Shown here: positions 1 through 64,000 of the stretch, piece after piece
Numbering within the stretch: position 1 is the stretch's first letter
Layout: each line of letters starts with the position of its first letter
Origin: an uncultured Eubacteriales bacterium
GTDB taxonomy: Bacteria > Bacillota > Clostridia > Oscillospirales > Oscillospiraceae
Length of the DNA stretch: 64,000 nucleotides
Direction of reading: 5' to 3'
Assembly: GCA_900319275.1 (NCBI GenBank)
Contig: ONNS01000003.1
Coordinates: 19,338-83,337 of the forward strand
Program-made: the position numbers and the translations under genes
Notes under the pieces: model-generated
Told to the model about the DNA's origin: nothing
Database searches by the model: none
The model's input: the letters and a program-made list of their open reading frames with translations, nothing else

Positions 1-1
1 T

Positions 2-898
2 TTGCTGGATGCCTTCTATGCCCGCCGTGACCGCCTTGAGAGCCGACGCCGCCGCAGCCACGAGCTGACAAAGCAGATCCGCACGGTACGTGACCGTCTC
101 GCGCGCAAGCTGGTCGTACAGGGCGAGGAGTATAAACGCACTGAGGGCCGCGAGGAGATCCGCAAGACCGCCGAGCTCATCACGGCGAATCTCTATCAGC
201 TCCACCGCGGTGACAGCGAGCTTGTCTGCCAGGACTATTATGCCGAGGACTGTCCGACCGTGCGCATTCCGCTCGACCCACTGAAAACGCCGCAGCAGAA
301 CGCCGCGGCGATGTATAAGGAATATAACAAGCGCAAGGCCGCGCGTGCTCATCTCGAAGGCTTGATTGATGCGGGGGAGCAGCAGCTCGACTACCTGAAT
401 TCCGTGCTGGAGGAGCTCGCCCTTGCCGAGAGCGAAAAGGATATCTCCGATATCCGCCGCGAGCTGACCGAGACCGGCTACCTCCGCCGCCCCAAGGGCG
501 GGAAGCCGGACCGCAGCCGCCCGCAGGCGCCGCTGCGCTTTGTGTCTGACGACGGATTGGAGATCCTGGTCGGGCGCAGCAATGTGCAGAATGACGAGCT
601 GACGACCAGGATCGCCCGCCGGACCGACTACTGGCTGCATACGCAGAAGGTCCACGGCAGCCACGTCATCTTGCGCTGTGACGGGCTCGAGCCCCCGGCG
701 CGGAGCCTTGAGCAGGCGGCTTCATTGGCGGCGTATTATTCACAGGGGCGCGAGGGCGGCAAGCTGCCGGTCGATTATACCATGGTGCGCTTTGTCCGAA
801 AGCCCTCCGGCGCTCTGCCGGGGAAGGTTATCTACACCGATTACAAAACCATCCTGGCCGAGGCCGACGAGACGCTGATGGAGCGGTTGAAAAGGTGA
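2..898 (+). CDS. rqcH: RqcH/NFACT-family ribosome quality control protein, C-terminal part
   Basis: The gene enters from upstream of the window, so only about 298 C-terminal residues are visible. A basic, helical coiled-coil stretch (roughly residues 1-150 of the visible part) leads into an NFACT-R (DUF814) domain with the recognisable run DGLEILVGRSNVQNDELT followed by DYWLHTQ and GSHVIL. Family members bind 60S/50S-nascent chain complexes and tRNA-Ala and add C-terminal alanine tails to stalled peptides; older annotation calls them fibronectin-binding proteins. The reading frame ends in TGA just before a strong terminator. The N-terminal NFACT-N domain cannot be assessed. Confidence 0.9.
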   Translation: MLDAFYARRDRLESRRRRSHELTKQIRTVRDRLARKLVVQGEEYKRTEGREEIRKTAELITANLYQLHRGDSELVCQDYYAEDCPTVRIPLDPLKTPQQNAAAMYKEYNKRKAARAHLEGLIDAGEQQLDYLNSVLEELALAESEKDISDIRRELTETGYLRRPKGGKPDRSRPQAPLRFVSDDGLEILVGRSNVQNDELTTRIARRTDYWLHTQKVHGSHVILRCDGLEPPARSLEQAASLAAYYSQGREGGKLPVDYTMVRFVRKPSGALPGKVIYTDYKTILAEADETLMERLKR

Positions 899-915
899 GA
901 TGAGATAGCATAAGA

Positions 916-960
916 AAAAGCTGTGAAGAACGGAGAAAGAGCGCGTTCTTCACAGCTTTT
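916..960. terminator. Bidirectional terminator between convergent genes
   Basis: A perfect 17-bp stem (916-932 with 944-960) and an 11-nt loop lie between the ends of rqcH and the convergent minus-strand CMD-cupin gene. The stem is A-rich on one side and T-rich on the other, so it can end transcription in both directions. Confidence 0.85.
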
Positions 961-992
961 CATTTATCTGCCTGCTGCAGCGGGGAATCGGA

Positions 993-1745
993 TCACAGCT
1001 TGTTGTAATCCTCGTCCGAGACCTTCTCCATCCATTCGTTGGAGCAATTCTCACCGCCGACTTCGATGGCCAGGTGAGAAAACCAACTGTCGGCGGCGGC
1101 ACCGTGCCAGTGCTTGACGTTGGCCGGGATGTTCACGACGGTGCCCGGCGTCATCTCTACGGCCTCTTTGCCCCACTCCTGATACCAACCGTGGCCGCCC
1201 ACGCAGATCAGCATCTGACCGCCGCCGGCAGAGGCGCGATGGATGTGCCAGTTGTTGCGGCAGCCCGGCTCGAAGGTCACATTGAAGACCGGCACCTGCT
1301 CGGTGGATACCGGGGCCAGATAGCTCTGTCCCACAAAGAACTCGCCGTAGGGGTTCTCTTCCCCGATCGGGAAGAAAATCGTGTTCTGATAGGTGTCCTT
1401 CTCGCTTACGGCGGGCTCCGTCTCGTTCCAGATCTCCTTGGCCTGGCGGAACACGGCCCAGCCCTTGGGCCAGCCGACGTACATCGTGGCATGGGTGATG
1501 ATGGCGGCGATCTCAGCCTTGGTCACGCCGTTGTTCTTCGCGTTCTGCAGGTGGTAGCCGAGGGACGAATCGGTGATACCCGAGGCCATCAGCGATACGA
1601 CGGTGATGATGCACTTGGTTTTGGTGTCAAGGGCCTCGGCGTTCCATACCTCACCAAACAGCACGTCGTCGTTGAGATGGGCGAACATCGGCGCAAATTC
1701 ACCAAGCTGTGCGCGCCCCGCGGTCTGTGTGATCTTCTTGCTCAT
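993..1745 (-). CDS. Carboxymuconolactone decarboxylase-like/cupin fusion protein
   Basis: A 250-residue two-domain protein. Residues about 10-110 look like an AhpD/CMD helical domain (KCIITVVSLMASG, then a region with ITHATMYVGWPKG). Residues about 120-240 are a cupin beta-barrel, with metal-binding candidates in NWHIHRASAGGGQML and the second motif around VKHWHGAAADSWFSHLAIE. Such fusions are common in Clostridia and Bacteroidetes, and their substrates are largely unknown. The start ATG is 12 nt after the stop of the upstream monooxygenase gene, so the two are probably cotranscribed. The classical CXXC of peroxidatic AhpD is not evident. The exact reaction cannot be assigned. Confidence 0.85.
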   Translation of the reverse strand: MSKKITQTAGRAQLGEFAPMFAHLNDDVLFGEVWNAEALDTKTKCIITVVSLMASGITDSSLGYHLQNAKNNGVTKAEIAAIITHATMYVGWPKGWAVFRQAKEIWNETEPAVSEKDTYQNTIFFPIGEENPYGEFFVGQSYLAPVSTEQVPVFNVTFEPGCRNNWHIHRASAGGGQMLICVGGHGWYQEWGKEAVEMTPGTVVNIPANVKHWHGAAADSWFSHLAIEVGGENCSNEWMEKVSDEDYNKL

Positions 1746-1757
1746 GACAGTACTCCT

Positions 1758-2087
1758 TTATCGTTTGATGAATTGTAAATCTTTTTCAGGAAGGCCGCGC
1801 TCGTCGGAGACAAAGCGCTCTACCCTCATGTGCAGGTCGTATTTTTCGCGCAGCGCCGCGATCTGACTCATCATCGCCGATGCGTGGTGCGCGTCAATGG
1901 CTGCCTGATCGCGCCACTGGTCAATCAGCAGCACGGTCTCGGGATCGTCCATCGGAAAGAAATACTCGTAGCGAAGATTGCCTTCCTCGGCGCGGATGGC
2001 GGACACGACGCCGCTTCGCACCATGTCCTCGGCAAAGGCCCGGGCGCTGCCGTCAGAGCCGGTGTAGTAGAGATTGACGGTAATCAT
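1758..2087 (-). CDS. Antibiotic biosynthesis monooxygenase (ABM/YgiN)-domain protein
   Basis: A 109-residue single-domain protein with the ferredoxin-like ABM pattern: an N-terminal strand, then EEGNLRYEYFFPMDDPETVLLIDQW, then DAHHASAMM. Relatives act as cofactor-free quinol monooxygenases or as small-molecule sensors. It sits only 28 nt downstream of glnA and 12 nt upstream of the CMD-cupin gene, so all three minus-strand genes may share a transcript. ABM and CMD proteins often occur together and are thought to handle reactive organic or quinone-like compounds. The link to glutamine synthetase is positional only. Confidence 0.8.
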   Translation of the reverse strand: MITVNLYYTGSDGSARAFAEDMVRSGVVSAIRAEEGNLRYEYFFPMDDPETVLLIDQWRDQAAIDAHHASAMMSQIAALREKYDLHMRVERFVSDERGLPEKDLQFIKR

Positions 2088-2115
2088 AGCAAACCTTCAG
2101 ACAAGGGCTCGACTC

Positions 2116-3447
2116 TTAATAGAGCACCATGTACTTCTGCTTTTCCCAGTCGGTGACCTGGGTGCGGTACTCGTCCCACTCCTTTTTCTTGCCGGTCAGA
2201 TAGCTGCCGTAGGCGTGAGGACCGAGAACGGCCGCGGGCAGGGGATCGGCCTCCATGGCGATGATCGCCTCCTCGAGCGTACCGGGCAGATTATCAATAC
2301 CGTGCGCGGCGCGCGCCTCGCGGTCCATGGCAAAAATGTTTTCCGTGATCTCAGCGGGTACATCCAGATGCTTTTCCATACCGTCCAGACCGGCAGCCAG
2401 GCAGACAGCCAGACACAGATAAGGATTGCAGCAGGGGTCAGGGCTGCGCAGCTCCACGCGCGTGCTCTGTCCGCGGGCGGCGGGGATACGGATCAATGCC
2501 GAGCGGTTCGATGCAGACCAGGCAAGATAGCAGGGGGCCTCATAGCCCGGGACAAGGCGCTTGTAGGAGTTGACAAGCGGGTTTGTGATGGCGGCATTGC
2601 CGCGCACATGGAGCAGGAGACCGGCGATAAAGCTGTAGGCTTCTTTGCTCAGTCCGCGTTTGTCACTGTCATCGGCAAAGATGTTTTTGCCGTTCTTGAA
2701 GAGGGACATATTGGTGTGCATGCCGCTGCCGTTCACGCCGTATACGGGCTTGGGCATAAAGGTGGCATGCAGGCCGTTATACTGCGCGATGGTCTTCACG
2801 GCAAACTTGAAGGTCATAATATTGTCGGCGGTCGTCAGCGCATCGGCGTACTTAAAGTCGATCTCGTGCTGTCCGGCTGCGACTTCATGATGGCTGGCCT
2901 CGATCTCAAAGCCCATGCTCTCGAGTGACAGGCAGATCTCGCGGCGTGTGCCCTCGCCGTGGTCAAGCGGGCCGAGATCGAAGTAACTGGCCTCGTCGCC
3001 GGTCTTGGTGGTCGGACGGCCGTCGGCGTCGGTTTCGAACAGGAAAAACTCGCACTCGGGGCCGACATTGAAGGTGTAGCCCATGGCCTCTGCCCGTGCA
3101 AGCTGCTGTTTGAGGATATAGCGAGGATCGCCGATGAAAGGTGTCCCGTCGGCATTATATACGTCGCAGATCAGGCGGGCCACTTTGCCAAGCTGCGCTT
3201 TCCAGGGGAGGATCACGAAAGAGTCAAGATCAGGGCGCAGATACTGGTCGGACTCATGGATACGGGTAAAGCCCTCAATCGAGCTGCCGTCGATCATGAT
3301 CAGATTGTTCAGCGCTTTTTCTATCTGAGAGGCCGTGATGGCCACGTTTTTCATCTGTCCGAAAATATCGGTAAACTGCATGCGGATAAACTCGACCTTT
3401 TCCTCGCGCACGATGCGGAGAATATCGTCCTTGGAATACTTGCTCAT
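2116..3447 (-). CDS. glnA: Glutamine synthetase, type I
   Basis: Condenses glutamate and ammonia to glutamine using ATP in the cytoplasm. At 443 residues it has the length of the GSI-alpha group found in Gram-positive bacteria, which lacks the adenylylation insert. The beta-grasp motif MIDGSSIEGF and the catalytic segments GPECEFFLFE, HHEVAAGQHEIDF and NRSALIRIP are present. The start has an AAGGAGG ribosome binding site. A strong promoter lies about 80 nt upstream, and a terminator-like hairpin sits in the leader, which suggests control by attenuation. The gene is first in a possible three-gene run with the ABM and CMD-cupin genes. Confidence 0.95.
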   Translation of the reverse strand: MSKYSKDDILRIVREEKVEFIRMQFTDIFGQMKNVAITASQIEKALNNLIMIDGSSIEGFTRIHESDQYLRPDLDSFVILPWKAQLGKVARLICDVYNADGTPFIGDPRYILKQQLARAEAMGYTFNVGPECEFFLFETDADGRPTTKTGDEASYFDLGPLDHGEGTRREICLSLESMGFEIEASHHEVAAGQHEIDFKYADALTTADNIMTFKFAVKTIAQYNGLHATFMPKPVYGVNGSGMHTNMSLFKNGKNIFADDSDKRGLSKEAYSFIAGLLLHVRGNAAITNPLVNSYKRLVPGYEAPCYLAWSASNRSALIRIPAARGQSTRVELRSPDPCCNPYLCLAVCLAAGLDGMEKHLDVPAEITENIFAMDREARAAHGIDNLPGTLEEAIIAMEADPLPAAVLGPHAYGSYLTGKKKEWDEYRTQVTDWEKQKYMVLY

Positions 3448-3476
3448 GTCGCGTACCTCCTTGAAAACCTGTAACG

Positions 3477-3517
3477 AAAAAGAGCACGGGCACCGCCCCG
3501 CGGAAATCCCCTGCTCT
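3477..3517 (-). terminator. Terminator-like hairpin in the glnA leader
   Basis: Read on the minus strand, AGAGCA-GGG pairs with CCCG-TGCTCT and is followed by TTTTT. It lies between the glnA promoter and its ribosome binding site, so it would end transcription before the gene unless opened. Such leader terminators ahead of nitrogen genes are often controlled by ANTAR-type antiterminators in Clostridia; that mechanism is inferred. Confidence 0.55.
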
Positions 3518-3527
3518 CAGTGGGTCA

Positions 3528-3556
3528 ATTTTAAGCGCAAACAGAACCATTGTCAA
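3528..3556 (-). promoter_or_regulatory. glnA promoter
   Basis: TTGACA (complement of 3551-3556) and TAAAAT (complement of 3528-3533) are 17 nt apart, a near-consensus sigma-A promoter reading toward glnA. Confidence 0.75.
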
Positions 3557-3632
3557 GAAAAAATTGCAGCTTCAGGAGGATTTCCTGAAACCGCAGCTCA
3601 GTATCCCGTTCTGGAATGGCTAATCGCCAGAC

Positions 3633-3661
3633 TTGCATTTTGATACGCGCCGGGATATACT
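3633..3661 (+). promoter_or_regulatory. nadE promoter
   Basis: TTGCAT (3633-3638) and TATACT (3656-3661) are 17 nt apart. The implied start of transcription near 3668 rules out any upstream extension of nadE and supports the ATG at 3723. Confidence 0.7.
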
Positions 3662-3722
3662 GAAGATACATAATAAGAATCGACACGGCCTTCGCGGTCT
3701 AAAAGGAAACGGGAGATCTGCT

Positions 3723-4454
3723 ATGAGAGATTATCAGCTTGAATATGAAAAGCGCGTGGCCTTCATCCGCGAGCTTGTGCGCAGCAGCGGCTGCACGGGG
3801 ATCGTCTTCGGAAACTCCGGCGGTAAGGACTCGGCCCTGGTGGGCATTCTCTGCAAGGCTGCCTGTGAAAACACGGTAGGCGTGTTGATGCCCTGCGCCT
3901 CGACACGCAATTACGGCTCGGATATGGACGACGGCAACGCACTCGCCAGACAGTACGGCATTGAGACGCGCACCGTCGATCTGACGCCGGTGCGGCAGGC
4001 TGCTGTTGCCGCTGTCAGCGAGGCTGCAGCGATCAGTGATGCGGGGCTCATGAATCTGGCGCCTCGCCTGCGCATGACAGCGCTGTATACGATCGCAGCA
4101 AGTGAAAATCGGCTTGTCGCCGGAACCGGCAACCGCAGCGAGAACTATATGGGGTATTTTACCAAATGGGGAGACGGCGCCTGCGACTTTAACCCGATCG
4201 CCGATCTGCTGGCCACCGAGGTCATTGCCTTTCTGGATTACCTCGAGGCACCGCTCTCGATCCGTACGAAGCAGCCTTCTGCCGGGCTATTTGAAGGTCA
4301 GACCGACGAGCAGGAGATGGGCGTCAGCTACGCGGCCATTGACCGCTATCTGACGACAGGCGAGGCGAGCGAGCACGACCGATCCATCATCGAGCGTTTT
4401 CACGCGCGCAGCGAGCACAAACGCCGCCCGCCGACGACATTTCAGGAAGAATAA
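3723..4454 (+). CDS. nadE: NH3-dependent NAD+ synthetase
   Basis: Final step of NAD biosynthesis: amidates nicotinic acid adenine dinucleotide with ATP and ammonia. The 243-residue protein carries the PP-loop SGGKDS at residues 32-37, the GTGNRSE segment of the NaAD site, and the C-terminal PSAGLFEGQTDEQEMG motif. There is no N-terminal glutaminase domain, so free ammonia or a partner is needed. ATG 3723 is preferred because a GGGAGA ribosome binding site precedes it and the promoter lies downstream of the only in-frame upstream start. It is monocistronic, followed by a terminator shared with the convergent PAP2 gene. Confidence 0.93.
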   Translation: MRDYQLEYEKRVAFIRELVRSSGCTGIVFGNSGGKDSALVGILCKAACENTVGVLMPCASTRNYGSDMDDGNALARQYGIETRTVDLTPVRQAAVAAVSEAAAISDAGLMNLAPRLRMTALYTIAASENRLVAGTGNRSENYMGYFTKWGDGACDFNPIADLLATEVIAFLDYLEAPLSIRTKQPSAGLFEGQTDEQEMGVSYAAIDRYLTTGEASEHDRSIIERFHARSEHKRRPPTTFQEE

Positions 4455-4458
4455 TAAA

Positions 4459-4510
4459 CGAGGCTATACTGCATCGGAGTGTATGATCCAATTCCGAGCG
4501 TATAGCCTCG
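4459..4510. terminator. Bidirectional terminator after nadE
   Basis: CGAGGCTATA (4459-4468) pairs with TATAGCCTCG (4501-4510), followed by TTTCATT. It separates nadE from the convergent PAP2 gene. Confidence 0.75.
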
Positions 4511-4515
4511 TTTCA

Positions 4516-5172
4516 TTATGTATCGACAGTGGAGTCGTGTTTTCCAGGGCGCTTGGCCCATTCAAAGAAGTCTCGTTCGTACCAGATCTTTGGCACCGAA
4601 CGCATGGCCACCATAGTGCCGAGATAACCGGCCAGGGTTCCCGTCAGCAGTCCGCCGACCACGTCGCTGGGGAAGTGCACGACCAGATAGATGCGGCTGA
4701 TGCCCATCAGCACGCCGAAGAGCAGTGCCGTCCAGCTGTATTTCTTATTGCCCAGCAGGAATACCGGCACACAGGCGGCGAATGCCGCATTTGTATGGCC
4801 GGAGGGGAAGCTCTTGTCGCTCTCCATCGCGCGCCCCAACATGTCCCACAGCGGATAGAAATAACTGGCCTCGTCCGCGTATGGCCGCGGGCGAGCGATG
4901 ACGACTTTCAAAAACAGATTGGCAATGATGAAGCCGATGGCAAGCCCAAACGCCATGGCGGTGCCATAACGGCGCGTCTTTTTGTAGAGCATCAGGCAGA
5001 TGCTCAGAATGATCAGAAAAATGCCGCCTTTTCCAAGCAATGAAATCAACTTGAAGAACGGGGTGAAGAAACCGCCGGCAGAGAGATAGAGCTGATGGAC
5101 GGCACCGGTCACACTCTGATCAAATCCGGCGAGGGCTGTGTTCAGCCAATAGGCCGCTGGAGTCAGTTCCAT
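4516..5172 (-). CDS. PAP2-family membrane phosphatase
   Basis: A 218-residue polytopic membrane protein with the three signature motifs of the type 2 phosphatidic acid phosphatase superfamily: KVVIARPRP, PSGHTNAAF and SRIYLVVHFPSD, which supply the phosphate-binding Lys/Arg and the catalytic histidines. Likely substrates are undecaprenyl pyrophosphate or phosphatidyl phosphates, so a role in lipid-carrier recycling or membrane lipid turnover is probable. The start at 5172 has an AAGGAG ribosome binding site; an in-frame ATG 45 nt upstream lacks one. A TACAAT -10 element (complement of 5208-5213) lies at the edge of a large inverted repeat. Confidence 0.88.
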   Translation of the reverse strand: MELTPAAYWLNTALAGFDQSVTGAVHQLYLSAGGFFTPFFKLISLLGKGGIFLIILSICLMLYKKTRRYGTAMAFGLAIGFIIANLFLKVVIARPRPYADEASYFYPLWDMLGRAMESDKSFPSGHTNAAFAACVPVFLLGNKKYSWTALLFGVLMGISRIYLVVHFPSDVVGGLLTGTLAGYLGTMVAMRSVPKIWYERDFFEWAKRPGKHDSTVDT

Positions 5173-5211
5173 AAAGTACACTCCTTTTATCTCTGTTTGG
5201 TAGATTAATTG

Positions 5212-5457
5212 TATCACAGCGCAGCGTTTTCGTCTATATTGAAAACGACGCGCTGTGATAATTTTATACTATTCTTCAATAAAACGATTAAAAATCGTTT
5301 TATTGCCTGTGGGCCATCAGGCTCACAGGCAAAGGCGCAGTGCGCCTTTGAAGAAGCCGTGCAATACCAATCTTCGGCAAAGCTCAGGCTTTGCCCGGCG
5401 CAGCAGACGCTGCGCATAAAACGCTTGTTTTCAAGCGTTTTACTGAAGATTGGTATT
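5212..5457. repeat. Nested array of hairpins between two minus-strand genes
   Basis: Consecutive inverted repeats fill almost the whole gap: 5212-5221/5251-5260 with an inner 7-bp stem, 5278-5288/5294-5304, 5305-5311/5324-5330, 5331-5339/5341-5349, and an outer 13-bp stem 5363-5375/5445-5457. That outer stem encloses three more perfect hairpins (5376-5383/5388-5395, 5398-5404/5409-5415, 5418-5427/5432-5441). The outer stem overlaps the stop codon of the transglutaminase gene. It resembles a palindromic interspersed element or a multi-branched RNA rather than a simple terminator. Confidence 0.75.
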
Positions 5458-7660
5458 ACAGGATCCATCCGGTTTTCAGACGGAACAGCAGCTGCTTTAC
5501 GATGGAAAGGCTTTCAAGATGAGCCGTCCATGCGCTCTGCAGCGCCTCTATAGAAAGGGCAAGCTGCTCTTCGTCAGGTGGAGTGCGGCCAAAGAAGGCC
5601 TGTTCCGCGGTGTGGCGAACCACGTCCGGCACGGTGATGCCGGAGAAGACAGACAGACGGTGCAGGGCGATCGCGGCCCGAGCAGTGTCTGTTCCGCTGA
5701 TCTGTATACGCCAATAAAGCCGCGAGGCAACATAGGCAAGCAGGATCAGCAACAGGATACCCAACACGATCCAGAATGGGGCTCCGACAGCGGAGGCTTG
5801 CTCTGAATTGTTCTCAGTCGCACTCGTGCCGCCGCCATTGTCCGAAGCAGTCTGCGGCGGCGCGCTCGGTGTCAGTTCCGGGGCGCTGCTCGACGGGGCA
5901 ACACTGGGCTCGGCGCCGGCAGTTTCGGGCGTTGTGCTCGGCGCAGCGGTTTCGACCGGCGAGAGGGTTGGAACGGCGCTCGGCTCGGGTGCGGCGGTCT
6001 CGTGCGGCTCGTCCAAGTGGCCGGTGGAGGCTGTCACATCCACCGGCAGCCAGCCAAAGCCGTCACGATAGATCTCGACCCAGGCGTGCTCCTGCCCAAG
6101 CGGCACCTCGATGCGCTGCCCGGAACGAACCTCTACAAGAAAGCCGTCAGTCAGACGGGCCGGTATGCCAAGTGCACGGTAGAGCACGGTTGCGGCTGTC
6201 GCAAAATGGATACAGTAGCCCTGAGAGGCTGTCTGCAGGAAATAGATCGCATAATCCTCGGTGGGGAAGGGGCCGACCGCCTGACTGTAGGCAGCACTGC
6301 CGCGCACGTACTCTGCCACCTTTTCCACAACATTGCTGTCTTCTGCCCGGATGCCGGCGGCCGACAAGATGGCGAGGGCCGCTTGGCGGGTGCTCTCCGG
6401 AAGCTCGGTATAGGTCTTTCCGGCATATTCGCGGTAACGAAGCTCTTCGCTTTGGAAGGCGAAGGACACGTGCAGGCCTCCCGTCGATCCGGGATAGGTC
6501 ACAAAGCTCTGCGTATACTGTTCGGCTCCGCCGCTTGGACAGGCCACGTCGCTTTTAAAATTGCCCGGGGTATAATACGGCAGCAGCGTATCATCCAGTA
6601 CACGAAGCAATTCAATCTGAATAGTGTGCGTCAAGGCGTTTTTCTGCTGCGCCACCGCCGAGGCCGCATAACCCAGCGAGGATTGGCCGCTGTATGTCGG
6701 TCCGGCGGACCAGCCTGTACCGAGATAATTCCCGTAAGAGCGACGGCGCAGATACAGTATGCCGTCAGCATCAGCAGTAACGCGCAGGATAACACTGTTC
6801 TGGTCTTCGTCCGGCATATGCGTCAGATCTACTCTTTCGCCAGAGATGGCCCAGTTATCCGGGGCCGAGGAGCGCAGCAGCCGTTCAAACAGTGATGTCC
6901 TGCCATCGTCAGCATTCGTGTTTTCCTGTTCGATCAGGCCGCGCAGCAGCTCGCCGAGCTTGTCAAAGCGCTCGGACTGGCGGATATCCTCCTCGGTATA
7001 GTTATAGGTATCCGGCCCGTGGAGCAGCAGCCCCACGCTCAGCAGCAAAATCAAAGGCAGCAGCGCCAGCGCGGCGGCGCGGCCGCGGGCACTGTCCGGA
7101 TTATACCAGTCGCCGCCGATCACTGTCAGACACAGGGCCAGCAGCAGCGCGAAGAGCGGCATGGGCTCAGGATCGCCGTTGACGGCCAGACAGCCTATCG
7201 CGAGCGGCAGAACACCCATGAGCGTGTAAACCATACGCCCGCCGTGCGAGGACAAGGCAAGGGTCAGGTACAGCGCAATCAAAGAAAAAATCAGCGTGAC
7301 GGGGAAGCTGTGATCGATGCCATTGTCTGTGGGGACATAGGGCATGCTCGCATCATAAAAATGCTCATAATACAAGCCTGAAATGCGATCGAGCAAGTCG
7401 TTGAACTCGGCAGCAGGATCGGTGGAGTGCAGTCTCCATACGACCGCCACCAGTGCGGCACAGACGAGCACGGCCAGCGGAAAAACCTTCGGCCGCAGAA
7501 TGCCAATACACAGCAGCAGACACACCAGTGCCATCAGCAGCGGCAGCAGGGGATCGACCTGCAAGAAAAAGGACTCGACGGCCAGGGCTTCCAGCCCTTC
7601 CACGCAAAGCAGCAAAATACCTAGGAGCGTCAATACGCTGGCCAGGCGATTTTGTTTCAC
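5456..7660 (-). CDS. TgpA-like membrane transglutaminase-domain protein
   Basis: A 734-residue protein with about six N-terminal membrane segments (residues 1-210), a large extracytoplasmic region with a transglutaminase-like core at about 440-545, a Thr/Pro/Ser-rich linker (about 545-620), another membrane segment near 630-650 and a cytoplasmic tail. The Cys-His-Asp triad is visible in QGYCIHFATAA, GQEHAWVEIY and WLPVDVTAS. It starts with GTG overlapping the stop of the DUF58 gene. MoxR-DUF58-TgpA triplets are widespread, and their peptide or protein substrate is not established. A hairpin array follows the stop. Confidence 0.88.
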   Translation of the reverse strand: MKQNRLASVLTLLGILLLCVEGLEALAVESFFLQVDPLLPLLMALVCLLLCIGILRPKVFPLAVLVCAALVAVVWRLHSTDPAAEFNDLLDRISGLYYEHFYDASMPYVPTDNGIDHSFPVTLIFSLIALYLTLALSSHGGRMVYTLMGVLPLAIGCLAVNGDPEPMPLFALLLALCLTVIGGDWYNPDSARGRAAALALLPLILLLSVGLLLHGPDTYNYTEEDIRQSERFDKLGELLRGLIEQENTNADDGRTSLFERLLRSSAPDNWAISGERVDLTHMPDEDQNSVILRVTADADGILYLRRRSYGNYLGTGWSAGPTYSGQSSLGYAASAVAQQKNALTHTIQIELLRVLDDTLLPYYTPGNFKSDVACPSGGAEQYTQSFVTYPGSTGGLHVSFAFQSEELRYREYAGKTYTELPESTRQAALAILSAAGIRAEDSNVVEKVAEYVRGSAAYSQAVGPFPTEDYAIYFLQTASQGYCIHFATAATVLYRALGIPARLTDGFLVEVRSGQRIEVPLGQEHAWVEIYRDGFGWLPVDVTASTGHLDEPHETAAPEPSAVPTLSPVETAAPSTTPETAGAEPSVAPSSSAPELTPSAPPQTASDNGGGTSATENNSEQASAVGAPFWIVLGILLLILLAYVASRLYWRIQISGTDTARAAIALHRLSVFSGITVPDVVRHTAEQAFFGRTPPDEEQLALSIEALQSAWTAHLESLSIVKQLLFRLKTGWIL

Positions 7661-8601
7661 TGCGTCGTCACCTCCCCGCCGCGTATCCGAAAGACGCAGC
7701 GAGCGTCTGACAGGTCATAGCGTCCCACGAGATCCAGTGGCCTTTGGAGCAGCTTTCGCATGGCCCCGGCGGATTCACTCTCGTCGGCGACTTCAAATTC
7801 ATCTCCGGCGCACAGACGGTGCTTGAGCTCGCGTTTGCACAGCTCCAGGCTCAGCCAGTAGAGCAGCTCAAGTCCGCGGTCGTTTTCGCCGTTCTTCTGT
7901 AATATCACATAGATCGTCTTATTGCGCGGCTCCTGCGCTTCGCGGACGATCATCGAATCTGTTTTGGAAGAGAGTTTCCAATGCACACTGTTCATCGGAT
8001 CGCCGGGGCGGTATTCGCGCAGCTCATGCTCCTCGGCGTAACCGCCGCCATATTTCACCTGCAGCCGCATCGGCCGCTCGAGAGCGGCGTCCAGATCTAT
8101 CGGCTGTGCGGGAGCGATGGGCTGGGGTAGCACCGTACAGCTCACGCTCTCGCCGCAGCGGCGCGGCAGATGCCACAGGCTCAGCAGATCGCTGACAGTC
8201 ATGCGCGTCACCGAACAGACAATCGCGCCGCAGCTGTCCGTCGGCAGCTCGACGCGCGCGTCGGCGCGCAGCATGGCGTCATAGCGCAGCTTTACGCTGC
8301 GATCCTCTCCGGTAAACCTGTTGTGAAAGCGCAGCTCCACGCGCACCTTGCCCACGGGGAGCAGATGCTTCGTCATAAACCGCAGTGTCAGTATGGCACC
8401 GGAGCCGCGCGTCACCGAACTCGGCGCATCCAGACGGCAGCGCAGTCCCACCATAGCCGGCAACGTCAGTACGAAAAGCACCGGCGGCACAACCAGCACG
8501 GCCCAGCTGAGAAACGGCCCGACCCAGCCGAGATACGACAGGCGGAAGAGCTGTGACAGGGCGATCGCTATCAGCCAGAGAAACAGTCCAATCCCGGGCA
8601 T
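7657..8601 (-). CDS. DUF58 domain-containing protein
   Basis: A 314-residue protein with two N-terminal membrane segments (about residues 1-55) and a C-terminal DUF58 (von Willebrand A-like) domain marked by REYRPGDPMNSVHWKLSSK. It starts 1 nt after the moxR stop and ends overlapping the GTG of the transglutaminase gene, so the three are translationally coupled. Longer N-terminal extensions of the frame run inside moxR and are not credible. DUF58 proteins are the usual partners of MoxR ATPases and probably act as their adaptor or client. Confidence 0.87.
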   Translation of the reverse strand: MPGIGLFLWLIAIALSQLFRLSYLGWVGPFLSWAVLVVPPVLFVLTLPAMVGLRCRLDAPSSVTRGSGAILTLRFMTKHLLPVGKVRVELRFHNRFTGEDRSVKLRYDAMLRADARVELPTDSCGAIVCSVTRMTVSDLLSLWHLPRRCGESVSCTVLPQPIAPAQPIDLDAALERPMRLQVKYGGGYAEEHELREYRPGDPMNSVHWKLSSKTDSMIVREAQEPRNKTIYVILQKNGENDRGLELLYWLSLELCKRELKHRLCAGDEFEVADESESAGAMRKLLQRPLDLVGRYDLSDARCVFRIRGGEVTTQ

Positions 8602-8602
8602 A

Positions 8603-9547
8603 TCACTTAATGGCAGGGGCCTTGACGGCGTTGAGCAGTTCGTTGACGACTTTTTCCTGATCAGCCGCATCACTGAGATCCTGCGACCAGATCAGCCGGT
8701 GGGCGATCGCGTCATGAAAAACATAGCGTACGTCGCGCGGCAGCACATAGTCCCGCCCCTGGATCCAGGCCGTGGCCTGACTGAGCGCGGTCAGTGCGAT
8801 CGAAGCGCGTGGGCTGGCCCCCTGCAGGATGCGCTTGTCGCGGCGTGTCTTCTCGCAGAGTGCGACAATATAATCGATCATTTCATCTTTCACGAAGACC
8901 GTTTGTACATCACGGCGCATGCGCATCACGTCCTCGCGGCTGACGACCTGACGCACACTCTCAAGCGTCTGCCCGCTTTGACGGCGGCGGATCATCTCCA
9001 CCTCGTCGCTGTGCGCAGGATAGCCCATCGAGAGGCGCAGCATGAAGCGGTCCAGCTGCGAGTCCGGAAGCATCTGCGTGCCCTTGGCGCCGGTCGGGTT
9101 TTGTGTTGCGATGACGATAAAGGGCTGAGGGACGGGATAGGTCTGGTTGTCTACCGTGACGGCGCCCTCCTCCATAGCCTGCAGCAGGGCCGACTGCGTG
9201 CGCGAGGTCGCGCGGTTGAGTTCGTCGGCCAGAAACAGATTCGACAGGATCGCACCCTTCTGATAGAGCATCTTGCCGCTGCTTTTATCAAACACCGAAT
9301 AGCCCGTGATGTCAGAGGGCAGCACATCGGGTGTGAACTGTACACGGCTGTAGTCAAGACCCAGCGCGCGGGAGAAGGACAGGGCCATGGTCGTTTTTCC
9401 GACGCCGGGAATGTCCTCCATCAGAATATGGCCGCCGGCGAGGATCGCCAGCAGGACCTTGATCATAACTTCGTTTTTGCCGACAATGGCCTTTTCGATC
9501 TCCATCAAAATCTTCTTGGCGCTGCCGATCGAAGAAAATTCATTCAT
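8603..9547 (-). CDS. MoxR-family AAA+ ATPase
   Basis: A 314-residue AAA+ ATPase of the MoxR/RavA clade, which remodels or activates partner proteins, often metal- or VWA-domain proteins. Walker A is DIPGVGKTTMA near residue 45, Walker B is LFLADELNRA near 105, and sensor 1 is FIVIATQNPTG. The C-terminal lid is complete. First gene of the minus-strand operon with the DUF58 and TgpA-like genes, with a promoter just upstream (complement of 9589-9617). Confidence 0.92.
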   Translation of the reverse strand: MNEFSSIGSAKKILMEIEKAIVGKNEVMIKVLLAILAGGHILMEDIPGVGKTTMALSFSRALGLDYSRVQFTPDVLPSDITGYSVFDKSSGKMLYQKGAILSNLFLADELNRATSRTQSALLQAMEEGAVTVDNQTYPVPQPFIVIATQNPTGAKGTQMLPDSQLDRFMLRLSMGYPAHSDEVEMIRRRQSGQTLESVRQVVSREDVMRMRRDVQTVFVKDEMIDYIVALCEKTRRDKRILQGASPRASIALTALSQATAWIQGRDYVLPRDVRYVFHDAIAHRLIWSQDLSDAADQEKVVNELLNAVKAPAIK

Positions 9548-9588
9548 TGGGATATCCTCCGCTTATTTGAGGTAATAAACAGGATGTG

Positions 9589-9617
9589 ATTATACCATAT
9601 CCGCTGTTTTTCGACAA
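9589..9617 (-). promoter_or_regulatory. moxR operon promoter
   Basis: TTGTCG (complement of 9612-9617) and TATAAT (complement of 9589-9594) are 17 nt apart. The promoter diverges from that of uvrB in the same 170-nt gap. Confidence 0.65.
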
Positions 9618-9664
9618 GACAGATTCGCGTTGATTAAGACAGCTTAAGATTTCTTCCTGCTGTA

Positions 9665-9694
9665 TTGAATTCTGCCCTTTTACCGTGGTATAAT
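9665..9694 (+). promoter_or_regulatory. uvrB promoter
   Basis: TTGAAT (9665-9670) and TATAAT (9689-9694) with 18-nt spacing. No clear LexA box was identified by eye. Confidence 0.6.
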
Positions 9695-9719
9695 AAACAA
9701 ACTGATCAAGGAGAAAGCT

Positions 9720-11687
9720 ATGGACGGATTCAAACTGGTATCGAACTACCGCCCCACCGGCGATCAGCCGGAGGCCATTGAGGGCCTTGTGCAGGGCATC
9801 AAAAACGGCATTGACGAACAGGTACTACTGGGCGTGACAGGCTCGGGCAAGACTTTTACCATGGCCAACGTTATCGCGCAGCTGAACCGCCCGACGCTGG
9901 TGCTGGCCCACAATAAGACGCTCGCGGCGCAGCTGTGCAGTGAGTTTAAAGAGTTTTTCCCGGAAAACGCCGTGGAATACTTCGTCTCCTATTACGACTA
10001 CTATCAGCCAGAGGCCTATATCCCGCATACCGACACCTATATAGAAAAGGACGCCTCCACCAACGAGGAGATCGACCGGCTGCGTCTTTCCGCTACGTTC
10101 TCTCTTCTGGAGCGGCGCGATGTGATCGTCGTGGCCTCGGTCAGCTGCATCTACGGTCTCGGCGAGCCCGAGGATTTCGAGCGCATGGCGGTTTCCCTGC
10201 GTCCCGGGAACGAACTGCCGCTCGAGACGCTGCTGCGGCGTCTGATCGATATTCGCTATGAGCGCAACGATATTGCCTTTGAGCGCAATATGTTCCGCGT
10301 CCGCGGGGATACGGTCGAGATATTCCCATCCTATTATAAAGACCGCGCGATCCGCGTCGAGTATTTCGGCGACGAGATCGACCGCATCAGCGAGATCAAC
10401 GTCGTCACCGGCGTGGCCGAGCGCTATCTGAGCCACATTGTGATCTATCCGGCGACACACTACGTCACCACAAAGGACAAGATCGAGGCGGCGATCGCGC
10501 GCATCCGCGTCGAGTGCGACGAGCGGGTAAAGTGGTTTGAGGAAAACAACAAGCTGATCGAAGCGCAGCGTATCCGCCAGCGCACCGACTACGATATCGA
10601 GATGATGCAGGAGCTCGGTTACTGCTCCGGAATCGAGAACTATTCGCGTGTGATCGCCAATCGCGCGCCAGGCAGCCCGCCGATGACGCTGCTGGATTAC
10701 TTCCCGAAGGATTTTCTGCTGTTTGTTGACGAGAGCCATGTGACGCTGCCCCAGGTGCGCGCCATGTACCGCGGCGACCGGGCCAGAAAGGAAAGTCTGG
10801 TTGAATACGGTTTCCGCCTGCCCTCGGCCTTTGACAACCGCCCCTTGAAATTCGATGAGTTCACCGACCGCATCCATCAGCGTGTCTATGTCTCGGCCAC
10901 GCCCGGCGACTATGAGCGCGAGCGGGCTGGACAGATCGTCGAGCAGATCATCCGACCGACCGGCCTGCTGGATCCACAGATCATCGTCCGACCGGTCGAA
11001 GGCCAGATCGACGATCTGATCGACGAGATCCACGGTCGCATCGAACTGGGCCTGCGGACACTGGTGACGACACTGACCAAGAAAATGGCCGAGGATCTAT
11101 CGGAATTTCTGACCAATGCGGGTATTCGTACACGGTATATGCATCACGACATCGGCACGATCGAACGCATGGAGATCATCCGAGATCTCCGTCTAGGCGA
11201 ATATGACGTGCTGGTGGGGATAAACCTTCTGCGCGAAGGATTGGATATCCCCGAAGTAGGTCTTGTTGCTATCCTGGACGCCGACAAAGAGGGCTTTCTG
11301 CGCAGCGAGACCAGCTTGATCCAGACCGTCGGCCGTGCCGCGCGCAATGCCGAGAGTTATGTGATCATGTACGCCGATACGATCACACCCTCGATGCGCG
11401 TCTGCATCGACGAAACCGAGCGCAGAAGAAAAAAGCAGCTGGCCTACAACGAGGCAAACGGTATTGTCCCGAAGACCGTCATCAAGAGTGTGCGCGACCT
11501 GCTGGAGATATCCACCGATGCCTCCGCCGCGGCGACAAAGAAGAACGGCGTCAAGATGACCGAGCGCGAGCGGCGTGAAACCATCGAGGCGCTGGAGCAG
11601 AAGATGAAGAAAGCTGCCCAGATGCTCGAATACGAGATCGCCGCCCAGCTCAGAGACGAGATCATCCGGCTTAAGGGTGGACAATAA
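9720..11687 (+). CDS. uvrB: Excinuclease ABC subunit B
   Basis: Damage-verifying helicase-like subunit of nucleotide excision repair, loaded by UvrA and then bound by UvrC. The 655-residue protein is of normal length. It shows Walker [11 protein letters not shown] (residues 38-47), the beta-hairpin region [10 protein letters not shown], the helicase motifs around [11 protein letters not shown] and QTVGRAARN, and the C-terminal UVR domain [12 protein letters not shown] that contacts UvrC. AAGGAG precedes the ATG. uvrA and uvrC are not in the window. polA follows 42 nt downstream, giving an excision-plus-gap-filling pair. Confidence 0.97.
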
Positions 11688-11729
11688 CAGACTATTGATG
11701 CCTTTCATTTAGATCAAGTGAGGATTGCC

Positions 11730-14291
11730 ATGCATCTGATGATTTTAGACGGCAACAGCATTGTTAACCGCGCCTATTACGGGGTGCGGCCGCTCAATGC
11801 GCCGGACGGAACGCCGACAAATGCCATTTTTGGATTTCTGAGTATTCTGCAGCATCTGCTGGACGAGCAGAAGCCCGATGCGCTGTGCGTAAGCTTTGAC
11901 AGGAAAGAGCCAACCTTCCGCCATAAGGCTTATGACGGTTATAAGGCCCAGCGCAAGCCGATGCCCGAGGACCTGGCCGCACAGATGCCGGTGCTCAAAG
12001 AGGTACTGGACGCCATGGGCATCCGCCGCTATGAGCAAGCGGGCTATGAGGCCGACGATATTCTTGGGACAGTCTCGGTCAAATGTCATGACGCAGGCTG
12101 GGACTGCACGATCGTCACCGGCGATAAGGACAGTCTGCAGCTCGTCACCGATACGACGACGGTCTGCCATGTGAAGACCCGTATGGGCAAAAACGAGACG
12201 ATCCTGTACACGCCGGAGGTGTTTGAGGCGGAGTACGGCTTTGCGCCGCGCGGCATCATCGATCTGAAAGCGCTGATGGGCGACAGCTCGGACAATATTC
12301 CCGGCGTCCCCGGCATTGGCGAGAAGACCGCCATGGACCTGATTCAGCGCTATCACACTGTTGATGCCATTTATGCACAGCTCGAGGAGCTCGATATCAA
12401 GGACGGCGTACGTAAAAAGCTCGCGGCCGGGGAAGAGAGCGCCAGGAAATCTTATTGGCTTGCGACGATCCTCTGTGAGGTGCCGATGGATTTCGATCCG
12501 GAGGCAAACCGCTGGAACAACAGCTTCACGCCGGCGCTCTACCCGCTGTTAAAACGCCTGGGCTTCACGCGTCTGATCGAGCGCTGGGGACTGGAGAGCG
12601 CCGCGTCTGCCTCTTCCACCGAGAGCGCGGTGGAGACACTGCCGCGCGCGGACGTCAGCGCCGAGCAGGTACCGGAGCTTCTCTCCGTATTGGAAAATGC
12701 CGAACTGATTGCGGTGCTGCCGGGGGAAGAGGGTTTGTCTTCGCTCGAACTCTGCGATGGCAGGCAGGTTTACACCGTCAGCCATATCCTGTGCGGCGAA
12801 TATTACGAAACTGTGCTTGATTTGCTGTTCAGCGATAAGGTCAGCAAAACCACCCATGCGCTCAAAGAGCTGATGAGCCTGCTTGTGCGTGAAGGGCGAG
12901 GGCTTGAGGGTTTTGCCTTTGATACCGCGCTGGCCGCCTACCTGCTCGAAGCGACCGAAAACAATTACACACTGCCGCGCCTTACCCAGCGCTATCTCGG
13001 CGCTGAGCTCACCGGTGCCGAGGCTGTCTTTCGTCTGACGGCACCGCTGCGGCAAAAGCTTGCAGATGAGGGCATGACCAAGCTCTTTACCGACATCGAA
13101 CTGCCGCTTTGCCCGGTGCTCGCTGAGATGGAGCAGGCCGGTTTCCTTGTTGACCGCAAGGCGCTCTATGATTTCGGTGAAAGTCTGAACGGCAGCATCG
13201 CCGCGCTGCAGCAGGAGATTTGCCGGCTGGCCGGACATGAATTCAACATTCTGTCCCCGAAGCAGCTCGGCGAGGTACTGTTTGACGAGCTGATGCTGCC
13301 ATACGGAAAGAAAACCAAAACCGGATGGAGCACCAATGCCGACGTGCTGGAAAAGCTGCGCGGCAAGCACCCGATCGTGGAAGACGTGATGGATTACCGG
13401 ATGCTGACAAAGCTCAAGTCCACCTATGCCGACGGGCTTTTGAAAGTCATCGCCGACGATGGGCGCATCCACACGAATTTCCAGAATACCGTCACAGCCA
13501 CGGGACGCCTGAGCTCGACCGAGCCGAATCTGCAGAATATTCCGATCCGCAAGGAACTCGGCGCACAGATCCGCCAGATGTTTGTCGCAGCTCCGGGCTG
13601 CACACTGGTGGATGCGGACTACAGCCAGATCGAGCTGCGGCTGCTGGCCCATATCTCGGGCGATACGGTCATGCAGGAGGCCTTCCTCAGCGGCGAGGAT
13701 TTCCATGCCGTTACCGCCTCGCATGTGTTCAACGTGCCGCTCTCCGAGGTCACGCCGCTCCTGCGCAGCCGTGCCAAAGCGGTCAACTTCGGCATCGTCT
13801 ACGGCATTTCGGCCTTTTCTCTGAGCCAGGATATCAAGGTCTCGACCGCCGAGGCCAAACAGTATATGGACGCCTACATGGAGCGTTTTCACGGCGTGCG
13901 CGACTATATGAAGACTATTGTCGAGCAGGCCAAGGCGGACGGTTATGTGTCGACGCTCTACGGACGGCGGCGCAGCCTGCCCGAGCTCAAGAGTTCAAAC
14001 TTCAACATGCGCGCCTTTGGGGAACGAGTGGCACTGAATATGCCGATCCAGGGAACGGCCGCCGATGTCATCAAGCTCGCCATGGTCAAGGTCGATCGGC
14101 GGTTGAAGGCCGAGGGGCTGAAGGCGAGACTGATTTTGCAGGTGCACGATGAGCTGATCGTCGAGTGCCCCGAGTCCGAGGCCGAGACCGTGCGTGAGAT
14201 CCTGCGCTATGAGATGGAGCATGTCGGTGATTTTGCAGTGCCCTTGACCGTCGAGGTCAATTCGGCCCACAGTTGGAGCGACGCGCACTGA
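11730..14291 (+). CDS. polA: DNA polymerase I
   Basis: Fills gaps after excision repair and removes RNA primers. The 853-residue protein has an N-terminal 5'-3' exonuclease (about 1-290, with DRKEPTFRH and DSSDNIPGVPGIGEKTA), a vestigial 3'-5' exonuclease region (about 320-470) that lacks the catalytic DxE at its start, and a polymerase domain with VDADYSQIELR, RSRAKAVNFGIVYGIS and QVHDELIVE. Proofreading is therefore probably absent, as in other Firmicutes enzymes. ATG 11730 is chosen for the AGTGAGG 7 nt upstream. The stop overlaps the rimI start. Confidence 0.96.
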   Translation: MHLMILDGNSIVNRAYYGVRPLNAPDGTPTNAIFGFLSILQHLLDEQKPDALCVSFDRKEPTFRHKAYDGYKAQRKPMPEDLAAQMPVLKEVLDAMGIRRYEQAGYEADDILGTVSVKCHDAGWDCTIVTGDKDSLQLVTDTTTVCHVKTRMGKNETILYTPEVFEAEYGFAPRGIIDLKALMGDSSDNIPGVPGIGEKTAMDLIQRYHTVDAIYAQLEELDIKDGVRKKLAAGEESARKSYWLATILCEVPMDFDPEANRWNNSFTPALYPLLKRLGFTRLIERWGLESAASASSTESAVETLPRADVSAEQVPELLSVLENAELIAVLPGEEGLSSLELCDGRQVYTVSHILCGEYYETVLDLLFSDKVSKTTHALKELMSLLVREGRGLEGFAFDTALAAYLLEATENNYTLPRLTQRYLGAELTGAEAVFRLTAPLRQKLADEGMTKLFTDIELPLCPVLAEMEQAGFLVDRKALYDFGESLNGSIAALQQEICRLAGHEFNILSPKQLGEVLFDELMLPYGKKTKTGWSTNADVLEKLRGKHPIVEDVMDYRMLTKLKSTYADGLLKVIADDGRIHTNFQNTVTATGRLSSTEPNLQNIPIRKELGAQIRQMFVAAPGCTLVDADYSQIELRLLAHISGDTVMQEAFLSGEDFHAVTASHVFNVPLSEVTPLLRSRAKAVNFGIVYGISAFSLSQDIKVSTAEAKQYMDAYMERFHGVRDYMKTIVEQAKADGYVSTLYGRRRSLPELKSSNFNMRAFGERVALNMPIQGTAADVIKLAMVKVDRRLKAEGLKARLILQVHDELIVECPESEAETVREILRYEMEHVGDFAVPLTVEVNSAHSWSDAH

Positions 14292-14728
14292 TGGTTGAAC
14301 TGATCAATGCTGACGAGCGCTGGCTTCCGGCCATTGCCGCACTTGAGCGGCAGTGCTTTTCCGATCCCTGGAGCGTGGAGATGCTGCGCCCCGAACTGCC
14401 GGACGACAGCCACGAGTTTTTGCTGGCCGTTGAAGGAGAAGAATTGCTCGGTTATGTCGGGTTGATGACAGTGCTGGACGAGGGCTATCTCTCCAACATT
14501 GCCGTCTCGCCCGAGCACCGGCGGCAGGGAATTGCCGAGGCTCTTCTGAAAGCACTGCTTATGCGCGCCCGCGCGCGGAAGCTGGCCTTTGTCACACTGG
14601 AGGTCCGCGCGGGCAATACGCCGGCGCAGGCGCTGTATCGAAAGCTTGGCTTTACCGAGGTTGGTGTGCGCCGGGGCTATTACGAGCACCCCAGAGAGGA
14701 TGCCGTTTTGATGACGCTGTTTATATAA
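14291..14728 (+). CDS. rimI: Ribosomal protein S18-alanine N-acetyltransferase
   Basis: A 145-residue GNAT acetyltransferase, expected to acetylate the N-terminus of ribosomal protein S18. The acetyl-CoA motif A is visible in LSNIAVSPEHRRQGIAEALL, and the C-terminal motif ends NTPAQALYRKLGFTEVGVR. The ATG overlaps the polA stop (TGATG). It sits directly before tsaD, the usual tsaB-rimI-tsaD arrangement without tsaB. Confidence 0.9.
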   Translation: MVELINADERWLPAIAALERQCFSDPWSVEMLRPELPDDSHEFLLAVEGEELLGYVGLMTVLDEGYLSNIAVSPEHRRQGIAEALLKALLMRARARKLAFVTLEVRAGNTPAQALYRKLGFTEVGVRRGYYEHPREDAVLMTLFI

Positions 14729-14758
14729 TTATTAATACATATAGTAAAGAGGCAATCT

Positions 14759-15760
14759 ATGAAGATCCTTGCATTTGAATCCTCCTGCGATGAGACGGCC
14801 GTGGCCGTGGTCGAGGACGGACGGAAGATCCTGACCGATCAGATTTTTTCCCAGGCGGACCTCCACGCGGTCTACGGCGGCGTTGTGCCGGAAATCGCCT
14901 CGCGCTGCCATGTGGAATCGATCTCTCTGCTGACCGAGCGGGCCATCGAGGCCGCCGGCATTACGCGCGGCGATATTGACGCGGTCGCTGTCACCTATGC
15001 CCCCGGTTTGATCGGGGCGGTGCTGGTGGGTGTGAATTTTGCCAAGTCTGCGGCGCTCGCGCTCGGCGTGCCGCTGGTGCCGGTGCACCATATCCGCGGC
15101 CATATTGCGGCCAATTATCTGGCTTACCCCGAACTGGAACCGCCCTTCCTGTGTCTTGCAATTTCGGGCGGCAACACACTGCTGATCGACGTGCGCGGCT
15201 ATACCGACATGAAGATCATCGGTGCTACGCGCGACGACGCGGCAGGGGAGTGCTTCGACAAGACCGCGCGCGTGCTCGGCCTGCCTTATCCGGGCGGCAA
15301 GCCCATCGACGAGCTCAGCCGCGGCGGGGACGACAGCCGCTACAGCTTCCCGATCGCCGCTGTGGACGGCAACCCCTACGACATGAGCTTTTCCGGGCTT
15401 AAAACTGCGGTCATCAATCTTGTACACAACGCGGAGCAAAAGGGCGAGGAGATCGACCGTGCCAGTCTCGCCGCCTCTTTTACGAAGGCTGTCAGCGACA
15501 GCCTGGTGCCCCGTGCCATGCGCGCAGCCCAAGAACTCGGACGCGATAAAGTTGTTGTGGCCGGCGGTGTTGCGGCAAACTCCCGGATCCGCGCGGACTT
15601 TCAAAAGGCCGCTGAGGCTCAGGGCGTAAAGCTGTATATCCCGCCGCTGCGTCTCTGCGGCGATAACGGCGCCATGATCGGTGCGCAGGGCTACTATGAA
15701 TATCTGGCAGGCAACAGGGCGGGCAGCGACCTGAATGCCTACGCGACGATGGATATATAA
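14759..15760 (+). CDS. tsaD: tRNA N6-threonylcarbamoyladenosine transferase TsaD
   Basis: Transfers threonylcarbamoyl from its adenylate to A37 of ANN-decoding tRNAs, working with TsaB and TsaE. The 333-residue Kae1/Gcp protein has the metal-binding HHIRGH near residue 112, the ESSCDETAVAVV phosphate motif at the N-terminus, and VAGGVAANSRIR near 265. The partner genes tsaB and tsaE are elsewhere. The ATG follows an AAAGAGG site. Confidence 0.96.
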   Translation: MKILAFESSCDETAVAVVEDGRKILTDQIFSQADLHAVYGGVVPEIASRCHVESISLLTERAIEAAGITRGDIDAVAVTYAPGLIGAVLVGVNFAKSAALALGVPLVPVHHIRGHIAANYLAYPELEPPFLCLAISGGNTLLIDVRGYTDMKIIGATRDDAAGECFDKTARVLGLPYPGGKPIDELSRGGDDSRYSFPIAAVDGNPYDMSFSGLKTAVINLVHNAEQKGEEIDRASLAASFTKAVSDSLVPRAMRAAQELGRDKVVVAGGVAANSRIRADFQKAAEAQGVKLYIPPLRLCGDNGAMIGAQGYYEYLAGNRAGSDLNAYATMDI

Positions 15761-15779
15761 ACCATTTGGGAGGATCGCC

Positions 15780-16460
15780 ATGGGGGTACATGACGGGCAT
15801 CGGGAACGGATGCGAGAGCGCTTTCTGGAATACGGCTTGGAGAATTTCAACGATCTGAACGCTCTGGAGCTGCTTTTGCACTATGCGATCCCGCGCAAGG
15901 ATACAAACGCCCTGTCGCACTCGCTGATCGACCGGTTTGGCAGCCTGAAAGGGGTACTGGATGCCTCCAAGGAAGAGCTGCTGCAGGTTCCCGGGATCGG
16001 GCCAAACGCGGCGGCACTGATCCGGCTTGTGCCAGCCCTGGCTCGCCGCTACGCGGTGGATGAAACGGACAGTCTTGACTGTCTGTGCAGCGCGGTGACC
16101 TCCGGCCGCTATTTCGTTGCCAGACTGCAGTTCGAAAAGGACGAAAAGGCGCTGTTGGCCTGTCTCGATGCACAAAAGCGCGTGATTGCCTGCGTGGAAC
16201 TTGCAAGCGGCGTTGTCAACAGTGTCTCTGTCAATGTCCGCAAGGTGGTCGAGACGGCCATCAAGTACCGCGCAAGCTCGGTGATTCTCGCGCACAATCA
16301 CCCCGGCGGCAGTGCCGTCCCATCGCGCGAGGATCAGTTTCTCACCGAGAAGATCAGTCGAGCCCTTGCAACTGTCGAAATTCGCCTTGATGATCATATC
16401 ATTGTTGCACAAAAGACGTATATATCCATGGCACAGGCGGGCTTTATGAATCGCCTGTAG
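15780..16460 (+). CDS. radC: RadC-family JAB/MPN-domain protein
   Basis: A 226-residue protein with an N-terminal helix-hairpin-helix region (KEELLQVPGIGPNAAALI) and a C-terminal JAMM metalloprotease-like domain whose metal ligands are in AHNHPGGSAVPSREDQ. The cellular role of the family is unresolved; the early claim of a DNA-repair function was withdrawn in E. coli. The start is set by GGGAGG 8 nt before ATG 15780. It lies 19 nt after tsaD and is followed by a terminator. Confidence 0.9.
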   Translation: MGVHDGHRERMRERFLEYGLENFNDLNALELLLHYAIPRKDTNALSHSLIDRFGSLKGVLDASKEELLQVPGIGPNAAALIRLVPALARRYAVDETDSLDCLCSAVTSGRYFVARLQFEKDEKALLACLDAQKRVIACVELASGVVNSVSVNVRKVVETAIKYRASSVILAHNHPGGSAVPSREDQFLTEKISRALATVEIRLDDHIIVAQKTYISMAQAGFMNRL

Positions 16461-16474
16461 AACCGATATGTCAA

Positions 16475-16516
16475 ATACCCGGCACCTGCGGATGAAATTT
16501 CGTTGATGCCGGGTAT
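16475..16516 (+). terminator. Terminator after radC
   Basis: ATACCCGGCA (16475-16484) pairs perfectly with TGCCGGGTAT (16507-16516). Only a weak T-rich tail follows. Confidence 0.6.
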
Positions 16517-16913
16517 ACATTTGGTTTTGTCAAGATGGCAAAACCGCTAAAATATGCGTATGAGGAATCCAAAATAGCTTATGTTAACTAAAACTGTCAT
16601 AAAGTTGTAATTTGTTGCGGCAAAAGTGTCTCCGAAATTATGGTAAAAAACGAGATTTCCCTTGTTTCCAACAGGGTTTTCGGATGTTGAAAAACCTGTT
16701 GGAAATGTTGATAACTCTTTGCAAAGTTATTATTTTTCTCAATTATGTCACTCGTCGGAAAACCAATTATTTCAAATCGAAGTCAAACACAGCGATCGAA
16801 AAGCCGTGAAATTCCGCCAGATTCCATTTGGGAAAATAGCTAACAACAAAAATCTGTAAAAAATAGAATCAGGAATAATACAAAATGTTATATTCTTGGC
16901 TCCATCTTGACTC
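16517..16913. other. AT-rich non-coding stretch with a dyad
   Basis: About 400 nt with no credible gene and clearly lower GC than its surroundings. It contains an 11-bp perfect dyad, TTTCCAACAGG (16665-16675) with CCTGTTGGAAA (16695-16705), followed by TTGATAACT and several A/T tracts. No further function can be read from it. The right end leads into the tRNA-Thr promoter. Confidence 0.5.
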
Positions 16914-16942
16914 TTGACTTGCCCGCTGCTTTGTGCTACAAT
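16914..16942 (+). promoter_or_regulatory. tRNA-Thr promoter
   Basis: TTGACT (16914-16919) and TACAAT (16937-16942), 17 nt apart, about 30 nt upstream of the mature tRNA. Confidence 0.75.
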
Positions 16943-16972
16943 ACAGCCCGCAAGTTAATTAACTGTATTTTT

Positions 16973-17048
16973 GCTGGCATAGCTCAGTCGGTAGAGCAGC
17001 TGATTCGTAATCAGCAGGTCGTGTGTTCGAGTCACATTGCCAGCTCCA
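16973..17048 (+). tRNA. tRNA-Thr (anticodon CGT)
   Basis: A complete cloverleaf: acceptor GCTGGCA/TGCCAGC, D-arm with GCTCAG, anticodon stem GCTGA/TCAGC around the loop TTCGTAA with CGT at 17006-17008, T-arm with GTTCGAGTC, discriminator T and encoded CCA. Confidence 0.96.
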
Positions 17049-17049
17049 C

Positions 17050-17090
17050 CCGGAAACTCTCTATTAACAGAGGTTTCCGGTTTTTCTTTT
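17050..17090 (+). terminator. Terminator after tRNA-Thr
   Basis: CCGGAAAC (17050-17057) pairs with GTTTCCGG (17073-17080), followed by TTTTTCTTTT. Confidence 0.85.
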
Positions 17091-17155
17091 CAGATTAGTA
17101 AAACCGCCTGTGAGCATGGTTCGCAGGCGGTTTTGATGGTATGTAATACTTCGTC

Positions 17156-18091
17156 TCAGCGGGAGAGCTTTTCGTTGATCCAGGTGAGAATGTCGTTCAT
17201 GACTTCTTCGCGGTTGAGCTCGTTGAGCAGTTCGTGTCTGGCCCCGGGATAGAGCTTCATCTTCACGTCTTTCACGCCCGCGCGGCAGATCGACTTGTAG
17301 GCGCGCTCGACGCCCTTGCCGTTTTCGCCAACGGGGTCGTCCCCGCCGGAGATCAGCAGCACCGGGGTATCCTTGTTCATGCGGTCGACGTTTTTCTGTG
17401 TGGTGATGAAGCGGATGCCGCTCATCATGTCGCGCATCAGACTGACCGTCGGCACAAAGCCGCAGAGCGGATCGGCGATGTATTTGTCGACCTCGGCCGG
17501 ATCGCGGTTCAGCCAGTCGGAAGGGGTACGGGGATTCTCATAGCCCTTGGTATAGCCGCCGAAGGCGATCTCGTTGAGCTTGTTGGCGATTTTGCGCGGC
17601 CCGTAGAGCTTGACGCCGCCCTGGGCCATCCAATAGCCGCCGTTGACCATGGCGGCGGTCTGGTGCCCCGTGCCGCAAAGGATGACAAGGCGCGGTTTCT
17701 CGGGGTGCAGAATGACATAGTGCCGCGTCAGAAAGCTGCCCATGCTGTGTCCGAAGAAAATATACGGCAGCTCCGGGTACTGGCCGTGCATGATGTCATA
17801 CAGATGGTCCAGATCCCGCAGCACATAGTTCCACCCGTCCTGGTCGGCAAAGAGTCCCTGCTCCTCGCTTTTGGTGATCGACTGGCCGTGGCCGAGATGA
17901 TCTTCCCCGACGGCGATGAAGCCGTGGGAGGCCAGAAACTCCATGAAGGGGTCATAGCGGTTTATGTATTCGGCAATACCGTGGGCGATCTGTACGATGC
18001 CGCGGATCTCGCCGTCCGGTGTGCACTGCCGGGCGTGGATCGTGTTGACACCGGTGCTGGACGGAAATGTAAAATCACGGAAAGTTGGCAT
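17156..18091 (-). CDS. Alpha/beta hydrolase, monoacylglycerol lipase-like
   Basis: A 311-residue serine hydrolase of the lysophospholipase/MGL type (Hydrolase_4). The nucleophile elbow is FFGHSMGSF near residue 103, the acid is in ISGGDDPVGENG, and the catalytic His is in GARHELLNE. HGIAEYINRYDPF and EDHLGHGQS are typical of monoacylglycerol lipases. No signal peptide, so probably cytoplasmic. AGGAGG before ATG 18091 decides the start. It has its own promoter and is not obviously tied to sigK upstream. Confidence 0.9.
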   Translation of the reverse strand: MPTFRDFTFPSSTGVNTIHARQCTPDGEIRGIVQIAHGIAEYINRYDPFMEFLASHGFIAVGEDHLGHGQSITKSEEQGLFADQDGWNYVLRDLDHLYDIMHGQYPELPYIFFGHSMGSFLTRHYVILHPEKPRLVILCGTGHQTAAMVNGGYWMAQGGVKLYGPRKIANKLNEIAFGGYTKGYENPRTPSDWLNRDPAEVDKYIADPLCGFVPTVSLMRDMMSGIRFITTQKNVDRMNKDTPVLLISGGDDPVGENGKGVERAYKSICRAGVKDVKMKLYPGARHELLNELNREEVMNDILTWINEKLSR

Positions 18092-18136
18092 TTTAGGTTC
18101 CTCCTGTTCGTAGAATAGTCCGAAGATACTGTAGTA

Positions 18137-18165
18137 ATTGTACACGCTCAGAGTCGGGAAGTCAA
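18137..18165 (-). promoter_or_regulatory. Promoter of the hydrolase gene
   Basis: TTGACT (complement of 18160-18165) and TACAAT (complement of 18137-18142), 17-nt spacing. Confidence 0.65.
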
Positions 18166-18212
18166 ATCCTTTTCCGCCCTGAGCGTGCCCTTTGTCCGAT
18201 GTGTTGTTCCGC

Positions 18213-18893
18213 TCAGCTCAGCGCCTCACGCAGCTTTTCCAGCGCTTTTTTCTCAATGCGCGATACATAACTCCGGCTGACACCGCAGCGTTCGGCGGCC
18301 TCGCGCTGGGGAACGCCCTCGCCGCCATCAAGCCCGTAGCGCATCGTGATGATGGCAGCCTCCCGTTCGGTGAGTACCTGTGGAATCAGCGTGCGCAGGC
18401 GGCGGCAGAGCTCGGCGGTGCCGATCCGGTCGGCCAGATCCTCCTCGTCGGCGACTACGTCCATCAGCGAAAGACCGCCATCCTCCTCGTCGCTTTCCAG
18501 CGCGTCGGACAGGCTGACATCTCCCGCACTCTTTTTTCTGGCGCGGAAAGTCATCAATATTTCATTTTCAATGCAGCGCGAGGCGTAAGTCGCCAGTCGT
18601 ACCCCCTTATCCGGCTTATAGGTGTTGATGCCCTTGATGAGGCCGATCGTGCCGATGCTCAGCAGATCGTCCATATCGTCACTCTGCGCATAGTATTTTT
18701 TCATGATATGCGCGACCAGACGCAGGTTGTGCTCGACCAGTGTATTTCGCGCTTCCAGATCGCCTTCCTGCGCGCGGCGCAGACAGTCCTCCTCTTCCTC
18801 GCGGCTCAGAGGCTTGGGAAAGGAGCCGCTCGGCGCCACTCTTAGAAAAAGCCACAGCGAGTGCATCAGCAGAAAAAACGCGCTTTCGATCAT
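18213..18893 (-). CDS. sigK: RNA polymerase sporulation sigma factor SigK
   Basis: Late mother-cell sigma factor directing spore coat and maturation genes. The 226-residue protein has a hydrophobic N-terminal pro-sequence (FFLLMHSLWLFLRV), region 2 (HNLRLVAHIMKKYY, DLLSIGTIGLIKGI, YASRCIENEI) and a region 4 helix-turn-helix (GVSRSYVSRIEKKAL). The gene is continuous, not interrupted by a skin-type prophage as in B. subtilis or C. difficile. A GAGGTGAG site precedes the ATG. The pro-sequence implies proteolytic activation by SpoIVFB-like protease, as known for the family. Confidence 0.93.
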   Translation of the reverse strand: MIESAFFLLMHSLWLFLRVAPSGSFPKPLSREEEEDCLRRAQEGDLEARNTLVEHNLRLVAHIMKKYYAQSDDMDDLLSIGTIGLIKGINTYKPDKGVRLATYASRCIENEILMTFRARKKSAGDVSLSDALESDEEDGGLSLMDVVADEEDLADRIGTAELCRRLRTLIPQVLTEREAAIITMRYGLDGGEGVPQREAAERCGVSRSYVSRIEKKALEKLREALS

Positions 18894-18978
18894 TTTCTCA
18901 CCTCAGCTAAAGCATATTCCGACAGAGGCTGTCCCTATGACGCTGTATGTTGAAAAGCGAAAACACAATTCCGCTGTG

Positions 18979-19007
18979 TTGACACCGGCGCACACAAGTG
19001 GTAAATT
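18979..19007 (+). promoter_or_regulatory. Shikimate operon promoter
   Basis: TTGACA (18979-18984) and TAAATT (19002-19007), 17 nt apart. The predicted transcript starts near 19014, so the in-frame ATG at 19013 cannot be used, leaving 19043 (ATG) or 19094 (TTG) for aroB. Confidence 0.7.
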
Positions 19008-19093
19008 AATACTTGGAAGAAAGAATCATCGGCCTGTGGGGGATGCCAACCATCCGCGCAGGCCGCGTTTTATACAAAGTAGGGGAACAACGA

Positions 19094-20140
19094 TTGAAAA
19101 CGATCCACATACATGCCTCGCGCGACTATGCGGTCACGGTCGGCGCTGGGCTGCTCGACAGGGCAGGAGAACTCGCTGCGCCGCTCGTGCGCGGCCGGAG
19201 GGCTGCGATCTGCGCGGGTGAGAACGTTATGCCGCTCTACGGTGAACGGCTGAGGCAGAGCCTGGAGAGTGCCGGTTTTACCGTCTGCTGTGTCTGCTAC
19301 CCGGCGGGGGAGAGCGCCAAAACACCCGAAACGCTGTTTTCCATTGTCGAGAGTCTCGCGCAGCACGGCCTGACGCGTGCCGACGCGGTGTTCGCGCTCG
19401 GCGGCGGTGTGACCGGCGATATGGCGGGCCTGGCCGCGGCGCTCTATCAGCGCGGAATCGCATGTATCCAGCTGCCGACAACACTGCTGGCGGCGGTGGA
19501 CGCCTCCGTCGGCGGCAAGACAGCGGTGAACCTTCCGCAGGGGAAAAACCAGCTCGGCGTCTTTTCACAGCCCGCGCTGGTGCTCTGCGATACCGATACC
19601 TTCCGGACGCTGCCGCCTGACGTGTACACCGAGGGCTGGGCCGAGGTCATCAAATGCGCCTTTCTTCGCCAAGGCGTGCTGCAGGAATTGCTGACGGAGG
19701 ATCAACCCGACATAGAAGCCGTGATCGCCGCTTGCGTGGAGATCAAGCGCGACATAGTCGCCGCCGATGAATTCGATACCGGCGAGCGCCAACTGCTGAA
19801 TTTTGGCCATACGGTCGGACACGCGATCGAAAAATGTGCCGATTACCGTATATACCACGGTTTTGCGGTAGCGATCGGCATGGCGGTCATGACGAGAGGC
19901 TGCGTTTCGCTGGGGCTCTGTGCGCCGGAGGTGCTCACACAGCTTGAAAGCTATTTAGAGAAGTACCATTTGCCGCAGCGATGCGATTATAGTTCCGATG
20001 CGCTGCTCGCGGCGGCGATGGCCGACAAGAAACGAGCGGATGACCACATTACGCTCATTCAACCGGTGGACGTCGGCGTCTGCCGCCGTGTGGAGACCGA
20101 TTTTGAACAACTGAGATTACTGATCGAACGAGGACTTTGA
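19094..20140 (+). CDS. aroB: 3-Dehydroquinate synthase
   Basis: Second step of the shikimate pathway, converting DAHP to 3-dehydroquinate with NAD+ and a divalent metal. The NAD-binding ALGGGVTGDMAGL, DASVGGKTAVN, the metal ligands in EVIKCAF and LNFGHTVGHAIE, and the downstream His region are all present. The TTG at 19094, 8 nt after AGGGG, gives a 348-residue protein of normal length with the usual N-terminus (KTIHIHASRDYAVTVG). ATG 19043 is an alternative without a good ribosome binding site. First gene of the aro operon. Confidence 0.88.
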   Translation: MKTIHIHASRDYAVTVGAGLLDRAGELAAPLVRGRRAAICAGENVMPLYGERLRQSLESAGFTVCCVCYPAGESAKTPETLFSIVESLAQHGLTRADAVFALGGGVTGDMAGLAAALYQRGIACIQLPTTLLAAVDASVGGKTAVNLPQGKNQLGVFSQPALVLCDTDTFRTLPPDVYTEGWAEVIKCAFLRQGVLQELLTEDQPDIEAVIAACVEIKRDIVAADEFDTGERQLLNFGHTVGHAIEKCADYRIYHGFAVAIGMAVMTRGCVSLGLCAPEVLTQLESYLEKYHLPQRCDYSSDALLAAAMADKKRADDHITLIQPVDVGVCRRVETDFEQLRLLIERGL

Positions 20141-20141
20141 T

Positions 20142-21374
20142 ATGGATATTGTCATACATCCACGGCAGCTGTGTGGCGCGGTGACGCCGCCGCCCAGCAA
20201 GAGTCTTGCCCACCGGCTGATCCTCTGCGCCGCGTTGGCTGAGGGGGAGAGCTGCATCCGTTCGCTCTCTTTTTCACAGGACGTGCTATCAACGCTGCGT
20301 TGCTGCGAAGCGCTCGGAGCCGAATGGGAACAAGTGGGGGATAACGCTATTCGCATGCGCGGCATCGGCGGTGCGGTCTGGCCCGGCGGTTACCCGCTGA
20401 TGGACTGCGGCGAGTCGGCGTCGACGCTGCGTTTTCTGATCCCGATCACACTGGCTGTGGCCGGGGGCGGGATCTTCACCGGTCACGGTCGGCTGATGTT
20501 TCGTCCGCAGACGCCTTACTTTGATCTGTTTGAGGAGAAAGGTATCCATTATTCGCTCGCGGGCGGCTATCTGCGCGTCGAAGGCAAGCTGACGGCCGGA
20601 ACATATCGGCTGCCGGGCAATGTGTCGAGCCAGTTTTTCACGGGCCTTCTGTATGCCCTTGCCATGGTCGAGGGAGAGAGCCGTTTGATCCCCACAACGA
20701 AACTCGAATCCTCGGACTATGTCGCCATGACGCTCGATGCGCTCTCGCAGAGCGGCGTACACGCGCGCACGGAGGGCGAGGGCTTTTCCGTGAGCGGGCA
20801 GCGTTTCCGTCCCGTCGACTGTGTGGTCGAGAATGACTGGTCGCAGGCCGGCTTCTGGCTGGCCGCGCAGGGACTTGGCAGCGACCTGACAATCTGTGAT
20901 TTGAACGAAGCCTCTGTCCAGGGCGATCGCTGCGTGGTCGATTTCATGCGCAAACTCGCCGAGAGCGGCGATATCGAGCTTGATGTGACGCAGTGCCCGG
21001 ATCTGGTTCCGCCGCTTGCGGCCAGAGCGGCTGTCCGGAAGGGAAGGTGCCGGATCGGGGGCGCCGGGCGTCTGCACGCCAAGGAGAGCGACCGGCTCAG
21101 TACGGTCACGGCGGCGCTGAATGCCATGGGTGCGCGTGTCACTGAGGAGGCGGACGCCCTGACGATCGAGGGTGTGGAGGAGCTGCACGGCCGCTGCAAG
21201 ATCGACTGCGCCGGTGACCACCGGATCGCGATGATGGCGGCTGTGGCCGCCACGCGCTGTGTGGGCGGAGACGTGCGTCTGCACGGCGCCGACTGTGTCA
21301 AAAAGTCCTATCCGGATTTCTGGGACGTCTACCGTATGTTGGGAGGGGATCTGTATGTCATCGACATGGGGTGA
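20142..21374 (+). CDS. aroA: 3-Phosphoshikimate 1-carboxyvinyltransferase (EPSP synthase)
   Basis: Sixth step of the shikimate pathway, transferring enolpyruvyl from PEP to shikimate-3-phosphate; the target of glyphosate. The 410-residue protein has PPPSKSLAHRLILCAAL at the N-terminus, CGESASTLRFLIP (PEP site), SSQFFTGLLYAL and the C-terminal KESDRL and GDHRIAM motifs. The ATG is 1 nt after the aroB stop. Its 3' end overlaps aroC by 20 nt. Confidence 0.96.
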   Translation: MDIVIHPRQLCGAVTPPPSKSLAHRLILCAALAEGESCIRSLSFSQDVLSTLRCCEALGAEWEQVGDNAIRMRGIGGAVWPGGYPLMDCGESASTLRFLIPITLAVAGGGIFTGHGRLMFRPQTPYFDLFEEKGIHYSLAGGYLRVEGKLTAGTYRLPGNVSSQFFTGLLYALAMVEGESRLIPTTKLESSDYVAMTLDALSQSGVHARTEGEGFSVSGQRFRPVDCVVENDWSQAGFWLAAQGLGSDLTICDLNEASVQGDRCVVDFMRKLAESGDIELDVTQCPDLVPPLAARAAVRKGRCRIGGAGRLHAKESDRLSTVTAALNAMGARVTEEADALTIEGVEELHGRCKIDCAGDHRIAMMAAVAATRCVGGDVRLHGADCVKKSYPDFWDVYRMLGGDLYVIDMG

Positions 21375-22425
21375 GAATGTCCGAATCAGTGTGTTTGGCC
21401 AGTCCCACGGTGAGGCCGTCGGCGTCGTGATCGACGGATTGCCGGCGGGTGAGCCCATCGACATGGAAAAACTGCAGCGCTTCCTCGACCGCCGGGCGCC
21501 AGGCAGATCTATGCTGTCCACGCCGCGAACGGAGTGTGACACACCGAAATTCCTATCCGGGCTTGTCAATGACGTCACCTGCGGCGCACCGCTGTGTGCG
21601 ATGATCGAAAACTGCAATACGCGCCCTTCGGATTATGAGGCGCTGCGCGACGTGCCGAGACCTGGTCATGCGGACTATACGGCCCAGCTCAAATACGGCG
21701 GTTATCAGGATGCCGCGGGCGGGGGACACTTCTCTGGCCGTTTGACGGCTCCTCTGTGTGTGGCGGGTGGGATCGCGCTCCAGCTGTTGGAGCGGCGCGG
21801 CATCCGTGTCGCGGCCCATATTGCAAGCATCGGCTCCGTCGACGATACGCCCTTTGACCCCATGACAGCGGCAGCAACGCCGGAAGGAGAGCTGCCTGTG
21901 CTGGATCGGGACAAGGGCGAGAAAATGCGCGAGCAGATCCTTGCCGCTGCCGCAGAGGGCGATTCTATCGGCGGCACCGTCGAATGTCAGGTTTCCGGGC
22001 TGGCGGCCGGTTACGGCGGGCCGCTCTTCGGGGGTCTGGAGGGGAAGCTTGCTTCGGCGCTGTTCGCCATCCCCGCCGTCAAGGGCGTGGAATTTGGCGA
22101 GGGTTTTCATGCCGCGGCGCTTCGCGGCAGTGAGAATAACGACCCCTATACCGTGATTGACGGTGCGGTTGTGCCCGCGGCCAATCACGCTGGCGGCATT
22201 TTGGGCGGTATCAGTACAGGCCTTCCGATCCTGCTGAAAGCAGCCTTCAAGCCGACGCCCAGTATTGCCAAAGCGCAGCAGAGCGCCAGTTTTTCAAAGC
22301 GCTGTACAGAAGAATTGCGCATTCACGGCCGCCACGATCCCTGCCTTGTTCCCCGTGCGGTACCTGTGGTCGAGGCTGTCACGGCGATGGTGATTTTGGA
22401 TATTGTACTCGGAGATAAGAGGTGA
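21355..22425 (+). CDS. aroC: Chorismate synthase
   Basis: Last step of the pathway, the FMN-dependent trans-elimination of phosphate from EPSP to give chorismate. Motifs GQSHGEAVGVVIDG near residue 14, DYTAQLKYGGYQDAAGGGHFSGR and the C-terminal RHDPCLVPRAVPVVEA are complete in 356 residues. GGGAGGGG precedes ATG 21355, so longer in-frame N-termini inside aroA are unlikely. The overlap with aroA implies translational coupling. Confidence 0.95.
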   Translation: MSSTWGENVRISVFGQSHGEAVGVVIDGLPAGEPIDMEKLQRFLDRRAPGRSMLSTPRTECDTPKFLSGLVNDVTCGAPLCAMIENCNTRPSDYEALRDVPRPGHADYTAQLKYGGYQDAAGGGHFSGRLTAPLCVAGGIALQLLERRGIRVAAHIASIGSVDDTPFDPMTAAATPEGELPVLDRDKGEKMREQILAAAAEGDSIGGTVECQVSGLAAGYGGPLFGGLEGKLASALFAIPAVKGVEFGEGFHAAALRGSENNDPYTVIDGAVVPAANHAGGILGGISTGLPILLKAAFKPTPSIAKAQQSASFSKRCTEELRIHGRHDPCLVPRAVPVVEAVTAMVILDIVLGDKR

Positions 22426-22430
22426 GCCGT

Positions 22431-23903
22431 ATGCCGGATGAACTCGACCGCCTGCGTGCGGAGATCGATGATATCGACGGGAAGCTGGTCGAACTATTGT
22501 GTGCACGCATGGCAGTTGCCTTGCAGATCGGGGCGTATAAGCGAGAGCACGGCTTGCCTGTCCTGGCAGCGGAACGTGAACAGGCTGTGCTGGACAAGAT
22601 TCGCACCGAGGCCGGGGAGGAGCTTGCCGCTTATATGGAGACGGTTTTCCGCACGATCATGGCCTGCAGCCGTGACATGCAGAAAAGACGCTGCGGGCTG
22701 ATCGGCATGCCGCTCGTGCACAGCTTCTCGCCAGCTATTCACGCAAAGCTTGCCGACTATGACTATACACTCTATGAGCTTACAGAGGAGCAGCTCGGTC
22801 CGTTTCTGAAAGCAAAACGCTTCGACGGCGTGAATGTAACGATCCCGTATAAAAAATCAGCCATGGGCTATTGTGACGAGCTGACAGCGCAAGCGCGTCA
22901 TGTCGGCTGTGTCAACACGATCGTCCGACGCGTAGACAACAGCCTGCTCGGGCATAATACTGATTACGACGGTTTTCGCTATCTGCTCGGCAGCGCCGGG
23001 GTGGAGGTCAGAGGGATAAAAGCCATCGTCCTCGGCACCGGCGGCGCATCGTGCACGGTGCAGGCCGTGCTGCGCGATCTCGGTGCGGCAGAAATCGTTC
23101 TTGTGTCCCGGCATGGTGAGACCAACTATGAGAATCTTTATGCCCATTCCGACGCGCAGTTGCTTGTGAACGCCACGCCGGTCGGCATGTACCCGAACAC
23201 CGGTGTGAGTCCGGTGGAGCTGGCCCGGCTGCCGGGCTTGAAGTGCGTGCTGGATGTGGTCTATAACCCAGCGAAAACGCAGCTTCTATTGGATGCGGAA
23301 AAACTCGGTTTGCAGACGGCGAACGGCCTTGGCATGCTGGTGGCCCAGGCCAAAGCGGCTGCGGAGTACTTTACCGGAAGGACAATTGACGATGCGGTGG
23401 TCGATCGCATCCGCCGTGACATTGAGCGCAGCACAAAGAATATCCTGCTGATCGGTATGCCAGGCTGCGGAAAAACCACAGTCGGCCGTGCTCTGGCCGA
23501 GACGACGGGACGGGAGTTCGTCGATCTCGACGAACTCGTGACGGCGCGCGCGGGCAGATCGATCCCGGAAATCTTTGATGCTGATGGCGAAGATGCTTTC
23601 CGTGCGCTCGAGCATGAGGTGCTTTGTGATACCGCAAAGCGCAGCGGCCTTGTGATCGCCTGCGGCGGCGGGATCGTCACGCGCGGCGAGAATCTCGATC
23701 CGATGCGCCAGAACGCCACAGTCGTCTGGCTGCTGCGGGATATCGACAAGCTGCCGACCAACGGCAGACCGCTGAGCCGGACGCAGGCGCTCGAAACGCT
23801 CTATCAACAGCGCGAGCCGCTCTATCGCGCCGCAGCCGATCTGACCGCGGACAACAACGGCAGCGTGGATGAAACCGTCAGAAAGATCCTGGAGGCGTTA
23901 TGA
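22431..23903 (+). CDS. Trifunctional chorismate mutase / shikimate dehydrogenase / shikimate kinase
   Basis: A 490-residue protein with three complete enzyme domains. Residues 1-84 form an AroQ-class chorismate mutase (LDRLRAEIDDIDGKLVELL). About 87-335 form shikimate dehydrogenase AroE: GMPLVHSFSP, substrate Lys in VTIPYKK, the NADP-binding GTGGASCTVQAVL near 200, and NGLGMLVAQA. About 340-490 form shikimate kinase AroK, with Walker A GMPGCGKTT from 342, the DLDELV acid pair and ACGGGIV. It thus does steps four and five and the first step after chorismate. ATG 22431 has an AGAGGTGA site; a GTG 9 nt upstream overlaps the aroC stop. Confidence 0.93.
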   Translation: MPDELDRLRAEIDDIDGKLVELLCARMAVALQIGAYKREHGLPVLAAEREQAVLDKIRTEAGEELAAYMETVFRTIMACSRDMQKRRCGLIGMPLVHSFSPAIHAKLADYDYTLYELTEEQLGPFLKAKRFDGVNVTIPYKKSAMGYCDELTAQARHVGCVNTIVRRVDNSLLGHNTDYDGFRYLLGSAGVEVRGIKAIVLGTGGASCTVQAVLRDLGAAEIVLVSRHGETNYENLYAHSDAQLLVNATPVGMYPNTGVSPVELARLPGLKCVLDVVYNPAKTQLLLDAEKLGLQTANGLGMLVAQAKAAAEYFTGRTIDDAVVDRIRRDIERSTKNILLIGMPGCGKTTVGRALAETTGREFVDLDELVTARAGRSIPEIFDADGEDAFRALEHEVLCDTAKRSGLVIACGGGIVTRGENLDPMRQNATVVWLLRDIDKLPTNGRPLSRTQALETLYQQREPLYRAAADLTADNNGSVDETVRKILEAL

Positions 23904-24346
23904 AGCTTTTGATTATCAATGGGCCGAATATGAATATGCTGGGGATCCGCGAGCCGGATATCTACGGCCGCAAGACGTATCGTGATCTCGAGCAGTTTCT
24001 GCACAAAAGCGCGGAAGAGCTTGGCATTGAAATCGAGCTTTTTCAGTCTAACTCCGAGGGCGCTCTGATCGACAAAATACAGGAGGCTTATTTTCAACGC
24101 TTCGACGGCATTGTGATCAATCCGGCCGCTTACACGCACACCAGCATCGCCATTCTTGACGCCTTGAAGGCGGTGGCCCTGCCCGCCGTGGAGGTGCACC
24201 TCTCACAGATCAATGAGCGTGAGGCCTTTCGCCATATCTCTTACACAGCGATGGCCTGTGAGAAAAGCTATGCGGGCTTCGGTTTTGAAGGATATCACAT
24301 GGCCATGCAATATCTTCATGAGCACCATGGCTCCGGGCAGAGTTAA
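23900..24346 (+). CDS. aroQ: Type II 3-dehydroquinate dehydratase
   Basis: Third step, dehydrating 3-dehydroquinate to 3-dehydroshikimate by the type II (trans) mechanism. The 148-residue protein contains NGPNMNMLG with the catalytic Tyr following in PDIYGRKTY, NPAAYTHTS, and EVHLSQINERE. The ATG overlaps the stop of the trifunctional gene (ATGA), so it is coupled to it. It completes the DAHP-to-chorismate set of this operon; only DAHP synthase is missing here. Confidence 0.95.
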   Translation: MKLLIINGPNMNMLGIREPDIYGRKTYRDLEQFLHKSAEELGIEIELFQSNSEGALIDKIQEAYFQRFDGIVINPAAYTHTSIAILDALKAVALPAVEVHLSQINEREAFRHISYTAMACEKSYAGFGFEGYHMAMQYLHEHHGSGQS

Positions 24347-24356
24347 CGAAATATAC

Positions 24357-24385
24357 TTGAATTTATAGGAATGTGGTGCTATACT
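24357..24385 (+). promoter_or_regulatory. Promoter of the carboxypeptidase gene
   Basis: TTGAAT (24357-24362) and TATACT (24380-24385), 17-nt spacing. Confidence 0.65.
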
Positions 24386-24460
24386 GCACTTCCGAACAGG
24401 AAATGTCGGTTCGCATGTTTTTTGTTCGACTCAGAAAGTTTGAATGAAGGGGGTAGTGCC

Positions 24461-25306
24461 GTGAGAAAACAGAGCAAGCTGGCCTGGATCTTCGAGGTCG
24501 TGGGGCTGTTTGTGATTTTGCTTGTCGTTGTCAACGCCAGGATGGACGAGATCAACGACGTGCTGTTTACCGGCAGCCATAAGACCCTTGTATCCACCGA
24601 TTCCGTTACCTTCAACGATCCGAACGCCACACCGCCGCCCGATGAAAATGCGCTGGTCTGGCCGATCCTGACGCTCGATGAGATGCAGAGCAACCGCCAG
24701 TACGCCATCGTCAACGACGATAACCTGCTATCGGCGGCCTATCCGTCCAAAGAGGTGGAATTTGGCACGATCGAGGGTACACGTATGCTGTTTCTTGCCG
24801 AGCAGCTGCCGTATCTCGAGGCTATGCTGAAGGATCTGCGCGACGCGGGCTTTTCGGTTTATGTTGCGGGTGCCTTTCGTACCTATTCCTATCAGGAAAA
24901 GCTGTTCAACAGTAAGGCCAGCCAGATTGCCGTCGGTATGAATCCGCCTGTTACAGACTATCTCGATCCACGCTATCAGGAAGCTGTCGCCGAGGCCCGT
25001 ACGATCACGGCCTTCCCCGGAAGCTCTGAGCATCAGCTGGGGCTGGCCGTCGACCTGATGGACCGCGACTACGGCGGGCGCATGGACTATTCCCGCATGA
25101 ACAAGGAGTTCTTTGCGTATCTGGACAGTATCTGCGCCAAATACGGCTTCATTAAACGCTATCCCAGCAACAAGCTGCTGATCACAGGATGGGATGAACC
25201 CTATCATTACCGCTATGTCGGAGAAAAGGCCGCCACTTTTATCATGGAAAACGGTCTTTGCTATGAGGAATTCTACGCGCACTACGATCCTGACTTTGAA
25301 TTATAA
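24461..25306 (+). CDS. VanY/DdcY-type D-alanyl-D-alanine carboxypeptidase
   Basis: A 281-residue membrane-anchored peptidase: one N-terminal membrane segment (about residues 8-27), then a short linker and a Peptidase_M15B domain (about 100-275). Motifs FRTYSYQEKLF, PGSSEHQLGLAVDL (zinc-binding His and Asp of SxHxxGxAxD) and WDEPYHYRYVG (catalytic Glu and third zinc ligand) are intact. It would trim terminal D-Ala from peptidoglycan stem peptides outside the cell. GTG 24461 is chosen for the AAGGGGG site 7 nt upstream; it has its own promoter. Confidence 0.88.
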   Translation: MRKQSKLAWIFEVVGLFVILLVVVNARMDEINDVLFTGSHKTLVSTDSVTFNDPNATPPPDENALVWPILTLDEMQSNRQYAIVNDDNLLSAAYPSKEVEFGTIEGTRMLFLAEQLPYLEAMLKDLRDAGFSVYVAGAFRTYSYQEKLFNSKASQIAVGMNPPVTDYLDPRYQEAVAEARTITAFPGSSEHQLGLAVDLMDRDYGGRMDYSRMNKEFFAYLDSICAKYGFIKRYPSNKLLITGWDEPYHYRYVGEKAATFIMENGLCYEEFYAHYDPDFEL

Positions 25307-25328
25307 GGATTCCTCGGCTAAAAAAGTC

Positions 25329-25357
25329 TTGCAATCTATTCCATATCGTGGTATAGT
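25329..25357 (+). promoter_or_regulatory. rimP-nusA-infB operon promoter
   Basis: TTGCAA (25329-25334) and TATAGT (25352-25357), 17-nt spacing, 85-90 nt upstream of rimP. Confidence 0.7.
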
Positions 25358-25384
25358 AAGTAAAGATGATACAGTGTTATTGAC

Positions 25385-25412
25385 AGAGTGGGTCTGCGAC
25401 CCACTCTTTTTT
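25385..25412 (+). terminator. Leader terminator ahead of rimP
   Basis: AGAGTGGGTC (25385-25394) pairs perfectly with GACCCACTCT (25398-25407), followed by a run of T. It lies downstream of the operon promoter and upstream of rimP, so it acts as an attenuator of the nusA operon rather than as the end of the preceding gene. Confidence 0.8.
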
Positions 25413-25449
25413 ACAGACTGTTCACTAAAACCGGGAGAAGGAGAGTGCC

Positions 25450-25905
25450 ATGAGTAAAATCACAGATCGGGTTACTGAGCTGGCAAGACCTGTTGTCGAG
25501 GAAGAAGGCTGTACCCTCTGGGATGTGGAATATGTCAGAGAGGCCGGGAGCTGGTATCTGCGGCTGATGATCGACAAAGAGGGCGGCGTCGGTATCGACG
25601 ACTGCGAGCGGATCTCCCGCCGGATGGACCCGATTCTGGATGAGGCCGATCCGATCCCGGATTCCTATGTGTTTGAAGTCGGCTCGGCCGGAGCCGACCG
25701 CGAATTGAAGCGCCCCAGCGATTTCCAGCAGTTTATGGGGCATGAGGTTGAGCTCCGCTGCTATCAGCCGGTTTCCGGACACAAGAGCTTTACCGGCACG
25801 CTGACAGGCTATGAGGACGGAGCTGTTACGATCCAGAGCGGCAAAGACAGCCACAGCTTTGATAAAAGCCAGATCGCGCAGGTCAGACTGCGTGTGACAT
25901 TCTGA
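25450..25905 (+). CDS. rimP: Ribosome maturation factor RimP
   Basis: Assists 30S subunit assembly. The 151-residue protein has the N-terminal RimP domain with CTLWDVEYVREAGSWYLRLMIDKEGGVGIDDC and the SAGADRELK hinge, followed by the SH3-like C-terminal domain. GGAGAAGGAG precedes the ATG. First gene of the conserved rimP-nusA-ylxR-ylxQ-infB operon. Confidence 0.94.
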   Translation: MSKITDRVTELARPVVEEEGCTLWDVEYVREAGSWYLRLMIDKEGGVGIDDCERISRRMDPILDEADPIPDSYVFEVGSAGADRELKRPSDFQQFMGHEVELRCYQPVSGHKSFTGTLTGYEDGAVTIQSGKDSHSFDKSQIAQVRLRVTF

Positions 25906-25947
25906 TAAACCAATATACAGCTATAGAAGGAAAGGGAATCAACGACA

Positions 25948-27000
25948 ATGAATGCAGAATTCTTTGAAGCGATCGAAGATATTGAGAAGGAAAAGGGCAT
26001 CCCGCGCGCTTATATGTACGAGAAGATCAACCAGGCCATGCTGACGGCCTTCCGCCGCGACAATCCCGAGTGCGGTGACAACGTGGAGATCATTCTTGAC
26101 GAAGAGAAAAAGCGGATTGAGATGAATCTCAAGAAGACCGTCGTCGAAGAGGTCGAAAACCCGAATCTCGAGATCCAGCTCGAGGCTGCCAAAAAGCTTA
26201 GCCGCCGCGCCAAGGTCGGCGACGTGATCGCCATTCCGGTGGAGACCAAGAAATTCGGCCGTATTGCCGCGCAGGCTGCCAAGAATGTGATCATTCAGGG
26301 CATTCGTGAGGCAGAACGCGGCATGATCTATGAGGAGTTCAACTCCAAGGAGCACGAGATTTTGACCGGTGTTGTTTCACGCATCGAGCCGAAAACCGGT
26401 GCTGTTTCCATCCGTGTCTCCTCCAACAGTGAATATACCGAGGCTATGCTCTCCGCCAACGAGCGCATCAAGACCGAGGAGCTCAAAGAAGGCGACCGCA
26501 TCAAGGTGTATGTCGTCGAGGTACGCAACCAGGGCCGCGGTCCCCAGGTGCTGATTTCGCGCACACACCCCGGCCTTGTCAAGCGCCTTTTCGAACTCGA
26601 GGTTCCCGAGATCTACGACGGCACGGTGGAGATCAAGTCCATCGCGCGTGAGGCCGGCAGCCGTACCAAGATGGCCGTCTGGTCTGCCGATGAGAATGTC
26701 GACCCGATCGGCGCCTGCGTCGGTCCCCGCGGCGGCCGTGTCGCGACGATCGTCGATGAACTCGGCGGCGAAAAGATCGATATTGTCAAGTACAGCGAAA
26801 ATCCGGAAGAGTATATTGCCGCAAGCCTGGCCCCGTCCGAGGTCGTGTCCGTCACGATGCTGGAAGACGGCAAGAGCTGCCGCGTTGTCGTGCCCGACAA
26901 TCAGCTGTCCCTTGCTATCGGCAAGGAGGGCCAGAATGCCCGCCTGGCCGCAAAGCTCACGGGCTTTAAGATCGACATCAAGCCCGCAAGCGAGGCTTAA
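25948..27000 (+). CDS. nusA: Transcription termination/antitermination factor NusA
   Basis: RNA polymerase-associated factor that modulates pausing, termination and antitermination. The 350-residue protein has the N-terminal RNAP-binding domain, an S1 domain (about 130-200) and two KH domains (about 205-345; GACVGPRGGRVATIVDELGG and AIGKEGQNARLAAKLTG). It lacks the acidic repeats of E. coli NusA, as is normal for Firmicutes. It may autoregulate the operon through the leader terminator upstream of rimP. Confidence 0.96.
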   Translation: MNAEFFEAIEDIEKEKGIPRAYMYEKINQAMLTAFRRDNPECGDNVEIILDEEKKRIEMNLKKTVVEEVENPNLEIQLEAAKKLSRRAKVGDVIAIPVETKKFGRIAAQAAKNVIIQGIREAERGMIYEEFNSKEHEILTGVVSRIEPKTGAVSIRVSSNSEYTEAMLSANERIKTEELKEGDRIKVYVVEVRNQGRGPQVLISRTHPGLVKRLFELEVPEIYDGTVEIKSIAREAGSRTKMAVWSADENVDPIGACVGPRGGRVATIVDELGGEKIDIVKYSENPEEYIAASLAPSEVVSVTMLEDGKSCRVVVPDNQLSLAIGKEGQNARLAAKLTGFKIDIKPASEA

Positions 27001-27042
27001 TAGCAGACCGCATTTCACATTTGACTGAAAGGAGCGGCATCC

Positions 27043-27315
27043 ATGCCCCAGGAAAAGAAGATCCCCATGCGGCAGTGCATCGGCTGCCGCACACAAAAAC
27101 CGAAAAAAGAACTGATTCGGGTGGTGCGCTCTCCCGAGGGAGAGATCCGACTGGATTTCAAGGGCAAGGCTAACGGCCGCGGCGCCTATCTGTGCCAGGA
27201 TCCGGCCTGTCTCAAAAAGGCCGTGAAGGCCAAAGCGCTCAGCCGCGCGCTTGACTGCGAGATCCCGCAGGAGGTTTATGATGCGCTCGGCGAGCAGATG
27301 GAGAAGGGCGAATGA
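27043..27315 (+). CDS. ylxR: YlxR (RnpM) RNA-binding protein
   Basis: A 90-residue basic protein with the DUF448 signature MRQCIGCRTQKPKKELIRVVR and GKANGRGAYLCQDPACLKKA. Recent work on the family links it to RNase P modulation and nucleoid association. An AAGGAG site precedes the ATG, and its end overlaps ylxQ by 4 nt. Confidence 0.92.
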   Translation: MPQEKKIPMRQCIGCRTQKPKKELIRVVRSPEGEIRLDFKGKANGRGAYLCQDPACLKKAVKAKALSRALDCEIPQEVYDALGEQMEKGE

Positions 27316-27704
27316 GAGAGAAAGCGCTGAATATGCTGGGCCTGATGCGCAGGGCCAATGCCATCCAGATCGGTGAGGATAAAACAGGCGCTGCCGTCAA
27401 GGCGGGTAAGGCCAAGCTCCTGCTGCTGGCCGCAGATGCCTCAGACAACGCCCGCCGGAGGGCCGAAACATTTATCTCCGGCCGAAACGTGCAGCTGGTT
27501 CCGCTGCCGTTTGATAAGGCGGAGCTGTCCGAGCGCCTCGGCGTGAACGGCTGTTCGATGGCTGCGGTCACCGACCTGGGCTTTGCCAACGCCTTTGTCA
27601 AGCTGCTGCTTGGCTTGGACAGCGATAGTTATTGTGAAATAGCTCAGCAGGTGGAAAAGCGTTTTGATAAGGCCGAGCGGCGCAAGAACTGCAAGAAGGT
27701 TTAA
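27312..27704 (+). CDS. ylxQ: L7Ae-like ribosomal/K-turn binding protein YlxQ
   Basis: A 130-residue protein of the L7Ae/L30e/S12e family, which binds kink-turn RNA. The N-terminal ALNMLGLMRRANAIQIGEDKT and KAKLLLLAADASDNARR are diagnostic of YlxQ. It starts with an ATGA overlap on ylxR. The C-terminal tail (about 100-130) is lysine/arginine-rich. Confidence 0.9.
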   Translation: MREKALNMLGLMRRANAIQIGEDKTGAAVKAGKAKLLLLAADASDNARRRAETFISGRNVQLVPLPFDKAELSERLGVNGCSMAAVTDLGFANAFVKLLLGLDSDSYCEIAQQVEKRFDKAERRKNCKKV

Positions 27705-27716
27705 GGAGGACGAATT

Positions 27717-30107
27717 ATGATCGATAATAAGTATAGAGTACATGAGGTGGCCAAGGATTTTGGCCTGGCAACAAAGGATATCAGTCAGATCCTTACCGAC
27801 TATTCCGCGCCTCCGAAGAACCACATGCAGGTGCTGGAGACGAAAGAGCTGGATATCATCTTTGAATACCTGACCCAGCATAATCAGGTCGCCAGTCTGG
27901 AGGATATCTTTAAAGTAGAGCCGAAGAAAACCGAGGAAAAGCCGGCTGCCGCGCCGGCCCCGAGCCAGAAGAAGGACAGCGGCGCTCAGAAAGCCCAGCC
28001 GAAGGGCACTCAGCCCCAGACGCAGGCCAAGCCGCAGCCTCAGCAGCAGAGCGCGGCTCCGTCTCCGGCAAAGAGCGAAAAGAAGGACAAACCGCACCAG
28101 CCCCGCCAGGTGGCCGAGAAGCGTGTGGTCGATACCCGCGGCGGCTCTGTCAACATTGAAAAATATAACGAGAAGTTTGAGGATCTGGCCGCTACGAAGG
28201 CTGACGCCTCCACGATGCGCAACGCCGGCAGCGGCGGCAAGCGCGAGAAGGTCGGCAACAAGAACCGCCAGCAGATGAAGAGCGGGCCGCAGAGCAACAA
28301 GCGCCGTCAGGAAGAGCGCGATAAGATGAACCGTCTGCGCAGCGAGGTCGTCAAGAAGCAGCCGGTCAAGGTTGTGATCCCGGATGAGATCACGGTCGGC
28401 GAGCTGGCCTCCCGCATGAAGAAGACCGCGGCCGAGGTTGTCAAGCAGCTCTTCAAGCTCGGCACCTTTGCCTCCGTCTCTGACGTGATCGACTATGATA
28501 CCGCGGCCCTCGTCGCCATGGAGATGGGCTGCAAGGTCGAGAAAGAAGTCATTGTTACCGTCGAAGAGCGCCTGATCGACGACCACGAGGACGCTCCCGA
28601 GGATCTTGTGCCCCGCGCTCCCGTCGTTGTGGTCATGGGCCACGTCGACCACGGCAAGACCTCTCTGCTCGATTACATCCGCAAGTCCCATGTCGCAGCC
28701 GGTGAGGCCGGCGGCATCACCCAGGCGATCGGCGCCTATACCGTCGATGTCAAGGGCAACCCCGTCACCTTCCTGGATACCCCGGGACACGAGGCCTTTA
28801 CCTCGATGCGCGCCCGCGGCGCCATGGTCACCGATATCGCGATCCTGGTCGTCGCCGCTGACGACGGCATCATGCCCCAGACGATAGAGAGCATCAACCA
28901 CGCCAAGGCCGCCAACATCCCGGTGGTCGTGGCTATCAACAAAATGGATAAGGTCGGCGCCAATCCCGACCGCATCAAGCAGCAGCTGACCGAGTATGAT
29001 CTCGTCAGCGAGGAGTGGGGAGGAGACACGATCGTATGCCCGATTTCCGCGAAAACCGGCATGGGCATCGACGATCTGCTGGAGAACCTGGTTGTTCTGG
29101 CTGAGGTGCAGGAGCTCAAGGCCAATCCCAACCGCGCTGCCCGCGGTGCGGTCATCGAAGCCCGTCTGGATAAGGGCCGCGGCCCGATCATGACGGTCCT
29201 TGTGCAAAACGGTACGCTGAAGCTCGGCGACATCATCATCGCCGGTACGGCTGTCGGCCGTGTCCGCACGATGATCAACGACAAGGGCGAGCGCGTCACC
29301 GAGGCTGGTCCCTCCACGCCGGTCGAGATTTCCGGTATGTCCGAGGTACCGAGCGCCGGTGATACCTTCAATGCTGTCGCTGACGAGCGCATGGCCCGTC
29401 AGGCGGCCGAGGAACGCCGTCTGGCCGCACAGGCCGGCACAATGTCCGGTACGAAGAAGGTCAGTCTGGAGGATCTGTTCAGCCAGATTCAGGCCGGCGA
29501 GATGAAGACGCTGAACCTGATCGTCAAAGCGGACGTGCAGGGCTCGGCCGAAGCGGTCAAGGCCTCGCTCGAGAAGATCACGAACGACGAGGTGCGCGTC
29601 AAGGTCATCCACAGCGCGGTCGGCGCTATCAACGAAAGCGACGTCATGCTGGCGGCGACGTCAGGTGCGATTATTGTCGGCTTCAACGTCCGGCCCGAGG
29701 CGGCCGCCCGCGACAGCGCGACGCGCAGCAATGTGGATATCCGTCTCTACCGTGTCATTTACGATTGCATCAACGAGATCGAGGCTGCCATGAAGGGCAT
29801 GCTGGCGCCCAAGTTCCGCGAGGCGATCATCGGTCACGCCGAAGTCCGCGAGACCTACAAGGTTTCAAAGGTCGGCACAGTCTGCGGCTGCTATTGCACC
29901 GACGGCAAGATCCAGCGCGGCTGCCAGGTACGTGTGCTGCGTGACAATATCGTCATCCACGAGGGTGAGCTCGCCTCGCTGCGCCGCTTTAAGGACGACG
30001 TCAAGGAAGTGGCCGAAAACTACGAGTGCGGCATGCAGATCGAGAAGTTCAACGATATCAAGGTCGGCGATATCATCGAATGCTTCGTCATGGAGCAGAT
30101 CGTCTGA
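27717..30107 (+). CDS. infB: Translation initiation factor IF-2
   Basis: GTPase that brings fMet-tRNA to the 30S initiation complex. The 796-residue protein has an N-terminal IF2-N helix bundle, a low-complexity K/P/Q/A-rich linker (about 65-210), a second IF2-N (about 220-270), and the G domain with [20 protein letters not shown] and NKMDK, then domains II-IV ending in the C2 fMet-tRNA site. AAGGAGG precedes the ATG. Last gene of the operon; rbfA, often next, is absent and a terminator follows. Confidence 0.97.
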
Positions 30108-30153
30108 TAACCCAAATTGCATGATTGAATAATAACGAATAAACAGCACAAAT

Positions 30154-30194
30154 GGACCGAAAAATACCTTTTTAAGGGCAGTTTCGGTCCGTTT
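30154..30194 (+). terminator. Terminator after infB
   Basis: GGACCGAAA (30154-30162) pairs with TTTCGGTCC (30182-30190), followed by GTTTTGC. Confidence 0.75.
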
Positions 30195-30222
30195 TGCTTA
30201 TTGGCAGTCATCGAGGCGCTGC

Positions 30223-30251
30223 TTGCAATTCGCTGTCCGCTTTGCTATAAT
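30223..30251 (+). promoter_or_regulatory. Promoter of the GH13 gene
   Basis: TTGCAA (30223-30228) and TATAAT (30246-30251), 17-nt spacing. Confidence 0.75.
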
Positions 30252-30283
30252 GCAAAAGAATTGACTTGAAGGAGAATAAATCA

Positions 30284-31918
30284 ATGGCTTGGTATGACGA
30301 GGCTGTATTTTATCATATCTATCCGCTCGGGCTGACCGGCGCGCCCAGACAGAACGACTACGGCGAGCCGGTGCACCGTCTCAACACGCTGCTGCCATGG
30401 ATCGACCATCTGAAAAAGCTGGGCTTTACCGCCTTGTACATCGGACCACTGTTCCAGTCCGTGGGGCATGGCTACGAGACCACCGACTATCGGCTGCTGG
30501 ACAGCCGTCTCGGAACGAACGAGGATCTCAAGCACTTTGTCGCGGCCTGTCATGATGCCGGGCTGAAGGTCATTTTCGACGGCGTTTTCAACCACACCGG
30601 GCGTGACTTTTTCGCCTTTAAGGATCTGCAGGCGCACAGGGAGCAGTCTGTCTACCGGGACTGGTACTGTAATGTGAATTTCTGGGGCAACAACGAGTAT
30701 AACGACGGCTTTTCCTATGACAACTGGGGCGGTTATAACCTGCTGGTGAAGCTCAATCAGCGCCATTGGGCGGTGCGGGACTACATCTGCGATGTGATCC
30801 GCTTCTGGGTCAGCGAGTTTGATGTGGACGGCATCCGTCTCGACGCGGCCGACGTGCTGGATTTTGAATTCATGAAAGCCCTGCGCCATACGGCGGACGA
30901 GGTCAAGCACGATTTCTGGCTGATGGGCGAGGTCATCCACGGGGACTACGCCCGCTGGGCCAACGAAAACACCCTGCACAGCGTTACCAATTACGCGCTG
31001 CACAAGGCCCTGTACAGCGGCCATAACGACCACAATTACTTTGAGATCGCCCACACCGTCCAGCGCACCAACGGCATGGTGCCTGCGCATATCAAGCTGT
31101 ACAATTTCGTGGATAACCACGATGTCGAGCGCATCCACACGAAGCTCATGAATAAGGCTCACTTTCTGCCGGTACATATCCTGCTCTACACCTTGCCAGG
31201 CATCCCTTCGGTCTATTACGGCAGCGAGTTTGGCATCGACGGCCGCAAAGAGCGCGGCTCAGACGATTCGCTGCGGCCGTATATCGATCTGAATGAGCAC
31301 CTTGATGATTATGAGAATAACCCATGCACGCGCCTGATTGCCGCGCTGGGCAGCATCCGCCGCGCGTGGAAGGACGATCTCGTCTGGGGGGAATACCGGC
31401 AGCTTAGTCTGACGACCCAGCAGTATGCTTTCCGGCGCGGACGGCTGATTGTCGCTGTGAACAACAGCGACGGCGAGGCCTGGATCAATGTCGAAGCTGA
31501 TGCGAGCGCGTATGTGGGACTTCTCACCGGCCAGAGGATCGAGAGCGACGGCGGGCGTCTCAACGTCTGCCTGTCCGGCTGCAGCGGCGACATCTTTGCA
31601 CCGGACGACGGACAGTCGTTGACGGAGCCATGCATAAAGCTTGAACGCCCTGTTACTCTACAGCCGAAAACGGAGAACGAGGGAAAGATGACCGGGGCCG
31701 AAACGGTGAAGAGCGAGACACAGTCAGACCTGCAGGCGAAAATCACAGACGCACAGATCCCCGATATCCCGTACGATCTCATGACTGTCGAGCAGCTGCA
31801 GGCAGTGATCCTTGCCAAGATGGCAAGGAACGGCCCTGTTACCGACCGGATGCGCCGGGATGTGCTTGAGAATACCTGGCACAATTCGCTTGTCAACTGG
31901 GCCAACAGCTTCCGTTAA
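30284..31918 (+). CDS. GH13 alpha-amylase family glycosidase with a C-terminal extension
   Basis: A 544-residue cytoplasmic enzyme (no signal peptide) with a GH13 (beta/alpha)8 barrel. The nucleophile Asp187 is in DGIRLDAAD, the acid Glu216 in LMGEVIHG and the third Asp280 in FVDNHD. The barrel is followed by a short beta domain (about 375-455). Substrate is probably an alpha-1,4/1,6 glucan or maltodextrin; exact specificity cannot be told. The last 75 residues are an Ala/Glu/Lys-rich linker and a helical segment (DLMTVEQLQAVILAKMARNG) not part of the standard fold. The start is set by AAGGAG; it is monocistronic. Confidence 0.88.
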   Translation: MAWYDEAVFYHIYPLGLTGAPRQNDYGEPVHRLNTLLPWIDHLKKLGFTALYIGPLFQSVGHGYETTDYRLLDSRLGTNEDLKHFVAACHDAGLKVIFDGVFNHTGRDFFAFKDLQAHREQSVYRDWYCNVNFWGNNEYNDGFSYDNWGGYNLLVKLNQRHWAVRDYICDVIRFWVSEFDVDGIRLDAADVLDFEFMKALRHTADEVKHDFWLMGEVIHGDYARWANENTLHSVTNYALHKALYSGHNDHNYFEIAHTVQRTNGMVPAHIKLYNFVDNHDVERIHTKLMNKAHFLPVHILLYTLPGIPSVYYGSEFGIDGRKERGSDDSLRPYIDLNEHLDDYENNPCTRLIAALGSIRRAWKDDLVWGEYRQLSLTTQQYAFRRGRLIVAVNNSDGEAWINVEADASAYVGLLTGQRIESDGGRLNVCLSGCSGDIFAPDDGQSLTEPCIKLERPVTLQPKTENEGKMTGAETVKSETQSDLQAKITDAQIPDIPYDLMTVEQLQAVILAKMARNGPVTDRMRRDVLENTWHNSLVNWANSFR

Positions 31919-31964
31919 TAGTTTGCCGGTTACGGCAGAAGAACAGGAATCCTTTGCCGAGACA

Positions 31965-31992
31965 TTGACAAAACTTCCTTTTCTCATATAAT
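31965..31992 (+). promoter_or_regulatory. Transketolase operon promoter
   Basis: Consensus TTGACA (31965-31970) and TATAAT (31987-31992), 16-nt spacing. Confidence 0.8.
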
Positions 31993-32008
31993 AATAACAG
32001 CACTCGGA

Positions 32009-32037
32009 CAACACCGCAGACGATTGCTGCGGTGTTG
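32009..32037 (+). promoter_or_regulatory. Stem-loop in the transketolase leader
   Basis: CAACACCGCAG (32009-32019) pairs perfectly with CTGCGGTGTTG (32027-32037) around a 7-nt loop, within the first 40 nt of the predicted transcript. No T-run follows, so it is not a terminator. It may stabilise the 5' end or act in regulation. Confidence 0.55.
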
Positions 32038-32080
32038 CCGTCATTAAAGCGGCCTGGATGGCCGCCTTAGGAGGATAAGC

Positions 32081-32926
32081 ATGACGAAAGAGCAAAGAAA
32101 TGCCCTTGAAATCGCGGCCTGCAAGGTGCGCATGGGCATCATCGAGAGTACGCATGCCGCCAAATGCGGCCATCCGGGCGGCAGCCTGTCCGCTGCGGAC
32201 GTACTGACCTATCTCTATTTCCACGAGCTGAACATCGACCCAAAGGATCCGAAGAAGGCGGACCGTGACCGTTTTGTGCTCTCGAAGGGCCACAACGCGC
32301 CGGGACTCTACGCCGCGCTCGCCTACAGGGGCTTTTTCCCTGTTGAGGATCTGAAAACGCTGCGTCACACCGGTTCCTATCTGCAGGGGCACCCGAACAT
32401 GAATACGGTTCCCGGCGTGGATATGTCCACCGGCAGTCTTGGTCAGGGCATCTCGGCTGCGGCCGGCATGGCGCTCGCCGCCCGGTATACCGGCAACCCC
32501 TGCCGTGTCTATACGCTGCTCGGCGACGGCGAGATCGAAGAGGGCGAAGTCTGGGAGGCGCTGATGTTTGCCGCGCATTACAAACTGACGAACCTCTGTG
32601 TCATCATCGACAACAATGGTCTGCAGATCGACGGACCGATCAGCCAGGTCATGAGCAGCTATCCGATCGTGGACAAGCTGAAAGCGTTTAACTTCGAGGT
32701 CGTTGAAGTAAACGGCAACGACATGGAAGAACTGGAGCGTGCTTTTGCCGCCTTCCATGGGGAACACGACAAGCCTTTTGCCATCGTGATGAAGACCACG
32801 AAGGGCAAAGATGTGAGCTTCATGGAAAATCAGGTTGGCTGGCACGGCAAAGCGCCGAATGATGCCGAATATGAGATCGCCATGGGCGAGCTGAAAGCCC
32901 GCCTTGCCGGACTGGAGGGAAAGTAA
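32081..32926 (+). CDS. Transketolase, N-terminal (TPP-binding) subunit
   Basis: One half of a split transketolase of the non-oxidative pentose phosphate pathway. The 281-residue subunit binds thiamine diphosphate: GHPGGSLSAADVLTYLYF, KGHNAPGLYAAL, TGSLGQGISAAAGMAL and the TPP motif GDGEIEEGEVWEALMFA ending in NN. AGGAGG precedes the ATG. The stop codon TAA directly abuts the ATG of the partner gene, so the two subunits are made in a 1:1 coupled fashion. Confidence 0.94.
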   Translation: MTKEQRNALEIAACKVRMGIIESTHAAKCGHPGGSLSAADVLTYLYFHELNIDPKDPKKADRDRFVLSKGHNAPGLYAALAYRGFFPVEDLKTLRHTGSYLQGHPNMNTVPGVDMSTGSLGQGISAAAGMALAARYTGNPCRVYTLLGDGEIEEGEVWEALMFAAHYKLTNLCVIIDNNGLQIDGPISQVMSSYPIVDKLKAFNFEVVEVNGNDMEELERAFAAFHGEHDKPFAIVMKTTKGKDVSFMENQVGWHGKAPNDAEYEIAMGELKARLAGLEGK

Positions 32927-33868
32927 ATGGCAGACGTGAAGAAAATCGCGACGCGTGAAGCTTACGGCAACGCGCTCAAAGAGCTCATGGCCGAGCACGA
33001 GGACGTCATCGTCTTCGACGCTGACCTTTCAAACGCCACCAAGACCAATATCCCCCAGAAGGCTTTTCCCGCGCGCCATTTCAACTGCGGCATTGCCGAG
33101 GGAAACATGATGGCCGTCGCCGCTGGCGCCGCCGCCATGGGACTTGTCCCCTTTGCCTCCAGCTTTGCGATGTTCGCTGCCGGACGCGCCTTTGAGCAGG
33201 TGCGCAACTCCATCGGATACCCCCATCTGAATGTGAAGATCGGCGCCACGCACGCCGGTATCTCCGTCGGCGAGGACGGTGCATCCCACCAGTGCTGCGA
33301 AGATATTGCGCTGATGCGCTCGATTCCCGGGATGGTCATCCTCAACCCCGCCGACGCTGTCGAAGCGGAGGCCTGTGTCCGTGCCGCCTATGAGCACCAG
33401 GGCCCTGTCTATCTTCGCTTTGGCCGTTTTGGCGTGCCTGTGTTCCACGGCGAGGACTTTTCCTTTACCATCGGAAAAGGGGAGTGCTTGCGCGATGGCA
33501 AGGATGTGGCGATTCTGGCCACCGGTCTTCTTGTCAATGAGGCGCTGGAGGCCGCAAAGACCCTGGCCGACGAGGGGATCGACGCCCGCGTTATCAATTT
33601 GTGCACGATCAAGCCGTTGGATGAAGAGATCGTACTGAAGGCAGCCGCTGAATGCCGGAAGATCATAACCTGCGAGGAGCACTCGATCATCGGTGGTCTG
33701 GGCGAGGCTGTATGCTCGCTCCTCAGCGAGAAATGCCCGACGCCGGTCCGCCGTATCGGCGTGAATGACGAGTTCGGCCATTCCGGCCCTGCGGCCGAGC
33801 TGCTCAAGAGCTTCGGGCTCAGCGCCGAACACATCGTGGAAGTGGCCCGCGAGTTTGTAAAAGAATAA
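32927..33868 (+). CDS. Transketolase, C-terminal (pyrimidine and C-terminal domain) subunit
   Basis: The 313-residue partner supplying the PYR domain (residues about 1-170: FDADLSNATKTN, NCGIAEGNMMAVAAGAA with the catalytic Glu, and ATHAGISVGEDGASHQ) and the C-terminal transketolase domain (about 190-305: LATGLLVNEALEAA, CEEHSIIGGLGEAV). It forms a heterotetramer with the upstream subunit in the family. The gene follows without a gap and is closed by a strong terminator. Confidence 0.94.
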   Translation: MADVKKIATREAYGNALKELMAEHEDVIVFDADLSNATKTNIPQKAFPARHFNCGIAEGNMMAVAAGAAAMGLVPFASSFAMFAAGRAFEQVRNSIGYPHLNVKIGATHAGISVGEDGASHQCCEDIALMRSIPGMVILNPADAVEAEACVRAAYEHQGPVYLRFGRFGVPVFHGEDFSFTIGKGECLRDGKDVAILATGLLVNEALEAAKTLADEGIDARVINLCTIKPLDEEIVLKAAAECRKIITCEEHSIIGGLGEAVCSLLSEKCPTPVRRIGVNDEFGHSGPAAELLKSFGLSAEHIVEVAREFVKE

Positions 33869-33882
33869 TCGTATGTATGAAA

Positions 33883-33925
33883 AAACAGGCTGGCCTGATA
33901 AGCGTTTCAGGCCAGCCTGTTTTTT
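33883..33925 (+). terminator. Terminator after the transketolase operon
   Basis: A perfect 16-bp stem (33883-33898 with 33907-33922) and TTTTTT tail. The adjoining 33926-34087 contains no recognisable gene. Confidence 0.9.
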
Positions 33926-34087
33926 GGACTCTATATCAATAAATGAACGGTTAAAGCGTTTGTGAACATTTTAAATACTTTTACCACATATCATTTACGG
34001 ACAAGAGCTTTTATGCTATTATTCCAAAGAAGTGGTCATAGATGTTCAGGGTGAACGAAAATGCCTGTCAAGGCTCTGACAGCATGA

Positions 34088-34112
34088 AAAAAGGAAGCCG
34101 TTTCCGGCTTCC
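34088..34112 (-). terminator. Terminator after tRNA-Arg
   Basis: On the minus strand GGAAGCCG (34105-34112) pairs with CGGCTTCC (34093-34100) around a 4-nt loop, followed by six T. Confidence 0.85.
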
Positions 34113-34115
34113 CTG

Positions 34116-34192
34116 TGGCACCCACGGGAGGATTCGAACCTCTGGCCTGCCGCTTAGGAGGCGGCCGCTCTATCCTGCTGAGCTACGTGGGC
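34116..34192 (-). tRNA. tRNA-Arg (anticodon CCT)
   Basis: A complete cloverleaf on the minus strand: acceptor GCCCACG paired with CGTGGGT, D-arm GCTCAG, anticodon loop CTCCTAA with CCT, T-arm GGTTCGAATCC, discriminator G and an encoded CCA. Confidence 0.95.
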
Positions 34193-34257
34193 ATATCCGT
34201 TGGTTTTCGATGAATCTTCGCATCGTCTGAAGCGGAAGCACCGAAAACAGCTCGCTT

Positions 34258-34286
34258 ATTTTACTGCAATCCTCAGTTTCTGTCAA
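34258..34286 (-). promoter_or_regulatory. tRNA-Arg promoter
   Basis: TTGACA (complement of 34281-34286) and TAAAAT (complement of 34258-34263), 17-nt spacing. Confidence 0.75.
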
Positions 34287-34308
34287 TGCTTACTTTCAAG
34301 GAGACACA

Positions 34309-35445
34309 ATGCTCAAGCTTGTCAATATAAAAAAGGACTATCTATCCGGAGATGCAGCGGTACACGCCCTCAAAGGGATCAATCTTGAATTCCGTGAGAG
34401 CGAGTTCGTGGCCATTCTCGGCCACTCCGGCTGCGGAAAAACCACGATGCTCAATATCATTGGCGGTCTTGATCAGTACTCCGATGGAGATCTTATTATC
34501 AACGGCAAATCCACCAAGCGTTTCACCGACGCCGACTGGGACAGCTATCGCAACCATTCGATAGGCTTCGTTTTTCAATCCTATAACCTGATCCCGCATC
34601 AGACGGTGCTTTCGAATGTGGAACTCGCACTGACGATTTCGGGTGTCAGCGCCCGCGAGCGGCGTGATCGCGCGGTGGAAGCCCTGCAGAAGGTCGGCCT
34701 GGGGGATCAACTGCACAAAAAGCCCAACCAGATGTCCGGCGGACAGATGCAGCGTGTGGCAATAGCCCGCGCGCTGGTGAATAACCCGGATATTCTTCTG
34801 GCAGACGAACCAACCGGCGCCCTGGATACCGAGACCTCCGTGCAGATCATGGACTTGCTCAAAGAAATCTCCAAGGACAAGCTGATCATCATGGTCACCC
34901 ATAACCCCGAGCTTGCCATGGACTATGCCAGCCGTATCATCCGTCTGAAAGACGGTCTGATCACTGACGACAGCGCGCCTTTTGCCAGCGAAAAGCAAGA
35001 CCCGCTCAACACCAGCAAGAACAAAAAGACCTCGATGGGTATGTTCACTGCGCTGGCTCTTTCTCTCAACAACCTGATGACCAAGAAGGGGAGAACCTTG
35101 CTGACCGCCTTTGCCGGCAGTATCGGCATCATCGGTATTGCTCTGATCATGTCGCTCTCAAACGGTATTCAGTCCTATATCGACAAGGTGCAGGAGAACA
35201 CACTTTCCAGCTATCCGATCACGATCCAGGCCGAGAGCGTGGATATGACCAGCCTGATGGGTTCGATGATGGGGGCGAGGGCCGAGACGGAAGGATACTA
35301 CCACGAAAAAGACGCTGTCTATTCCAGCTCTGTCATGAACGACATGGTCAATTCCGTTGTATCCGCGGATATGCAGACCAACAATCTCAAGCCCTTCAAG
35401 GCCTTTCTTGACGACGAAAACAGCGAGATCGCCCAGAGTATGTGA
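34309..35445 (+). CDS. ABC exporter, ATPase plus first membrane segment (5' part of a frameshifted gene)
   Basis: The 378-residue frame contains a complete MacB/LolD-type ATPase (about 1-220): Walker [13 protein letters not shown], signature [16 protein letters not shown], Walker [14 protein letters not shown] permease start follows, with one membrane helix ([18 protein letters not shown]) near 265-285. The frame stops at TGA 35443-35445, in the middle of the periplasmic-type domain. The protein sequence continues without a gap in another frame from 35442. AG at 35435-35438 is doubled; removing one AG restores a single reading frame of about 970 codons. The complete family is a fused ATPase-permease exporting lipoproteins, peptides or antibiotics. 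Confidence 0.85.
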
Positions 35446-37232
35446 GCTCTGTTCAGTATTCTTACGATGTCGACGTCATGCCGTATTCCGAAGACCCCGA
35501 GGGCGTGATCGGGCGGACAAATACCGTGGATATCATGACAAAGGCACTGTCCTCTTCATTTGGCGGGGATTATTCCACGTATTTTTCGACCTATGGCAGT
35601 ATGTTTTCCACAATGAACGTCTGGCAGGAGATGCTGCCCGGGGAGAGCGCTGTTGAGCTGATTCACCCGCTGCTGCGCCAGCAGTATGATGTACTCTACG
35701 GCCGCTGGCCGGAGCGCTACGACGAGGTCGTCCTGATCGTCGATGACAACAACGAGATCTCGGATCTGGTGCTCTATTCCCTCGGACTCAAGCCCACATC
35801 CGAGATCGAAACCACTATGGGCTCGATCATGAATGAGGAAGAAATGGAGGTCCGGCAGGAGAGCTGGTCGTATGAGGATATCTGCAATAAGACTTTTCGC
35901 TATATCTACCCGGCAGACACTTTCCAGCTAGATGAGGAGACCGGGAAATACACAGACCTGACGCAGGAAGAGCTGGCGCTGCGCACGCTGTACAATAACG
36001 GCGAGGAGATCCGCGTTGTCGGTATTATCCGCAAGAACAGCGATTCGATCTCCGGCATGCTGAACGGGTCCGTGGGCTATACGCATGCGCTGGTCGAGCA
36101 CATCATCAGCATGGCCGAACAGAAGGAGCTTGTCCGCCGTCAGCGGGACGAGCCGGAGATCGACGTTTTCAACGGCTTGCCGTTTCTGGATCGCGAGAAC
36201 GAGATCTCGGTCACCGATCGAAAGGTCAATGCTGCCAAGCAGTATATCGACGAGGCGACTGTGGAGCAGCGCGCCGAAATGTATGTCGAGCTGATCTCCA
36301 CACCGAGTGACGAGTACCTGAATGATATGCTGGACAAACAGATGGAGGGCACCACCCGCGAGGACATTGAGAAGATGATCCTTGAGTCCTACCCCGAATA
36401 CGCCAGTATGCTCAGCAAAATGGATGACAATACGCTCGACAGCTATCTCAGCCAGATGATCACGCAGCAGGTCAAGGAGCAGTATGCCGCGCAGATGGCC
36501 GAACTGTACAAGGAACTCAGTGACGAGGAGCTTGCCGAGGATTTTGATCTGCTGCCGCTGGAAGAGGACGACTATATCTGGCTTTACGATAACTATATGC
36601 CGCCGGTCTATTCCACGACAACCTTTAAGGACAATCTTAAGAAGCTCGGCTATACCGATCTCGACAGCCCGAAAACCATCAATATCTACTGCGCAAGCTT
36701 TGAAGATAAGGACGCCATTGCGGACGCCATCAAGCACTATAATGACAGTGTGCCCGACGAGGATGAAATCACCTACACCGATATGGTCGCGCTGCTGATG
36801 AGCTCGATCACGTCGATCATCAATGTGATCAGCTATGTGCTGATCGCTTTTGTCGCAATTTCGCTGGTCGTGTCCTCTATCATGATCGGTATTATCACCT
36901 ATATCAGCGTACTTGAACGCACCAAGGAGATCGGTATCCTGCGCGCCATCGGCGCGTCTAAAAAGGACGTTTCCCGTGTTTTCAACGCGGAGACGATCAT
37001 CATCGGTTTTACCTCCGGCGCGATCGGCATCGGGATGACTTTGCTGCTGAACCTGCCGATCAACTGGATCGTGCATGATCTGACCGGTATTTACGCGCTC
37101 AATTCTGTCCTTCCCTGGGAAGGTGCTGTCGGCCTGGTCGCGATCAGCATGTTCCTGACCTATATTGCCGGACTGATCCCTTCCGGCATAGCAGCCAAGA
37201 AAGACCCGGTCGAGGCGCTGCGGACCGAATAA
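35442..37232 (+). CDS. ABC exporter permease (3' part of a frameshifted gene)
   Basis: The 596-residue continuation carries the large extracytoplasmic domain (about 1-440) and the last three membrane segments of a FtsX-like permease (about 455-585: VISYVLIAFVAISLVVSSIMI, TIIIGFTSGAIGIGMTLLLN, VGLVAISMFLTYIAGLIPSG), ending in the typical AAKKDPVEALRTE. As written it begins at a GTG overlapping the upstream stop and has no ribosome binding site of its own, so it is either the second half of a broken gene or rescued by coupled re-initiation. A sequencing or assembly error is equally possible. Confidence 0.8.
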   Translation: MSSVQYSYDVDVMPYSEDPEGVIGRTNTVDIMTKALSSSFGGDYSTYFSTYGSMFSTMNVWQEMLPGESAVELIHPLLRQQYDVLYGRWPERYDEVVLIVDDNNEISDLVLYSLGLKPTSEIETTMGSIMNEEEMEVRQESWSYEDICNKTFRYIYPADTFQLDEETGKYTDLTQEELALRTLYNNGEEIRVVGIIRKNSDSISGMLNGSVGYTHALVEHIISMAEQKELVRRQRDEPEIDVFNGLPFLDRENEISVTDRKVNAAKQYIDEATVEQRAEMYVELISTPSDEYLNDMLDKQMEGTTREDIEKMILESYPEYASMLSKMDDNTLDSYLSQMITQQVKEQYAAQMAELYKELSDEELAEDFDLLPLEEDDYIWLYDNYMPPVYSTTTFKDNLKKLGYTDLDSPKTINIYCASFEDKDAIADAIKHYNDSVPDEDEITYTDMVALLMSSITSIINVISYVLIAFVAISLVVSSIMIGIITYISVLERTKEIGILRAIGASKKDVSRVFNAETIIIGFTSGAIGIGMTLLLNLPINWIVHDLTGIYALNSVLPWEGAVGLVAISMFLTYIAGLIPSGIAAKKDPVEALRTE

Positions 37233-37246
37233 TCAGTAATACAGAG

Positions 37247-37284
37247 TACAGCGACACGGATAGAAGTGCCGCTGTATTCTTTTT
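37247..37284 (+). terminator. Terminator after the ABC exporter
   Basis: TACAGCG (37247-37253) pairs with CGCTGTA (37270-37276), extended by flanking pairs and followed by TTCTTTTT. It separates the exporter from the kinase/TIR cluster. Confidence 0.7.
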
Positions 37285-37309
37285 AAAGACAGTCTAAGCA
37301 AATGTCGTG

Positions 37310-37338
37310 TTGCATACGGAGCAGCGTCTGTGTATACT
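37310..37338 (+). promoter_or_regulatory. Promoter of the kinase/TIR/SLOG cluster
   Basis: TTGCAT (37310-37315) and TATACT (37333-37338), 17-nt spacing, about 60 nt ahead of the HTH gene. Confidence 0.65.
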
Positions 37339-37398
37339 GAAGGCAATAAAGCGAAAAATAGAGAAAACCGATGGATCAGTCTGCATAGGGGTGAGAAC

Positions 37399-37848
37399 AT
37401 GGCCAATATCGTCAACACGAATACGCTTTTGAAACGGCTGTTCAAAGCAACAGATCTTGACACCTATCTGCAGGAAAATGACAGCTACCTGCAAGCGCCG
37501 GATTTCTATACGCTGCTCAGGAGCTTCTGTGAACAGCGGGGCGTGCTCCCGGCACATGTGATCGAGCAGTCTCAGATCGAGCGGACGTATGGCCACCAGT
37601 TGTTTAACGCGACGCGCCGCCCCTCCCGTGATAAGGTGATCCAGCTCGCACTGGGACTCGGCCTGAGCGTGGATGAGACCCAGCGACTGCTGCGTGCGGC
37701 TGGAAAAAGTCAGCTCTACCCCCGGCTGAAACGCGATGCGGTGATTCTTTACGGTATTCAGAAAAAGCTTCCCATTCTCTCTGTGCAGGAGAGCCTGATG
37801 AAATACGGGCTTACGCTGTTGGGAGGGCAGAAAAGTGGAAACGACTGA
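37399..37848 (+). CDS. HTH (XRE-like) protein, partner of the downstream kinase
   Basis: A 149-residue soluble protein. Residues about 55-115 look like a lambda-repressor type helix-turn-helix (HVIEQSQIERTYGHQLFNATRRPSRDK, then LALGLGLSVDETQRLLRAAG). The N-terminal ELLxxLxxATDLDTYLQEN-like segment (residues 8-25) is helical. GGGGTGAG precedes ATG 37399. The stop overlaps the GTG of the kinase by 14 nt, so the two are translationally coupled. It could be a transcriptional regulator of the cluster or an adaptor for the kinase; the sequence does not decide. Confidence 0.75.
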   Translation: MANIVNTNTLLKRLFKATDLDTYLQENDSYLQAPDFYTLLRSFCEQRGVLPAHVIEQSQIERTYGHQLFNATRRPSRDKVIQLALGLGLSVDETQRLLRAAGKSQLYPRLKRDAVILYGIQKKLPILSVQESLMKYGLTLLGGQKSGND

Positions 37849-39553
37849 AAACAGTCTCCAGATCCCGGACCTCCCTGATGAGTCGGAATATCCCGCGGCT
37901 CTGACCCTCGGCTATGAGCTGATGGAATGTTTCTCCGAGAAAGAGAATGTACGGACGCTGCTGGCCGTAAAACGGGGAAGTGGAGATTCATGCGTTGTTA
38001 AATGCTATCTGAAGGACTGCCCGCTGTTTGATCGCAGTGAACCCGAGACGCTGCGTGCGCTCAGGGCTGCGCCGATGCCGCGCTTTCTGGCGGAATACCG
38101 CAATGAACAGATGCGCTGTGTTCTGCGGGAATATGTGCCCGGTGAGACACTGTCACAGCTGGCAAAAAAACAGGTTTTCACAGAGGATGAGGTCATCCGC
38201 ATCGGTGCACAGCTATGCGATCAGCTCTATGTACTGCATACAATGGATCCACCCGTTATTCATCGGGATATCAAGCCCCAGAACGTGATTATCCGCCCGG
38301 ATGGAACCGCTGTGCTGATCGACTTTGGCATTGCGCGCGTCCACTCAGAAAAGGAGACGGACACTGTCGCTTTCGGGACGCAGGGCTTTGCCCCGCCGGA
38401 GCAATACGGCTTTTCGCAGACAGATGCCCGATCGGATATCTATTCTCTTGGAATCCTGCTCAATTGGCTGCTGCACCGTGATACAATGGTCTCGCAAAAC
38501 GGCCGAACCGCACTGGAAAAGGTTATTGCCCGCTGTACACATTTTGACCCTGTCAATCGCTTTCACGACGTTGTGCAGGTAAAGCATGCGCTGCTCAGTG
38601 CAAGGCCGGCTGAACAAAAGAAAAAGAAACGCCTGCGCATAGCTGGCGCATGCCTTCTTCTGCTGTTGATCGCTTTAGGGACGGGGATTGCCATACACCA
38701 TCATCGGCAGTCCTTCACTTTTTCACACCCGCTGGTCGAGCAGGCCGTGAGAGCAAGTCTGGGGTTGGAGAGTCATGCCCGCATTACGAAGGATATGCTC
38801 CGACAGGTGAACGATATATATATCATGGCGGATAAAGCCTATCCGGATTCAGACAGCTTCTATGCCGCCGTTGACCGCTGGTATGCCGAGGGGAAGCCGA
38901 CGCGCGGAACGATTACGGACCTCTCCGACCTTGCGGCCATGCCCAATCTGGAGCAGGTCTGCATCGCTGCCCAGGAACTGACGGACATATCCACGCTGGC
39001 AGCTCTTCCCAAACTCAAAAAAGTGGAGTTCAAGCATAACTATATCACGGATATTTCTGCGTTGACAGAGTTGGACCGTCTGACCTCGGTGGGCATCAAC
39101 GACAATCCGGTGCGGGATATCTCCCCGTTGTCTGCCTGCCCGAACCTTGCGCTCTTAGACCTCTGCGATGTGCGAAGCTACGATCCGTCGGTGCTCGCGC
39201 AGCTCGGCAATTTTGATTTTCTGGACATTTCCAATCCGACCGAGAGCTATCGGTATCTGGACGGAAAAAGCATTCTGGATCTGCGCCTTGCGTGGACAGG
39301 GCTGGATGATCTGCATGTTCTGGATCGCGTGACACGGCTGGAGCGACTGGACATCGACCATACGGAAGTCACGGATCTCTCTCCGCTGGCGCTGCACAAG
39401 GGCTTGAGGGTGTTGAAGCTGGGCAGCCTTTCTGTCACGGATTTCAGCGTCCTGCTGGAGCTGCCTGAGTTGGAGGAGGTATCAGTCAGCGAGGACAGGA
39501 GGCAGGCGATCGAGTCTTTGGGCGACGTACGTTTTACGGTTCGTTACGAATAA
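37835..39553 (+). CDS. Membrane Ser/Thr protein kinase with extracellular leucine-rich repeats
   Basis: A 572-residue receptor kinase. Residues about 25-255 form a Hanks-type kinase domain with the ATP-binding Lys56 (VVKCY), HRDIKPQN (143-150), DFG (163-165) and the GTQGFAPPEQ activation-loop end, so it is probably active. A basic stop (KKKKR) and one membrane helix (about 267-287) follow. Residues about 345-560 are internalin-like leucine-rich repeats outside the cell (LAALPKLKKVEF, LTELDRLTSVGI, LSACPNLALLDL). Start is GTG 37835 after GGAGGG. The layout, kinase inside and LRR outside, mirrors plant receptor kinases in reverse order. A terminator-like hairpin follows. Confidence 0.88.
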   Translation: METTENSLQIPDLPDESEYPAALTLGYELMECFSEKENVRTLLAVKRGSGDSCVVKCYLKDCPLFDRSEPETLRALRAAPMPRFLAEYRNEQMRCVLREYVPGETLSQLAKKQVFTEDEVIRIGAQLCDQLYVLHTMDPPVIHRDIKPQNVIIRPDGTAVLIDFGIARVHSEKETDTVAFGTQGFAPPEQYGFSQTDARSDIYSLGILLNWLLHRDTMVSQNGRTALEKVIARCTHFDPVNRFHDVVQVKHALLSARPAEQKKKKRLRIAGACLLLLLIALGTGIAIHHHRQSFTFSHPLVEQAVRASLGLESHARITKDMLRQVNDIYIMADKAYPDSDSFYAAVDRWYAEGKPTRGTITDLSDLAAMPNLEQVCIAAQELTDISTLAALPKLKKVEFKHNYITDISALTELDRLTSVGINDNPVRDISPLSACPNLALLDLCDVRSYDPSVLAQLGNFDFLDISNPTESYRYLDGKSILDLRLAWTGLDDLHVLDRVTRLERLDIDHTEVTDLSPLALHKGLRVLKLGSLSVTDFSVLLELPELEEVSVSEDRRQAIESLGDVRFTVRYE

Positions 39554-39576
39554 TAACCAAATACAGATACTGCCAA

Positions 39577-39625
39577 GAAAAGCGCCAATGTGTGCCGCCT
39601 GCACACCAATTGGCGCTTTTCTTTT
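39577..39625 (+). terminator. Hairpin between the kinase and HD-RyR genes
   Basis: AAGAAAAGCGCCAAT (39577-39591) pairs with ATTGGCGCTTTTCTT (39611-39625), with a further GTGTGC/GCACAC pairing in the loop, then TTTGC. It may end the kinase transcript or allow partial read-through. Confidence 0.7.
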
Positions 39626-39689
39626 GCTATACTTTTCTATGAGTAATTGTAAGAATATCTACTTTCAAAAATACAGGAGGGATCGAACG

Positions 39690-41708
39690 ATGTCCTATAC
39701 AGCCATTGAAAACATGAGAAAACAGAACATGGAACGGTTCGGCTGTGACCTGGGACCGCAACAGCCGCCGCTATACCATAACCCTGCCGGACAAAATGAT
39801 CTGAAGTCTGCCGCACTGCGTTTTCTCCACGAACGCTGCGAGGGGCTTCTCTTTGATCCGGAAATAGAGGCCAAGGAGCGGCAGACCGGTACGTATCTCG
39901 GCAAGGGTCTCTCAGCCGACCAGATCCCCTATAACATGGAGATGGACATCAACCGGCTCTGTCTCGAAAAGGCGCTGGAAGCCTTTATTGACTCCGGCGT
40001 GGCCGAGGATGCCTATACGGTGTATTACTGCTATCTGGACATGTTCCTGGGGCGCTACGGAAACTCCAAGCGCATGGTGGAGCTGCTGAGCGAGTACGAG
40101 GCCAACGGAAGCTCCCTGCTGATGAAGCACCGGGATCACTATTCCCATTCGGTCTATGTGTTTGCCCTGGGACTTGCGATCTATGAAACCAATGCGGCGT
40201 ATCGGCACAGTTTTCAGTGCTTCTATCATCTGGAAGGGAAAAATGAGAACGAAACAGCCAATCTGTTCCTTGAATACTGGGGATTGACTTCACTCTTTCA
40301 CGATATCGGCTACCCCTTTGAGCTGCCCTTCGAGCAAGTGCTCAGCTACTTTGAGGTGGATCATCAGGAGCGCGGCAAGGGCAGCCTGTACCTGGCTTAC
40401 CATGACGTGGAAGCGCTGACCGGGCTGGACGATGTGGCAAAAGTTCATTTCGAGACGCTGTACGGAAAACACTTTGAGACGACCAGCGAGCTGCTGGCGC
40501 ATGACATTGCGCAAAAGCTCGGCAGTACTTACGATTTCAGCGAGCAGTATCTCCTGGATGTGCTGAATCGAAAGCCGACCGAGCCAAATCGTTTCGGTTA
40601 TTTCATGGATCATGCATTTTTCAGCGCTTCCCGCCTGTATCGGGAACTGGCAGAGGAGCTCGGCGCGGATAATCTTAATCCCATGCATATCGATGCGCTT
40701 TCTGCTATCATGCTGCACAACAGTCTCTACAAGTTCTCCATTGCCTTTTATAAAGACAGAGAAAAACGCAAAGCCCCGCTGAAGGCGGAGCTTCATCCGC
40801 TGGCCTGGCTGCTGATGCTATGCGATGAGCTGCAGTGCTGGGATCGCACCGCCTACGGACGCAATTCCCGCACGGAGCTGCACCCCATGGCCGTTGATTT
40901 TGACTTCTCGGACAGTGCGATCCGCGCCATCTACTACTACGACCGGGAGGAGCAGGAAAAAATCGACGCCTTCAAGCTGAAGTACACAGCCTGGGAAGCG
41001 GGCGGCGAACAGGGAAAGCCGCCGCGCCTGAAGGCCTACAGCGACATGGCGGAAAAGGAGCAGCGCTTTACAGCGGATATTGAAAAAATCGTCGACACCG
41101 GGTTCTGCCCGCTGTATATCCGTCCGGATGTCCGTAAGGTCGACCGCCGGAGCAAACACACCTATCTCTCCGGCAGCAACTTCCTGCATTTATATGATTT
41201 TGCTGTGGCGCTCCACGGGCGCAGGCTGCCGCCAGAGACGACGGCTCAGGAATTGGAGGCCAAATTCAATTCGCAGTCACTGGAATACCAGCTCTCCGGT
41301 ATCAATCGCGCCAAAAGCTTCAGCCGCTATCTCAACGCGCTGGGCTGCTTCTATACGGACAGACCGGTGGATTATGAGATGGTAACAGCCTTCACGAGCG
41401 AACAGGCGCTGCAGATCGCACCGTTGGAGCATGAGCGTTGGGTGCGCGAGCATCAGGCCATGGGCTGGCGCAGCGGATCGGACTATGAGACGCTGCCGCT
41501 CGCTCGGGATGACAAACAGGCGCGGCAGGCGCTTCGCGAGCAGCTGCGCTGCCACAAGCTGGCCATGGACGGGGAACCGACAGATGACGAGATCCGCGCG
41601 CATTTCTTCTCGCTGCCGGAGGAGGATCAGGATAAGGATTGGAAGCCCTTCAACAGTATGCTGAAGCTGCTGAAAAAGTTTGACGGACTTCGGATTTACA
41701 GACTGTAA
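39690..41708 (+). CDS. HD-domain phosphohydrolase fused to a RyR-like domain
   Basis: A 672-residue soluble protein with two recognisable parts. Residues about 140-390 look like an HD phosphohydrolase, with metal ligands among His150/153 (RDHYSHSV), HD204-205 (SLFHDIGYP), His343 and Asp379 (LMLCDELQ). Residues about 535-672 resemble the RyR repeat domain, with INRAKSFSRYLNALG and LEHERWVREHQAMGW. HD domains often hydrolyse nucleotides, and RyR domains occur in nucleotide-signalling conflict systems as possible ligand binders (Burroughs and Aravind type analyses). AGGAGGG precedes ATG 39690. The gene heads the run of six tightly packed genes to 48970. Confidence 0.78.
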   Translation: MSYTAIENMRKQNMERFGCDLGPQQPPLYHNPAGQNDLKSAALRFLHERCEGLLFDPEIEAKERQTGTYLGKGLSADQIPYNMEMDINRLCLEKALEAFIDSGVAEDAYTVYYCYLDMFLGRYGNSKRMVELLSEYEANGSSLLMKHRDHYSHSVYVFALGLAIYETNAAYRHSFQCFYHLEGKNENETANLFLEYWGLTSLFHDIGYPFELPFEQVLSYFEVDHQERGKGSLYLAYHDVEALTGLDDVAKVHFETLYGKHFETTSELLAHDIAQKLGSTYDFSEQYLLDVLNRKPTEPNRFGYFMDHAFFSASRLYRELAEELGADNLNPMHIDALSAIMLHNSLYKFSIAFYKDREKRKAPLKAELHPLAWLLMLCDELQCWDRTAYGRNSRTELHPMAVDFDFSDSAIRAIYYYDREEQEKIDAFKLKYTAWEAGGEQGKPPRLKAYSDMAEKEQRFTADIEKIVDTGFCPLYIRPDVRKVDRRSKHTYLSGSNFLHLYDFAVALHGRRLPPETTAQELEAKFNSQSLEYQLSGINRAKSFSRYLNALGCFYTDRPVDYEMVTAFTSEQALQIAPLEHERWVREHQAMGWRSGSDYETLPLARDDKQARQALREQLRCHKLAMDGEPTDDEIRAHFFSLPEEDQDKDWKPFNSMLKLLKKFDGLRIYRL

Positions 41709-41727
41709 GCAAAGGCGGGACAATACG

Positions 41728-42285
41728 ATGGCAAACCTTGCATCTGTCAAGATTTCCTTTGATAATAAATCGCTGGCGCAGAGTGCTCTTGCCATCGCCG
41801 AGCGCATGATCAAGCTGCTCTATGTGCCGAAAGAGCTGTCCTGGGCGGCGGAGGCCGGAAGCATCCCCGCGCTGAGCAATCGTTATCTCCGTTTTGGCGA
41901 GGAAGCTTCAAAGCTTGACCCGCTCGCTGAGCATCCGAACTGCGCGCTGAAATGGCTGCGGCGGGAGGGAGCGGTGCTCCTTCTGGAGCGCTGTGCAGAT
42001 ATCCAGTCGCCCGTCAATGAATTCTGGCCCGGAGACTTTTTCACGCAGCTGTGTCTTACGCTGTCAAAATGCCTTCCCGAGGCCTGCTTTACGGCTTTCT
42101 GCCGTCATGAGGAGACGGTGAGCGCCACCGTGCAGCTTATTCGGATCACGCATGAGGAGGGCCGGCTTTGTATCACGGAGATGTACAGACTGGATGGGGA
42201 TGAACGGGCCGAGGATGACTGGACGGACGCTGTTCCGGTCGTCCTGCGGGATGTTGACGGTGTTTTCATCATGCCGTCAAGGTAA
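41728..42285 (+). CDS. Protein of unknown function in the TIR/SLOG cluster
   Basis: A 185-residue soluble protein with no family I recognise. It is mixed alpha/beta: a helical N-terminal half (SLAQSALAIAERMIKLLYVPKELSW) and a strand-rich C-terminal half (SATVQLIRITHEEGRLCITEMYRL, VVLRDVDGVFIMPSR). No signal peptide, membrane segment or clear catalytic motif is visible. It starts 19 nt after the HD-RyR stop with AAAGGCGGGA upstream, and ends 6 nt before the first TIR-like gene, so it belongs to the same transcript. It could be a scaffold or specificity factor. Confidence 0.75.
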   Translation: MANLASVKISFDNKSLAQSALAIAERMIKLLYVPKELSWAAEAGSIPALSNRYLRFGEEASKLDPLAEHPNCALKWLRREGAVLLLERCADIQSPVNEFWPGDFFTQLCLTLSKCLPEACFTAFCRHEETVSATVQLIRITHEEGRLCITEMYRLDGDERAEDDWTDAVPVVLRDVDGVFIMPSR

Positions 42286-42291
42286 ACATAT

Positions 42292-43122
42292 ATGAGACAT
42301 CAATGGATGAAACAGCTCCCGCCCTATGAGGGGGATGAGCCTTACCTGTACATTGCTTTTGCCGAGGCAGACAGCAAGCGCGTCTGGAAGCTCCTGCGTC
42401 CGCTGCTGGCGCGGGGCTGCCGGTTGTGGTACTGTGTGGGTCCGGCGGGCAGTGCGGAGGAACTGCTGCACCGGCAGGCGCGCTGCGAAAAAGCGGCGCT
42501 GACCGTGGTATATCTGACGGATGCAGTCTGCGCGGACAAGGATACGAAAAGCGCCGTTCTTGTCAATCAGAAATTCAACCGACCGATCCTCTGTCTGGAC
42601 GTTGATGAAAAGGACCGTCGACTTTCCATGAATCTGCGGGAGACAGTCCCGCATGTTCCCTTATATCAGATGCCAGGCAGGGAATGGGAGAGCGCCGTTA
42701 TACACGCCGAGGGCTTTTCACAGGACATGATCGGCGAGCCGATCCATGTCGGGGATGACGGCAATGTCCTGAAAAAGCTTTCCTTGTTGTTTTGCGCGCT
42801 GGCCTTGCTGCTGTCCGCTGCAGCTTTTGCAGGCTTTTATGTTTTCGAATGGTTTTCCCCTGCGGCGCGGGATGAACTGAAAATCAATGACCACGTGATA
42901 CAGGCCGCGGTGCGGCAGGCTGTGGGAGGAGGAGCGATCACGGTCGAGCGCGCAGGCAAAATCACAGCGCTGCGATGTGGGGAACTGCCGGACAACTGGC
43001 AGGAGCTCTCGCTGCTGCCTGCGCTGGAGCGGATCGAACTGCCGCAGCAGGCGCTGCTGGACGGCGGTGAGCTGCCGGACGGCGACTATGTCATCGTGCT
43101 GCGCGGAGGTGACGGAAAATGA
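42292..43122 (+). CDS. TIR-like membrane protein lacking the catalytic glutamate
   Basis: A 276-residue protein. Residues about 10-130 have the TIR fold pattern (DEPYLYIAFAEAD, then LLRPLLARGCRLWY, LTVVYLTDAVC, NRPILCLDVDE) and align well with the downstream true TIR protein. The helix that should carry the catalytic Glu reads ADKDTKSAVL, with no Glu. A membrane helix follows at about 163-187, then a short extracellular tail (about 190-276), ending in a degenerate LRR-like turn (LSLLPALERIELPQQAL). The stop overlaps the next gene (ATGA). It is probably a non-enzymatic partner of the next protein. Confidence 0.72.
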   Translation: MRHQWMKQLPPYEGDEPYLYIAFAEADSKRVWKLLRPLLARGCRLWYCVGPAGSAEELLHRQARCEKAALTVVYLTDAVCADKDTKSAVLVNQKFNRPILCLDVDEKDRRLSMNLRETVPHVPLYQMPGREWESAVIHAEGFSQDMIGEPIHVGDDGNVLKKLSLLFCALALLLSAAAFAGFYVFEWFSPAARDELKINDHVIQAAVRQAVGGGAITVERAGKITALRCGELPDNWQELSLLPALERIELPQQALLDGGELPDGDYVIVLRGGDGK

Positions 43123-44285
43123 GCGGTTTCTTCAAGCCCTATGAGGGCAGCCGCCCGTTCCTCTTTATCAGCTATGCGCACCGTCAGTCAGACGCCGTCC
43201 TCGATACGATCCGCATCCTGCACGAAAAGGGCTGGCGGCTCTGGTATGACGAGGGCATTCCGGCGGGTAGCGACTGGCCGGCGAATATCGCCCAGCACAT
43301 GCACAGCTGTGAGCGCGTGATTTTCTTCCTTTCCGCGAGGGCGATGGAATCGCACAATTGCTACAGTGAGATGAAAACGGCGGCGCGTATGGGAAAGCCG
43401 ATCCTGATCGTCCGGCTGGATAATACAACGCCGGATGAAAACTGGAAGATAATTCTGGATGGCAATACGGAGATCCCGCTGCTGGATAGTGCCGCATGGA
43501 GAGCCGAAGAGATCCTTCGCTCCGGCTTTCTGCCCCGCCGCCTGCACCGCAGCTGGACAGAGCAGATTTCCTGGCCTGGGCTGGGACTTGTTGCCTCACT
43601 GCTGCTTTTCCTTGCGGCGGCGGGCACGCTTGCGGCGCTGACGACAGGAACATGGAGCCCGAGCCCGGCGGCCGAAATCCCGGCAGAGACGACTGCTCCC
43701 CGTGTGACGCCTACCCCCGTACCCGTTGTGGAGCTGGGAGAGGCGGAGCGCTTCTTCGCCGTCAGCTTCCCCGATAAGCAGCAGGAGCAGGCTATCCGCC
43801 GGGCATTGGATAACCCTGCGGACGCGATCTACCGTTGGCAGATCGCCGAGATCCCGGAGCTTTATTTCTGCGGGAATATGTCGGTGGGCAGCAAGGCCGC
43901 CGTTACCTTCGACGCGGACGGAACCTGCCGCGTCAACGGCGCGCCGGTCATTCAGGGCAAGGTGTCCGATCTGCGCCTGATCGAATCCATGGTCAAGCTG
44001 GAGCGCCTTGCACTGATCTGCCAGCCGCTGGATGACCTGTCCGGCCTGAGCGGGCATCGGCTTCTGCGGGAGCTGAGCCTTGCGGGCAGCAGCGTGGATG
44101 ATTTGACCGCGCTGAGGGAGCTGCCGAGCCTGGAGACGCTGCATCTGGAGTACACCGGCGTGCGTGACCTGACGCCTCTGGAGGCGTTGCCGCGTTTGAA
44201 AACCGTGACGGTCAGCCGGAATATGCTGCCGCTGAGGTGGAGCGAACAGGCCGCCTTCACGGTGGTTTTGATCCGGGAATCCTGA
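43119..44285 (+). CDS. TIR domain-TM-LRR protein with candidate catalytic glutamate
   Basis: A 388-residue protein with an N-terminal TIR_2 domain (about 8-125): FLFISYAHRQSD, EKGWRLWYDEGIPAGSDW, VIFFLSARAMESHNC and Glu84, in the position of the NADase glutamate of bacterial and plant TIRs. One membrane helix (about 152-175) is followed by a Pro/Thr linker and an extracellular part with leucine-rich repeats (about 280-380: VKLERLALICQPLDDLSGL, LPSLETLHLEYTG). The architecture is a Toll-like receptor turned around: TIR first, LRR last. ATG overlaps the previous stop. It is the best candidate effector of the cluster. Confidence 0.82.
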   Translation: MSGFFKPYEGSRPFLFISYAHRQSDAVLDTIRILHEKGWRLWYDEGIPAGSDWPANIAQHMHSCERVIFFLSARAMESHNCYSEMKTAARMGKPILIVRLDNTTPDENWKIILDGNTEIPLLDSAAWRAEEILRSGFLPRRLHRSWTEQISWPGLGLVASLLLFLAAAGTLAALTTGTWSPSPAAEIPAETTAPRVTPTPVPVVELGEAERFFAVSFPDKQQEQAIRRALDNPADAIYRWQIAEIPELYFCGNMSVGSKAAVTFDADGTCRVNGAPVIQGKVSDLRLIESMVKLERLALICQPLDDLSGLSGHRLLRELSLAGSSVDDLTALRELPSLETLHLEYTGVRDLTPLEALPRLKTVTVSRNMLPLRWSEQAAFTVVLIRES

Positions 44286-44306
44286 TTTTTTGAAGGAGGA
44301 TGCGAT

Positions 44307-47300
44307 ATGAGTAAAAAAGTGATCCATCTGCTGTGCAGTGATGCAGACCGCGCAGCACTGCAGCCGGTACTGGACGCGCTGAAAACCAGGGGGCTGCATG
44401 TGTCGGAGGAGACACCGCGGAAAAAGAATCTTGTGCTGGCGGCGCTGTCCGAGCGCTTTTATGCCGATGACAGTAAAACCAAAGCGCTGCTTGACCTTGT
44501 CGCCGCGGGAGCGGAAAACGTGCTGCCGCTGCAGCTGGACAGCGCATCTATCCCGGACGTGCTGAAAAACGCATTGTATTCTCGAAATATCATCCCCGCC
44601 TCCAAGCGAGACGCGGCGCATACCGCCGAGCGCATCGTTGACGCGCTGCCGAAGCGGAAGTCGAAGCTGCCGTTGATTTTGACGGCAGCCGCTATAGTGA
44701 TGATTGCCGTCGTTGCTCTGCTGCTCTGGCAGGCCAATCTGCCCACGGTAGAAGAAGCCGTGCCGGTCGTGGCGGAGCCTGTCGAAGAGATATACATCCC
44801 CGCGGGCCTCACCGAAGAAGATCTGGCCGAAGTCCGCTGCGTGGTCATCGTGGGCGAGCATCTGAAAACCTATACCAAAGAGGACAAGGAGCCCCGGGAC
44901 GACATGTCCGGCGAGTGGCGGGATATGCTCTTTGAGGTCGCCAGCTCCCGGCAGCGCGACGGAACGGATGAATTCGAATGGTACTGGAACGAGGATGGCT
45001 CTCAGGTCTCTCTGACCGCTTATGATCTCCGCTTCCTGTCGCTGCTGCCGAATCTGGAGGAGCTGCACATGGCCATGGTGGACGTGCAGCAGGCGCCGGA
45101 TCTGAGCGATCTGGAGCAACTGGGGGTCGTGTGGGCCAACGAATGTCGTTTGGGAGATCTGGGCTGGCTTGCCGATTCCCGAGCGAACAAGATGCAGATC
45201 CGCTCGCACGCGGACTTTGCCACTCTCGGGCAGAGCGAGTTCCTGCGCGTCGCGATACTGGACAGCTACCAGGATACGCCCACCGATTTCTCTGTCTTCT
45301 CTCCACCGCAGCTACGGGAATTTGACCTTTGCTGCTGGGACATGGACGAGATCGATCTTTCCGGTCTTGCTGCCTGCGAGAAGCTCAGACAGGTCCGTCT
45401 CAGCGGCTGCCCTGCGGAGAATCTGGACTTTCTGTCGGGCCAGACCGGTCTGACCCTGCTGCAGCTGAGATATATGCCCCGGCTGCGGGACATCTCTGCG
45501 CTCTCTGAGCTGACGCAGCTTCGGGAACTGCTGATGGAGGACTGCAATCAGCTGCGGGATCTTAGCCCGATTGCAGGCTGCACAGCGCTGGTGGACTTCA
45601 ACATTGCCTGCGACGACGCCCTCCGACTGCGGGACGTCAGCTTTTTGGGCAATCTGCCAAAGCTGAATGATATCAGCCTTGGCGGGGTGGAGCTGCCAAA
45701 CCTCGACTTTCTCGTCTCGCTTTCTGAAAGCCATACAAGCCTCAACAGCTTTGGCTTTTGGGGATCTATCGGGGACTATTCCGGTTTATCGGCCATCAAA
45801 CAGTATGGATCATTGTCTATCGACCCGGATGACGGCGCCCGTCTGGAGGAAATTTTGCCGTATCTGGAGAATGCTGCGATTCAGGATCTGCAGCTTCGAC
45901 GATTTAAAGAAGTGAATCTCTCAACGCTGCCGCACCCATCCGTCCGTCTGGAGCTGGACCGCTGCGGGATCACGGATCTGAGTGCGCTGCCGGAGGACTG
46001 GAAGGCCTCCCATCTGAATCTGAACAAATGCTCGTCTTTGCAATCTCTGGACGGGCTGCAGAACCAGTCCCGCATCAAGGACCTGGAGGTCTATCTCTGC
46101 CCGCGCCTGACGGACTGGAGCGCGCTGGAGGGGATGAATTTCAGTTCTCTCAGCATCACCGGCGGCTTTACGGTACCGGAAGGTGTGGCGTTCCGTACCG
46201 GGATGCTGCGCCTTGACAGTGTGGCGGAGGTGAACGCTCTGAGCATTCTGGACAGTCTGGACGCGGAAAAGTCCTGCAGCTTCGAGCTGGTCGGTCTGGA
46301 GGATCTGAACAATCTTCAGCCGCTCAGCCGCTTCCACGGAACCTACCTGGCCGTCTCTCCCCAGTTGGCCGAGCAGGCGGAGGATCTGGTGGACGCCGGG
46401 AATTTCCGCGAGTACCGCATCGAATACCCCGAGGGCGGCTGGGAGATGGACGAGATGGAGTATGCCCTGCTGAGCCTGGACGAGCTGGACACCCTGCCTC
46501 CGGCCTTGCTGCGCCGTATTACCAGTGTCTGCATCGCGGGCGATCAGGTCATCGACTTGGACCGCTATGACATCTGGGAGGACTGGGAACACAAGGACGG
46601 GAACGGGAACCCGGCCCTTCAGCTCCACGACCGCGAGACGGACGAGGTGATGCCGCTCTCTCCGGGCGTGTTTGAGGACATGGAAAGGCTCGGTGCATTG
46701 ACCGGCCTGCGGGAGCTGTATCTCTACGGGCAGCCGCTCCAAAGCCTGGACGGCATTCAGATGCTCGCATCGCTGGAGATAATCTCGGCCATGGGCTGCA
46801 GCACTTTGACCGACGCCTCTGCGCTTTTCGCCCTGCCGGAGCTGCGCTGGGTGGATCTCAAATGCACGCAGTTGGATTCCATCCAGGGCGTGCAGAACTT
46901 GTGGGGTCTGCGCTCGCTGAACGTCTCCAACACAAAGGTGGACGATCTGACGCCGCTGGCCGAGAGCGACTTCTCCGCGGCGGAGGAAGACGGCGGCTTT
47001 GACCTGGACTGCAACGAGCTGGACCTGAGCGAGGAGGATTTCGCCGCCATGGCCCACATCCGGCGTTTTCAGGGGCTGGCCTTTACCGACGCCGATCCAG
47101 CTATCTGGATCCCCGCATTGTCCGACTGTGAGATCCAATATTTTGGCGCCGCGGGAGACCTGCACTGCAACGAGGACCTGGCGGCTTTTGCGGCGGATCA
47201 TCCGGAGCTGCGGGCGCTGTTCCTGGGCTGGGCGGAGAATATTACCGATCTGACGCCGCTGCTTGAGCTGGAGAATCTGGAGAGAGTCAGCGTCAATCGG

Positions 47301-47369
47301 GATATGCGGGAGGCCGTTGCAAGCCTCGACGGGCAAAGCTATGGCTTCGAACTGGAGATTCAGGGCTGA
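44307..47369 (+). CDS. Degenerate TIR-like/TM protein with a very large LRR ectodomain
   Basis: A 1020-residue protein. Residues 1-95 are a short, degenerate TIR-like Rossmann domain (KVIHLLCSDADRAALQPVL, ERFYADDSKTKALLDL) without the catalytic Glu. A membrane helix is at about 121-142. The remaining nearly 880 residues are outside the cell and rich in internalin-like leucine-rich repeats (LPNLEELHMAMVDV, LTQLRELLMEDC, LASLEIISAMGCSTLTDASAL), with an acidic, Asp/Glu-rich composition. This is the most likely ligand-sensing subunit. AAGGAGG precedes the ATG; the stop overlaps the SLOG gene start. Confidence 0.8.
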   Translation: MSKKVIHLLCSDADRAALQPVLDALKTRGLHVSEETPRKKNLVLAALSERFYADDSKTKALLDLVAAGAENVLPLQLDSASIPDVLKNALYSRNIIPASKRDAAHTAERIVDALPKRKSKLPLILTAAAIVMIAVVALLLWQANLPTVEEAVPVVAEPVEEIYIPAGLTEEDLAEVRCVVIVGEHLKTYTKEDKEPRDDMSGEWRDMLFEVASSRQRDGTDEFEWYWNEDGSQVSLTAYDLRFLSLLPNLEELHMAMVDVQQAPDLSDLEQLGVVWANECRLGDLGWLADSRANKMQIRSHADFATLGQSEFLRVAILDSYQDTPTDFSVFSPPQLREFDLCCWDMDEIDLSGLAACEKLRQVRLSGCPAENLDFLSGQTGLTLLQLRYMPRLRDISALSELTQLRELLMEDCNQLRDLSPIAGCTALVDFNIACDDALRLRDVSFLGNLPKLNDISLGGVELPNLDFLVSLSESHTSLNSFGFWGSIGDYSGLSAIKQYGSLSIDPDDGARLEEILPYLENAAIQDLQLRRFKEVNLSTLPHPSVRLELDRCGITDLSALPEDWKASHLNLNKCSSLQSLDGLQNQSRIKDLEVYLCPRLTDWSALEGMNFSSLSITGGFTVPEGVAFRTGMLRLDSVAEVNALSILDSLDAEKSCSFELVGLEDLNNLQPLSRFHGTYLAVSPQLAEQAEDLVDAGNFREYRIEYPEGGWEMDEMEYALLSLDELDTLPPALLRRITSVCIAGDQVIDLDRYDIWEDWEHKDGNGNPALQLHDRETDEVMPLSPGVFEDMERLGALTGLRELYLYGQPLQSLDGIQMLASLEIISAMGCSTLTDASALFALPELRWVDLKCTQLDSIQGVQNLWGLRSLNVSNTKVDDLTPLAESDFSAAEEDGGFDLDCNELDLSEEDFAAMAHIRRFQGLAFTDADPAIWIPALSDCEIQYFGAAGDLHCNEDLAAFAADHPELRALFLGWAENITDLTPLLELENLERVSVNRDMREAVASLDGQSYGFELEIQG

Positions 47370-48970
47370 TGGACACAGAGAAAACGATCCCTATTGTCAT
47401 CGGCGTCACCGGGCACCGGGCAATCCGTCAGCAGGATCGCCCGGCGCTTATGGCGGCGGTAAAAGTGGAACTGGAAAAGCTGCGCGCGCTTTGCCCGCAC
47501 TCGCGGCTCGTCATGCTGAATTCTCTTGCGGAGGGCGCTGACCTGCTGTGCGCTGATGCGGCCGAGGCGCTCGATATTCCTGTCGTTGCCGTACTGCCCC
47601 GTGAGCGGGCGGATTACGAGCGGGATTTCGGCGAGGCCGCGCTGGCACGTTTTGCCCATCACTGCGAGCGCGCGGAGCAGGTGTTCGTCTCGCCGAGCAC
47701 AGAACCCCTTCCCCCAGATGGCGTCAGCCGGGCGTATGCGTTCCGGCAGGCCGGGATCTATGTAGCCGCACATTGCCATGTGCTGCTGGCACTCTGGGAC
47801 GGAGAGCCGGGCAAGCATGGCTGCGGCACGGCGGAGGTCGTTGACTTTGCCTGGAAGGGCAGTTATTGTCCCGCAGCCGGCATGTCCCTGCGCTCCGGCA
47901 GCAATGAGGCCGTGATCCATATTTTCACACCGCGGGGAGAACAGACAGACACAGCACCCGGCACAGTGCAGGTGCTTGGAAGCAGAGAGACGGTCCTGGA
48001 CATTATTCACAGGACGGATGACTTCAATCACAATGCCTCCAAAGTCTCGTCGACAGAAAACTCCCGCCTTCCCGAAGGGCATGACAGGGATCCCATACTG
48101 GAAAGAATAGAGACGATCAGTCGTACAGCCGGTAAACTGAGCCGTCAATACGCCCGGCTGTATCGGCGTGTGCTGGCATTGCTCGCTGTGGCCAGCGCGC
48201 TGCTGACCTTCGCGTTTTTGATGTACGATGAAGCGCAGGCGATCTGGATGATCCTCGTGTGCGGTATGATGCTCCTCTCTGCCTGGGCTTGTCAACGCTA
48301 CGCTGTGCGCTCGGATTGCCACAGACGGTATATCGAATACCGGGTCCTTGCCGAATGCCTGCGGGTACAGACTTATCTTCGCTATGCCGGAAGCCGCGTT
48401 CAGGTCTCCGAGCTGCTGTCGTGGACGCAGCAGGAGGAGACCGCGTGGATCCTGGACGCACTCTGCGCCCTGACGATCGGAAACGTGCCGGGAGAGGCCC
48501 ATGACATTCGCTCCTGTTGGGTGGAAGCGCAGAGAGATTACCATCGGCAAGCCTGTAAAAGTGCCGGGAAGAAGCTTTCCGCCAGCGAGCGCACTGTGCG
48601 TTTCGCGCTGTTCCTGAGTGTTGGGCTCTATCTTCTGGGCGTGGGCTATGAGCTGTTGTGCGGTGGGCTGATTTTCCGGCCGTCACTTATAGTGGCGGAT
48701 GTGGAGCTCTGGCGCACGGTCTTGAAGATCCTGATAGGGACGATCTCTGCCGTGACGCTGTTCGTGGCAAATTTCTATGGGCGACTCTCCCTGCCGCGGA
48801 CGCTTTCCGACCATCAGAAGATGGAACGGTTTTATACGAATATGACAGCAGAGATGGAAAAGCACGGGCAGACAGAGGCTCTTTTGAGAGTGCTCGCCAG
48901 GGAAGAGCTGACCGAAAACGGCAACTGGTGCTCCTATCAGCGGGATAACAAACCGGATCTTTCGCTTTGA
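47369..48970 (+). CDS. SLOG-domain protein with four membrane segments
   Basis: A 533-residue protein. Residues about 7-190 match the SLOG (SMF/DprA-LOG) Rossmann superfamily: IVIGVTGHRAIR at 9-20, LNSLAEGADLLCADAA at 50-65, and RQAGIYVAAHCHVLLALWDG, which bind nucleotide ligands in the family. Two membrane-helix pairs follow (about 267-285 and 291-308; 410-430 and 450-470), with a SLATT-like helical segment between and the tail EELTENGNWCSYQRDNKPDL. SLOG plus membrane-helix modules are proposed effectors in nucleotide-dependent conflict systems. The ATG overlaps the previous stop. Last gene of the cluster. Confidence 0.78.
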   Translation: MDTEKTIPIVIGVTGHRAIRQQDRPALMAAVKVELEKLRALCPHSRLVMLNSLAEGADLLCADAAEALDIPVVAVLPRERADYERDFGEAALARFAHHCERAEQVFVSPSTEPLPPDGVSRAYAFRQAGIYVAAHCHVLLALWDGEPGKHGCGTAEVVDFAWKGSYCPAAGMSLRSGSNEAVIHIFTPRGEQTDTAPGTVQVLGSRETVLDIIHRTDDFNHNASKVSSTENSRLPEGHDRDPILERIETISRTAGKLSRQYARLYRRVLALLAVASALLTFAFLMYDEAQAIWMILVCGMMLLSAWACQRYAVRSDCHRRYIEYRVLAECLRVQTYLRYAGSRVQVSELLSWTQQEETAWILDALCALTIGNVPGEAHDIRSCWVEAQRDYHRQACKSAGKKLSASERTVRFALFLSVGLYLLGVGYELLCGGLIFRPSLIVADVELWRTVLKILIGTISAVTLFVANFYGRLSLPRTLSDHQKMERFYTNMTAEMEKHGQTEALLRVLAREELTENGNWCSYQRDNKPDLSL

Positions 48971-49048
48971 AAAGACTTTTAATCTGACAGACAGCATACA
49001 ATGTAGAATTTTGCAGCGGCAGAGCACTGACGCAACGAGCATAATTAA

Positions 49049-49083
49049 ATCCCCGCCGCCGGTTTTCAACCGGCAGCGGGGAT
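49049..49083. terminator. Hairpin between the SLOG gene and the trpZ-like pseudogene
   Basis: ATCCCCGC-CGCCGGTT pairs with AACCGG-C-AGCGGGGAT around a short loop at 49049-49083. The tails are only weakly T-rich, so efficiency is uncertain. Confidence 0.6.
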
Positions 49084-49101
49084 CGAAGTTTGTGGATGAG
49101 A

Positions 49102-49831
49102 TCAGGAGAGAAGGATCCGGTCGTTGTCCATGATCGCCTTGGTCTGAGCTTTGAAGCGCTGGGCCAGATCGTCCACACCGAGCTTGCTTCGCTCTTCTCC
49201 GGCAATATCCAGGACAATATGGCCGTCAGCCATCATCAGCGTGCGGTTTCCGAGCTCCAGGGCCTGGGACATGTTGTGCGTGATCATCAGACAGGTTATG
49301 CTGTTGTCAGAGACGATTTGTGTCGTCAGCTGCAGCACCTTCTCGGCGGTGGCGGGGTCGAGAGCGGCCGTATGCTCGTCGAGCAAAAGGAGTTTCGGCG
49401 TGACGATCGTCGCCATCAGCAGCGTCAATGCGCTGCAGGCGATCGCGGAACAGGGCTTTATCGGCTTTTGAGATGTGAGAGAACGGCGATGTGCCGCTGC
49501 TGCTGCGCAGATAGGCCAGCGAGAGGTTTTCCTCGATCGTCATGTGTGGGGCCGTGCCGCGCAGCGGATCCTGGAACAGACGGCCGATGCTGCGGCTGCG
49601 CTTGTGATCCGGCAGGAAGGTCACATCCTGCCCATCGAGAAGGATACGCCCCTCGTCGACAAAGAAATTACCGGCAACGGCGTTGAAAAGTGTGGATTTT
49701 CCGGCGCCGTTCGAGCCGACGATCGTTACAAATTCGCCGCGGTCGAGATGCAGGGAGAGCTTTTGCAGCGCACATTTTTCATTGACTGTGCCGGGGTTGA
49801 AGGTCTTGGAGATACCACGGATCGTCAGCAT
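49102..49831 (-). pseudogene. Broken ABC transporter ATPase gene (trpZ-like)
   Basis: Two frames together make one ABC ATPase. The first (from ATG 49831) covers the N-terminus, Walker A GSNGAGKSTLF and Q-loop FQDPLRGTAPHMT, and runs normally to KADKALFRDRL. The second, in another frame, covers ALTLLMATIVTPKLLLLDEHTAALDPATA (Walker B) to the end near 49102. The roughly 20 residues that should join them, including the LSGGQ signature, are missing at about 49430-49445, and the frame is shifted. The total of 730 nt is about 59 nt shorter than intact family members. As written it cannot form an active ATPase; an assembly deletion is an alternative. Confidence 0.85.
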
Positions 49832-49834
49832 GTC

Positions 49835-50737
49835 TCAGCCCTCCTTTTTGCCTTGCCGGACGCGGCGCGCAAAGGCGATCTTTTCGCGGATCGTCGGCAT
49901 CGCGATCGCGAGGGCGACGATGATCGCCGTCACAAGCTTCAGGCATTCGATCGGGACGATCTTGGTTTTCAGCACCACGGCATAGATGAAACGGTAGGCA
50001 ATGCTGCCGACAATGGCCGAGAGCACACCGCGTGTCATCGAGCCGCGGCGGCAGAGCGTTTCACCGATGATCAGACAGGCAAGCCCGATCACGACGATGC
50101 CGGTGCCGGCGTTGATATCGGCCGAGCGCTGGAACTGCCCGACAAGTGCGCCGGACAGGGCGGTCATAGCATTGGCGAGACACAGCCCGACGGTGATAGT
50201 ATACGAGGGATTGATGGAGGAAGCGCTGACCATATCCCGGTTGTCACCGGTCGCCCGCAGGGAGAGACCGAGCCGCGTGCCGAGAAACCAGATCAGACAT
50301 CCGGCCGCAAGCGCAACAAAGACGGCAGACAGCAGAAGATTGGCCCAGCGCCCGCCGATCCCCAGCGCGCGAAACAGGGTATAAACCGTCGCCTGCTTTA
50401 AAATTGTCGCATTTGAGGACCAGCCCATCGCCATCAGATTGACGGTATAGAGCCCGGTGTTTGTGACAATACCGGCAAGGATCGACGGCACGCCAAGCTT
50501 TGTCTGTAAGATGGCGGTAACTAAACCGGCCAGCGCGCCGCAGAGCATAGCGGCCAGCAGCGCGAGCAGCGGATGTCCCGCCGCGGCCATCGTCACAGAT
50601 ACGGCCATACCGAATACAAAGCTGCCGTCCGTCGTCAGATCGGCGATATCCAGCACCCGAAAGCTCAGAAACAGGGCCATCGGGATCAGCGCATAGAGAA
50701 TACCCAGCTCAAAGGTCGTCTGCAGGATATACAGCAT
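49835..50737 (-). CDS. ABC transporter permease, TrpY-like
   Basis: A 300-residue BPD_transp_2 family permease with about eight membrane segments, starting MLYILQTTFELGILYALIPM and containing the family loop FRVLDIADLTTDGSFVFG. It is the membrane component of the TrpXYZ-type uptake system. TTGGAGGAA precedes ATG 50737; it lies 60 nt after the substrate-binding gene and 3 nt before the ATPase pseudogene. The T-box leader of the operon points to tryptophan as substrate. Confidence 0.88.
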   Translation of the reverse strand: MLYILQTTFELGILYALIPMALFLSFRVLDIADLTTDGSFVFGMAVSVTMAAAGHPLLALLAAMLCGALAGLVTAILQTKLGVPSILAGIVTNTGLYTVNLMAMGWSSNATILKQATVYTLFRALGIGGRWANLLLSAVFVALAAGCLIWFLGTRLGLSLRATGDNRDMVSASSINPSYTITVGLCLANAMTALSGALVGQFQRSADINAGTGIVVIGLACLIIGETLCRRGSMTRGVLSAIVGSIAYRFIYAVVLKTKIVPIECLKLVTAIIVALAIAMPTIREKIAFARRVRQGKKEG

Positions 50738-50797
50738 GATTTCCTCCAACCGCGGCGGGACACGCAATGCGTATCCCGACGTTTATTCAATCATTTT

Positions 50798-51781
50798 TCA
50801 ATCTTCTGTAGTCTCAACTTCGACAAGTGTGCCCATGTTGGCGAAGATTGCGGTGTCGATGTCGAGCGCCTCGGCGGTTTCGGTGTTGACAGTGATGATG
50901 CCGCCTTCCATCTTGTAATAATCCTCAAGCTCAGCCATGCCCTCGGTGACAGCCTGATAGGCGAGATCCGCAGTTTTGGCACCAAGCTCGGTATAGTTCA
51001 CGCCGCAGGTGGCGAAGGCGCCGTTGCGCACGAAGGAATCAGCGCCGGTGTAGTGGGGGATACCGGCTTCCGCGAAGGACGGGGCGATCGCCAGCTCAGC
51101 CGCCATGATGACGTTGTCAGTCGGGGTGAAAATGGCGTCTACCTTGTCAGACACAAGGCTGCCGGCTGCGGCCATGACTTCGTCGTTGGTATTGCCGGTG
51201 GCCTCAATATATTTGATGCCCTTCTCGTCCAAATACGCCTTGGCTTCGGCGATCGGTTTGCGGGAGTTGGCTTCGCTGAGCGAGTAGAGGAGACCGACCG
51301 TCTTGATATCGGGATTCTGCGCGAGCATCATATCGATGATAAACTCGGTGTTGAGCATATCGCTGGTGCCTGTGACATAGTCGATATCGGTAAGCTCTGC
51401 AGCTTCCGGATCAGAGATCGCGGCGTATACGACAGGGATTTTCGACTCTTCATCCACTACCGCGACGATCTGAGCGGCTCTTGTGGCGATCGGAATAATC
51501 ACGTCGTACTCGTCAGCGACAACCTGAGCGGCAATCTGCTGCAGCATGGTCTGGTCGTTTTGTCCGGAGAATATATCGCATTTGATTGAAACGCCATCCC
51601 GTTTGGCGATGACGGCGCATTCTTCTTCGATTGCGGCGGCTATTTCGTCGAGCGAAGCATGGTCGAGCTGTTTGACAATGGCAACTTTATAGGATTCTGC
51701 GGCAAAGGCAGCAGGGGAGAACGCAGCGGTCAGACTGAGCATCAGCAGAAGGCTGAGGAGAAGGGAAGTGATTTTTTTCAT
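50798..51781 (-). CDS. ABC transporter substrate-binding protein, TrpX-like
   Basis: A 327-residue secreted protein of the ABC_sub_bind (BMP-like) family, with a signal peptide (MKKITSLLLSLLLMLSLTAAF, cleavage after AFA near 29) and two Rossmann lobes (VAIVKQLDHASLDEI; VDAIFTPTDNVIMAA; HYTGADSFVRNGAF). There is no lipobox Cys, unusual for a Gram-positive ABC receptor. The start at 51781 is preferred because AGGAGG precedes it; the longer frame has no site. Controlled by the Trp T-box upstream. Probable substrate is tryptophan or an analogue. Confidence 0.88.
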   Translation of the reverse strand: MKKITSLLLSLLLMLSLTAAFSPAAFAAESYKVAIVKQLDHASLDEIAAAIEEECAVIAKRDGVSIKCDIFSGQNDQTMLQQIAAQVVADEYDVIIPIATRAAQIVAVVDEESKIPVVYAAISDPEAAELTDIDYVTGTSDMLNTEFIIDMMLAQNPDIKTVGLLYSLSEANSRKPIAEAKAYLDEKGIKYIEATGNTNDEVMAAAGSLVSDKVDAIFTPTDNVIMAAELAIAPSFAEAGIPHYTGADSFVRNGAFATCGVNYTELGAKTADLAYQAVTEGMAELEDYYKMEGGIITVNTETAEALDIDTAIFANMGTLVEVETTED

Positions 51782-51884
51782 AGCAGAATTCCTCCTAATT
51801 TGATAATGTTTGTTTGTTCGTTCTACCTGTTTCAGGGCCGCCATCGTTTTGTTAAGAGTACCATTGTGATCACCTCATAATAAT

Positions 51885-52165
51885 AAAAAAGTCCCATCCC
51901 TCGAATCATCAAGGGACAGGAAATCAAACAAATCCTGCGGTGCCACCCAAGTTGGTAAAAACCCGCTCTCTTGTACCATCATACAAGTCTGCTTGGATAA
52001 CGGGAGCAGAAAACCCGTTGACTGCTACTTGCCCGAAGGCTTTCGGTCACCCTCAGAAGTCCATTCACCAAGGCTTTAACTGCCGTCTTGCACCGTCCGG
52101 CGGCTCTCTGAAAGTCGGGGCCAAGGTTACTTACTCTTCCTCATCGGTTTGCCTTTTCATTTAGT
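51885..52165 (-). promoter_or_regulatory. T-box riboswitch (tryptophan specifier) of the trpXYZ-type operon
   Basis: On the minus strand the leader shows a Stem I with a loop E-type AGTA...GAA specifier loop, where the codon TGG followed by A sits at 52063-52061, and the AGAGAG and GGTGCAA elements of the distal stem. The T-box sequence TGGGTGGCACCGCAGG lies at 51949-51934. The terminator is GTCCC...GGGAC (51917-51891) plus six T (51890-51885). Uncharged tRNA-Trp would stabilise the antiterminator and turn on the transporter genes. Confidence 0.9.
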
Positions 52166-52172
52166 GATTTAA

Positions 52173-52201
52173 ATAATAACCCCATACAGATTATTTGTCA
52201 A
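52173..52201 (-). promoter_or_regulatory. Promoter of the T-box operon
   Basis: TTGACA (complement of 52196-52201) and TATTAT (complement of 52173-52178), 17-nt spacing. It diverges from the met operon promoter 38 nt away. Confidence 0.8.
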
Positions 52202-52239
52202 TACCGAATTTGATTTAACGAAATAAATAGAAAAAGGAC

Positions 52240-52268
52240 TTGACAAGGCGCGCCACCCGCTATATAAT
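52240..52268 (+). promoter_or_regulatory. met operon promoter
   Basis: Consensus TTGACA (52240-52245) and TATAAT (52263-52268) with 17-nt spacing, one of the strongest promoters in the window. Confidence 0.85.
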
Positions 52269-52298
52269 CACTGCATCAAACAAAAGGAGACCGCCTTC

Positions 52299-52406
52299 AT
52301 GTTTAAGCGCATCGACAACATGATGATGGGAATGATGTACATGTTCCGCATGTGCATGATGCGTCGTGTTCAGAATGCAGCTGTGCTTGGCTTCGTTTCC
52401 ATCTGA
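52299..52406 (+). CDS. Methionine-rich leader peptide upstream of metNIQ
   Basis: A 35-codon frame with an AGGAG site 9 nt before ATG 52299 and stop TGA at 52404-52406. Ten of its 35 residues are Met, eight of them within codons 9-21 (MMGMMYMFRMCMM), an extreme excess. It lies between a consensus promoter and a terminator hairpin that precedes metN. The layout is that of a ribosome-mediated attenuator: stalling at Met codons when Met-tRNA is scarce would favour read-through. No SAM riboswitch or T-box is seen here. The peptide probably has no function of its own. Confidence 0.75.
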   Translation: MFKRIDNMMMGMMYMFRMCMMRRVQNAAVLGFVSI

Positions 52407-52430
52407 TGTTTGATTCGATGGTATTTTCAG

Positions 52431-52463
52431 AACCGGGAAGCAGTTGCAGCTTCCCGGTTTTTA
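52431..52463 (+). terminator. Attenuator terminator before metN
   Basis: AACCGGGAAGC (52431-52441) pairs perfectly with GCTTCCCGGTT (52449-52459) around a 7-nt loop, followed by T-rich sequence. It lies 25 nt after the Met-rich leader stop and 15 nt before metN. Part of its left arm (GAAGC) could instead pair with GCTTC at 52390-52394 inside the leader frame. Confidence 0.8.
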
Positions 52464-52477
52464 TTTAGGAGTACAAT

Positions 52478-53467
52478 ATGATAGAGATACGCCATCTCGG
52501 AAAGACCTATCACACAAAGGAAAAAGATATCGTTGCGCTCGAGGATATCAACCTCACGATCAATGACGGGGAAATCTTTGGCATCATCGGTCTCAGCGGG
52601 GCCGGAAAAAGCACCCTGGTCCGCTGCATTAATTTCCTGGAAGTCCCCACCAGCGGGGACGTCGTAATCGACGGCAAGGTTCTTGGGCAGCTCAGTCGAA
52701 AGGAGCTGTTGAAGCTCCGTCAGTCCATCGGCATGATTTTCCAGAACTTCAACCTGCTTGAGCAGCGTACGGTTCTGCGAAACGTCTGCTACCCGATGGA
52801 GATCGCGGGGAAAAAGAAAGACGAGTCGGTCGCGCGCGCGCGGGAGCTTTTGAAGCTCGTCGGTCTGGAGGACAGGGAAAACTCCTATCCCTCACAACTC
52901 TCCGGCGGGCAGAAGCAGCGCGTGGCTATCGCGCGTGCGCTCGCGACAAATCCCAGAACCATTCTATGCGACGAAGCCACCAGTGCGCTCGACCCGAACA
53001 CGACGCGCTCGATCCTGGATCTGCTGCGGCAGATCAACGCAGAGCTCGGCGTGACGATCATCGTCATCACACATGAGATGAAGGTCATCGACCAGATCTG
53101 TGACCGCGTGGCTGTTATTGACCAGAGCCACATTGCCGAGGAGGGAAAAGTGAGCGAGGTCTTCACAAATCCCCAGTCCCAGATCGCCAAAGATCTGATC
53201 ATTCCCAAGGATCTGACGGTTTTGGAGACCACAGGAGGCCGTCGACTGAGACTTACCTTCGACGGCACCAAGACCGATACGCCGATCATTTCGCAGATGG
53301 TGCTCAGCTGTCAGGCGCCGGTCAACATCCTGTTTGCCAATACCCGCGAGCTCGACGGCGTGATGCACGGGCACATGATCATCGAACTGCCGAGCGATGC
53401 GCAGCAGGCGGAGAAAATTCTGGTCTGGCTGAAAAACAGCGAGATCAAGTGGCGAGAGGAGAGATGA
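52478..53467 (+). CDS. metN: Methionine ABC transporter ATPase MetN
   Basis: A 329-residue ATPase with Walker A GLSGAGKSTLVRCIN, signature [16 protein letters not shown] and Walker B ILCDEATSALDP, and a C-terminal NIL domain (about 245-329) that in MetN binds methionine and inhibits transport. TTAGGAG precedes the ATG, 15 nt after the attenuator. First structural gene of metNIQ. Confidence 0.95.
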   Translation: MIEIRHLGKTYHTKEKDIVALEDINLTINDGEIFGIIGLSGAGKSTLVRCINFLEVPTSGDVVIDGKVLGQLSRKELLKLRQSIGMIFQNFNLLEQRTVLRNVCYPMEIAGKKKDESVARARELLKLVGLEDRENSYPSQLSGGQKQRVAIARALATNPRTILCDEATSALDPNTTRSILDLLRQINAELGVTIIVITHEMKVIDQICDRVAVIDQSHIAEEGKVSEVFTNPQSQIAKDLIIPKDLTVLETTGGRRLRLTFDGTKTDTPIISQMVLSCQAPVNILFANTRELDGVMHGHMIIELPSDAQQAEKILVWLKNSEIKWREER

Positions 53468-53470
53468 CCT

Positions 53471-54154
53471 ATGCAGTTTTCGGATATGCTTTTGAAGCTC
53501 TGGGACAAGGGACTGCTGCAGCTTGGCATATGGGAGACCATTTATATGACGCTGATCTCCACCGCTATCGCCTATGTCATCGGTCTGCCGCTCGGCGTGA
53601 TTCTGAACATTACCGACGACAGCGGGATTTACCCGGTCCGCTGGCTCAACCGCGTCCTCGGCTTCATTGTCAACTTCTTCCGTTCGATTCCGTTTATCAT
53701 TCTGATGGTCGCAATGCTCCCGGTGGCAAAGCTGATCGTTGGCACGAGTCTCGGCAACAAGGCTGTCATCGTTATGCTGGTGATCGCAGCGGCGCCCTAT
53801 GTGGCCAGACTTGTCGAATCCTCGCTGAAGGAAGTCAACGCCGGTGTTATCGAAGCGGCCCAGGCTATGGGCTCGAACAACTTCCAGATCATTACCAAGG
53901 TCCTGATCCCCGAGGCAAAGCCGTCTCTGCTCACAGGGGCGACGATCGCCATGGTGACGATCCTCGGCTATTCGGCCATGGCCGCTACGATCGGCGGCAC
54001 CGGTCTCGGCCAGATCGCCATCATCTATGGACACCAGCGCAGCAACCCGGATATCAAATGGATCTGCGTGCTGCTGATGGTCGTTATCGTCCAGATCATT
54101 CAGATCTGCGGTGATAAAATCGTTCAGAAGAGCGACAAGAGGGCGCGCCAATGA
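53471..54154 (+). CDS. metI: Methionine ABC transporter permease MetI
   Basis: A 227-residue permease with about five membrane segments and the EAA-loop motif EAAQAMGSNNFQIITKVLIPEA that docks on MetN. Start ATG 53471 lies 3 nt after the metN stop with GAGAGG upstream. Transports methionine, and often its sulfoxide, with MetN and the downstream double MetQ. Confidence 0.95.
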   Translation: MQFSDMLLKLWDKGLLQLGIWETIYMTLISTAIAYVIGLPLGVILNITDDSGIYPVRWLNRVLGFIVNFFRSIPFIILMVAMLPVAKLIVGTSLGNKAVIVMLVIAAAPYVARLVESSLKEVNAGVIEAAQAMGSNNFQIITKVLIPEAKPSLLTGATIAMVTILGYSAMAATIGGTGLGQIAIIYGHQRSNPDIKWICVLLMVVIVQIIQICGDKIVQKSDKRARQ

Positions 54155-54271
54155 GATTGATTCTACATCCACTTGTCGCCGCCAACTGGCGCCGTGTACG
54201 AATGTGAACCCCGTGTTTTTCGTCTGATTCACATCAACATTCGTAATATTATAGTAAAGGGGATATACAAC

Positions 54272-55858
54272 ATGAAAAAAACACTGTCTCTGATTCTGGC
54301 GCTGACGCTTGCTGTCGGCCTGCTCGGCCTGGGCGGCTCTGCGCTCGCCGCTGATCTTCCGACCGTTGTGGTCGGTGCCTCCGCCGTGCCTCATGCCGAG
54401 GTTCTGGAATTTGTCCGTGAAGATCTGGCCGCCGAAGGCTATGCGCTCGAGGTCAAGATTTTTGACGACTATGTGCTGCCGAACACCGCCCTGCAGGATG
54501 GAGAGCTCGACGCCAACTACTTCCAGCACACCCCGTATCTCAACAGCTTCAACGCTTCCAACGGTACCGATCTCGTCTCTGTCGGCGCTATCCACTATGA
54601 GCCTTTCGGCATCTACAGTGAATCCGTCACCGATCTCAAGGACGTCCCTGCCGGTGCTACGATCCTTGTCCCGGCTGACGACTCCAATATGACTCGTGCC
54701 CTGCTCCTGCTCCAGCAGGAGGGTCTCATCAAACTGCCCGAGAGCGCCTCTGTGGAAAACGGCGTGACCCAGCTTGATATCGAGGACGACGGCGGCTTTA
54801 CCATCGCCCCCGTACAGGCCGATACGCTCTCCGCTCAGCTGAAGAACAGCGACGAAGGAACGCTGGCCGTTATCAACCTGAACTACGCGCTCGACGCCGG
54901 CTATAAGACCGACGACGCTCTGGCACTCGAGGATGCCTCCGGCGACGCCGCGCAGACCTACGCCAACATTATCGCTGTCAAGGTCGGCAATGAAGAGAAT
55001 CCCGGTGTCCAGGCCCTGCTGAAGGTTCTGCAGACCGAAAAGGTCGCGAAGTACCTGTCCGAGAGCTTCGGCTGTGTGGCCGCTTTTGAAACTGCTGCTG
55101 AGCCCAAGGAGATCGTCGGCACCGTGGTGGTCGGAGCCTCCGCCGTGCCTCACGCCGAGGTCCTCGAATTCGTCAAGGACGACCTGGCCGCCGAAGGCTA
55201 TGAGCTTGACATCAAGATTTTCGACGACTATGTACTGCCGAACACCGCCCTGCAGGATGGCGAGCTCGACGCCAACTACTTCCAGCACACCCCGTATCTC
55301 AACAGCTTCAACGCCTCCAACGGCACGGATCTTGTCTCTGTCGGCGCTATTCACTATGAGCCCTTCGGCATCTACAGTGAATCTGTCACCGATCTCAAGG
55401 ATGTCCCTGCCGGTGCGACGATTCTTGTCCCCGCTGACGACTCCAACATGACCCGCGCCCTGCTCCTGCTGCAGCAGGAGGGTCTCATCAAGCTGCCCGA
55501 GAGCGCCTCTGTGGAAAACGGCGTGACCCAGCTTGACATCGAGGACGACGGCGGCTATGCGATCACCCCTGTGCAGGCCGATATGCTCTCCGCTCAGCTG
55601 AAGAACAGCGATAAGGGCACCTTGGCCGTCATCAACCTGAACTACGCGCTCGACGCCGGCTATAAGACCGACGACGCCCTTGCGCTTGAGGATGCCTCCG
55701 GCGACGCCGCGCAGACCTATGCCAACATCATCGCTGTCAAGGTCGGCAACGAGGAGAATCCCGGCATCCAGGCGCTGCTGAAGGTCCTGCAGACCGAGAA
55801 GGTCGCCGAGTACCTGTCCGAGAACTTCGGCTGCGTGGCTGCCTTTGAAACCAAATAA
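54272..55858 (+). CDS. metQ: Tandem-duplicated MetQ-type substrate-binding protein
   Basis: A 528-residue protein made of a signal peptide (MKKTLSLILALTLAVGLL, AxA-type site near ALA) and two nearly identical NlpA/MetQ domains, one at about 31-270 and one at about 284-523, each with VVVGASAVPHAEVLEF, DYVLPNTALQDGELDANYFQHTPYLNSF and ESFGCVAAFE or ENFGCVAAFE. The repeat period is 253 codons. Normal MetQ is a single-domain lipoprotein; here there is no lipobox Cys. AAGGGGA precedes ATG 54272. The linker carries AAEPKEIVG. Both domains look intact, so two binding sites are likely. Confidence 0.93.
   Translation: MKKTLSLILALTLAVGLLGLGGSALAADLPTVVVGASAVPHAEVLEFVREDLAAEGYALEVKIFDDYVLPNTALQDGELDANYFQHTPYLNSFNASNGTDLVSVGAIHYEPFGIYSESVTDLKDVPAGATILVPADDSNMTRALLLLQQEGLIKLPESASVENGVTQLDIEDDGGFTIAPVQADTLSAQLKNSDEGTLAVINLNYALDAGYKTDDALALEDASGDAAQTYANIIAVKVGNEENPGVQALLKVLQTEKVAKYLSESFGCVAAFETAAEPKEIVGTVVVGASAVPHAEVLEFVKDDLAAEGYELDIKIFDDYVLPNTALQDGELDANYFQHTPYLNSFNASNGTDLVSVGAIHYEPFGIYSESVTDLKDVPAGATILVPADDSNMTRALLLLQQEGLIKLPESASVENGVTQLDIEDDGGYAITPVQADMLSAQLKNSDKGTLAVINLNYALDAGYKTDDALALEDASGDAAQTYANIIAVKVGNEENPGIQALLKVLQTEKVAEYLSENFGCVAAFETK
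54362..55844 (+). repeat. Direct 759-nt tandem duplication inside metQ
   Basis: Two copies with a period of exactly 759 nt (for example the segment at 54470 recurs at 55229). Identity is very high even at synonymous sites, so the duplication is recent or kept uniform by gene conversion. Unequal recombination could add or remove units. Confidence 0.9.
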
Positions 55859-55881
55859 GAATATATCTGAAGTATCTCATC

Positions 55882-55913
55882 TCCCCGGGACCGCTCTGGT
55901 CCCGGGGATTTTT
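55882..55913 (+). terminator. Terminator after metQ
   Basis: TCCCCGGGACC (55882-55892) pairs perfectly with GGTCCCGGGGA (55898-55908), followed by TTTTT. Confidence 0.88.
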
Positions 55914-55923
55914 ATGTACAGTT

Positions 55924-55952
55924 GCATATCCGAGTTATGTCTCCCATACGAT
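55924..55952 (+). promoter_or_regulatory. Candidate sigma-E promoter of the spoIIIA operon
   Basis: GCATATC (55924-55930), 14 nt, then CATACGAT (55945-55952) matches the mother-cell sigma-E consensus GHATATT-N14-CATACAHT at most positions. The implied leader before ATG 55970 is only about 11 nt, which is short. Confidence 0.55.
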
Positions 55953-55969
55953 GAGGCAGGGGGGATGGC

Positions 55970-56833
55970 ATGGAGAGATACGAGACGGCGCTGCAGCTGC
56001 TGCCCGGCCGCTATTGGACGCAGCTGCGCGAGATCGCGCCGGAGATTGAGGAATACCGCATGCGCGTGGGCAAACCGCTGAGCTTTGTTCGCAGCGGCAG
56101 AGAATACCCGCTGTCCGGCGAGCTTGTGTCAGAAGCGGACCTGCTGCGCACGCTGGAAAAGGCGACGGGTGCTTCGCTGCACACGGCGGCACCGGCCATG
56201 GCCAGGGGCTATCTGTGCGTCCGCGGTGTGCGCATCGGGCTCTGCGGGGAGATGCAGTGGGTAGACGGAGCGCCTAAAGGTTTTCACAGCTATTCTTCAT
56301 TGGCACTGCGTGTGCCGCACGAGTGCCGCGGCATCTGCGATGAGACGATGCGCACGCTCTACGCCAACGGTTTTCTGAATACCTTGATCCTCTCTCCGCC
56401 CGGCGGCGGAAAGACAACCGCCCTGCGCGAGATGATCCGCTGCCTGTCCGACCGGGGAACAAGACTTTGTGTCTGTGACGAGAGGGGAGAGCTGGCCGCC
56501 TCGGAGGGGGCGATTCCCGGCTTTGACCTTGGCCGGCACACCGACATACTCTCAGCCTGTCCCAAGGCTGAGGCGGCAATGATGCTGCTGCGAGGCATGA
56601 ATCCGCAGATCATAGCCATGGACGAGATCACCCAGCGGGAAGATCTCCTGGCTGTACAGGAAATCGTCGGCTGCGGCGTTGGGCTGCTGGCCACGGCCCA
56701 CGCAGCCTCGATCGATGATCTTCAGCGGCGGCCGCTCTACCGAAAGCTTCTTGCTCTCGGTGCTTTTCAAGCCGCTCTTGTGATCTCTATTCATGGAGAC
56801 AGGCGCGAATATAGCGGGAGACTGTTTTCATAA
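55970..56833 (+). CDS. spoIIIAA: Stage III sporulation protein AA (ATPase)
   Basis: Secretion-type ATPase of the SpoIIIA-SpoIIQ channel that links mother cell and forespore. The 287-residue protein has Walker A SPPGGGKTTALREMI near 142, Walker B IIAMDEI near 210 and the LATAHAASIDDL sensor, like type II/IV secretion ATPases. GGGGGG precedes the ATG. First of eight genes in order AA-AH; the stop overlaps AB. Confidence 0.94.
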   Translation: MERYETALQLLPGRYWTQLREIAPEIEEYRMRVGKPLSFVRSGREYPLSGELVSEADLLRTLEKATGASLHTAAPAMARGYLCVRGVRIGLCGEMQWVDGAPKGFHSYSSLALRVPHECRGICDETMRTLYANGFLNTLILSPPGGGKTTALREMIRCLSDRGTRLCVCDERGELAASEGAIPGFDLGRHTDILSACPKAEAAMMLLRGMNPQIIAMDEITQREDLLAVQEIVGCGVGLLATAHAASIDDLQRRPLYRKLLALGAFQAALVISIHGDRREYSGRLFS

Positions 56834-57339
56834 TGAAGGGGATCGGCCTGCTGCTGACGTCGGCTGCTTTGCTGTTGACGGCGTTTCAATCAGTTGCCCG
56901 GCAGAAGAAGCAGCTCGATACACAGCGTGAGCTCTGTACAGCGCTGGAACGGATGGCTGCTGAGCTCGGTGAGCACAGTTTGCCTTTGCCGGAACTGATG
57001 GACGAGCTCTCTTCTGATGCTTCGACGCTGTTGCGTCCATTTTTCGCATCATTGATTCTGTCTCTGCAGAGTCTCGACGAACAGAGCTTTTCTGCGAGTT
57101 GGCGCCAGGCAGTGGACAGGCAGCTGTCGCTGAGTGCAGCAGACAAGACGACTTTGTACCGCCTTGGAAGTTATCTCGGCCGCTATAGCGGCCAGATGCA
57201 GAGTGACGTGGTATTATCTGTCCGCTCCGAACTGCTCCGCGAGCTGCAGCGACGGGAGGTTTCCGCTTCGGACAAGCGGCGAGTGACGGCCGCTTTGAGC
57301 GCCGCCGCGATCAGTATGCTGCTCATACTCAATCTGTAG
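56833..57339 (+). CDS. spoIIIAB: Stage III sporulation protein AB
   Basis: A 168-residue protein with an N-terminal membrane helix (about 3-20), a helical cytoplasmic body and a C-terminal membrane helix (AALSAAAISMLLILNL). In the family it resembles GspF/PilC-type platform proteins and works with SpoIIIAA. ATG overlaps the spoIIIAA stop (TAATG). Confidence 0.88.
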   Translation: MKGIGLLLTSAALLLTAFQSVARQKKQLDTQRELCTALERMAAELGEHSLPLPELMDELSSDASTLLRPFFASLILSLQSLDEQSFSASWRQAVDRQLSLSAADKTTLYRLGSYLGRYSGQMQSDVVLSVRSELLRELQRREVSASDKRRVTAALSAAAISMLLILNL

Positions 57340-57347
57340 GAGGGACA

Positions 57348-57542
57348 ATGCAAGTCGATTTGATATTTAAAATCGCAGCTGTTGGGATTTTAGTGGCTGT
57401 ACTGAACATTCTGCTGCAGCGCTCGGGTCGGGAGGAACAGGCATTGATGACAACGATCACTGCGTTGGTTGTTGTTCTGATGATCGTTGTTCAGAAGATC
57501 AGTGAATTGTTTGATCTGATCAAGAGGCTTTTTGATCTCTGA
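57348..57542 (+). CDS. spoIIIAC: Stage III sporulation protein AC
   Basis: A 64-residue membrane protein with two helices (FKIAAVGILVAVLNILLQ and ALVVVLMIVVQKISELF), of normal length for the family. GGAGGG precedes the ATG; the last base of its stop is the first of spoIIIAD. Confidence 0.88.
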   Translation: MQVDLIFKIAAVGILVAVLNILLQRSGREEQALMTTITALVVVLMIVVQKISELFDLIKRLFDL

Positions 57543-57928
57543 TGACGCTGGTGCTGAAGGCCGCTGCCGCGGCAATCAGCGCGGCTCTGATCGCTCTGCT
57601 GCTGAAACGGTCCAACCCAGAATTGGCCCTTCTGCTCAGCGTTATGACATTGATCGTGGTCTCTGCCGCGTCCTTGCGTTTTCTCGATGACGTCCGGGAA
57701 TTGCTGAATCTTGCGCAGGAGCTCTACGGCGTATCTTATCGTTTCTGTCAGCCGATCGTCAAATGTCTGGCGATTGCCATCGTCACGCGCTTTTCGTCCG
57801 ATTTGTGCCGCGATGCATCACAGGCGGCACTGGCGTCCGGTGTGGATTTTGTCGGGGGCATTTGCGCACTGACAGTGGCTCTGCCGCTGATTGTCAGTGT
57901 ACTGAAGAATCTGAGGTCGATGCTGTGA
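57542..57928 (+). CDS. spoIIIAD: Stage III sporulation protein AD
   Basis: A 128-residue membrane protein, paralogous to AC, with about four hydrophobic helices (AAAAAISAALIALLLK, LALLLSVMTLIVVSAASLRF, CICALTVALPLIVSVLKN region). Membrane part of the SpoIIIA channel. Coupled to AC and AE by one- and four-nt overlaps. Confidence 0.88.
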   Translation: MTLVLKAAAAAISAALIALLLKRSNPELALLLSVMTLIVVSAASLRFLDDVRELLNLAQELYGVSYRFCQPIVKCLAIAIVTRFSSDLCRDASQAALASGVDFVGGICALTVALPLIVSVLKNLRSML

Positions 57929-58992
57929 AAAAGCTGATTTGTCTGCTTCTGCTTATGCCCCTGCTCCGAATAACTGCCTGTGCTGAACTCGATGCGGCGT
58001 TGTATGAGACACTGCCCGAAGACGTCCGAGAGATCAGCGGGACACTATCGGATGCGTATTCTTACGACGGGGAAGGAGCGTTAAACAGGCTTATAAAGGC
58101 GGGCCATTTGCACCTGAGAGAGGCCGCGGCGGACAGCCGCAGCACGGCGCTTGGCCTGCTCGCGCTGCTGTTTCTCGGCGCGCTTGTCGTTCCGTTTTGT
58201 CAGAGGGCGGGAATGTCCGAACTGACGGAACTGTGTCTGACTGCTGCTGCGGCACTGTTCCTGACGGAGGGCTTGGAGTCCATCCTATCGCAGGCGAACG
58301 CGGCCATCGAACAGTTGCTGGATTACTCGCGCGCAGCCATGCCCAGCATTTTTGCCGCTGCGGCTGTCAGCGGGGCGGCCGCTTCATCCGCAGCCCGTTA
58401 TGCCGCTGTCAGTCTCGCTATGGATGTCATGATGACTTTGGCACAGAAGCTGATCGTGCCGCTGATTCACGCACAGCTCGTTTTGAGCATTGCGCTGGGA
58501 CTGTACGACAATGCACTGCTGCAGTCGATGCTTGGACTGTTTCGTCAGGCCAGCACATTGACGATGACGCTGCTGGCGACCGGTTTTATCTCTTTTATCG
58601 GCATTTCCGGTCTTGTCTGCGGCACGGCGGACGCTGCCGCTGTCCGGACGGTAAAAACGGCTATCTCGACGGCGCTGCCTGTCGTCGGCGGGATCATGTC
58701 AGATGCGGCTCTCGCCGTTCTATCGTCAGCGGCACTGCTGCGAAACACAGCGGGAGTGTTCAGTCTGATCGCCATTGCAGCGCTTTGTCTTTCACCCTTT
58801 GCGTCCCTGTTCGTCCGTTGGGTTCTGTTTCGCTTTTCGGCGACAATGGCCGGGATCATTTCCGGCAAAAGACTCGGCGTGCTGCTGGCCGGTTTCGGTG
58901 CGGCCATGGCTCAGCTGATGGGCCTTGTCGGCTCGTTTTCCATGGTGTTGTTTTTTTCCATCGTGTCCGCCATACGGACGGTGACGCCGTGA
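57925..58992 (+). CDS. spoIIIAE: Stage III sporulation protein AE
   Basis: A 355-residue membrane protein with a signal-like N-terminus (LICLLLLMPLLRITACA) and about seven further membrane segments; family motifs around LYDNALLQSMLGLFRQAS and GISGLVCGTADAAAVRTVKTAIS. It starts with GTG overlapping the AD stop (GTGA); longer N-terminal frames run inside AD and are not credible. Also ends in a GTGA overlap with AF. Confidence 0.9.
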   Translation: MKKLICLLLLMPLLRITACAELDAALYETLPEDVREISGTLSDAYSYDGEGALNRLIKAGHLHLREAAADSRSTALGLLALLFLGALVVPFCQRAGMSELTELCLTAAAALFLTEGLESILSQANAAIEQLLDYSRAAMPSIFAAAAVSGAAASSAARYAAVSLAMDVMMTLAQKLIVPLIHAQLVLSIALGLYDNALLQSMLGLFRQASTLTMTLLATGFISFIGISGLVCGTADAAAVRTVKTAISTALPVVGGIMSDAALAVLSSAALLRNTAGVFSLIAIAALCLSPFASLFVRWVLFRFSATMAGIISGKRLGVLLAGFGAAMAQLMGLVGSFSMVLFFSIVSAIRTVTP

Positions 58993-59465
58993 TCGAGCTC
59001 GTCGAAAAGCTCTGCGTGCTGTCTGTCTTTTTCGGGCTCGCTATGTCTTTGATGCCGGAGGGAACTGTAAAGAAAATGGCTCCGGCTGTCGCAGCGGCAG
59101 CAATGCTGCTGTGCCTGATGGACAGCATCTCGTCGGTGGATACCGACGGATTGGTATTAGATATCGCACGCTATCGGGAGCTTTCCGAGACGCTAACGAT
59201 GGATGCCGAGGACCTTCATGAACGACTTGACCGAAATCTCATAGAGCAGGAATGTCAGACATATATTGAAAACAAGGCGGAGGAGTTGGGACTGCAGGAG
59301 CTGACAGTTCGGGTTGCGGCGGAGTGGTCGGCGGAGGGATTTTGGCTGCCGGAGTCTGTCTGTATTGAGGGACAGTGGAGCATGCAGGAGAAAGAGCGTC
59401 TCTCACAGATGATAGAATCTCAGCTCGGTATCCCGACACAGAGACAGGAGTGGACGATCGCGTGA
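58989..59465 (+). CDS. spoIIIAF: Stage III sporulation protein AF
   Basis: A 158-residue protein: two N-terminal membrane helices (VLSVFFGLAMSLM, MAPAVAAAAMLLCLM) and an extracytoplasmic domain (about 70-158), in the family a ring-building fold. GTG 58989 overlaps the AE stop. The much longer frame upstream is a shadow of AE. Confidence 0.87.
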   Translation: MIELVEKLCVLSVFFGLAMSLMPEGTVKKMAPAVAAAAMLLCLMDSISSVDTDGLVLDIARYRELSETLTMDAEDLHERLDRNLIEQECQTYIENKAEELGLQELTVRVAAEWSAEGFWLPESVCIEGQWSMQEKERLSQMIESQLGIPTQRQEWTIA

Positions 59466-59797
59466 ATGATAAATGGAAAACGCTCTGGGAACAGTACCGT
59501 TATCCCGCTCTGGTATTGCTGCTGGGTCTGCTGATTCTGCTGATTCCCGGCAACAAGGACGCAGCAGACAGCACACTTCTGCCAAAGGACGCTCTTGCTC
59601 AGGTTCTCGCGCACGCCCAAGGCGTTGGGGAAGTGGAAGTACTGATCTCTGAAACCGGAGTCGTTGTCGTCTGTGAGGGAGCCGACCGTGCGCAGACAAA
59701 ATTGGATATACTTTCTGCCGTTGCCTCATATACTGGCTTTGGCTCAGATAAGGTCACAATTTTGAAGCTTGATGGAAAGGGAAGGGGTCAGAAGTGA
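59462..59797 (+). CDS. spoIIIAG: Stage III sporulation protein AG, short form
   Basis: A 111-residue protein with one membrane helix (about 15-33, YPALVLLLGLLILLIPG) and a ring-building motif (VLAHAQGVGEVEVLI, then GVVVVCEGADRAQTKLDIL). B. subtilis SpoIIIAG is about 229 residues and its motif is split by a long beta-rich insertion that forms the wall of the channel ring. Here the two halves are almost directly joined and that insertion is missing. GTG 59462 overlaps the AF stop. Confidence 0.85.
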   Translation: MNDKWKTLWEQYRYPALVLLLGLLILLIPGNKDAADSTLLPKDALAQVLAHAQGVGEVEVLISETGVVVVCEGADRAQTKLDILSAVASYTGFGSDKVTILKLDGKGRGQK

Positions 59798-60318
59798 ATA
59801 ACAAAAAACGAAATTTGACGATGCTGGCTGTGCTGGTGTTCGTCGGAGCCGCTGTGTTGCTGAACTGGTCGTACAACAATCGCTGGGGGGAACCGGACGC
59901 CGAGATGGTACTGGCTGAAGATCGGGGCATTGCCGAGGCACAGGCCAAGCAGCAGGCCGACATGGAGTATTTTTCCGAAGCTAGGCTTACACGGCAGGTC
60001 TCGCGGGATGAGGCGCTCGAACTGCTGCAGAGTGCCGCCTCGGCAGAGACGGCTTCCCAGGAAACCATTGACACGGCCATGAGCGCCATATCTGCCATGG
60101 CGACCAGTTCAATGAAGGAATCACAGATCGAAAACCTGCTGCTTGCCAAAGATTTTACCGATTGTGTCGTCTATATAGGCAATGACAAGGTCACCGTTGC
60201 CGTCCCTGCTCCGGAGGAAGGGCTCAGCGAGGAATCTGTTGCGAGAATCACCGATACGATCCTGAATGAGACGGAATATTCGGCGGCACAACTGAATATC
60301 ATCGAGGTAAAGGGTTAA
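59794..60318 (+). CDS. spoIIIAH: Stage III sporulation protein AH
   Basis: A 174-residue single-pass membrane protein (helix at about 7-25, NLTMLAVLVFVGAAVLLNW) with an extracytoplasmic EscJ/FliF-like domain (about 70-174) that in B. subtilis binds forespore SpoIIQ. GTG 59794 overlaps the AG stop. Last gene of the operon; a terminator follows. Confidence 0.9.
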   Translation: MNNKKRNLTMLAVLVFVGAAVLLNWSYNNRWGEPDAEMVLAEDRGIAEAQAKQQADMEYFSEARLTRQVSRDEALELLQSAASAETASQETIDTAMSAISAMATSSMKESQIENLLLAKDFTDCVVYIGNDKVTVAVPAPEEGLSEESVARITDTILNETEYSAAQLNIIEVKG

Positions 60319-60328
60319 AAAACTGAAT

Positions 60329-60376
60329 ATATCTCATACGGAATTCATTCTTTTGGATTCTGTATGAGATATTTTT
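60329..60376 (+). terminator. Terminator after the spoIIIA operon
   Basis: ATATCTCATA (60329-60338) pairs with TATGAGATAT (60363-60372), with further pairing inside, followed by TTTTA. Confidence 0.75.
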
Positions 60377-60442
60377 ATATAAAGGCTTTCTTTTTTTGTG
60401 TTTCCGTGATAGAATACTATGACTACATATAGGAGGTTCGAC

Positions 60443-60805
60443 ATGAACGATAACTATATCACCTGCGTGGAAGAGCAGGGCAACATCAATATATCGGAAG
60501 AAGTCATCAATTCTCTCGTTCGCGCCGCCATCACCGAGGTCGATGGCGTAGCAGGACTTGCCAATACAGCGGGCGGGGAGTTGGCCGAGAAGCTTGGGCT
60601 GAAAACCGTCACGAAGGGCGTAAAGATCCAGCTCGACGACAATCAGGTCGTTGTGGACTGCATCATAACGGTCAAATATGGCTGCAGCATTGTCAACGTA
60701 GCCAGAGCTGTGCAGGAAAAGATCGTCAATGTTATCACATCCACGACCGGCTTTGAAAAGCCCCATGTGAATGTGCATGTCTCCGGCATCGCCTTTGAAA
60801 AATAA
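60443..60805 (+). CDS. Asp23/Gls24 family envelope stress protein
   Basis: A 120-residue DUF322 protein with NISEEVINSLVRAAITEVDGVAGLA at the start of the fold and VDCIITVKYGCSIVNVARAVQEKI. Members (AmaP/Asp23) associate with the membrane or envelope under stress; in Clostridia the gene is usually next to nusB, as here. AGGAGG before ATG 60443 decides the start. Confidence 0.9.
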   Translation: MNDNYITCVEEQGNINISEEVINSLVRAAITEVDGVAGLANTAGGELAEKLGLKTVTKGVKIQLDDNQVVVDCIITVKYGCSIVNVARAVQEKIVNVITSTTGFEKPHVNVHVSGIAFEK

Positions 60806-60826
60806 CCATAATTCGGAGGATCTGAT

Positions 60827-61288
60827 ATGACACGCAATACGGCAAGAGAAATCGCCATTCAGCTCAGCTTTGCCGCAGCAGCTGCGGGACGTGATCCGCT
60901 GGAGCTGGCGGACGAGTTTTTCTCCGAGGAGCATTACGCAAGTATGGCTGCGGAATGTCCGCTTTATGAAGAGCAGCCTGACAAGCGTCAGATGCGCTAT
61001 ATCCGCAACCTGATACAGCTGATCGCACAACACAAAGACGAGCTTGATTCGATCATTACCGCCAATTCTCATGGCTGGAAGATCGAAAGAATCTCGCGCA
61101 CAGCCCTTGCTGTGCTTCGTGTTGCGCTGTGCGAGATCCTGTATATGGACGATATCCCCGTCAAGGCCTCGATCAACGAGGCTATCGAGCTTGACAAGAA
61201 TTATGACGAGCCGGATACCGTCTCCTTTGTCAACGGCATTCTCGGCGGCTTCATGCGGTCCCGGGAAGCACAGCAGACTGAGGACTGA
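60827..61288 (+). CDS. nusB: Transcription antitermination factor NusB
   Basis: A 153-residue helical RNA-binding protein that, with NusE (S10), binds boxA and prevents premature termination of rRNA transcripts. N-terminal TAREIAIQLSFAA and C-terminal RTALAVLRVALCEILYMDDIP with SINEAIELDKNYD are diagnostic. The N-terminal half is slightly longer than in Bacillus. GGAGG precedes the ATG; its TGA overlaps xseA. Confidence 0.93.
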   Translation: MTRNTAREIAIQLSFAAAAAGRDPLELADEFFSEEHYASMAAECPLYEEQPDKRQMRYIRNLIQLIAQHKDELDSIITANSHGWKIERISRTALAVLRVALCEILYMDDIPVKASINEAIELDKNYDEPDTVSFVNGILGGFMRSREAQQTED

Positions 61289-62517
61289 TGGATCGGCCTG
61301 TTTTTTCGGTCACCGAGCTCAACGAGCATATCCGCTCTCTGCTCGACGCCGATGCGCTGCTGCAGAACGTCTGTGTTCGCGGTGAGCTGTCCAACTATAA
61401 AATCTATCCCTCCGGCCACCATTATTTCACCTTAAAAGACAGCGAGAGCAGTCTCCGCTGCGTGATGTTCCGGTCCAATGCTTCCCGTCTGCGTTTTCGG
61501 CCGGAGAACGGTATGGGCGTCACGGTATTTGGCCGTATCGCCGTATACCCGCGCGACGGCGCTTATCAGCTATACGCCACGGCCATTCTTCCCGAGGGGA
61601 CAGGTGATCTGCAGGTGGCTTTCGAGCAGCTTAAGCAAAAGCTTGCCGAAGAGGGGCTGTTCGATGAAAGCCATAAAAAGCCGCTGCCGTCTTTCCCGGA
61701 ACGCATTGCCATCATCACATCGAGTGCAGGCGCGGCCGTGCACGATATGATCCGCATTCTCGGAAAGCGTTTTCCGATGGCCAAGGTTTTGCTGCTGCCG
61801 GTGCGCGTCCAGGGAGCCGAGGCTCCGGCCGAGATTGCCGGCGCGATTCGCTATGCCAACGAATTTGATGTGGCGGATCTGATCATCACCGGACGCGGCG
61901 GCGGATCGCTGGAAGATCTGTGGGCTTTTAATGACGAGCGCGTGGCGCGCGCTATCTACGCCTCGCGCATTCCGGTGATTTCCGCAGTCGGACATGAGCC
62001 TGACGTAACCATTTCCGATTTCGTAGCAGATCGGCGTGCCTCAACTCCGTCCAATGCCGCCGAGATCGCTGTGCCGGATCAGGAGGAACTGAGAAGCGCG
62101 CTCGAAGGCCTTGAGATCCGCCATGCGCAGGCCATGAGAAAACAGCTTGCACATCTCCGCGAGAGATTGAACACGGCTTCTGACAAGCGCATCTGGAGTG
62201 ATCCGACTTCGATGCTCGATAACCGCCGGATCGAACTCGACCGTTTGCGTGAAAAGCTGTTATCCTCTCAGGAGCGCCTGCTTTCAGCCAAACGGCAGAC
62301 GTATGTGGCCGCGGCCTCGGCACTTGACGCCATGAGTCCGCTGAGAGTACTTTCACGCGGATATACCCTGGTCTCTGACGATCATGGGAAACTGATCCGC
62401 AGCACCGCTGCGCTGCGAGAGCAGGAGATCATATTGCTGCGCTTCGCCGACGGCGAGGCAGATTGCCAGGTAGAACATATTCGTCAAGGCGATTGTGAGA
62501 GTCCCCAGCAAGCTTGA
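61288..62517 (+). CDS. xseA: Exodeoxyribonuclease VII large subunit
   Basis: A 409-residue catalytic subunit of the single-strand DNA exonuclease: N-terminal OB fold (about 1-100, VRGELSNYKIYPSGHHYFTLKD), the catalytic domain (about 120-310: TSSAGAAVHDMI, GRGGGSLEDLWAFNDE, GHEPDVTISDFVADRRASTPSNAAE) and a coiled-coil tail. ATG overlaps the nusB stop. xseB is separated from it by a 198-nt hairpin-rich gap. Confidence 0.94.
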   Translation: MDRPVFSVTELNEHIRSLLDADALLQNVCVRGELSNYKIYPSGHHYFTLKDSESSLRCVMFRSNASRLRFRPENGMGVTVFGRIAVYPRDGAYQLYATAILPEGTGDLQVAFEQLKQKLAEEGLFDESHKKPLPSFPERIAIITSSAGAAVHDMIRILGKRFPMAKVLLLPVRVQGAEAPAEIAGAIRYANEFDVADLIITGRGGGSLEDLWAFNDERVARAIYASRIPVISAVGHEPDVTISDFVADRRASTPSNAAEIAVPDQEELRSALEGLEIRHAQAMRKQLAHLRERLNTASDKRIWSDPTSMLDNRRIELDRLREKLLSSQERLLSAKRQTYVAAASALDAMSPLRVLSRGYTLVSDDHGKLIRSTAALREQEIILLRFADGEADCQVEHIRQGDCESPQQA

Positions 62518-62544
62518 ATAAGCTGCCCGGAGGGAATTAAATCT

Positions 62545-62685
62545 GTTTTTGAGGCAGCTTTGCCGCTTCAAAAACACACTGAGCCGAGCTTAGCGAGGCC
62601 TCGCGCCGACCAAATGCGGCGTATTTCGCATCGCCGCATGCGATAAGCGCGAGTTTCCAATTGCGAAACCAGAGTTTCGCAATTG
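62545..62685. repeat. Hairpin array between xseA and xseB
   Basis: At least four perfect inverted repeats in 140 nt: GTTTTTGA/TCAAAAAC (62545-62552/62568-62575) with inner GGCA/TGCC, the palindrome GCGAGGCCTCGC (62593-62604), ATGCGGCG/CGCCGCAT (62614-62621/62632-62639) and CAATTGCGAAA/TTTCGCAATTG (62658-62668/62675-62685). No gene is visible. It recalls the array at 5212-5457 in style, not in sequence. Confidence 0.7.
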
Positions 62686-62715
62686 ATTAACATATTCGTC
62701 CGCAAGGAGAAAACC

Positions 62716-62952
62716 ATGCCGAAAAAGAAACTATCCTTTGAAGAATCCCTCACCCGTCTGGAAGAGATCGTCCGGCATCTGGAAAAGGGAGATATGCCAT
62801 TGAACGATTCATTGACTTTGTTCGAGGAAGGAACCGGCTTGATCAAAAGCTGCTCTGCACTGCTTGACGAGGCCGAGCAGAAGGTCGTACAGCTGAAAAA
62901 GGGCGCCGACCGGAAACCGCAGGAACTGCCCTTTGGAGATACAGACGAATGA
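62716..62952 (+). CDS. xseB: Exodeoxyribonuclease VII small subunit
   Basis: A 78-residue coiled-coil subunit that packs on XseA: LSFEESLTRLEEIVRHLEKGDMPL, LTLFEEGTGLIKSC and LDEAEQKV are the family pattern. AAGGAG precedes ATG 62716, so the in-frame start 33 nt upstream is not needed. Overlaps ispA by 4 nt. Confidence 0.93.
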   Translation: MPKKKLSFEESLTRLEEIVRHLEKGDMPLNDSLTLFEEGTGLIKSCSALLDEAEQKVVQLKKGADRKPQELPFGDTDE

Positions 62953-63818
62953 CACAAAACGAATATAGAGAGAAAATAGACAAAGCGCTTGAAAGTTGCT
63001 TTGTCCTGGATGACAGTCAAAGCATCAAGGGACTCGCCGAGTCCATGCGCTACAGCCTTTTATCGGGCGGCAAGCGCATTCGGCCTATGCTTGTACTGGA
63101 GTTCTGCCGCATTGCGGGCGGAGATATCGATCTTGCCATGCCCGTCGCCTGCGGCATCGAAATGCTGCACACGTACAGCTTGATCCATGACGATCTGCCC
63201 TGCATGGATAACGACGAGCTGCGCCGCGGCCGTCCCACTAATCACATGGTCTTTGGCGAGTGTACGGCAACGCTCGCCGGCGATGCGCTGCAGAGCGAGG
63301 CTTTTGCATCCATCCTGCACGCCGATCTGCCTGCTTCACGCCGTGTCCTCTGTGCCGAATGCCTGGCCGATGCCGTCGGATTGGACGGTATGTGCGGCGG
63401 ACAATACCTGGACATGATCGGGGAAGGAAAGCTGCTTTCTGAGACCGAATTAAACGATATCATCACGCGCAAGACTGGTGATCTGCTGATTGCAGCCTGC
63501 CGTATGGGCGTTGCAGCTGCCGGCGGCAGTGCCAAACAGTTGGAAGCTGCCGCGTACTATGGCGCCTATATCGGTTATGCGTTTCAGATCGTTGACGATA
63601 TGCTGGATGTTCTCAGCACCGTGGAAGAACTCGGCAAGCCCATTGGTTCGGATGCCGAGGAGCATAAGAACACCTTTATGACCCTCCTGGGAGAGGAAGA
63701 ATGCCGCCGCCGGGTGCAAAAGCTCACCGACGAGGCGAAAAATATTCTTCAGAGCTGTTTTGACGACACAGCCTTTCTTTGTGAACTGGCTGATACGCTC
63801 GCCGAACGGATGCACTGA
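62949..63818 (+). CDS. ispA: Polyprenyl (farnesyl/geranyl) diphosphate synthase
   Basis: A 289-residue trans-prenyltransferase making farnesyl- or geranylgeranyl-diphosphate from IPP for undecaprenol, quinone or other isoprenoids. First Asp-rich motif in LIHDDLPCMDNDELRRGRPT, second in FQIVDDMLDV, plus LLSGGKRIRPML. ATG overlaps the xseB stop. The xseA-xseB-ispA-dxs order is typical of Firmicutes and links to the MEP pathway. Confidence 0.95.
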   Translation: MTQNEYREKIDKALESCFVLDDSQSIKGLAESMRYSLLSGGKRIRPMLVLEFCRIAGGDIDLAMPVACGIEMLHTYSLIHDDLPCMDNDELRRGRPTNHMVFGECTATLAGDALQSEAFASILHADLPASRRVLCAECLADAVGLDGMCGGQYLDMIGEGKLLSETELNDIITRKTGDLLIAACRMGVAAAGGSAKQLEAAAYYGAYIGYAFQIVDDMLDVLSTVEELGKPIGSDAEEHKNTFMTLLGEEECRRRVQKLTDEAKNILQSCFDDTAFLCELADTLAERMH

Positions 63819-63839
63819 GGGAACCGGGAGAGTAGTGCT

Positions 63840-64000
63840 TTGATTTTAGATAAAATAAACTCGTCTGCGGATGTCAAGAAACTTCCCGAGGATGAGCTTG
63901 TGGCCCTGTGTGAAGAGATCCGGCAGGAACTGATCAATACTGTTTCGCAGACGGGCGGTCATCTTGCTTCCAATCTCGGCGTTGTGGAGTTGAGCGTTGC
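63840..64000 (+). CDS. dxs: 1-Deoxy-D-xylulose-5-phosphate synthase, N-terminal fragment
   Basis: The first 53 codons of a gene cut by the window end. The translated start reads [20 protein letters not shown] and continues with [20 protein letters not shown], then [11 protein letters not shown], characteristic of the TPP-binding N-terminus of Dxs. Start TTG 63840 (GGGAG about 11 nt upstream); the preceding GTG at 63836 is out of frame. Dxs makes the first MEP-pathway intermediate that feeds the upstream ispA product. Confidence 0.9.

Follow-up and report, generated by a model that had tools for sequence, protein, structure and literature searches.

An inserted island encoding an HD-RyR protein and TIR-LRR and SLOG-type membrane proteins as a candidate TIR-signalling conflict system in an uncultured Oscillospiraceae bacterium

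The window analyzed here is a 64,000-nucleotide stretch of contig ONNS01000003.1 from an uncultured bacterium of the Oscillospiraceae. It contains an 11.9-kb insertion (37229–49100) that houses eight genes, A to H, which follow one another on the plus strand from the start of A at 37399 to the end of H at 48970, as the initial annotation had described. In the closest relative found (genome G035, locus L126), the syntenic site lacks the insertion. In blastn comparisons, L126 matches the window up to 37228 and resumes from 49101, and at this empty site 78 bp separate two convergent flanking genes. The UvrB protein of the relative is 98% identical, yet its genome, which is 81% complete, has the empty site and no match to C or H. 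Signs of transfer of the island between lineages can also be read from the sequences, as C is shared with another genome (G064) at 88%, with UvrB at just 75%. The intergenic gaps are −14 (A/B), 136 (B/C), 19 (C/D), 6 (D/E), −4 (E/F), 21 (F/G) and −1 (G/H), so the six genes between 39690 and 48970 are indeed tightly packed. Comparison of the two 270-bp island ends revealed one 9-bp inverted match and no other repeat, profile searches of the eight island proteins gave no integrase match, and C was not found in plasmid records at E ≤ 1e-8. A scan for promoters and terminators returned 11 promoter-like elements (4.6 expected) and 12 terminator-like elements (9.2 expected); it was not used as evidence.

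Gene A (37399–37848, plus strand) encodes a small HTH protein, likely a regulator, whose HTH_31 match of 24.2 bits lies under the cut-off of 27. Across 101 genus genomes, seven close homologues of A (E < 1e-60) are found, its own copy included, and all seven are located inside islands with C; at E ≤ 1e-6, homologues occur in 44 of the 101 genomes and are mostly remote. Gene B (37835–39553, plus strand) combines a Ser/Thr kinase (Pkinase, E = 3.4e-27), in which the HRD and DFG motifs are visible by eye, with a transmembrane (TM) segment (aa 269–287) and an LRR ectodomain (LRR_4, E = 1e-15). Seven K or R residues precede the TM segment and one follows it. Gene D (41728–42285, plus strand) encodes a 185-aa protein that is not assigned to a family, as nothing in Pfam exceeded its cut-off; a FANCI-like match was below the cut-off and was dropped. 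At two other loci (L026 and L047), D precedes DUF4062-NACHT-TPR genes.

Three TIR-like membrane proteins had been proposed for the island, and they differ in how clearly this label applies. Gene F (43119–44285, plus strand) is a clear case, with a TIR domain (TIR_2, E = 2.1e-16), a TM segment (aa 155–173) and LRRs (LRR_4), and it is the single TIR_2 match in its own genome (G000). F keeps the conserved residues S78, N80, C81, S83 and E84, and the catalytic-type Glu84 is present in 18/18 members. Gene E (42292–43122, plus strand) encodes a TIR paralogue with a TM segment (aa 163–181) and a short ectodomain. Its homology to F is well supported by hhalign (98.3%, E = 2e-14), Pfam TIR_2 is weakly seen in 2/17 members, and the catalytic-type Glu is found in none of the 17. 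Gene G (44307–47369, plus strand) has a weakly TIR-like N-terminus, which also lacks the Glu, followed by a TM segment (aa 123–141) and a long LRR ectodomain (LRR_4, E = 5e-22); in profile comparison, its N-terminus scored 74% against E and 7% against F. PDB matches of E and G were taken as chance. The proposed production of a messenger from NAD thus narrows to F, which could in principle use NAD, with E and G devoid of the Glu.

The LRRs are predicted by the positive-inside rule to lie outside the cell. This placement agrees with the earlier suggestion that the LRR ectodomains sense a surface signal, in which the sensing step itself is an interpretation. The median pN/pS is 0.61 in the ectodomain of G versus 0.19–0.46 in other regions, and the fast-changing part is the middle of the LRR ectodomain. 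In some relatives, the islands carry a duplicated G.

Gene C (39690–41708, plus strand) encodes a protein without TM segments, in which profiles and residues point to an HD phosphohydrolase (approximately aa 130–400) followed by a RyR domain (approximately aa 556–672). In a profile comparison with solved RyR domains, the best match had E = 1.5e-10. By itself, the C protein of the window is under the cut-off for both Pfam RyR (PF02026) and Pfam HD; at E ≤ 0.1, RyR is detected in 7 and HD in 5 of 21 C members. The HD motif and further metal-ligand residues (H150, H153, H204, D205, H308, H343 and D379) are invariant in 28/28 C proteins, and so are the RyR residues H581, W584 and D650. By spacing and profile alignment, the latter correspond to H75, W78 and D117 of RyDEP, a phage RyR protein that cleaves 2'/3'cADPR via its H..W..D residues according to the available part of the report (PMC13232231). 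No column near the phosphate-binding His100 of RyDEP is all-His in C; the long form has His622 in 21/28 and His638 in 20/28 proteins, and the short forms have neither. The predicted model of C gave no significant Foldseek match, and its RyR part was modelled at low confidence. A ParB_C match in C was taken as chance. In L025 and L051, C seemed to be fused to an upstream part of 1,050 aa; this was rejected, as the open frame overlies a divergent TIR-WD40 gene.

Gene H (47369–48970, plus strand) encodes a SLOG domain (aa 1–210) joined to four TM segments that are weakly DUF4231/SLATT-like, and it is a putative messenger-gated membrane effector. Its predicted model (pLDDT 80.7, pTM 0.81) has the SLOG Rossmannoid fold, and YAcAr is weakly detected in 16/21 members. 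Among PDB structures, Foldseek placed YpsA first (2nx2, E = 7.7e-5) and DprA next (E = 1.3e-3), which bears out the SLOG assignment. H reached 19.6 against DUF4231 (cut-off 24.7), a match weakly seen in 17/21 members at E ≤ 0.1, and 16.4 bits against NCBIfam SLATT_3 (cut-off 45). The motif residue Glu156 is kept in 16/21 members. The YpsA-like SLOG clade is said to contain cADPR sensors in the accessible text of PMC9503650. The idea that the RyR and SLOG domains bind a messenger gains plausibility, as the residues of C and the modelled fold of H make both proteins plausible ADP-ribose readers.

The constant unit of these islands is HD-RyR together with a TIR or TIR-like gene. In six genera, at least one HD-RyR copy adjoins a TIR gene or a gene with DUF4062, a reported TIR-like NADase (PMC13174449, available text). 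In two distant genomes (G784 and G866), the sole TIR_2 match of each genome and the HD-RyR gene share an overlap of 4 bp. Among 20 genomes chosen by the analyst from 31 with C, TIR_2 lies within 7 kb of HD-RyR in 17, against 0.37 expected by chance, and a partner is found in 19 when DUF4062 is counted as well. From reading the maps, the cluster includes a TIR, DUF4062 or E/F/G gene at 28 of the 33 HD-RyR loci that could be assessed, so homologous clusters do not consistently lack TIR genes. The remaining five (L053, L055, L057, L059 and L061) have no TIR nearby, and in one genome (G051) the closest TIR_2 match is 19 kb from C. L025 had appeared to be a C-H locus without TIR, a reading rejected because of the TIR-WD40 gene under the open frame.

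H usually accompanies HD-RyR in this genus. A match to H was found in 20/149 genomes, all of them C carriers, and the nested co-occurrence of C and H is significant (p = 8e-16, assuming 91 genus genomes and ignoring relatedness). H is not universal: 5/25 C-bearing genus genomes have no H match, orphan H genes exist (L033, L034, L038 and L108), and the other genomes sampled from the order yielded no full-length H. The region between C and H contains swappable cassettes, namely the TIR trio, DUF4062-NACHT-TPR or kinase/WD40-TIR, and D, DUF4062-NACHT and A-B are variably present. This variation would suit a chance neighbourhood of unrelated systems within a defence island. Such an explanation is highly improbable and already largely contradicted by the overlapping genes, the C-H co-occurrence and the repeated pairing of C with TIR or DUF4062 across six genera. 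Since the cluster recurs in relatives, the grouping is not due to chance, and the view of a single co-inherited, mobile island is supported.

The reading that is somewhat favoured is that of a TIR-signalling conflict system, mobile, modular and probably immune, which would be Thoeris-like in its NAD-derived messenger and would differ in its reader and its surface LRR receptors. B, E, F and G would sense a surface cue through their LRR ectodomains. Clustering would then allow F, the sole Glu-bearing TIR, to turn NAD into an ADP-ribose-type messenger; E and G may act as non-catalytic partners of F, and the kinase B may tune the threshold. The messenger would be bound by the RyR of C and the SLOG of H, as their residues and fold suggest, and the outputs would be nucleotide hydrolysis by the HD domain and permeabilization of the membrane by the four helices of H. 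The match of RyR residues to RyDEP, the proximity of TIR_2, the DUF4062 NADase partner, the YpsA-like H and the confinement of H matches to C carriers favour this reading. The TIR-less C loci, C without H, the orphan H genes, the absence of a fixed His100 equivalent, the model of C with its low-confidence RyR and no significant fold match, and the incomplete conservation of Glu156 in H count against it. The predicted outside location of the LRRs also counts against it, because known bacterial TIR systems, as far as the available sources describe them, sense phage proteins such as portal or capsid inside the cell.

Two readings of the HD domain exist, signal degradation, as first proposed, and an effector output. 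Under the former, C could be an off-switch: RyR would hydrolyse or sponge the TIR product, HD would clear the breakdown product, and the executioner would be H only, or NAD loss through F. This is a possible, though rather unlikely, alternative. In its favour, the HD ligands are invariant, and RyDEP, which has this H/D dyad in its RyR domain, acts as a cADPR glycosidase, with tested relatives that are binders, according to the accessible text of PMC13232231; however, L130, L132 and L131 have C with TIR or DUF4062 and without H, which would leave the NADase as the sole effector. Plain NAD depletion, in which F or DUF4062 kills and RyR and SLOG merely gauge ADP-ribose for a threshold, is doubtful. 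DUF4062 Swarozyc works through NAD depletion (PMC13174449, available text) and the catalytic-type Glu is kept in F, but two separate putative ADP-ribose-binding genes are maintained, one joined to four membrane helices.

The ectodomain pN/pS of G, the transfer signs and a divergent C-H pair that adjoins a TIR gene in a prophage, at the end with the integrase, count for the conflict-system reading, within which the immune label of the initial annotation is still an interpretation. The same chemistry might instead serve surface recognition of neighbouring bacteria, kin or envelope damage, which is unlikely but agrees with the predicted extracellular LRRs, the fast-changing and sometimes duplicated G, and the presence or absence of the island among close relatives. 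The prophage-borne pair speaks against a non-antiphage role, as does the reported antiphage member in the family of the alternative cassette gene (PMC13174449, available text); a broader role in conflict would account for both as well.

The island, read as a TIR-signalling conflict system, could belong with the known anti-phage systems as an undescribed relative. Like Thoeris, it has a TIR gene with a catalytic-type Glu beside a SLOG-bearing putative effector and a predicted ADP-ribose messenger. Unlike Thoeris, in which ThsA is SIR2-SLOG or macro-TM, the eight island proteins have no SIR2 or macro match; SLOG is joined to four TM helices, the partner that stays constant is HD-RyR and the TIRs are membrane LRR proteins. 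CBASS also differs, as no SMODS-type nucleotidyltransferase match was found among the eight proteins. The content of LRR, TM and TIR is shared with animal Toll-like receptors, but the chain order is opposite, with the island TIR N-terminal, and an independent origin is likely. TIR-SLATT pairs of Firmicutes phages likewise combine TIR with a SLATT-type membrane protein and at times an HTH gene, whereas their description, in the available part of PMC9503650, includes no SLOG fusion, RyR, HD or LRR receptors. RyDEP resembles C in its RyR domain, which has the H..W and D residues and a connection to TIR-made signals, but it serves phage counter-defence (PMC13232231, available text), while C is a host gene, HD-fused and TIR-linked. 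DUF4062, the domain of the Swarozyc NADases (PMC13174449, available text), is the alternative signal-domain partner of C in L026, where it occurs in fusion with a NACHT-like ATPase, and in L047 and L131; the window has no DUF4062. A literature search found no description of this gene combination, and nothing related on Thoeris type III, IV or VI.

A more specific picture, which is put forward tentatively, is a Toll-like bacterial pathway: hypervariable outer LRRs would gate a cyclic-ADP-ribose-making TIR, the receivers would be an RyR-gated HD hydrolase and a SLOG-gated four-helix pore, and HD-RyR with TIR would form the minimal unit, present across several families of the phylum. The RyR domain, for which a 2026 report on phage proteins described an action on TIR-made cADPR (PMC13232231, available text), is now tied to a host TIR neighbour and an enzymatic domain. 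Because host HD-RyR occurs beside a TIR gene as a two-gene unit (L130 or L132), the function of bacterial RyR is directly testable. Bacterial receptors of the TIR-TM-LRR type, in which the ectodomain changes fast, would mean sensing at the cell surface, in contrast to the intracellular sensing of phage proteins by the bacterial TIR systems in the available sources, and, if true, an RyR-gated HD nucleotide hydrolase would be a new class of TIR effector.

The eight genes of the island lie on one strand at 37399-48970, as the initial annotation had laid out, and this arrangement was confirmed, with successive gaps of -14, 136, 19, 6, -4, 21 and -1. They are designated A (HTH), B (kinase-TM-LRR), C (HD-RyR), D (of unknown family), E (a TIR paralogue with TM), F (TIR-TM-LRR), G (weakly TIR-like TM-LRR) and H (SLOG-4TM). 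Pfam recognized a kinase and LRRs in B, TIR_2 and LRRs in F and LRRs in G, and all its matches to A, C and H were sub-threshold. In PADLOC, B matched kinase models, F matched six models (top ThsB, E=2e-4) and H had a single weak match, with no match for A, C, D, E or G. Most of the remaining domain assignments were settled with profiles built from relatives. With such a profile, C matched solved RyR domains at a best E=1.5e-10, E matched the F profile at 98.3%, and the N-terminus of G appeared weakly TIR-like (74% against E and 7% against F). Glu84 of F is conserved in 18/18 F proteins; none of 17 E proteins has a Glu at the aligned position, and no Glu is conserved at the corresponding place in G. 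The predicted structure of H (pLDDT 80.7, pTM 0.81) consists of an alpha/beta domain plus helices, and its top match in the PDB was YpsA, followed by DprA. A simple hydropathy script gave four TM segments in H and one each in B, E, F and G. Because Lys/Arg residues are in excess on the N side of the TM in these four proteins (N side:C side 7:1, 2:1, 3:0 and 5:0, respectively), their LRRs are predicted to lie outside the cell.

The residues of C were compared in 28 near-full-length proteins from 35 loci, seven partial proteins being excluded. In these 28, the HD ligands are invariant, as are E580, H581, W584, W593 and D650 of the RyR domain, and G592 is replaced by Ala in one protein. According to PMC13232231, H75, W78, D117 and H100 are used by RyDEP, phage RyR-domain proteins that act on cyclic ADP-ribose. 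The first three were mapped onto C by H..W spacing and profile alignment. For H100, no column holds a His in all 28 proteins; in long-form C, His622 (21/28) and His638 (20/28) lie near its position.

The 35 C loci comprise 25 from the genus, two titled Lachnospiraceae without an established genus (L026, L027) and eight from other genera or IMG/VR contigs. When two loci cut by contig ends (L056, L127) were left out, C was clustered with a TIR, DUF4062 (a reported TIR-like NADase family; PMC13174449) or E/F/G gene in 28 of 33, the exceptions being L053, L055, L057 (decayed), L059 and L061. The commonest arrangement is C-E-F-G-H, with E-F-G-C-H in L046 and L060, and G occurs in two or three copies in L040, L044, L052 and also L031, whose C lies beyond the contig. 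A D-DUF4062/NACHT-TPR block stands between C and H in L026 and between C and the E-F-G trio in L047. L050/L109 carries phosphatase, RlaP, D, kinase-WD40, TIR-TPR, calcineurin-like and TIR genes, and in L025/L051 a divergent TIR-WD40 gene adjoins C-H. In other genera, C is followed by LRR_5 and two TIR genes (L105), faces a TIR-TPR gene (L106), directly precedes a broken TIR gene at 12213-13302 (L107, in the one-contig genome G198), shares a 4-bp overlap with a TIR-LRR gene (L130, L132) or is followed by DUF4062 and TPR genes (L131). The DUF4062-NACHT and TPR-like genes near HD-RyR (L026:4220-9168, L047:6336-11287, L131:5830-11053) replace the TIR trio or stand beside it.

TIR_2 was also counted in 20 genomes hand-picked from 31 carrying C. 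It lies ≤7 kb from C in 17/20, with 0.37/20 expected by chance (P 4e-29, assuming independent genomes, which these are not). A DUF4062 gene is closer to C in G088 (TIR_2 at 7.7 kb) and G822, and no TIR_2 occurs within 19 kb of C in G051. At least one case of C near TIR_2 or DUF4062 was found in each of six genera.

C was detected in 26 of 149 relatives, namely 25 within the genus and G136, a weak RyR-only match; a shorter form, 31-35% identical, occurs in G079, G086, G051 and G005. H was present in 20/149, every one also carrying C, and therefore five of the 25 C genomes (G005, G030, G040, G044, G065) had no H match. F at E<1e-60 was likewise found in 20/149, 19 with C (exception G078). Fisher tests on these distributions assumed 91 genus genomes in the sample, an inferred number, and ignored kinship. 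All seven close homologues of A among 101 genus genomes are located in C islands, and 37 further genomes have remoter homologues only. Among 394 order genomes, C matched in 14, strongly in four (the window's own, G324, G215, G198), and full-length H was confined to the window's own genome, four other matches being short. Across 398 phylum genomes, C reached E<=1e-12 in five, including the RyR-only G589. Orphan H genes were observed in L108:9337-10938 (G064), L033, L034 and L038, with no C or TIR trio adjoining in the stretch examined. G050 retains decayed pieces of C (L057:12700-13800) and H (L113:9559-10028), and the island seems to be being lost there.

The flanking genes, an upstream ABC permease and a downstream ABC permease of a different transporter, were searched in 101 genus genomes. 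In G035, whose UvrB is 98% identical to that of the window's genome, a single contig carries both, separated by 0.9 kb that includes an ATPase gene. This contig aligns with the window through 37228 and resumes at 49101; the extra segment is therefore 37229-49100, and it sits between two convergent genes. C and H had no match in G035, a genome only 81% complete. A strong permease match (E<1e-230) was obtained in 15 further C genomes: in 14 of them C and the permease fall on separate contigs, so that contig breaks could mask proximity, and in G064 they are 137 kb apart. The island is taken to have moved by horizontal transfer, because G064 has the lowest UvrB identity (75%, among 18 near-full-length matches) yet the highest C identity (88%, among full-length matches in other genomes), and G035 is close yet without the island. 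The flanking ABC genes of the window (34309-37232; 49102-49831) are each broken into two frames, which reflects either assembly error or decay; in G035 (L126) they are single frames of 1007 and 265 aa.

Mobile-element settings were found elsewhere. On the IMG/VR contig L129 (1-8129), a divergent C-H pair and a TIR gene adjoin two integrase-family genes at one end of a prophage, and holin, endolysin and tail genes are also present; the H of this pair is 36% identical and its C is cut by the contig end. In L127, C stands next to two recombinases, an actin-like gene and a MobA/MobL relaxase. The window island itself showed no integrase, recombinase, relaxase or phage gene of these kinds. On another viral contig, an F-like TIR gene (L134:10007-11119) follows genes that by eye are lysis-like and integrase-like.

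Median pN/pS was 0.19 for HD, 0.27 for C, 0.36 for RyR and 0.31 for H; for the TIR or TIR-like domain and the ectodomain it was 0.28 and 0.42 in F, 0.34 and 0.46 in E, and 0.43 and 0.61 in G. These values, from 8-10 sequences per gene, are not formal selection tests because synonymous sites are close to saturation. Between the window and L039, identity is 87.5% in C, 83% in the G N-terminus and 51% in the G ectodomain. In 40-residue blocks, G is 25-55% identical to L039 and L041 at about residues 120-720 and 65-90% beyond, and 40-62% identical to L058 throughout.

No description of a system combining HD-RyR and TIR was found among the openly licensed papers listed by the literature searches; an earlier mention of HD-RyR is possible in Burroughs et al. 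2015, which reportedly treats SLATT and SLOG networks and is cited in related literature (PMC9503650, PMC7159879, PMC7016017). Given the linkage, the residues and the fold, the best reading of the island, towards which we lean slightly, is that it may encode a messenger route leading from TIR to RyR/SLOG.
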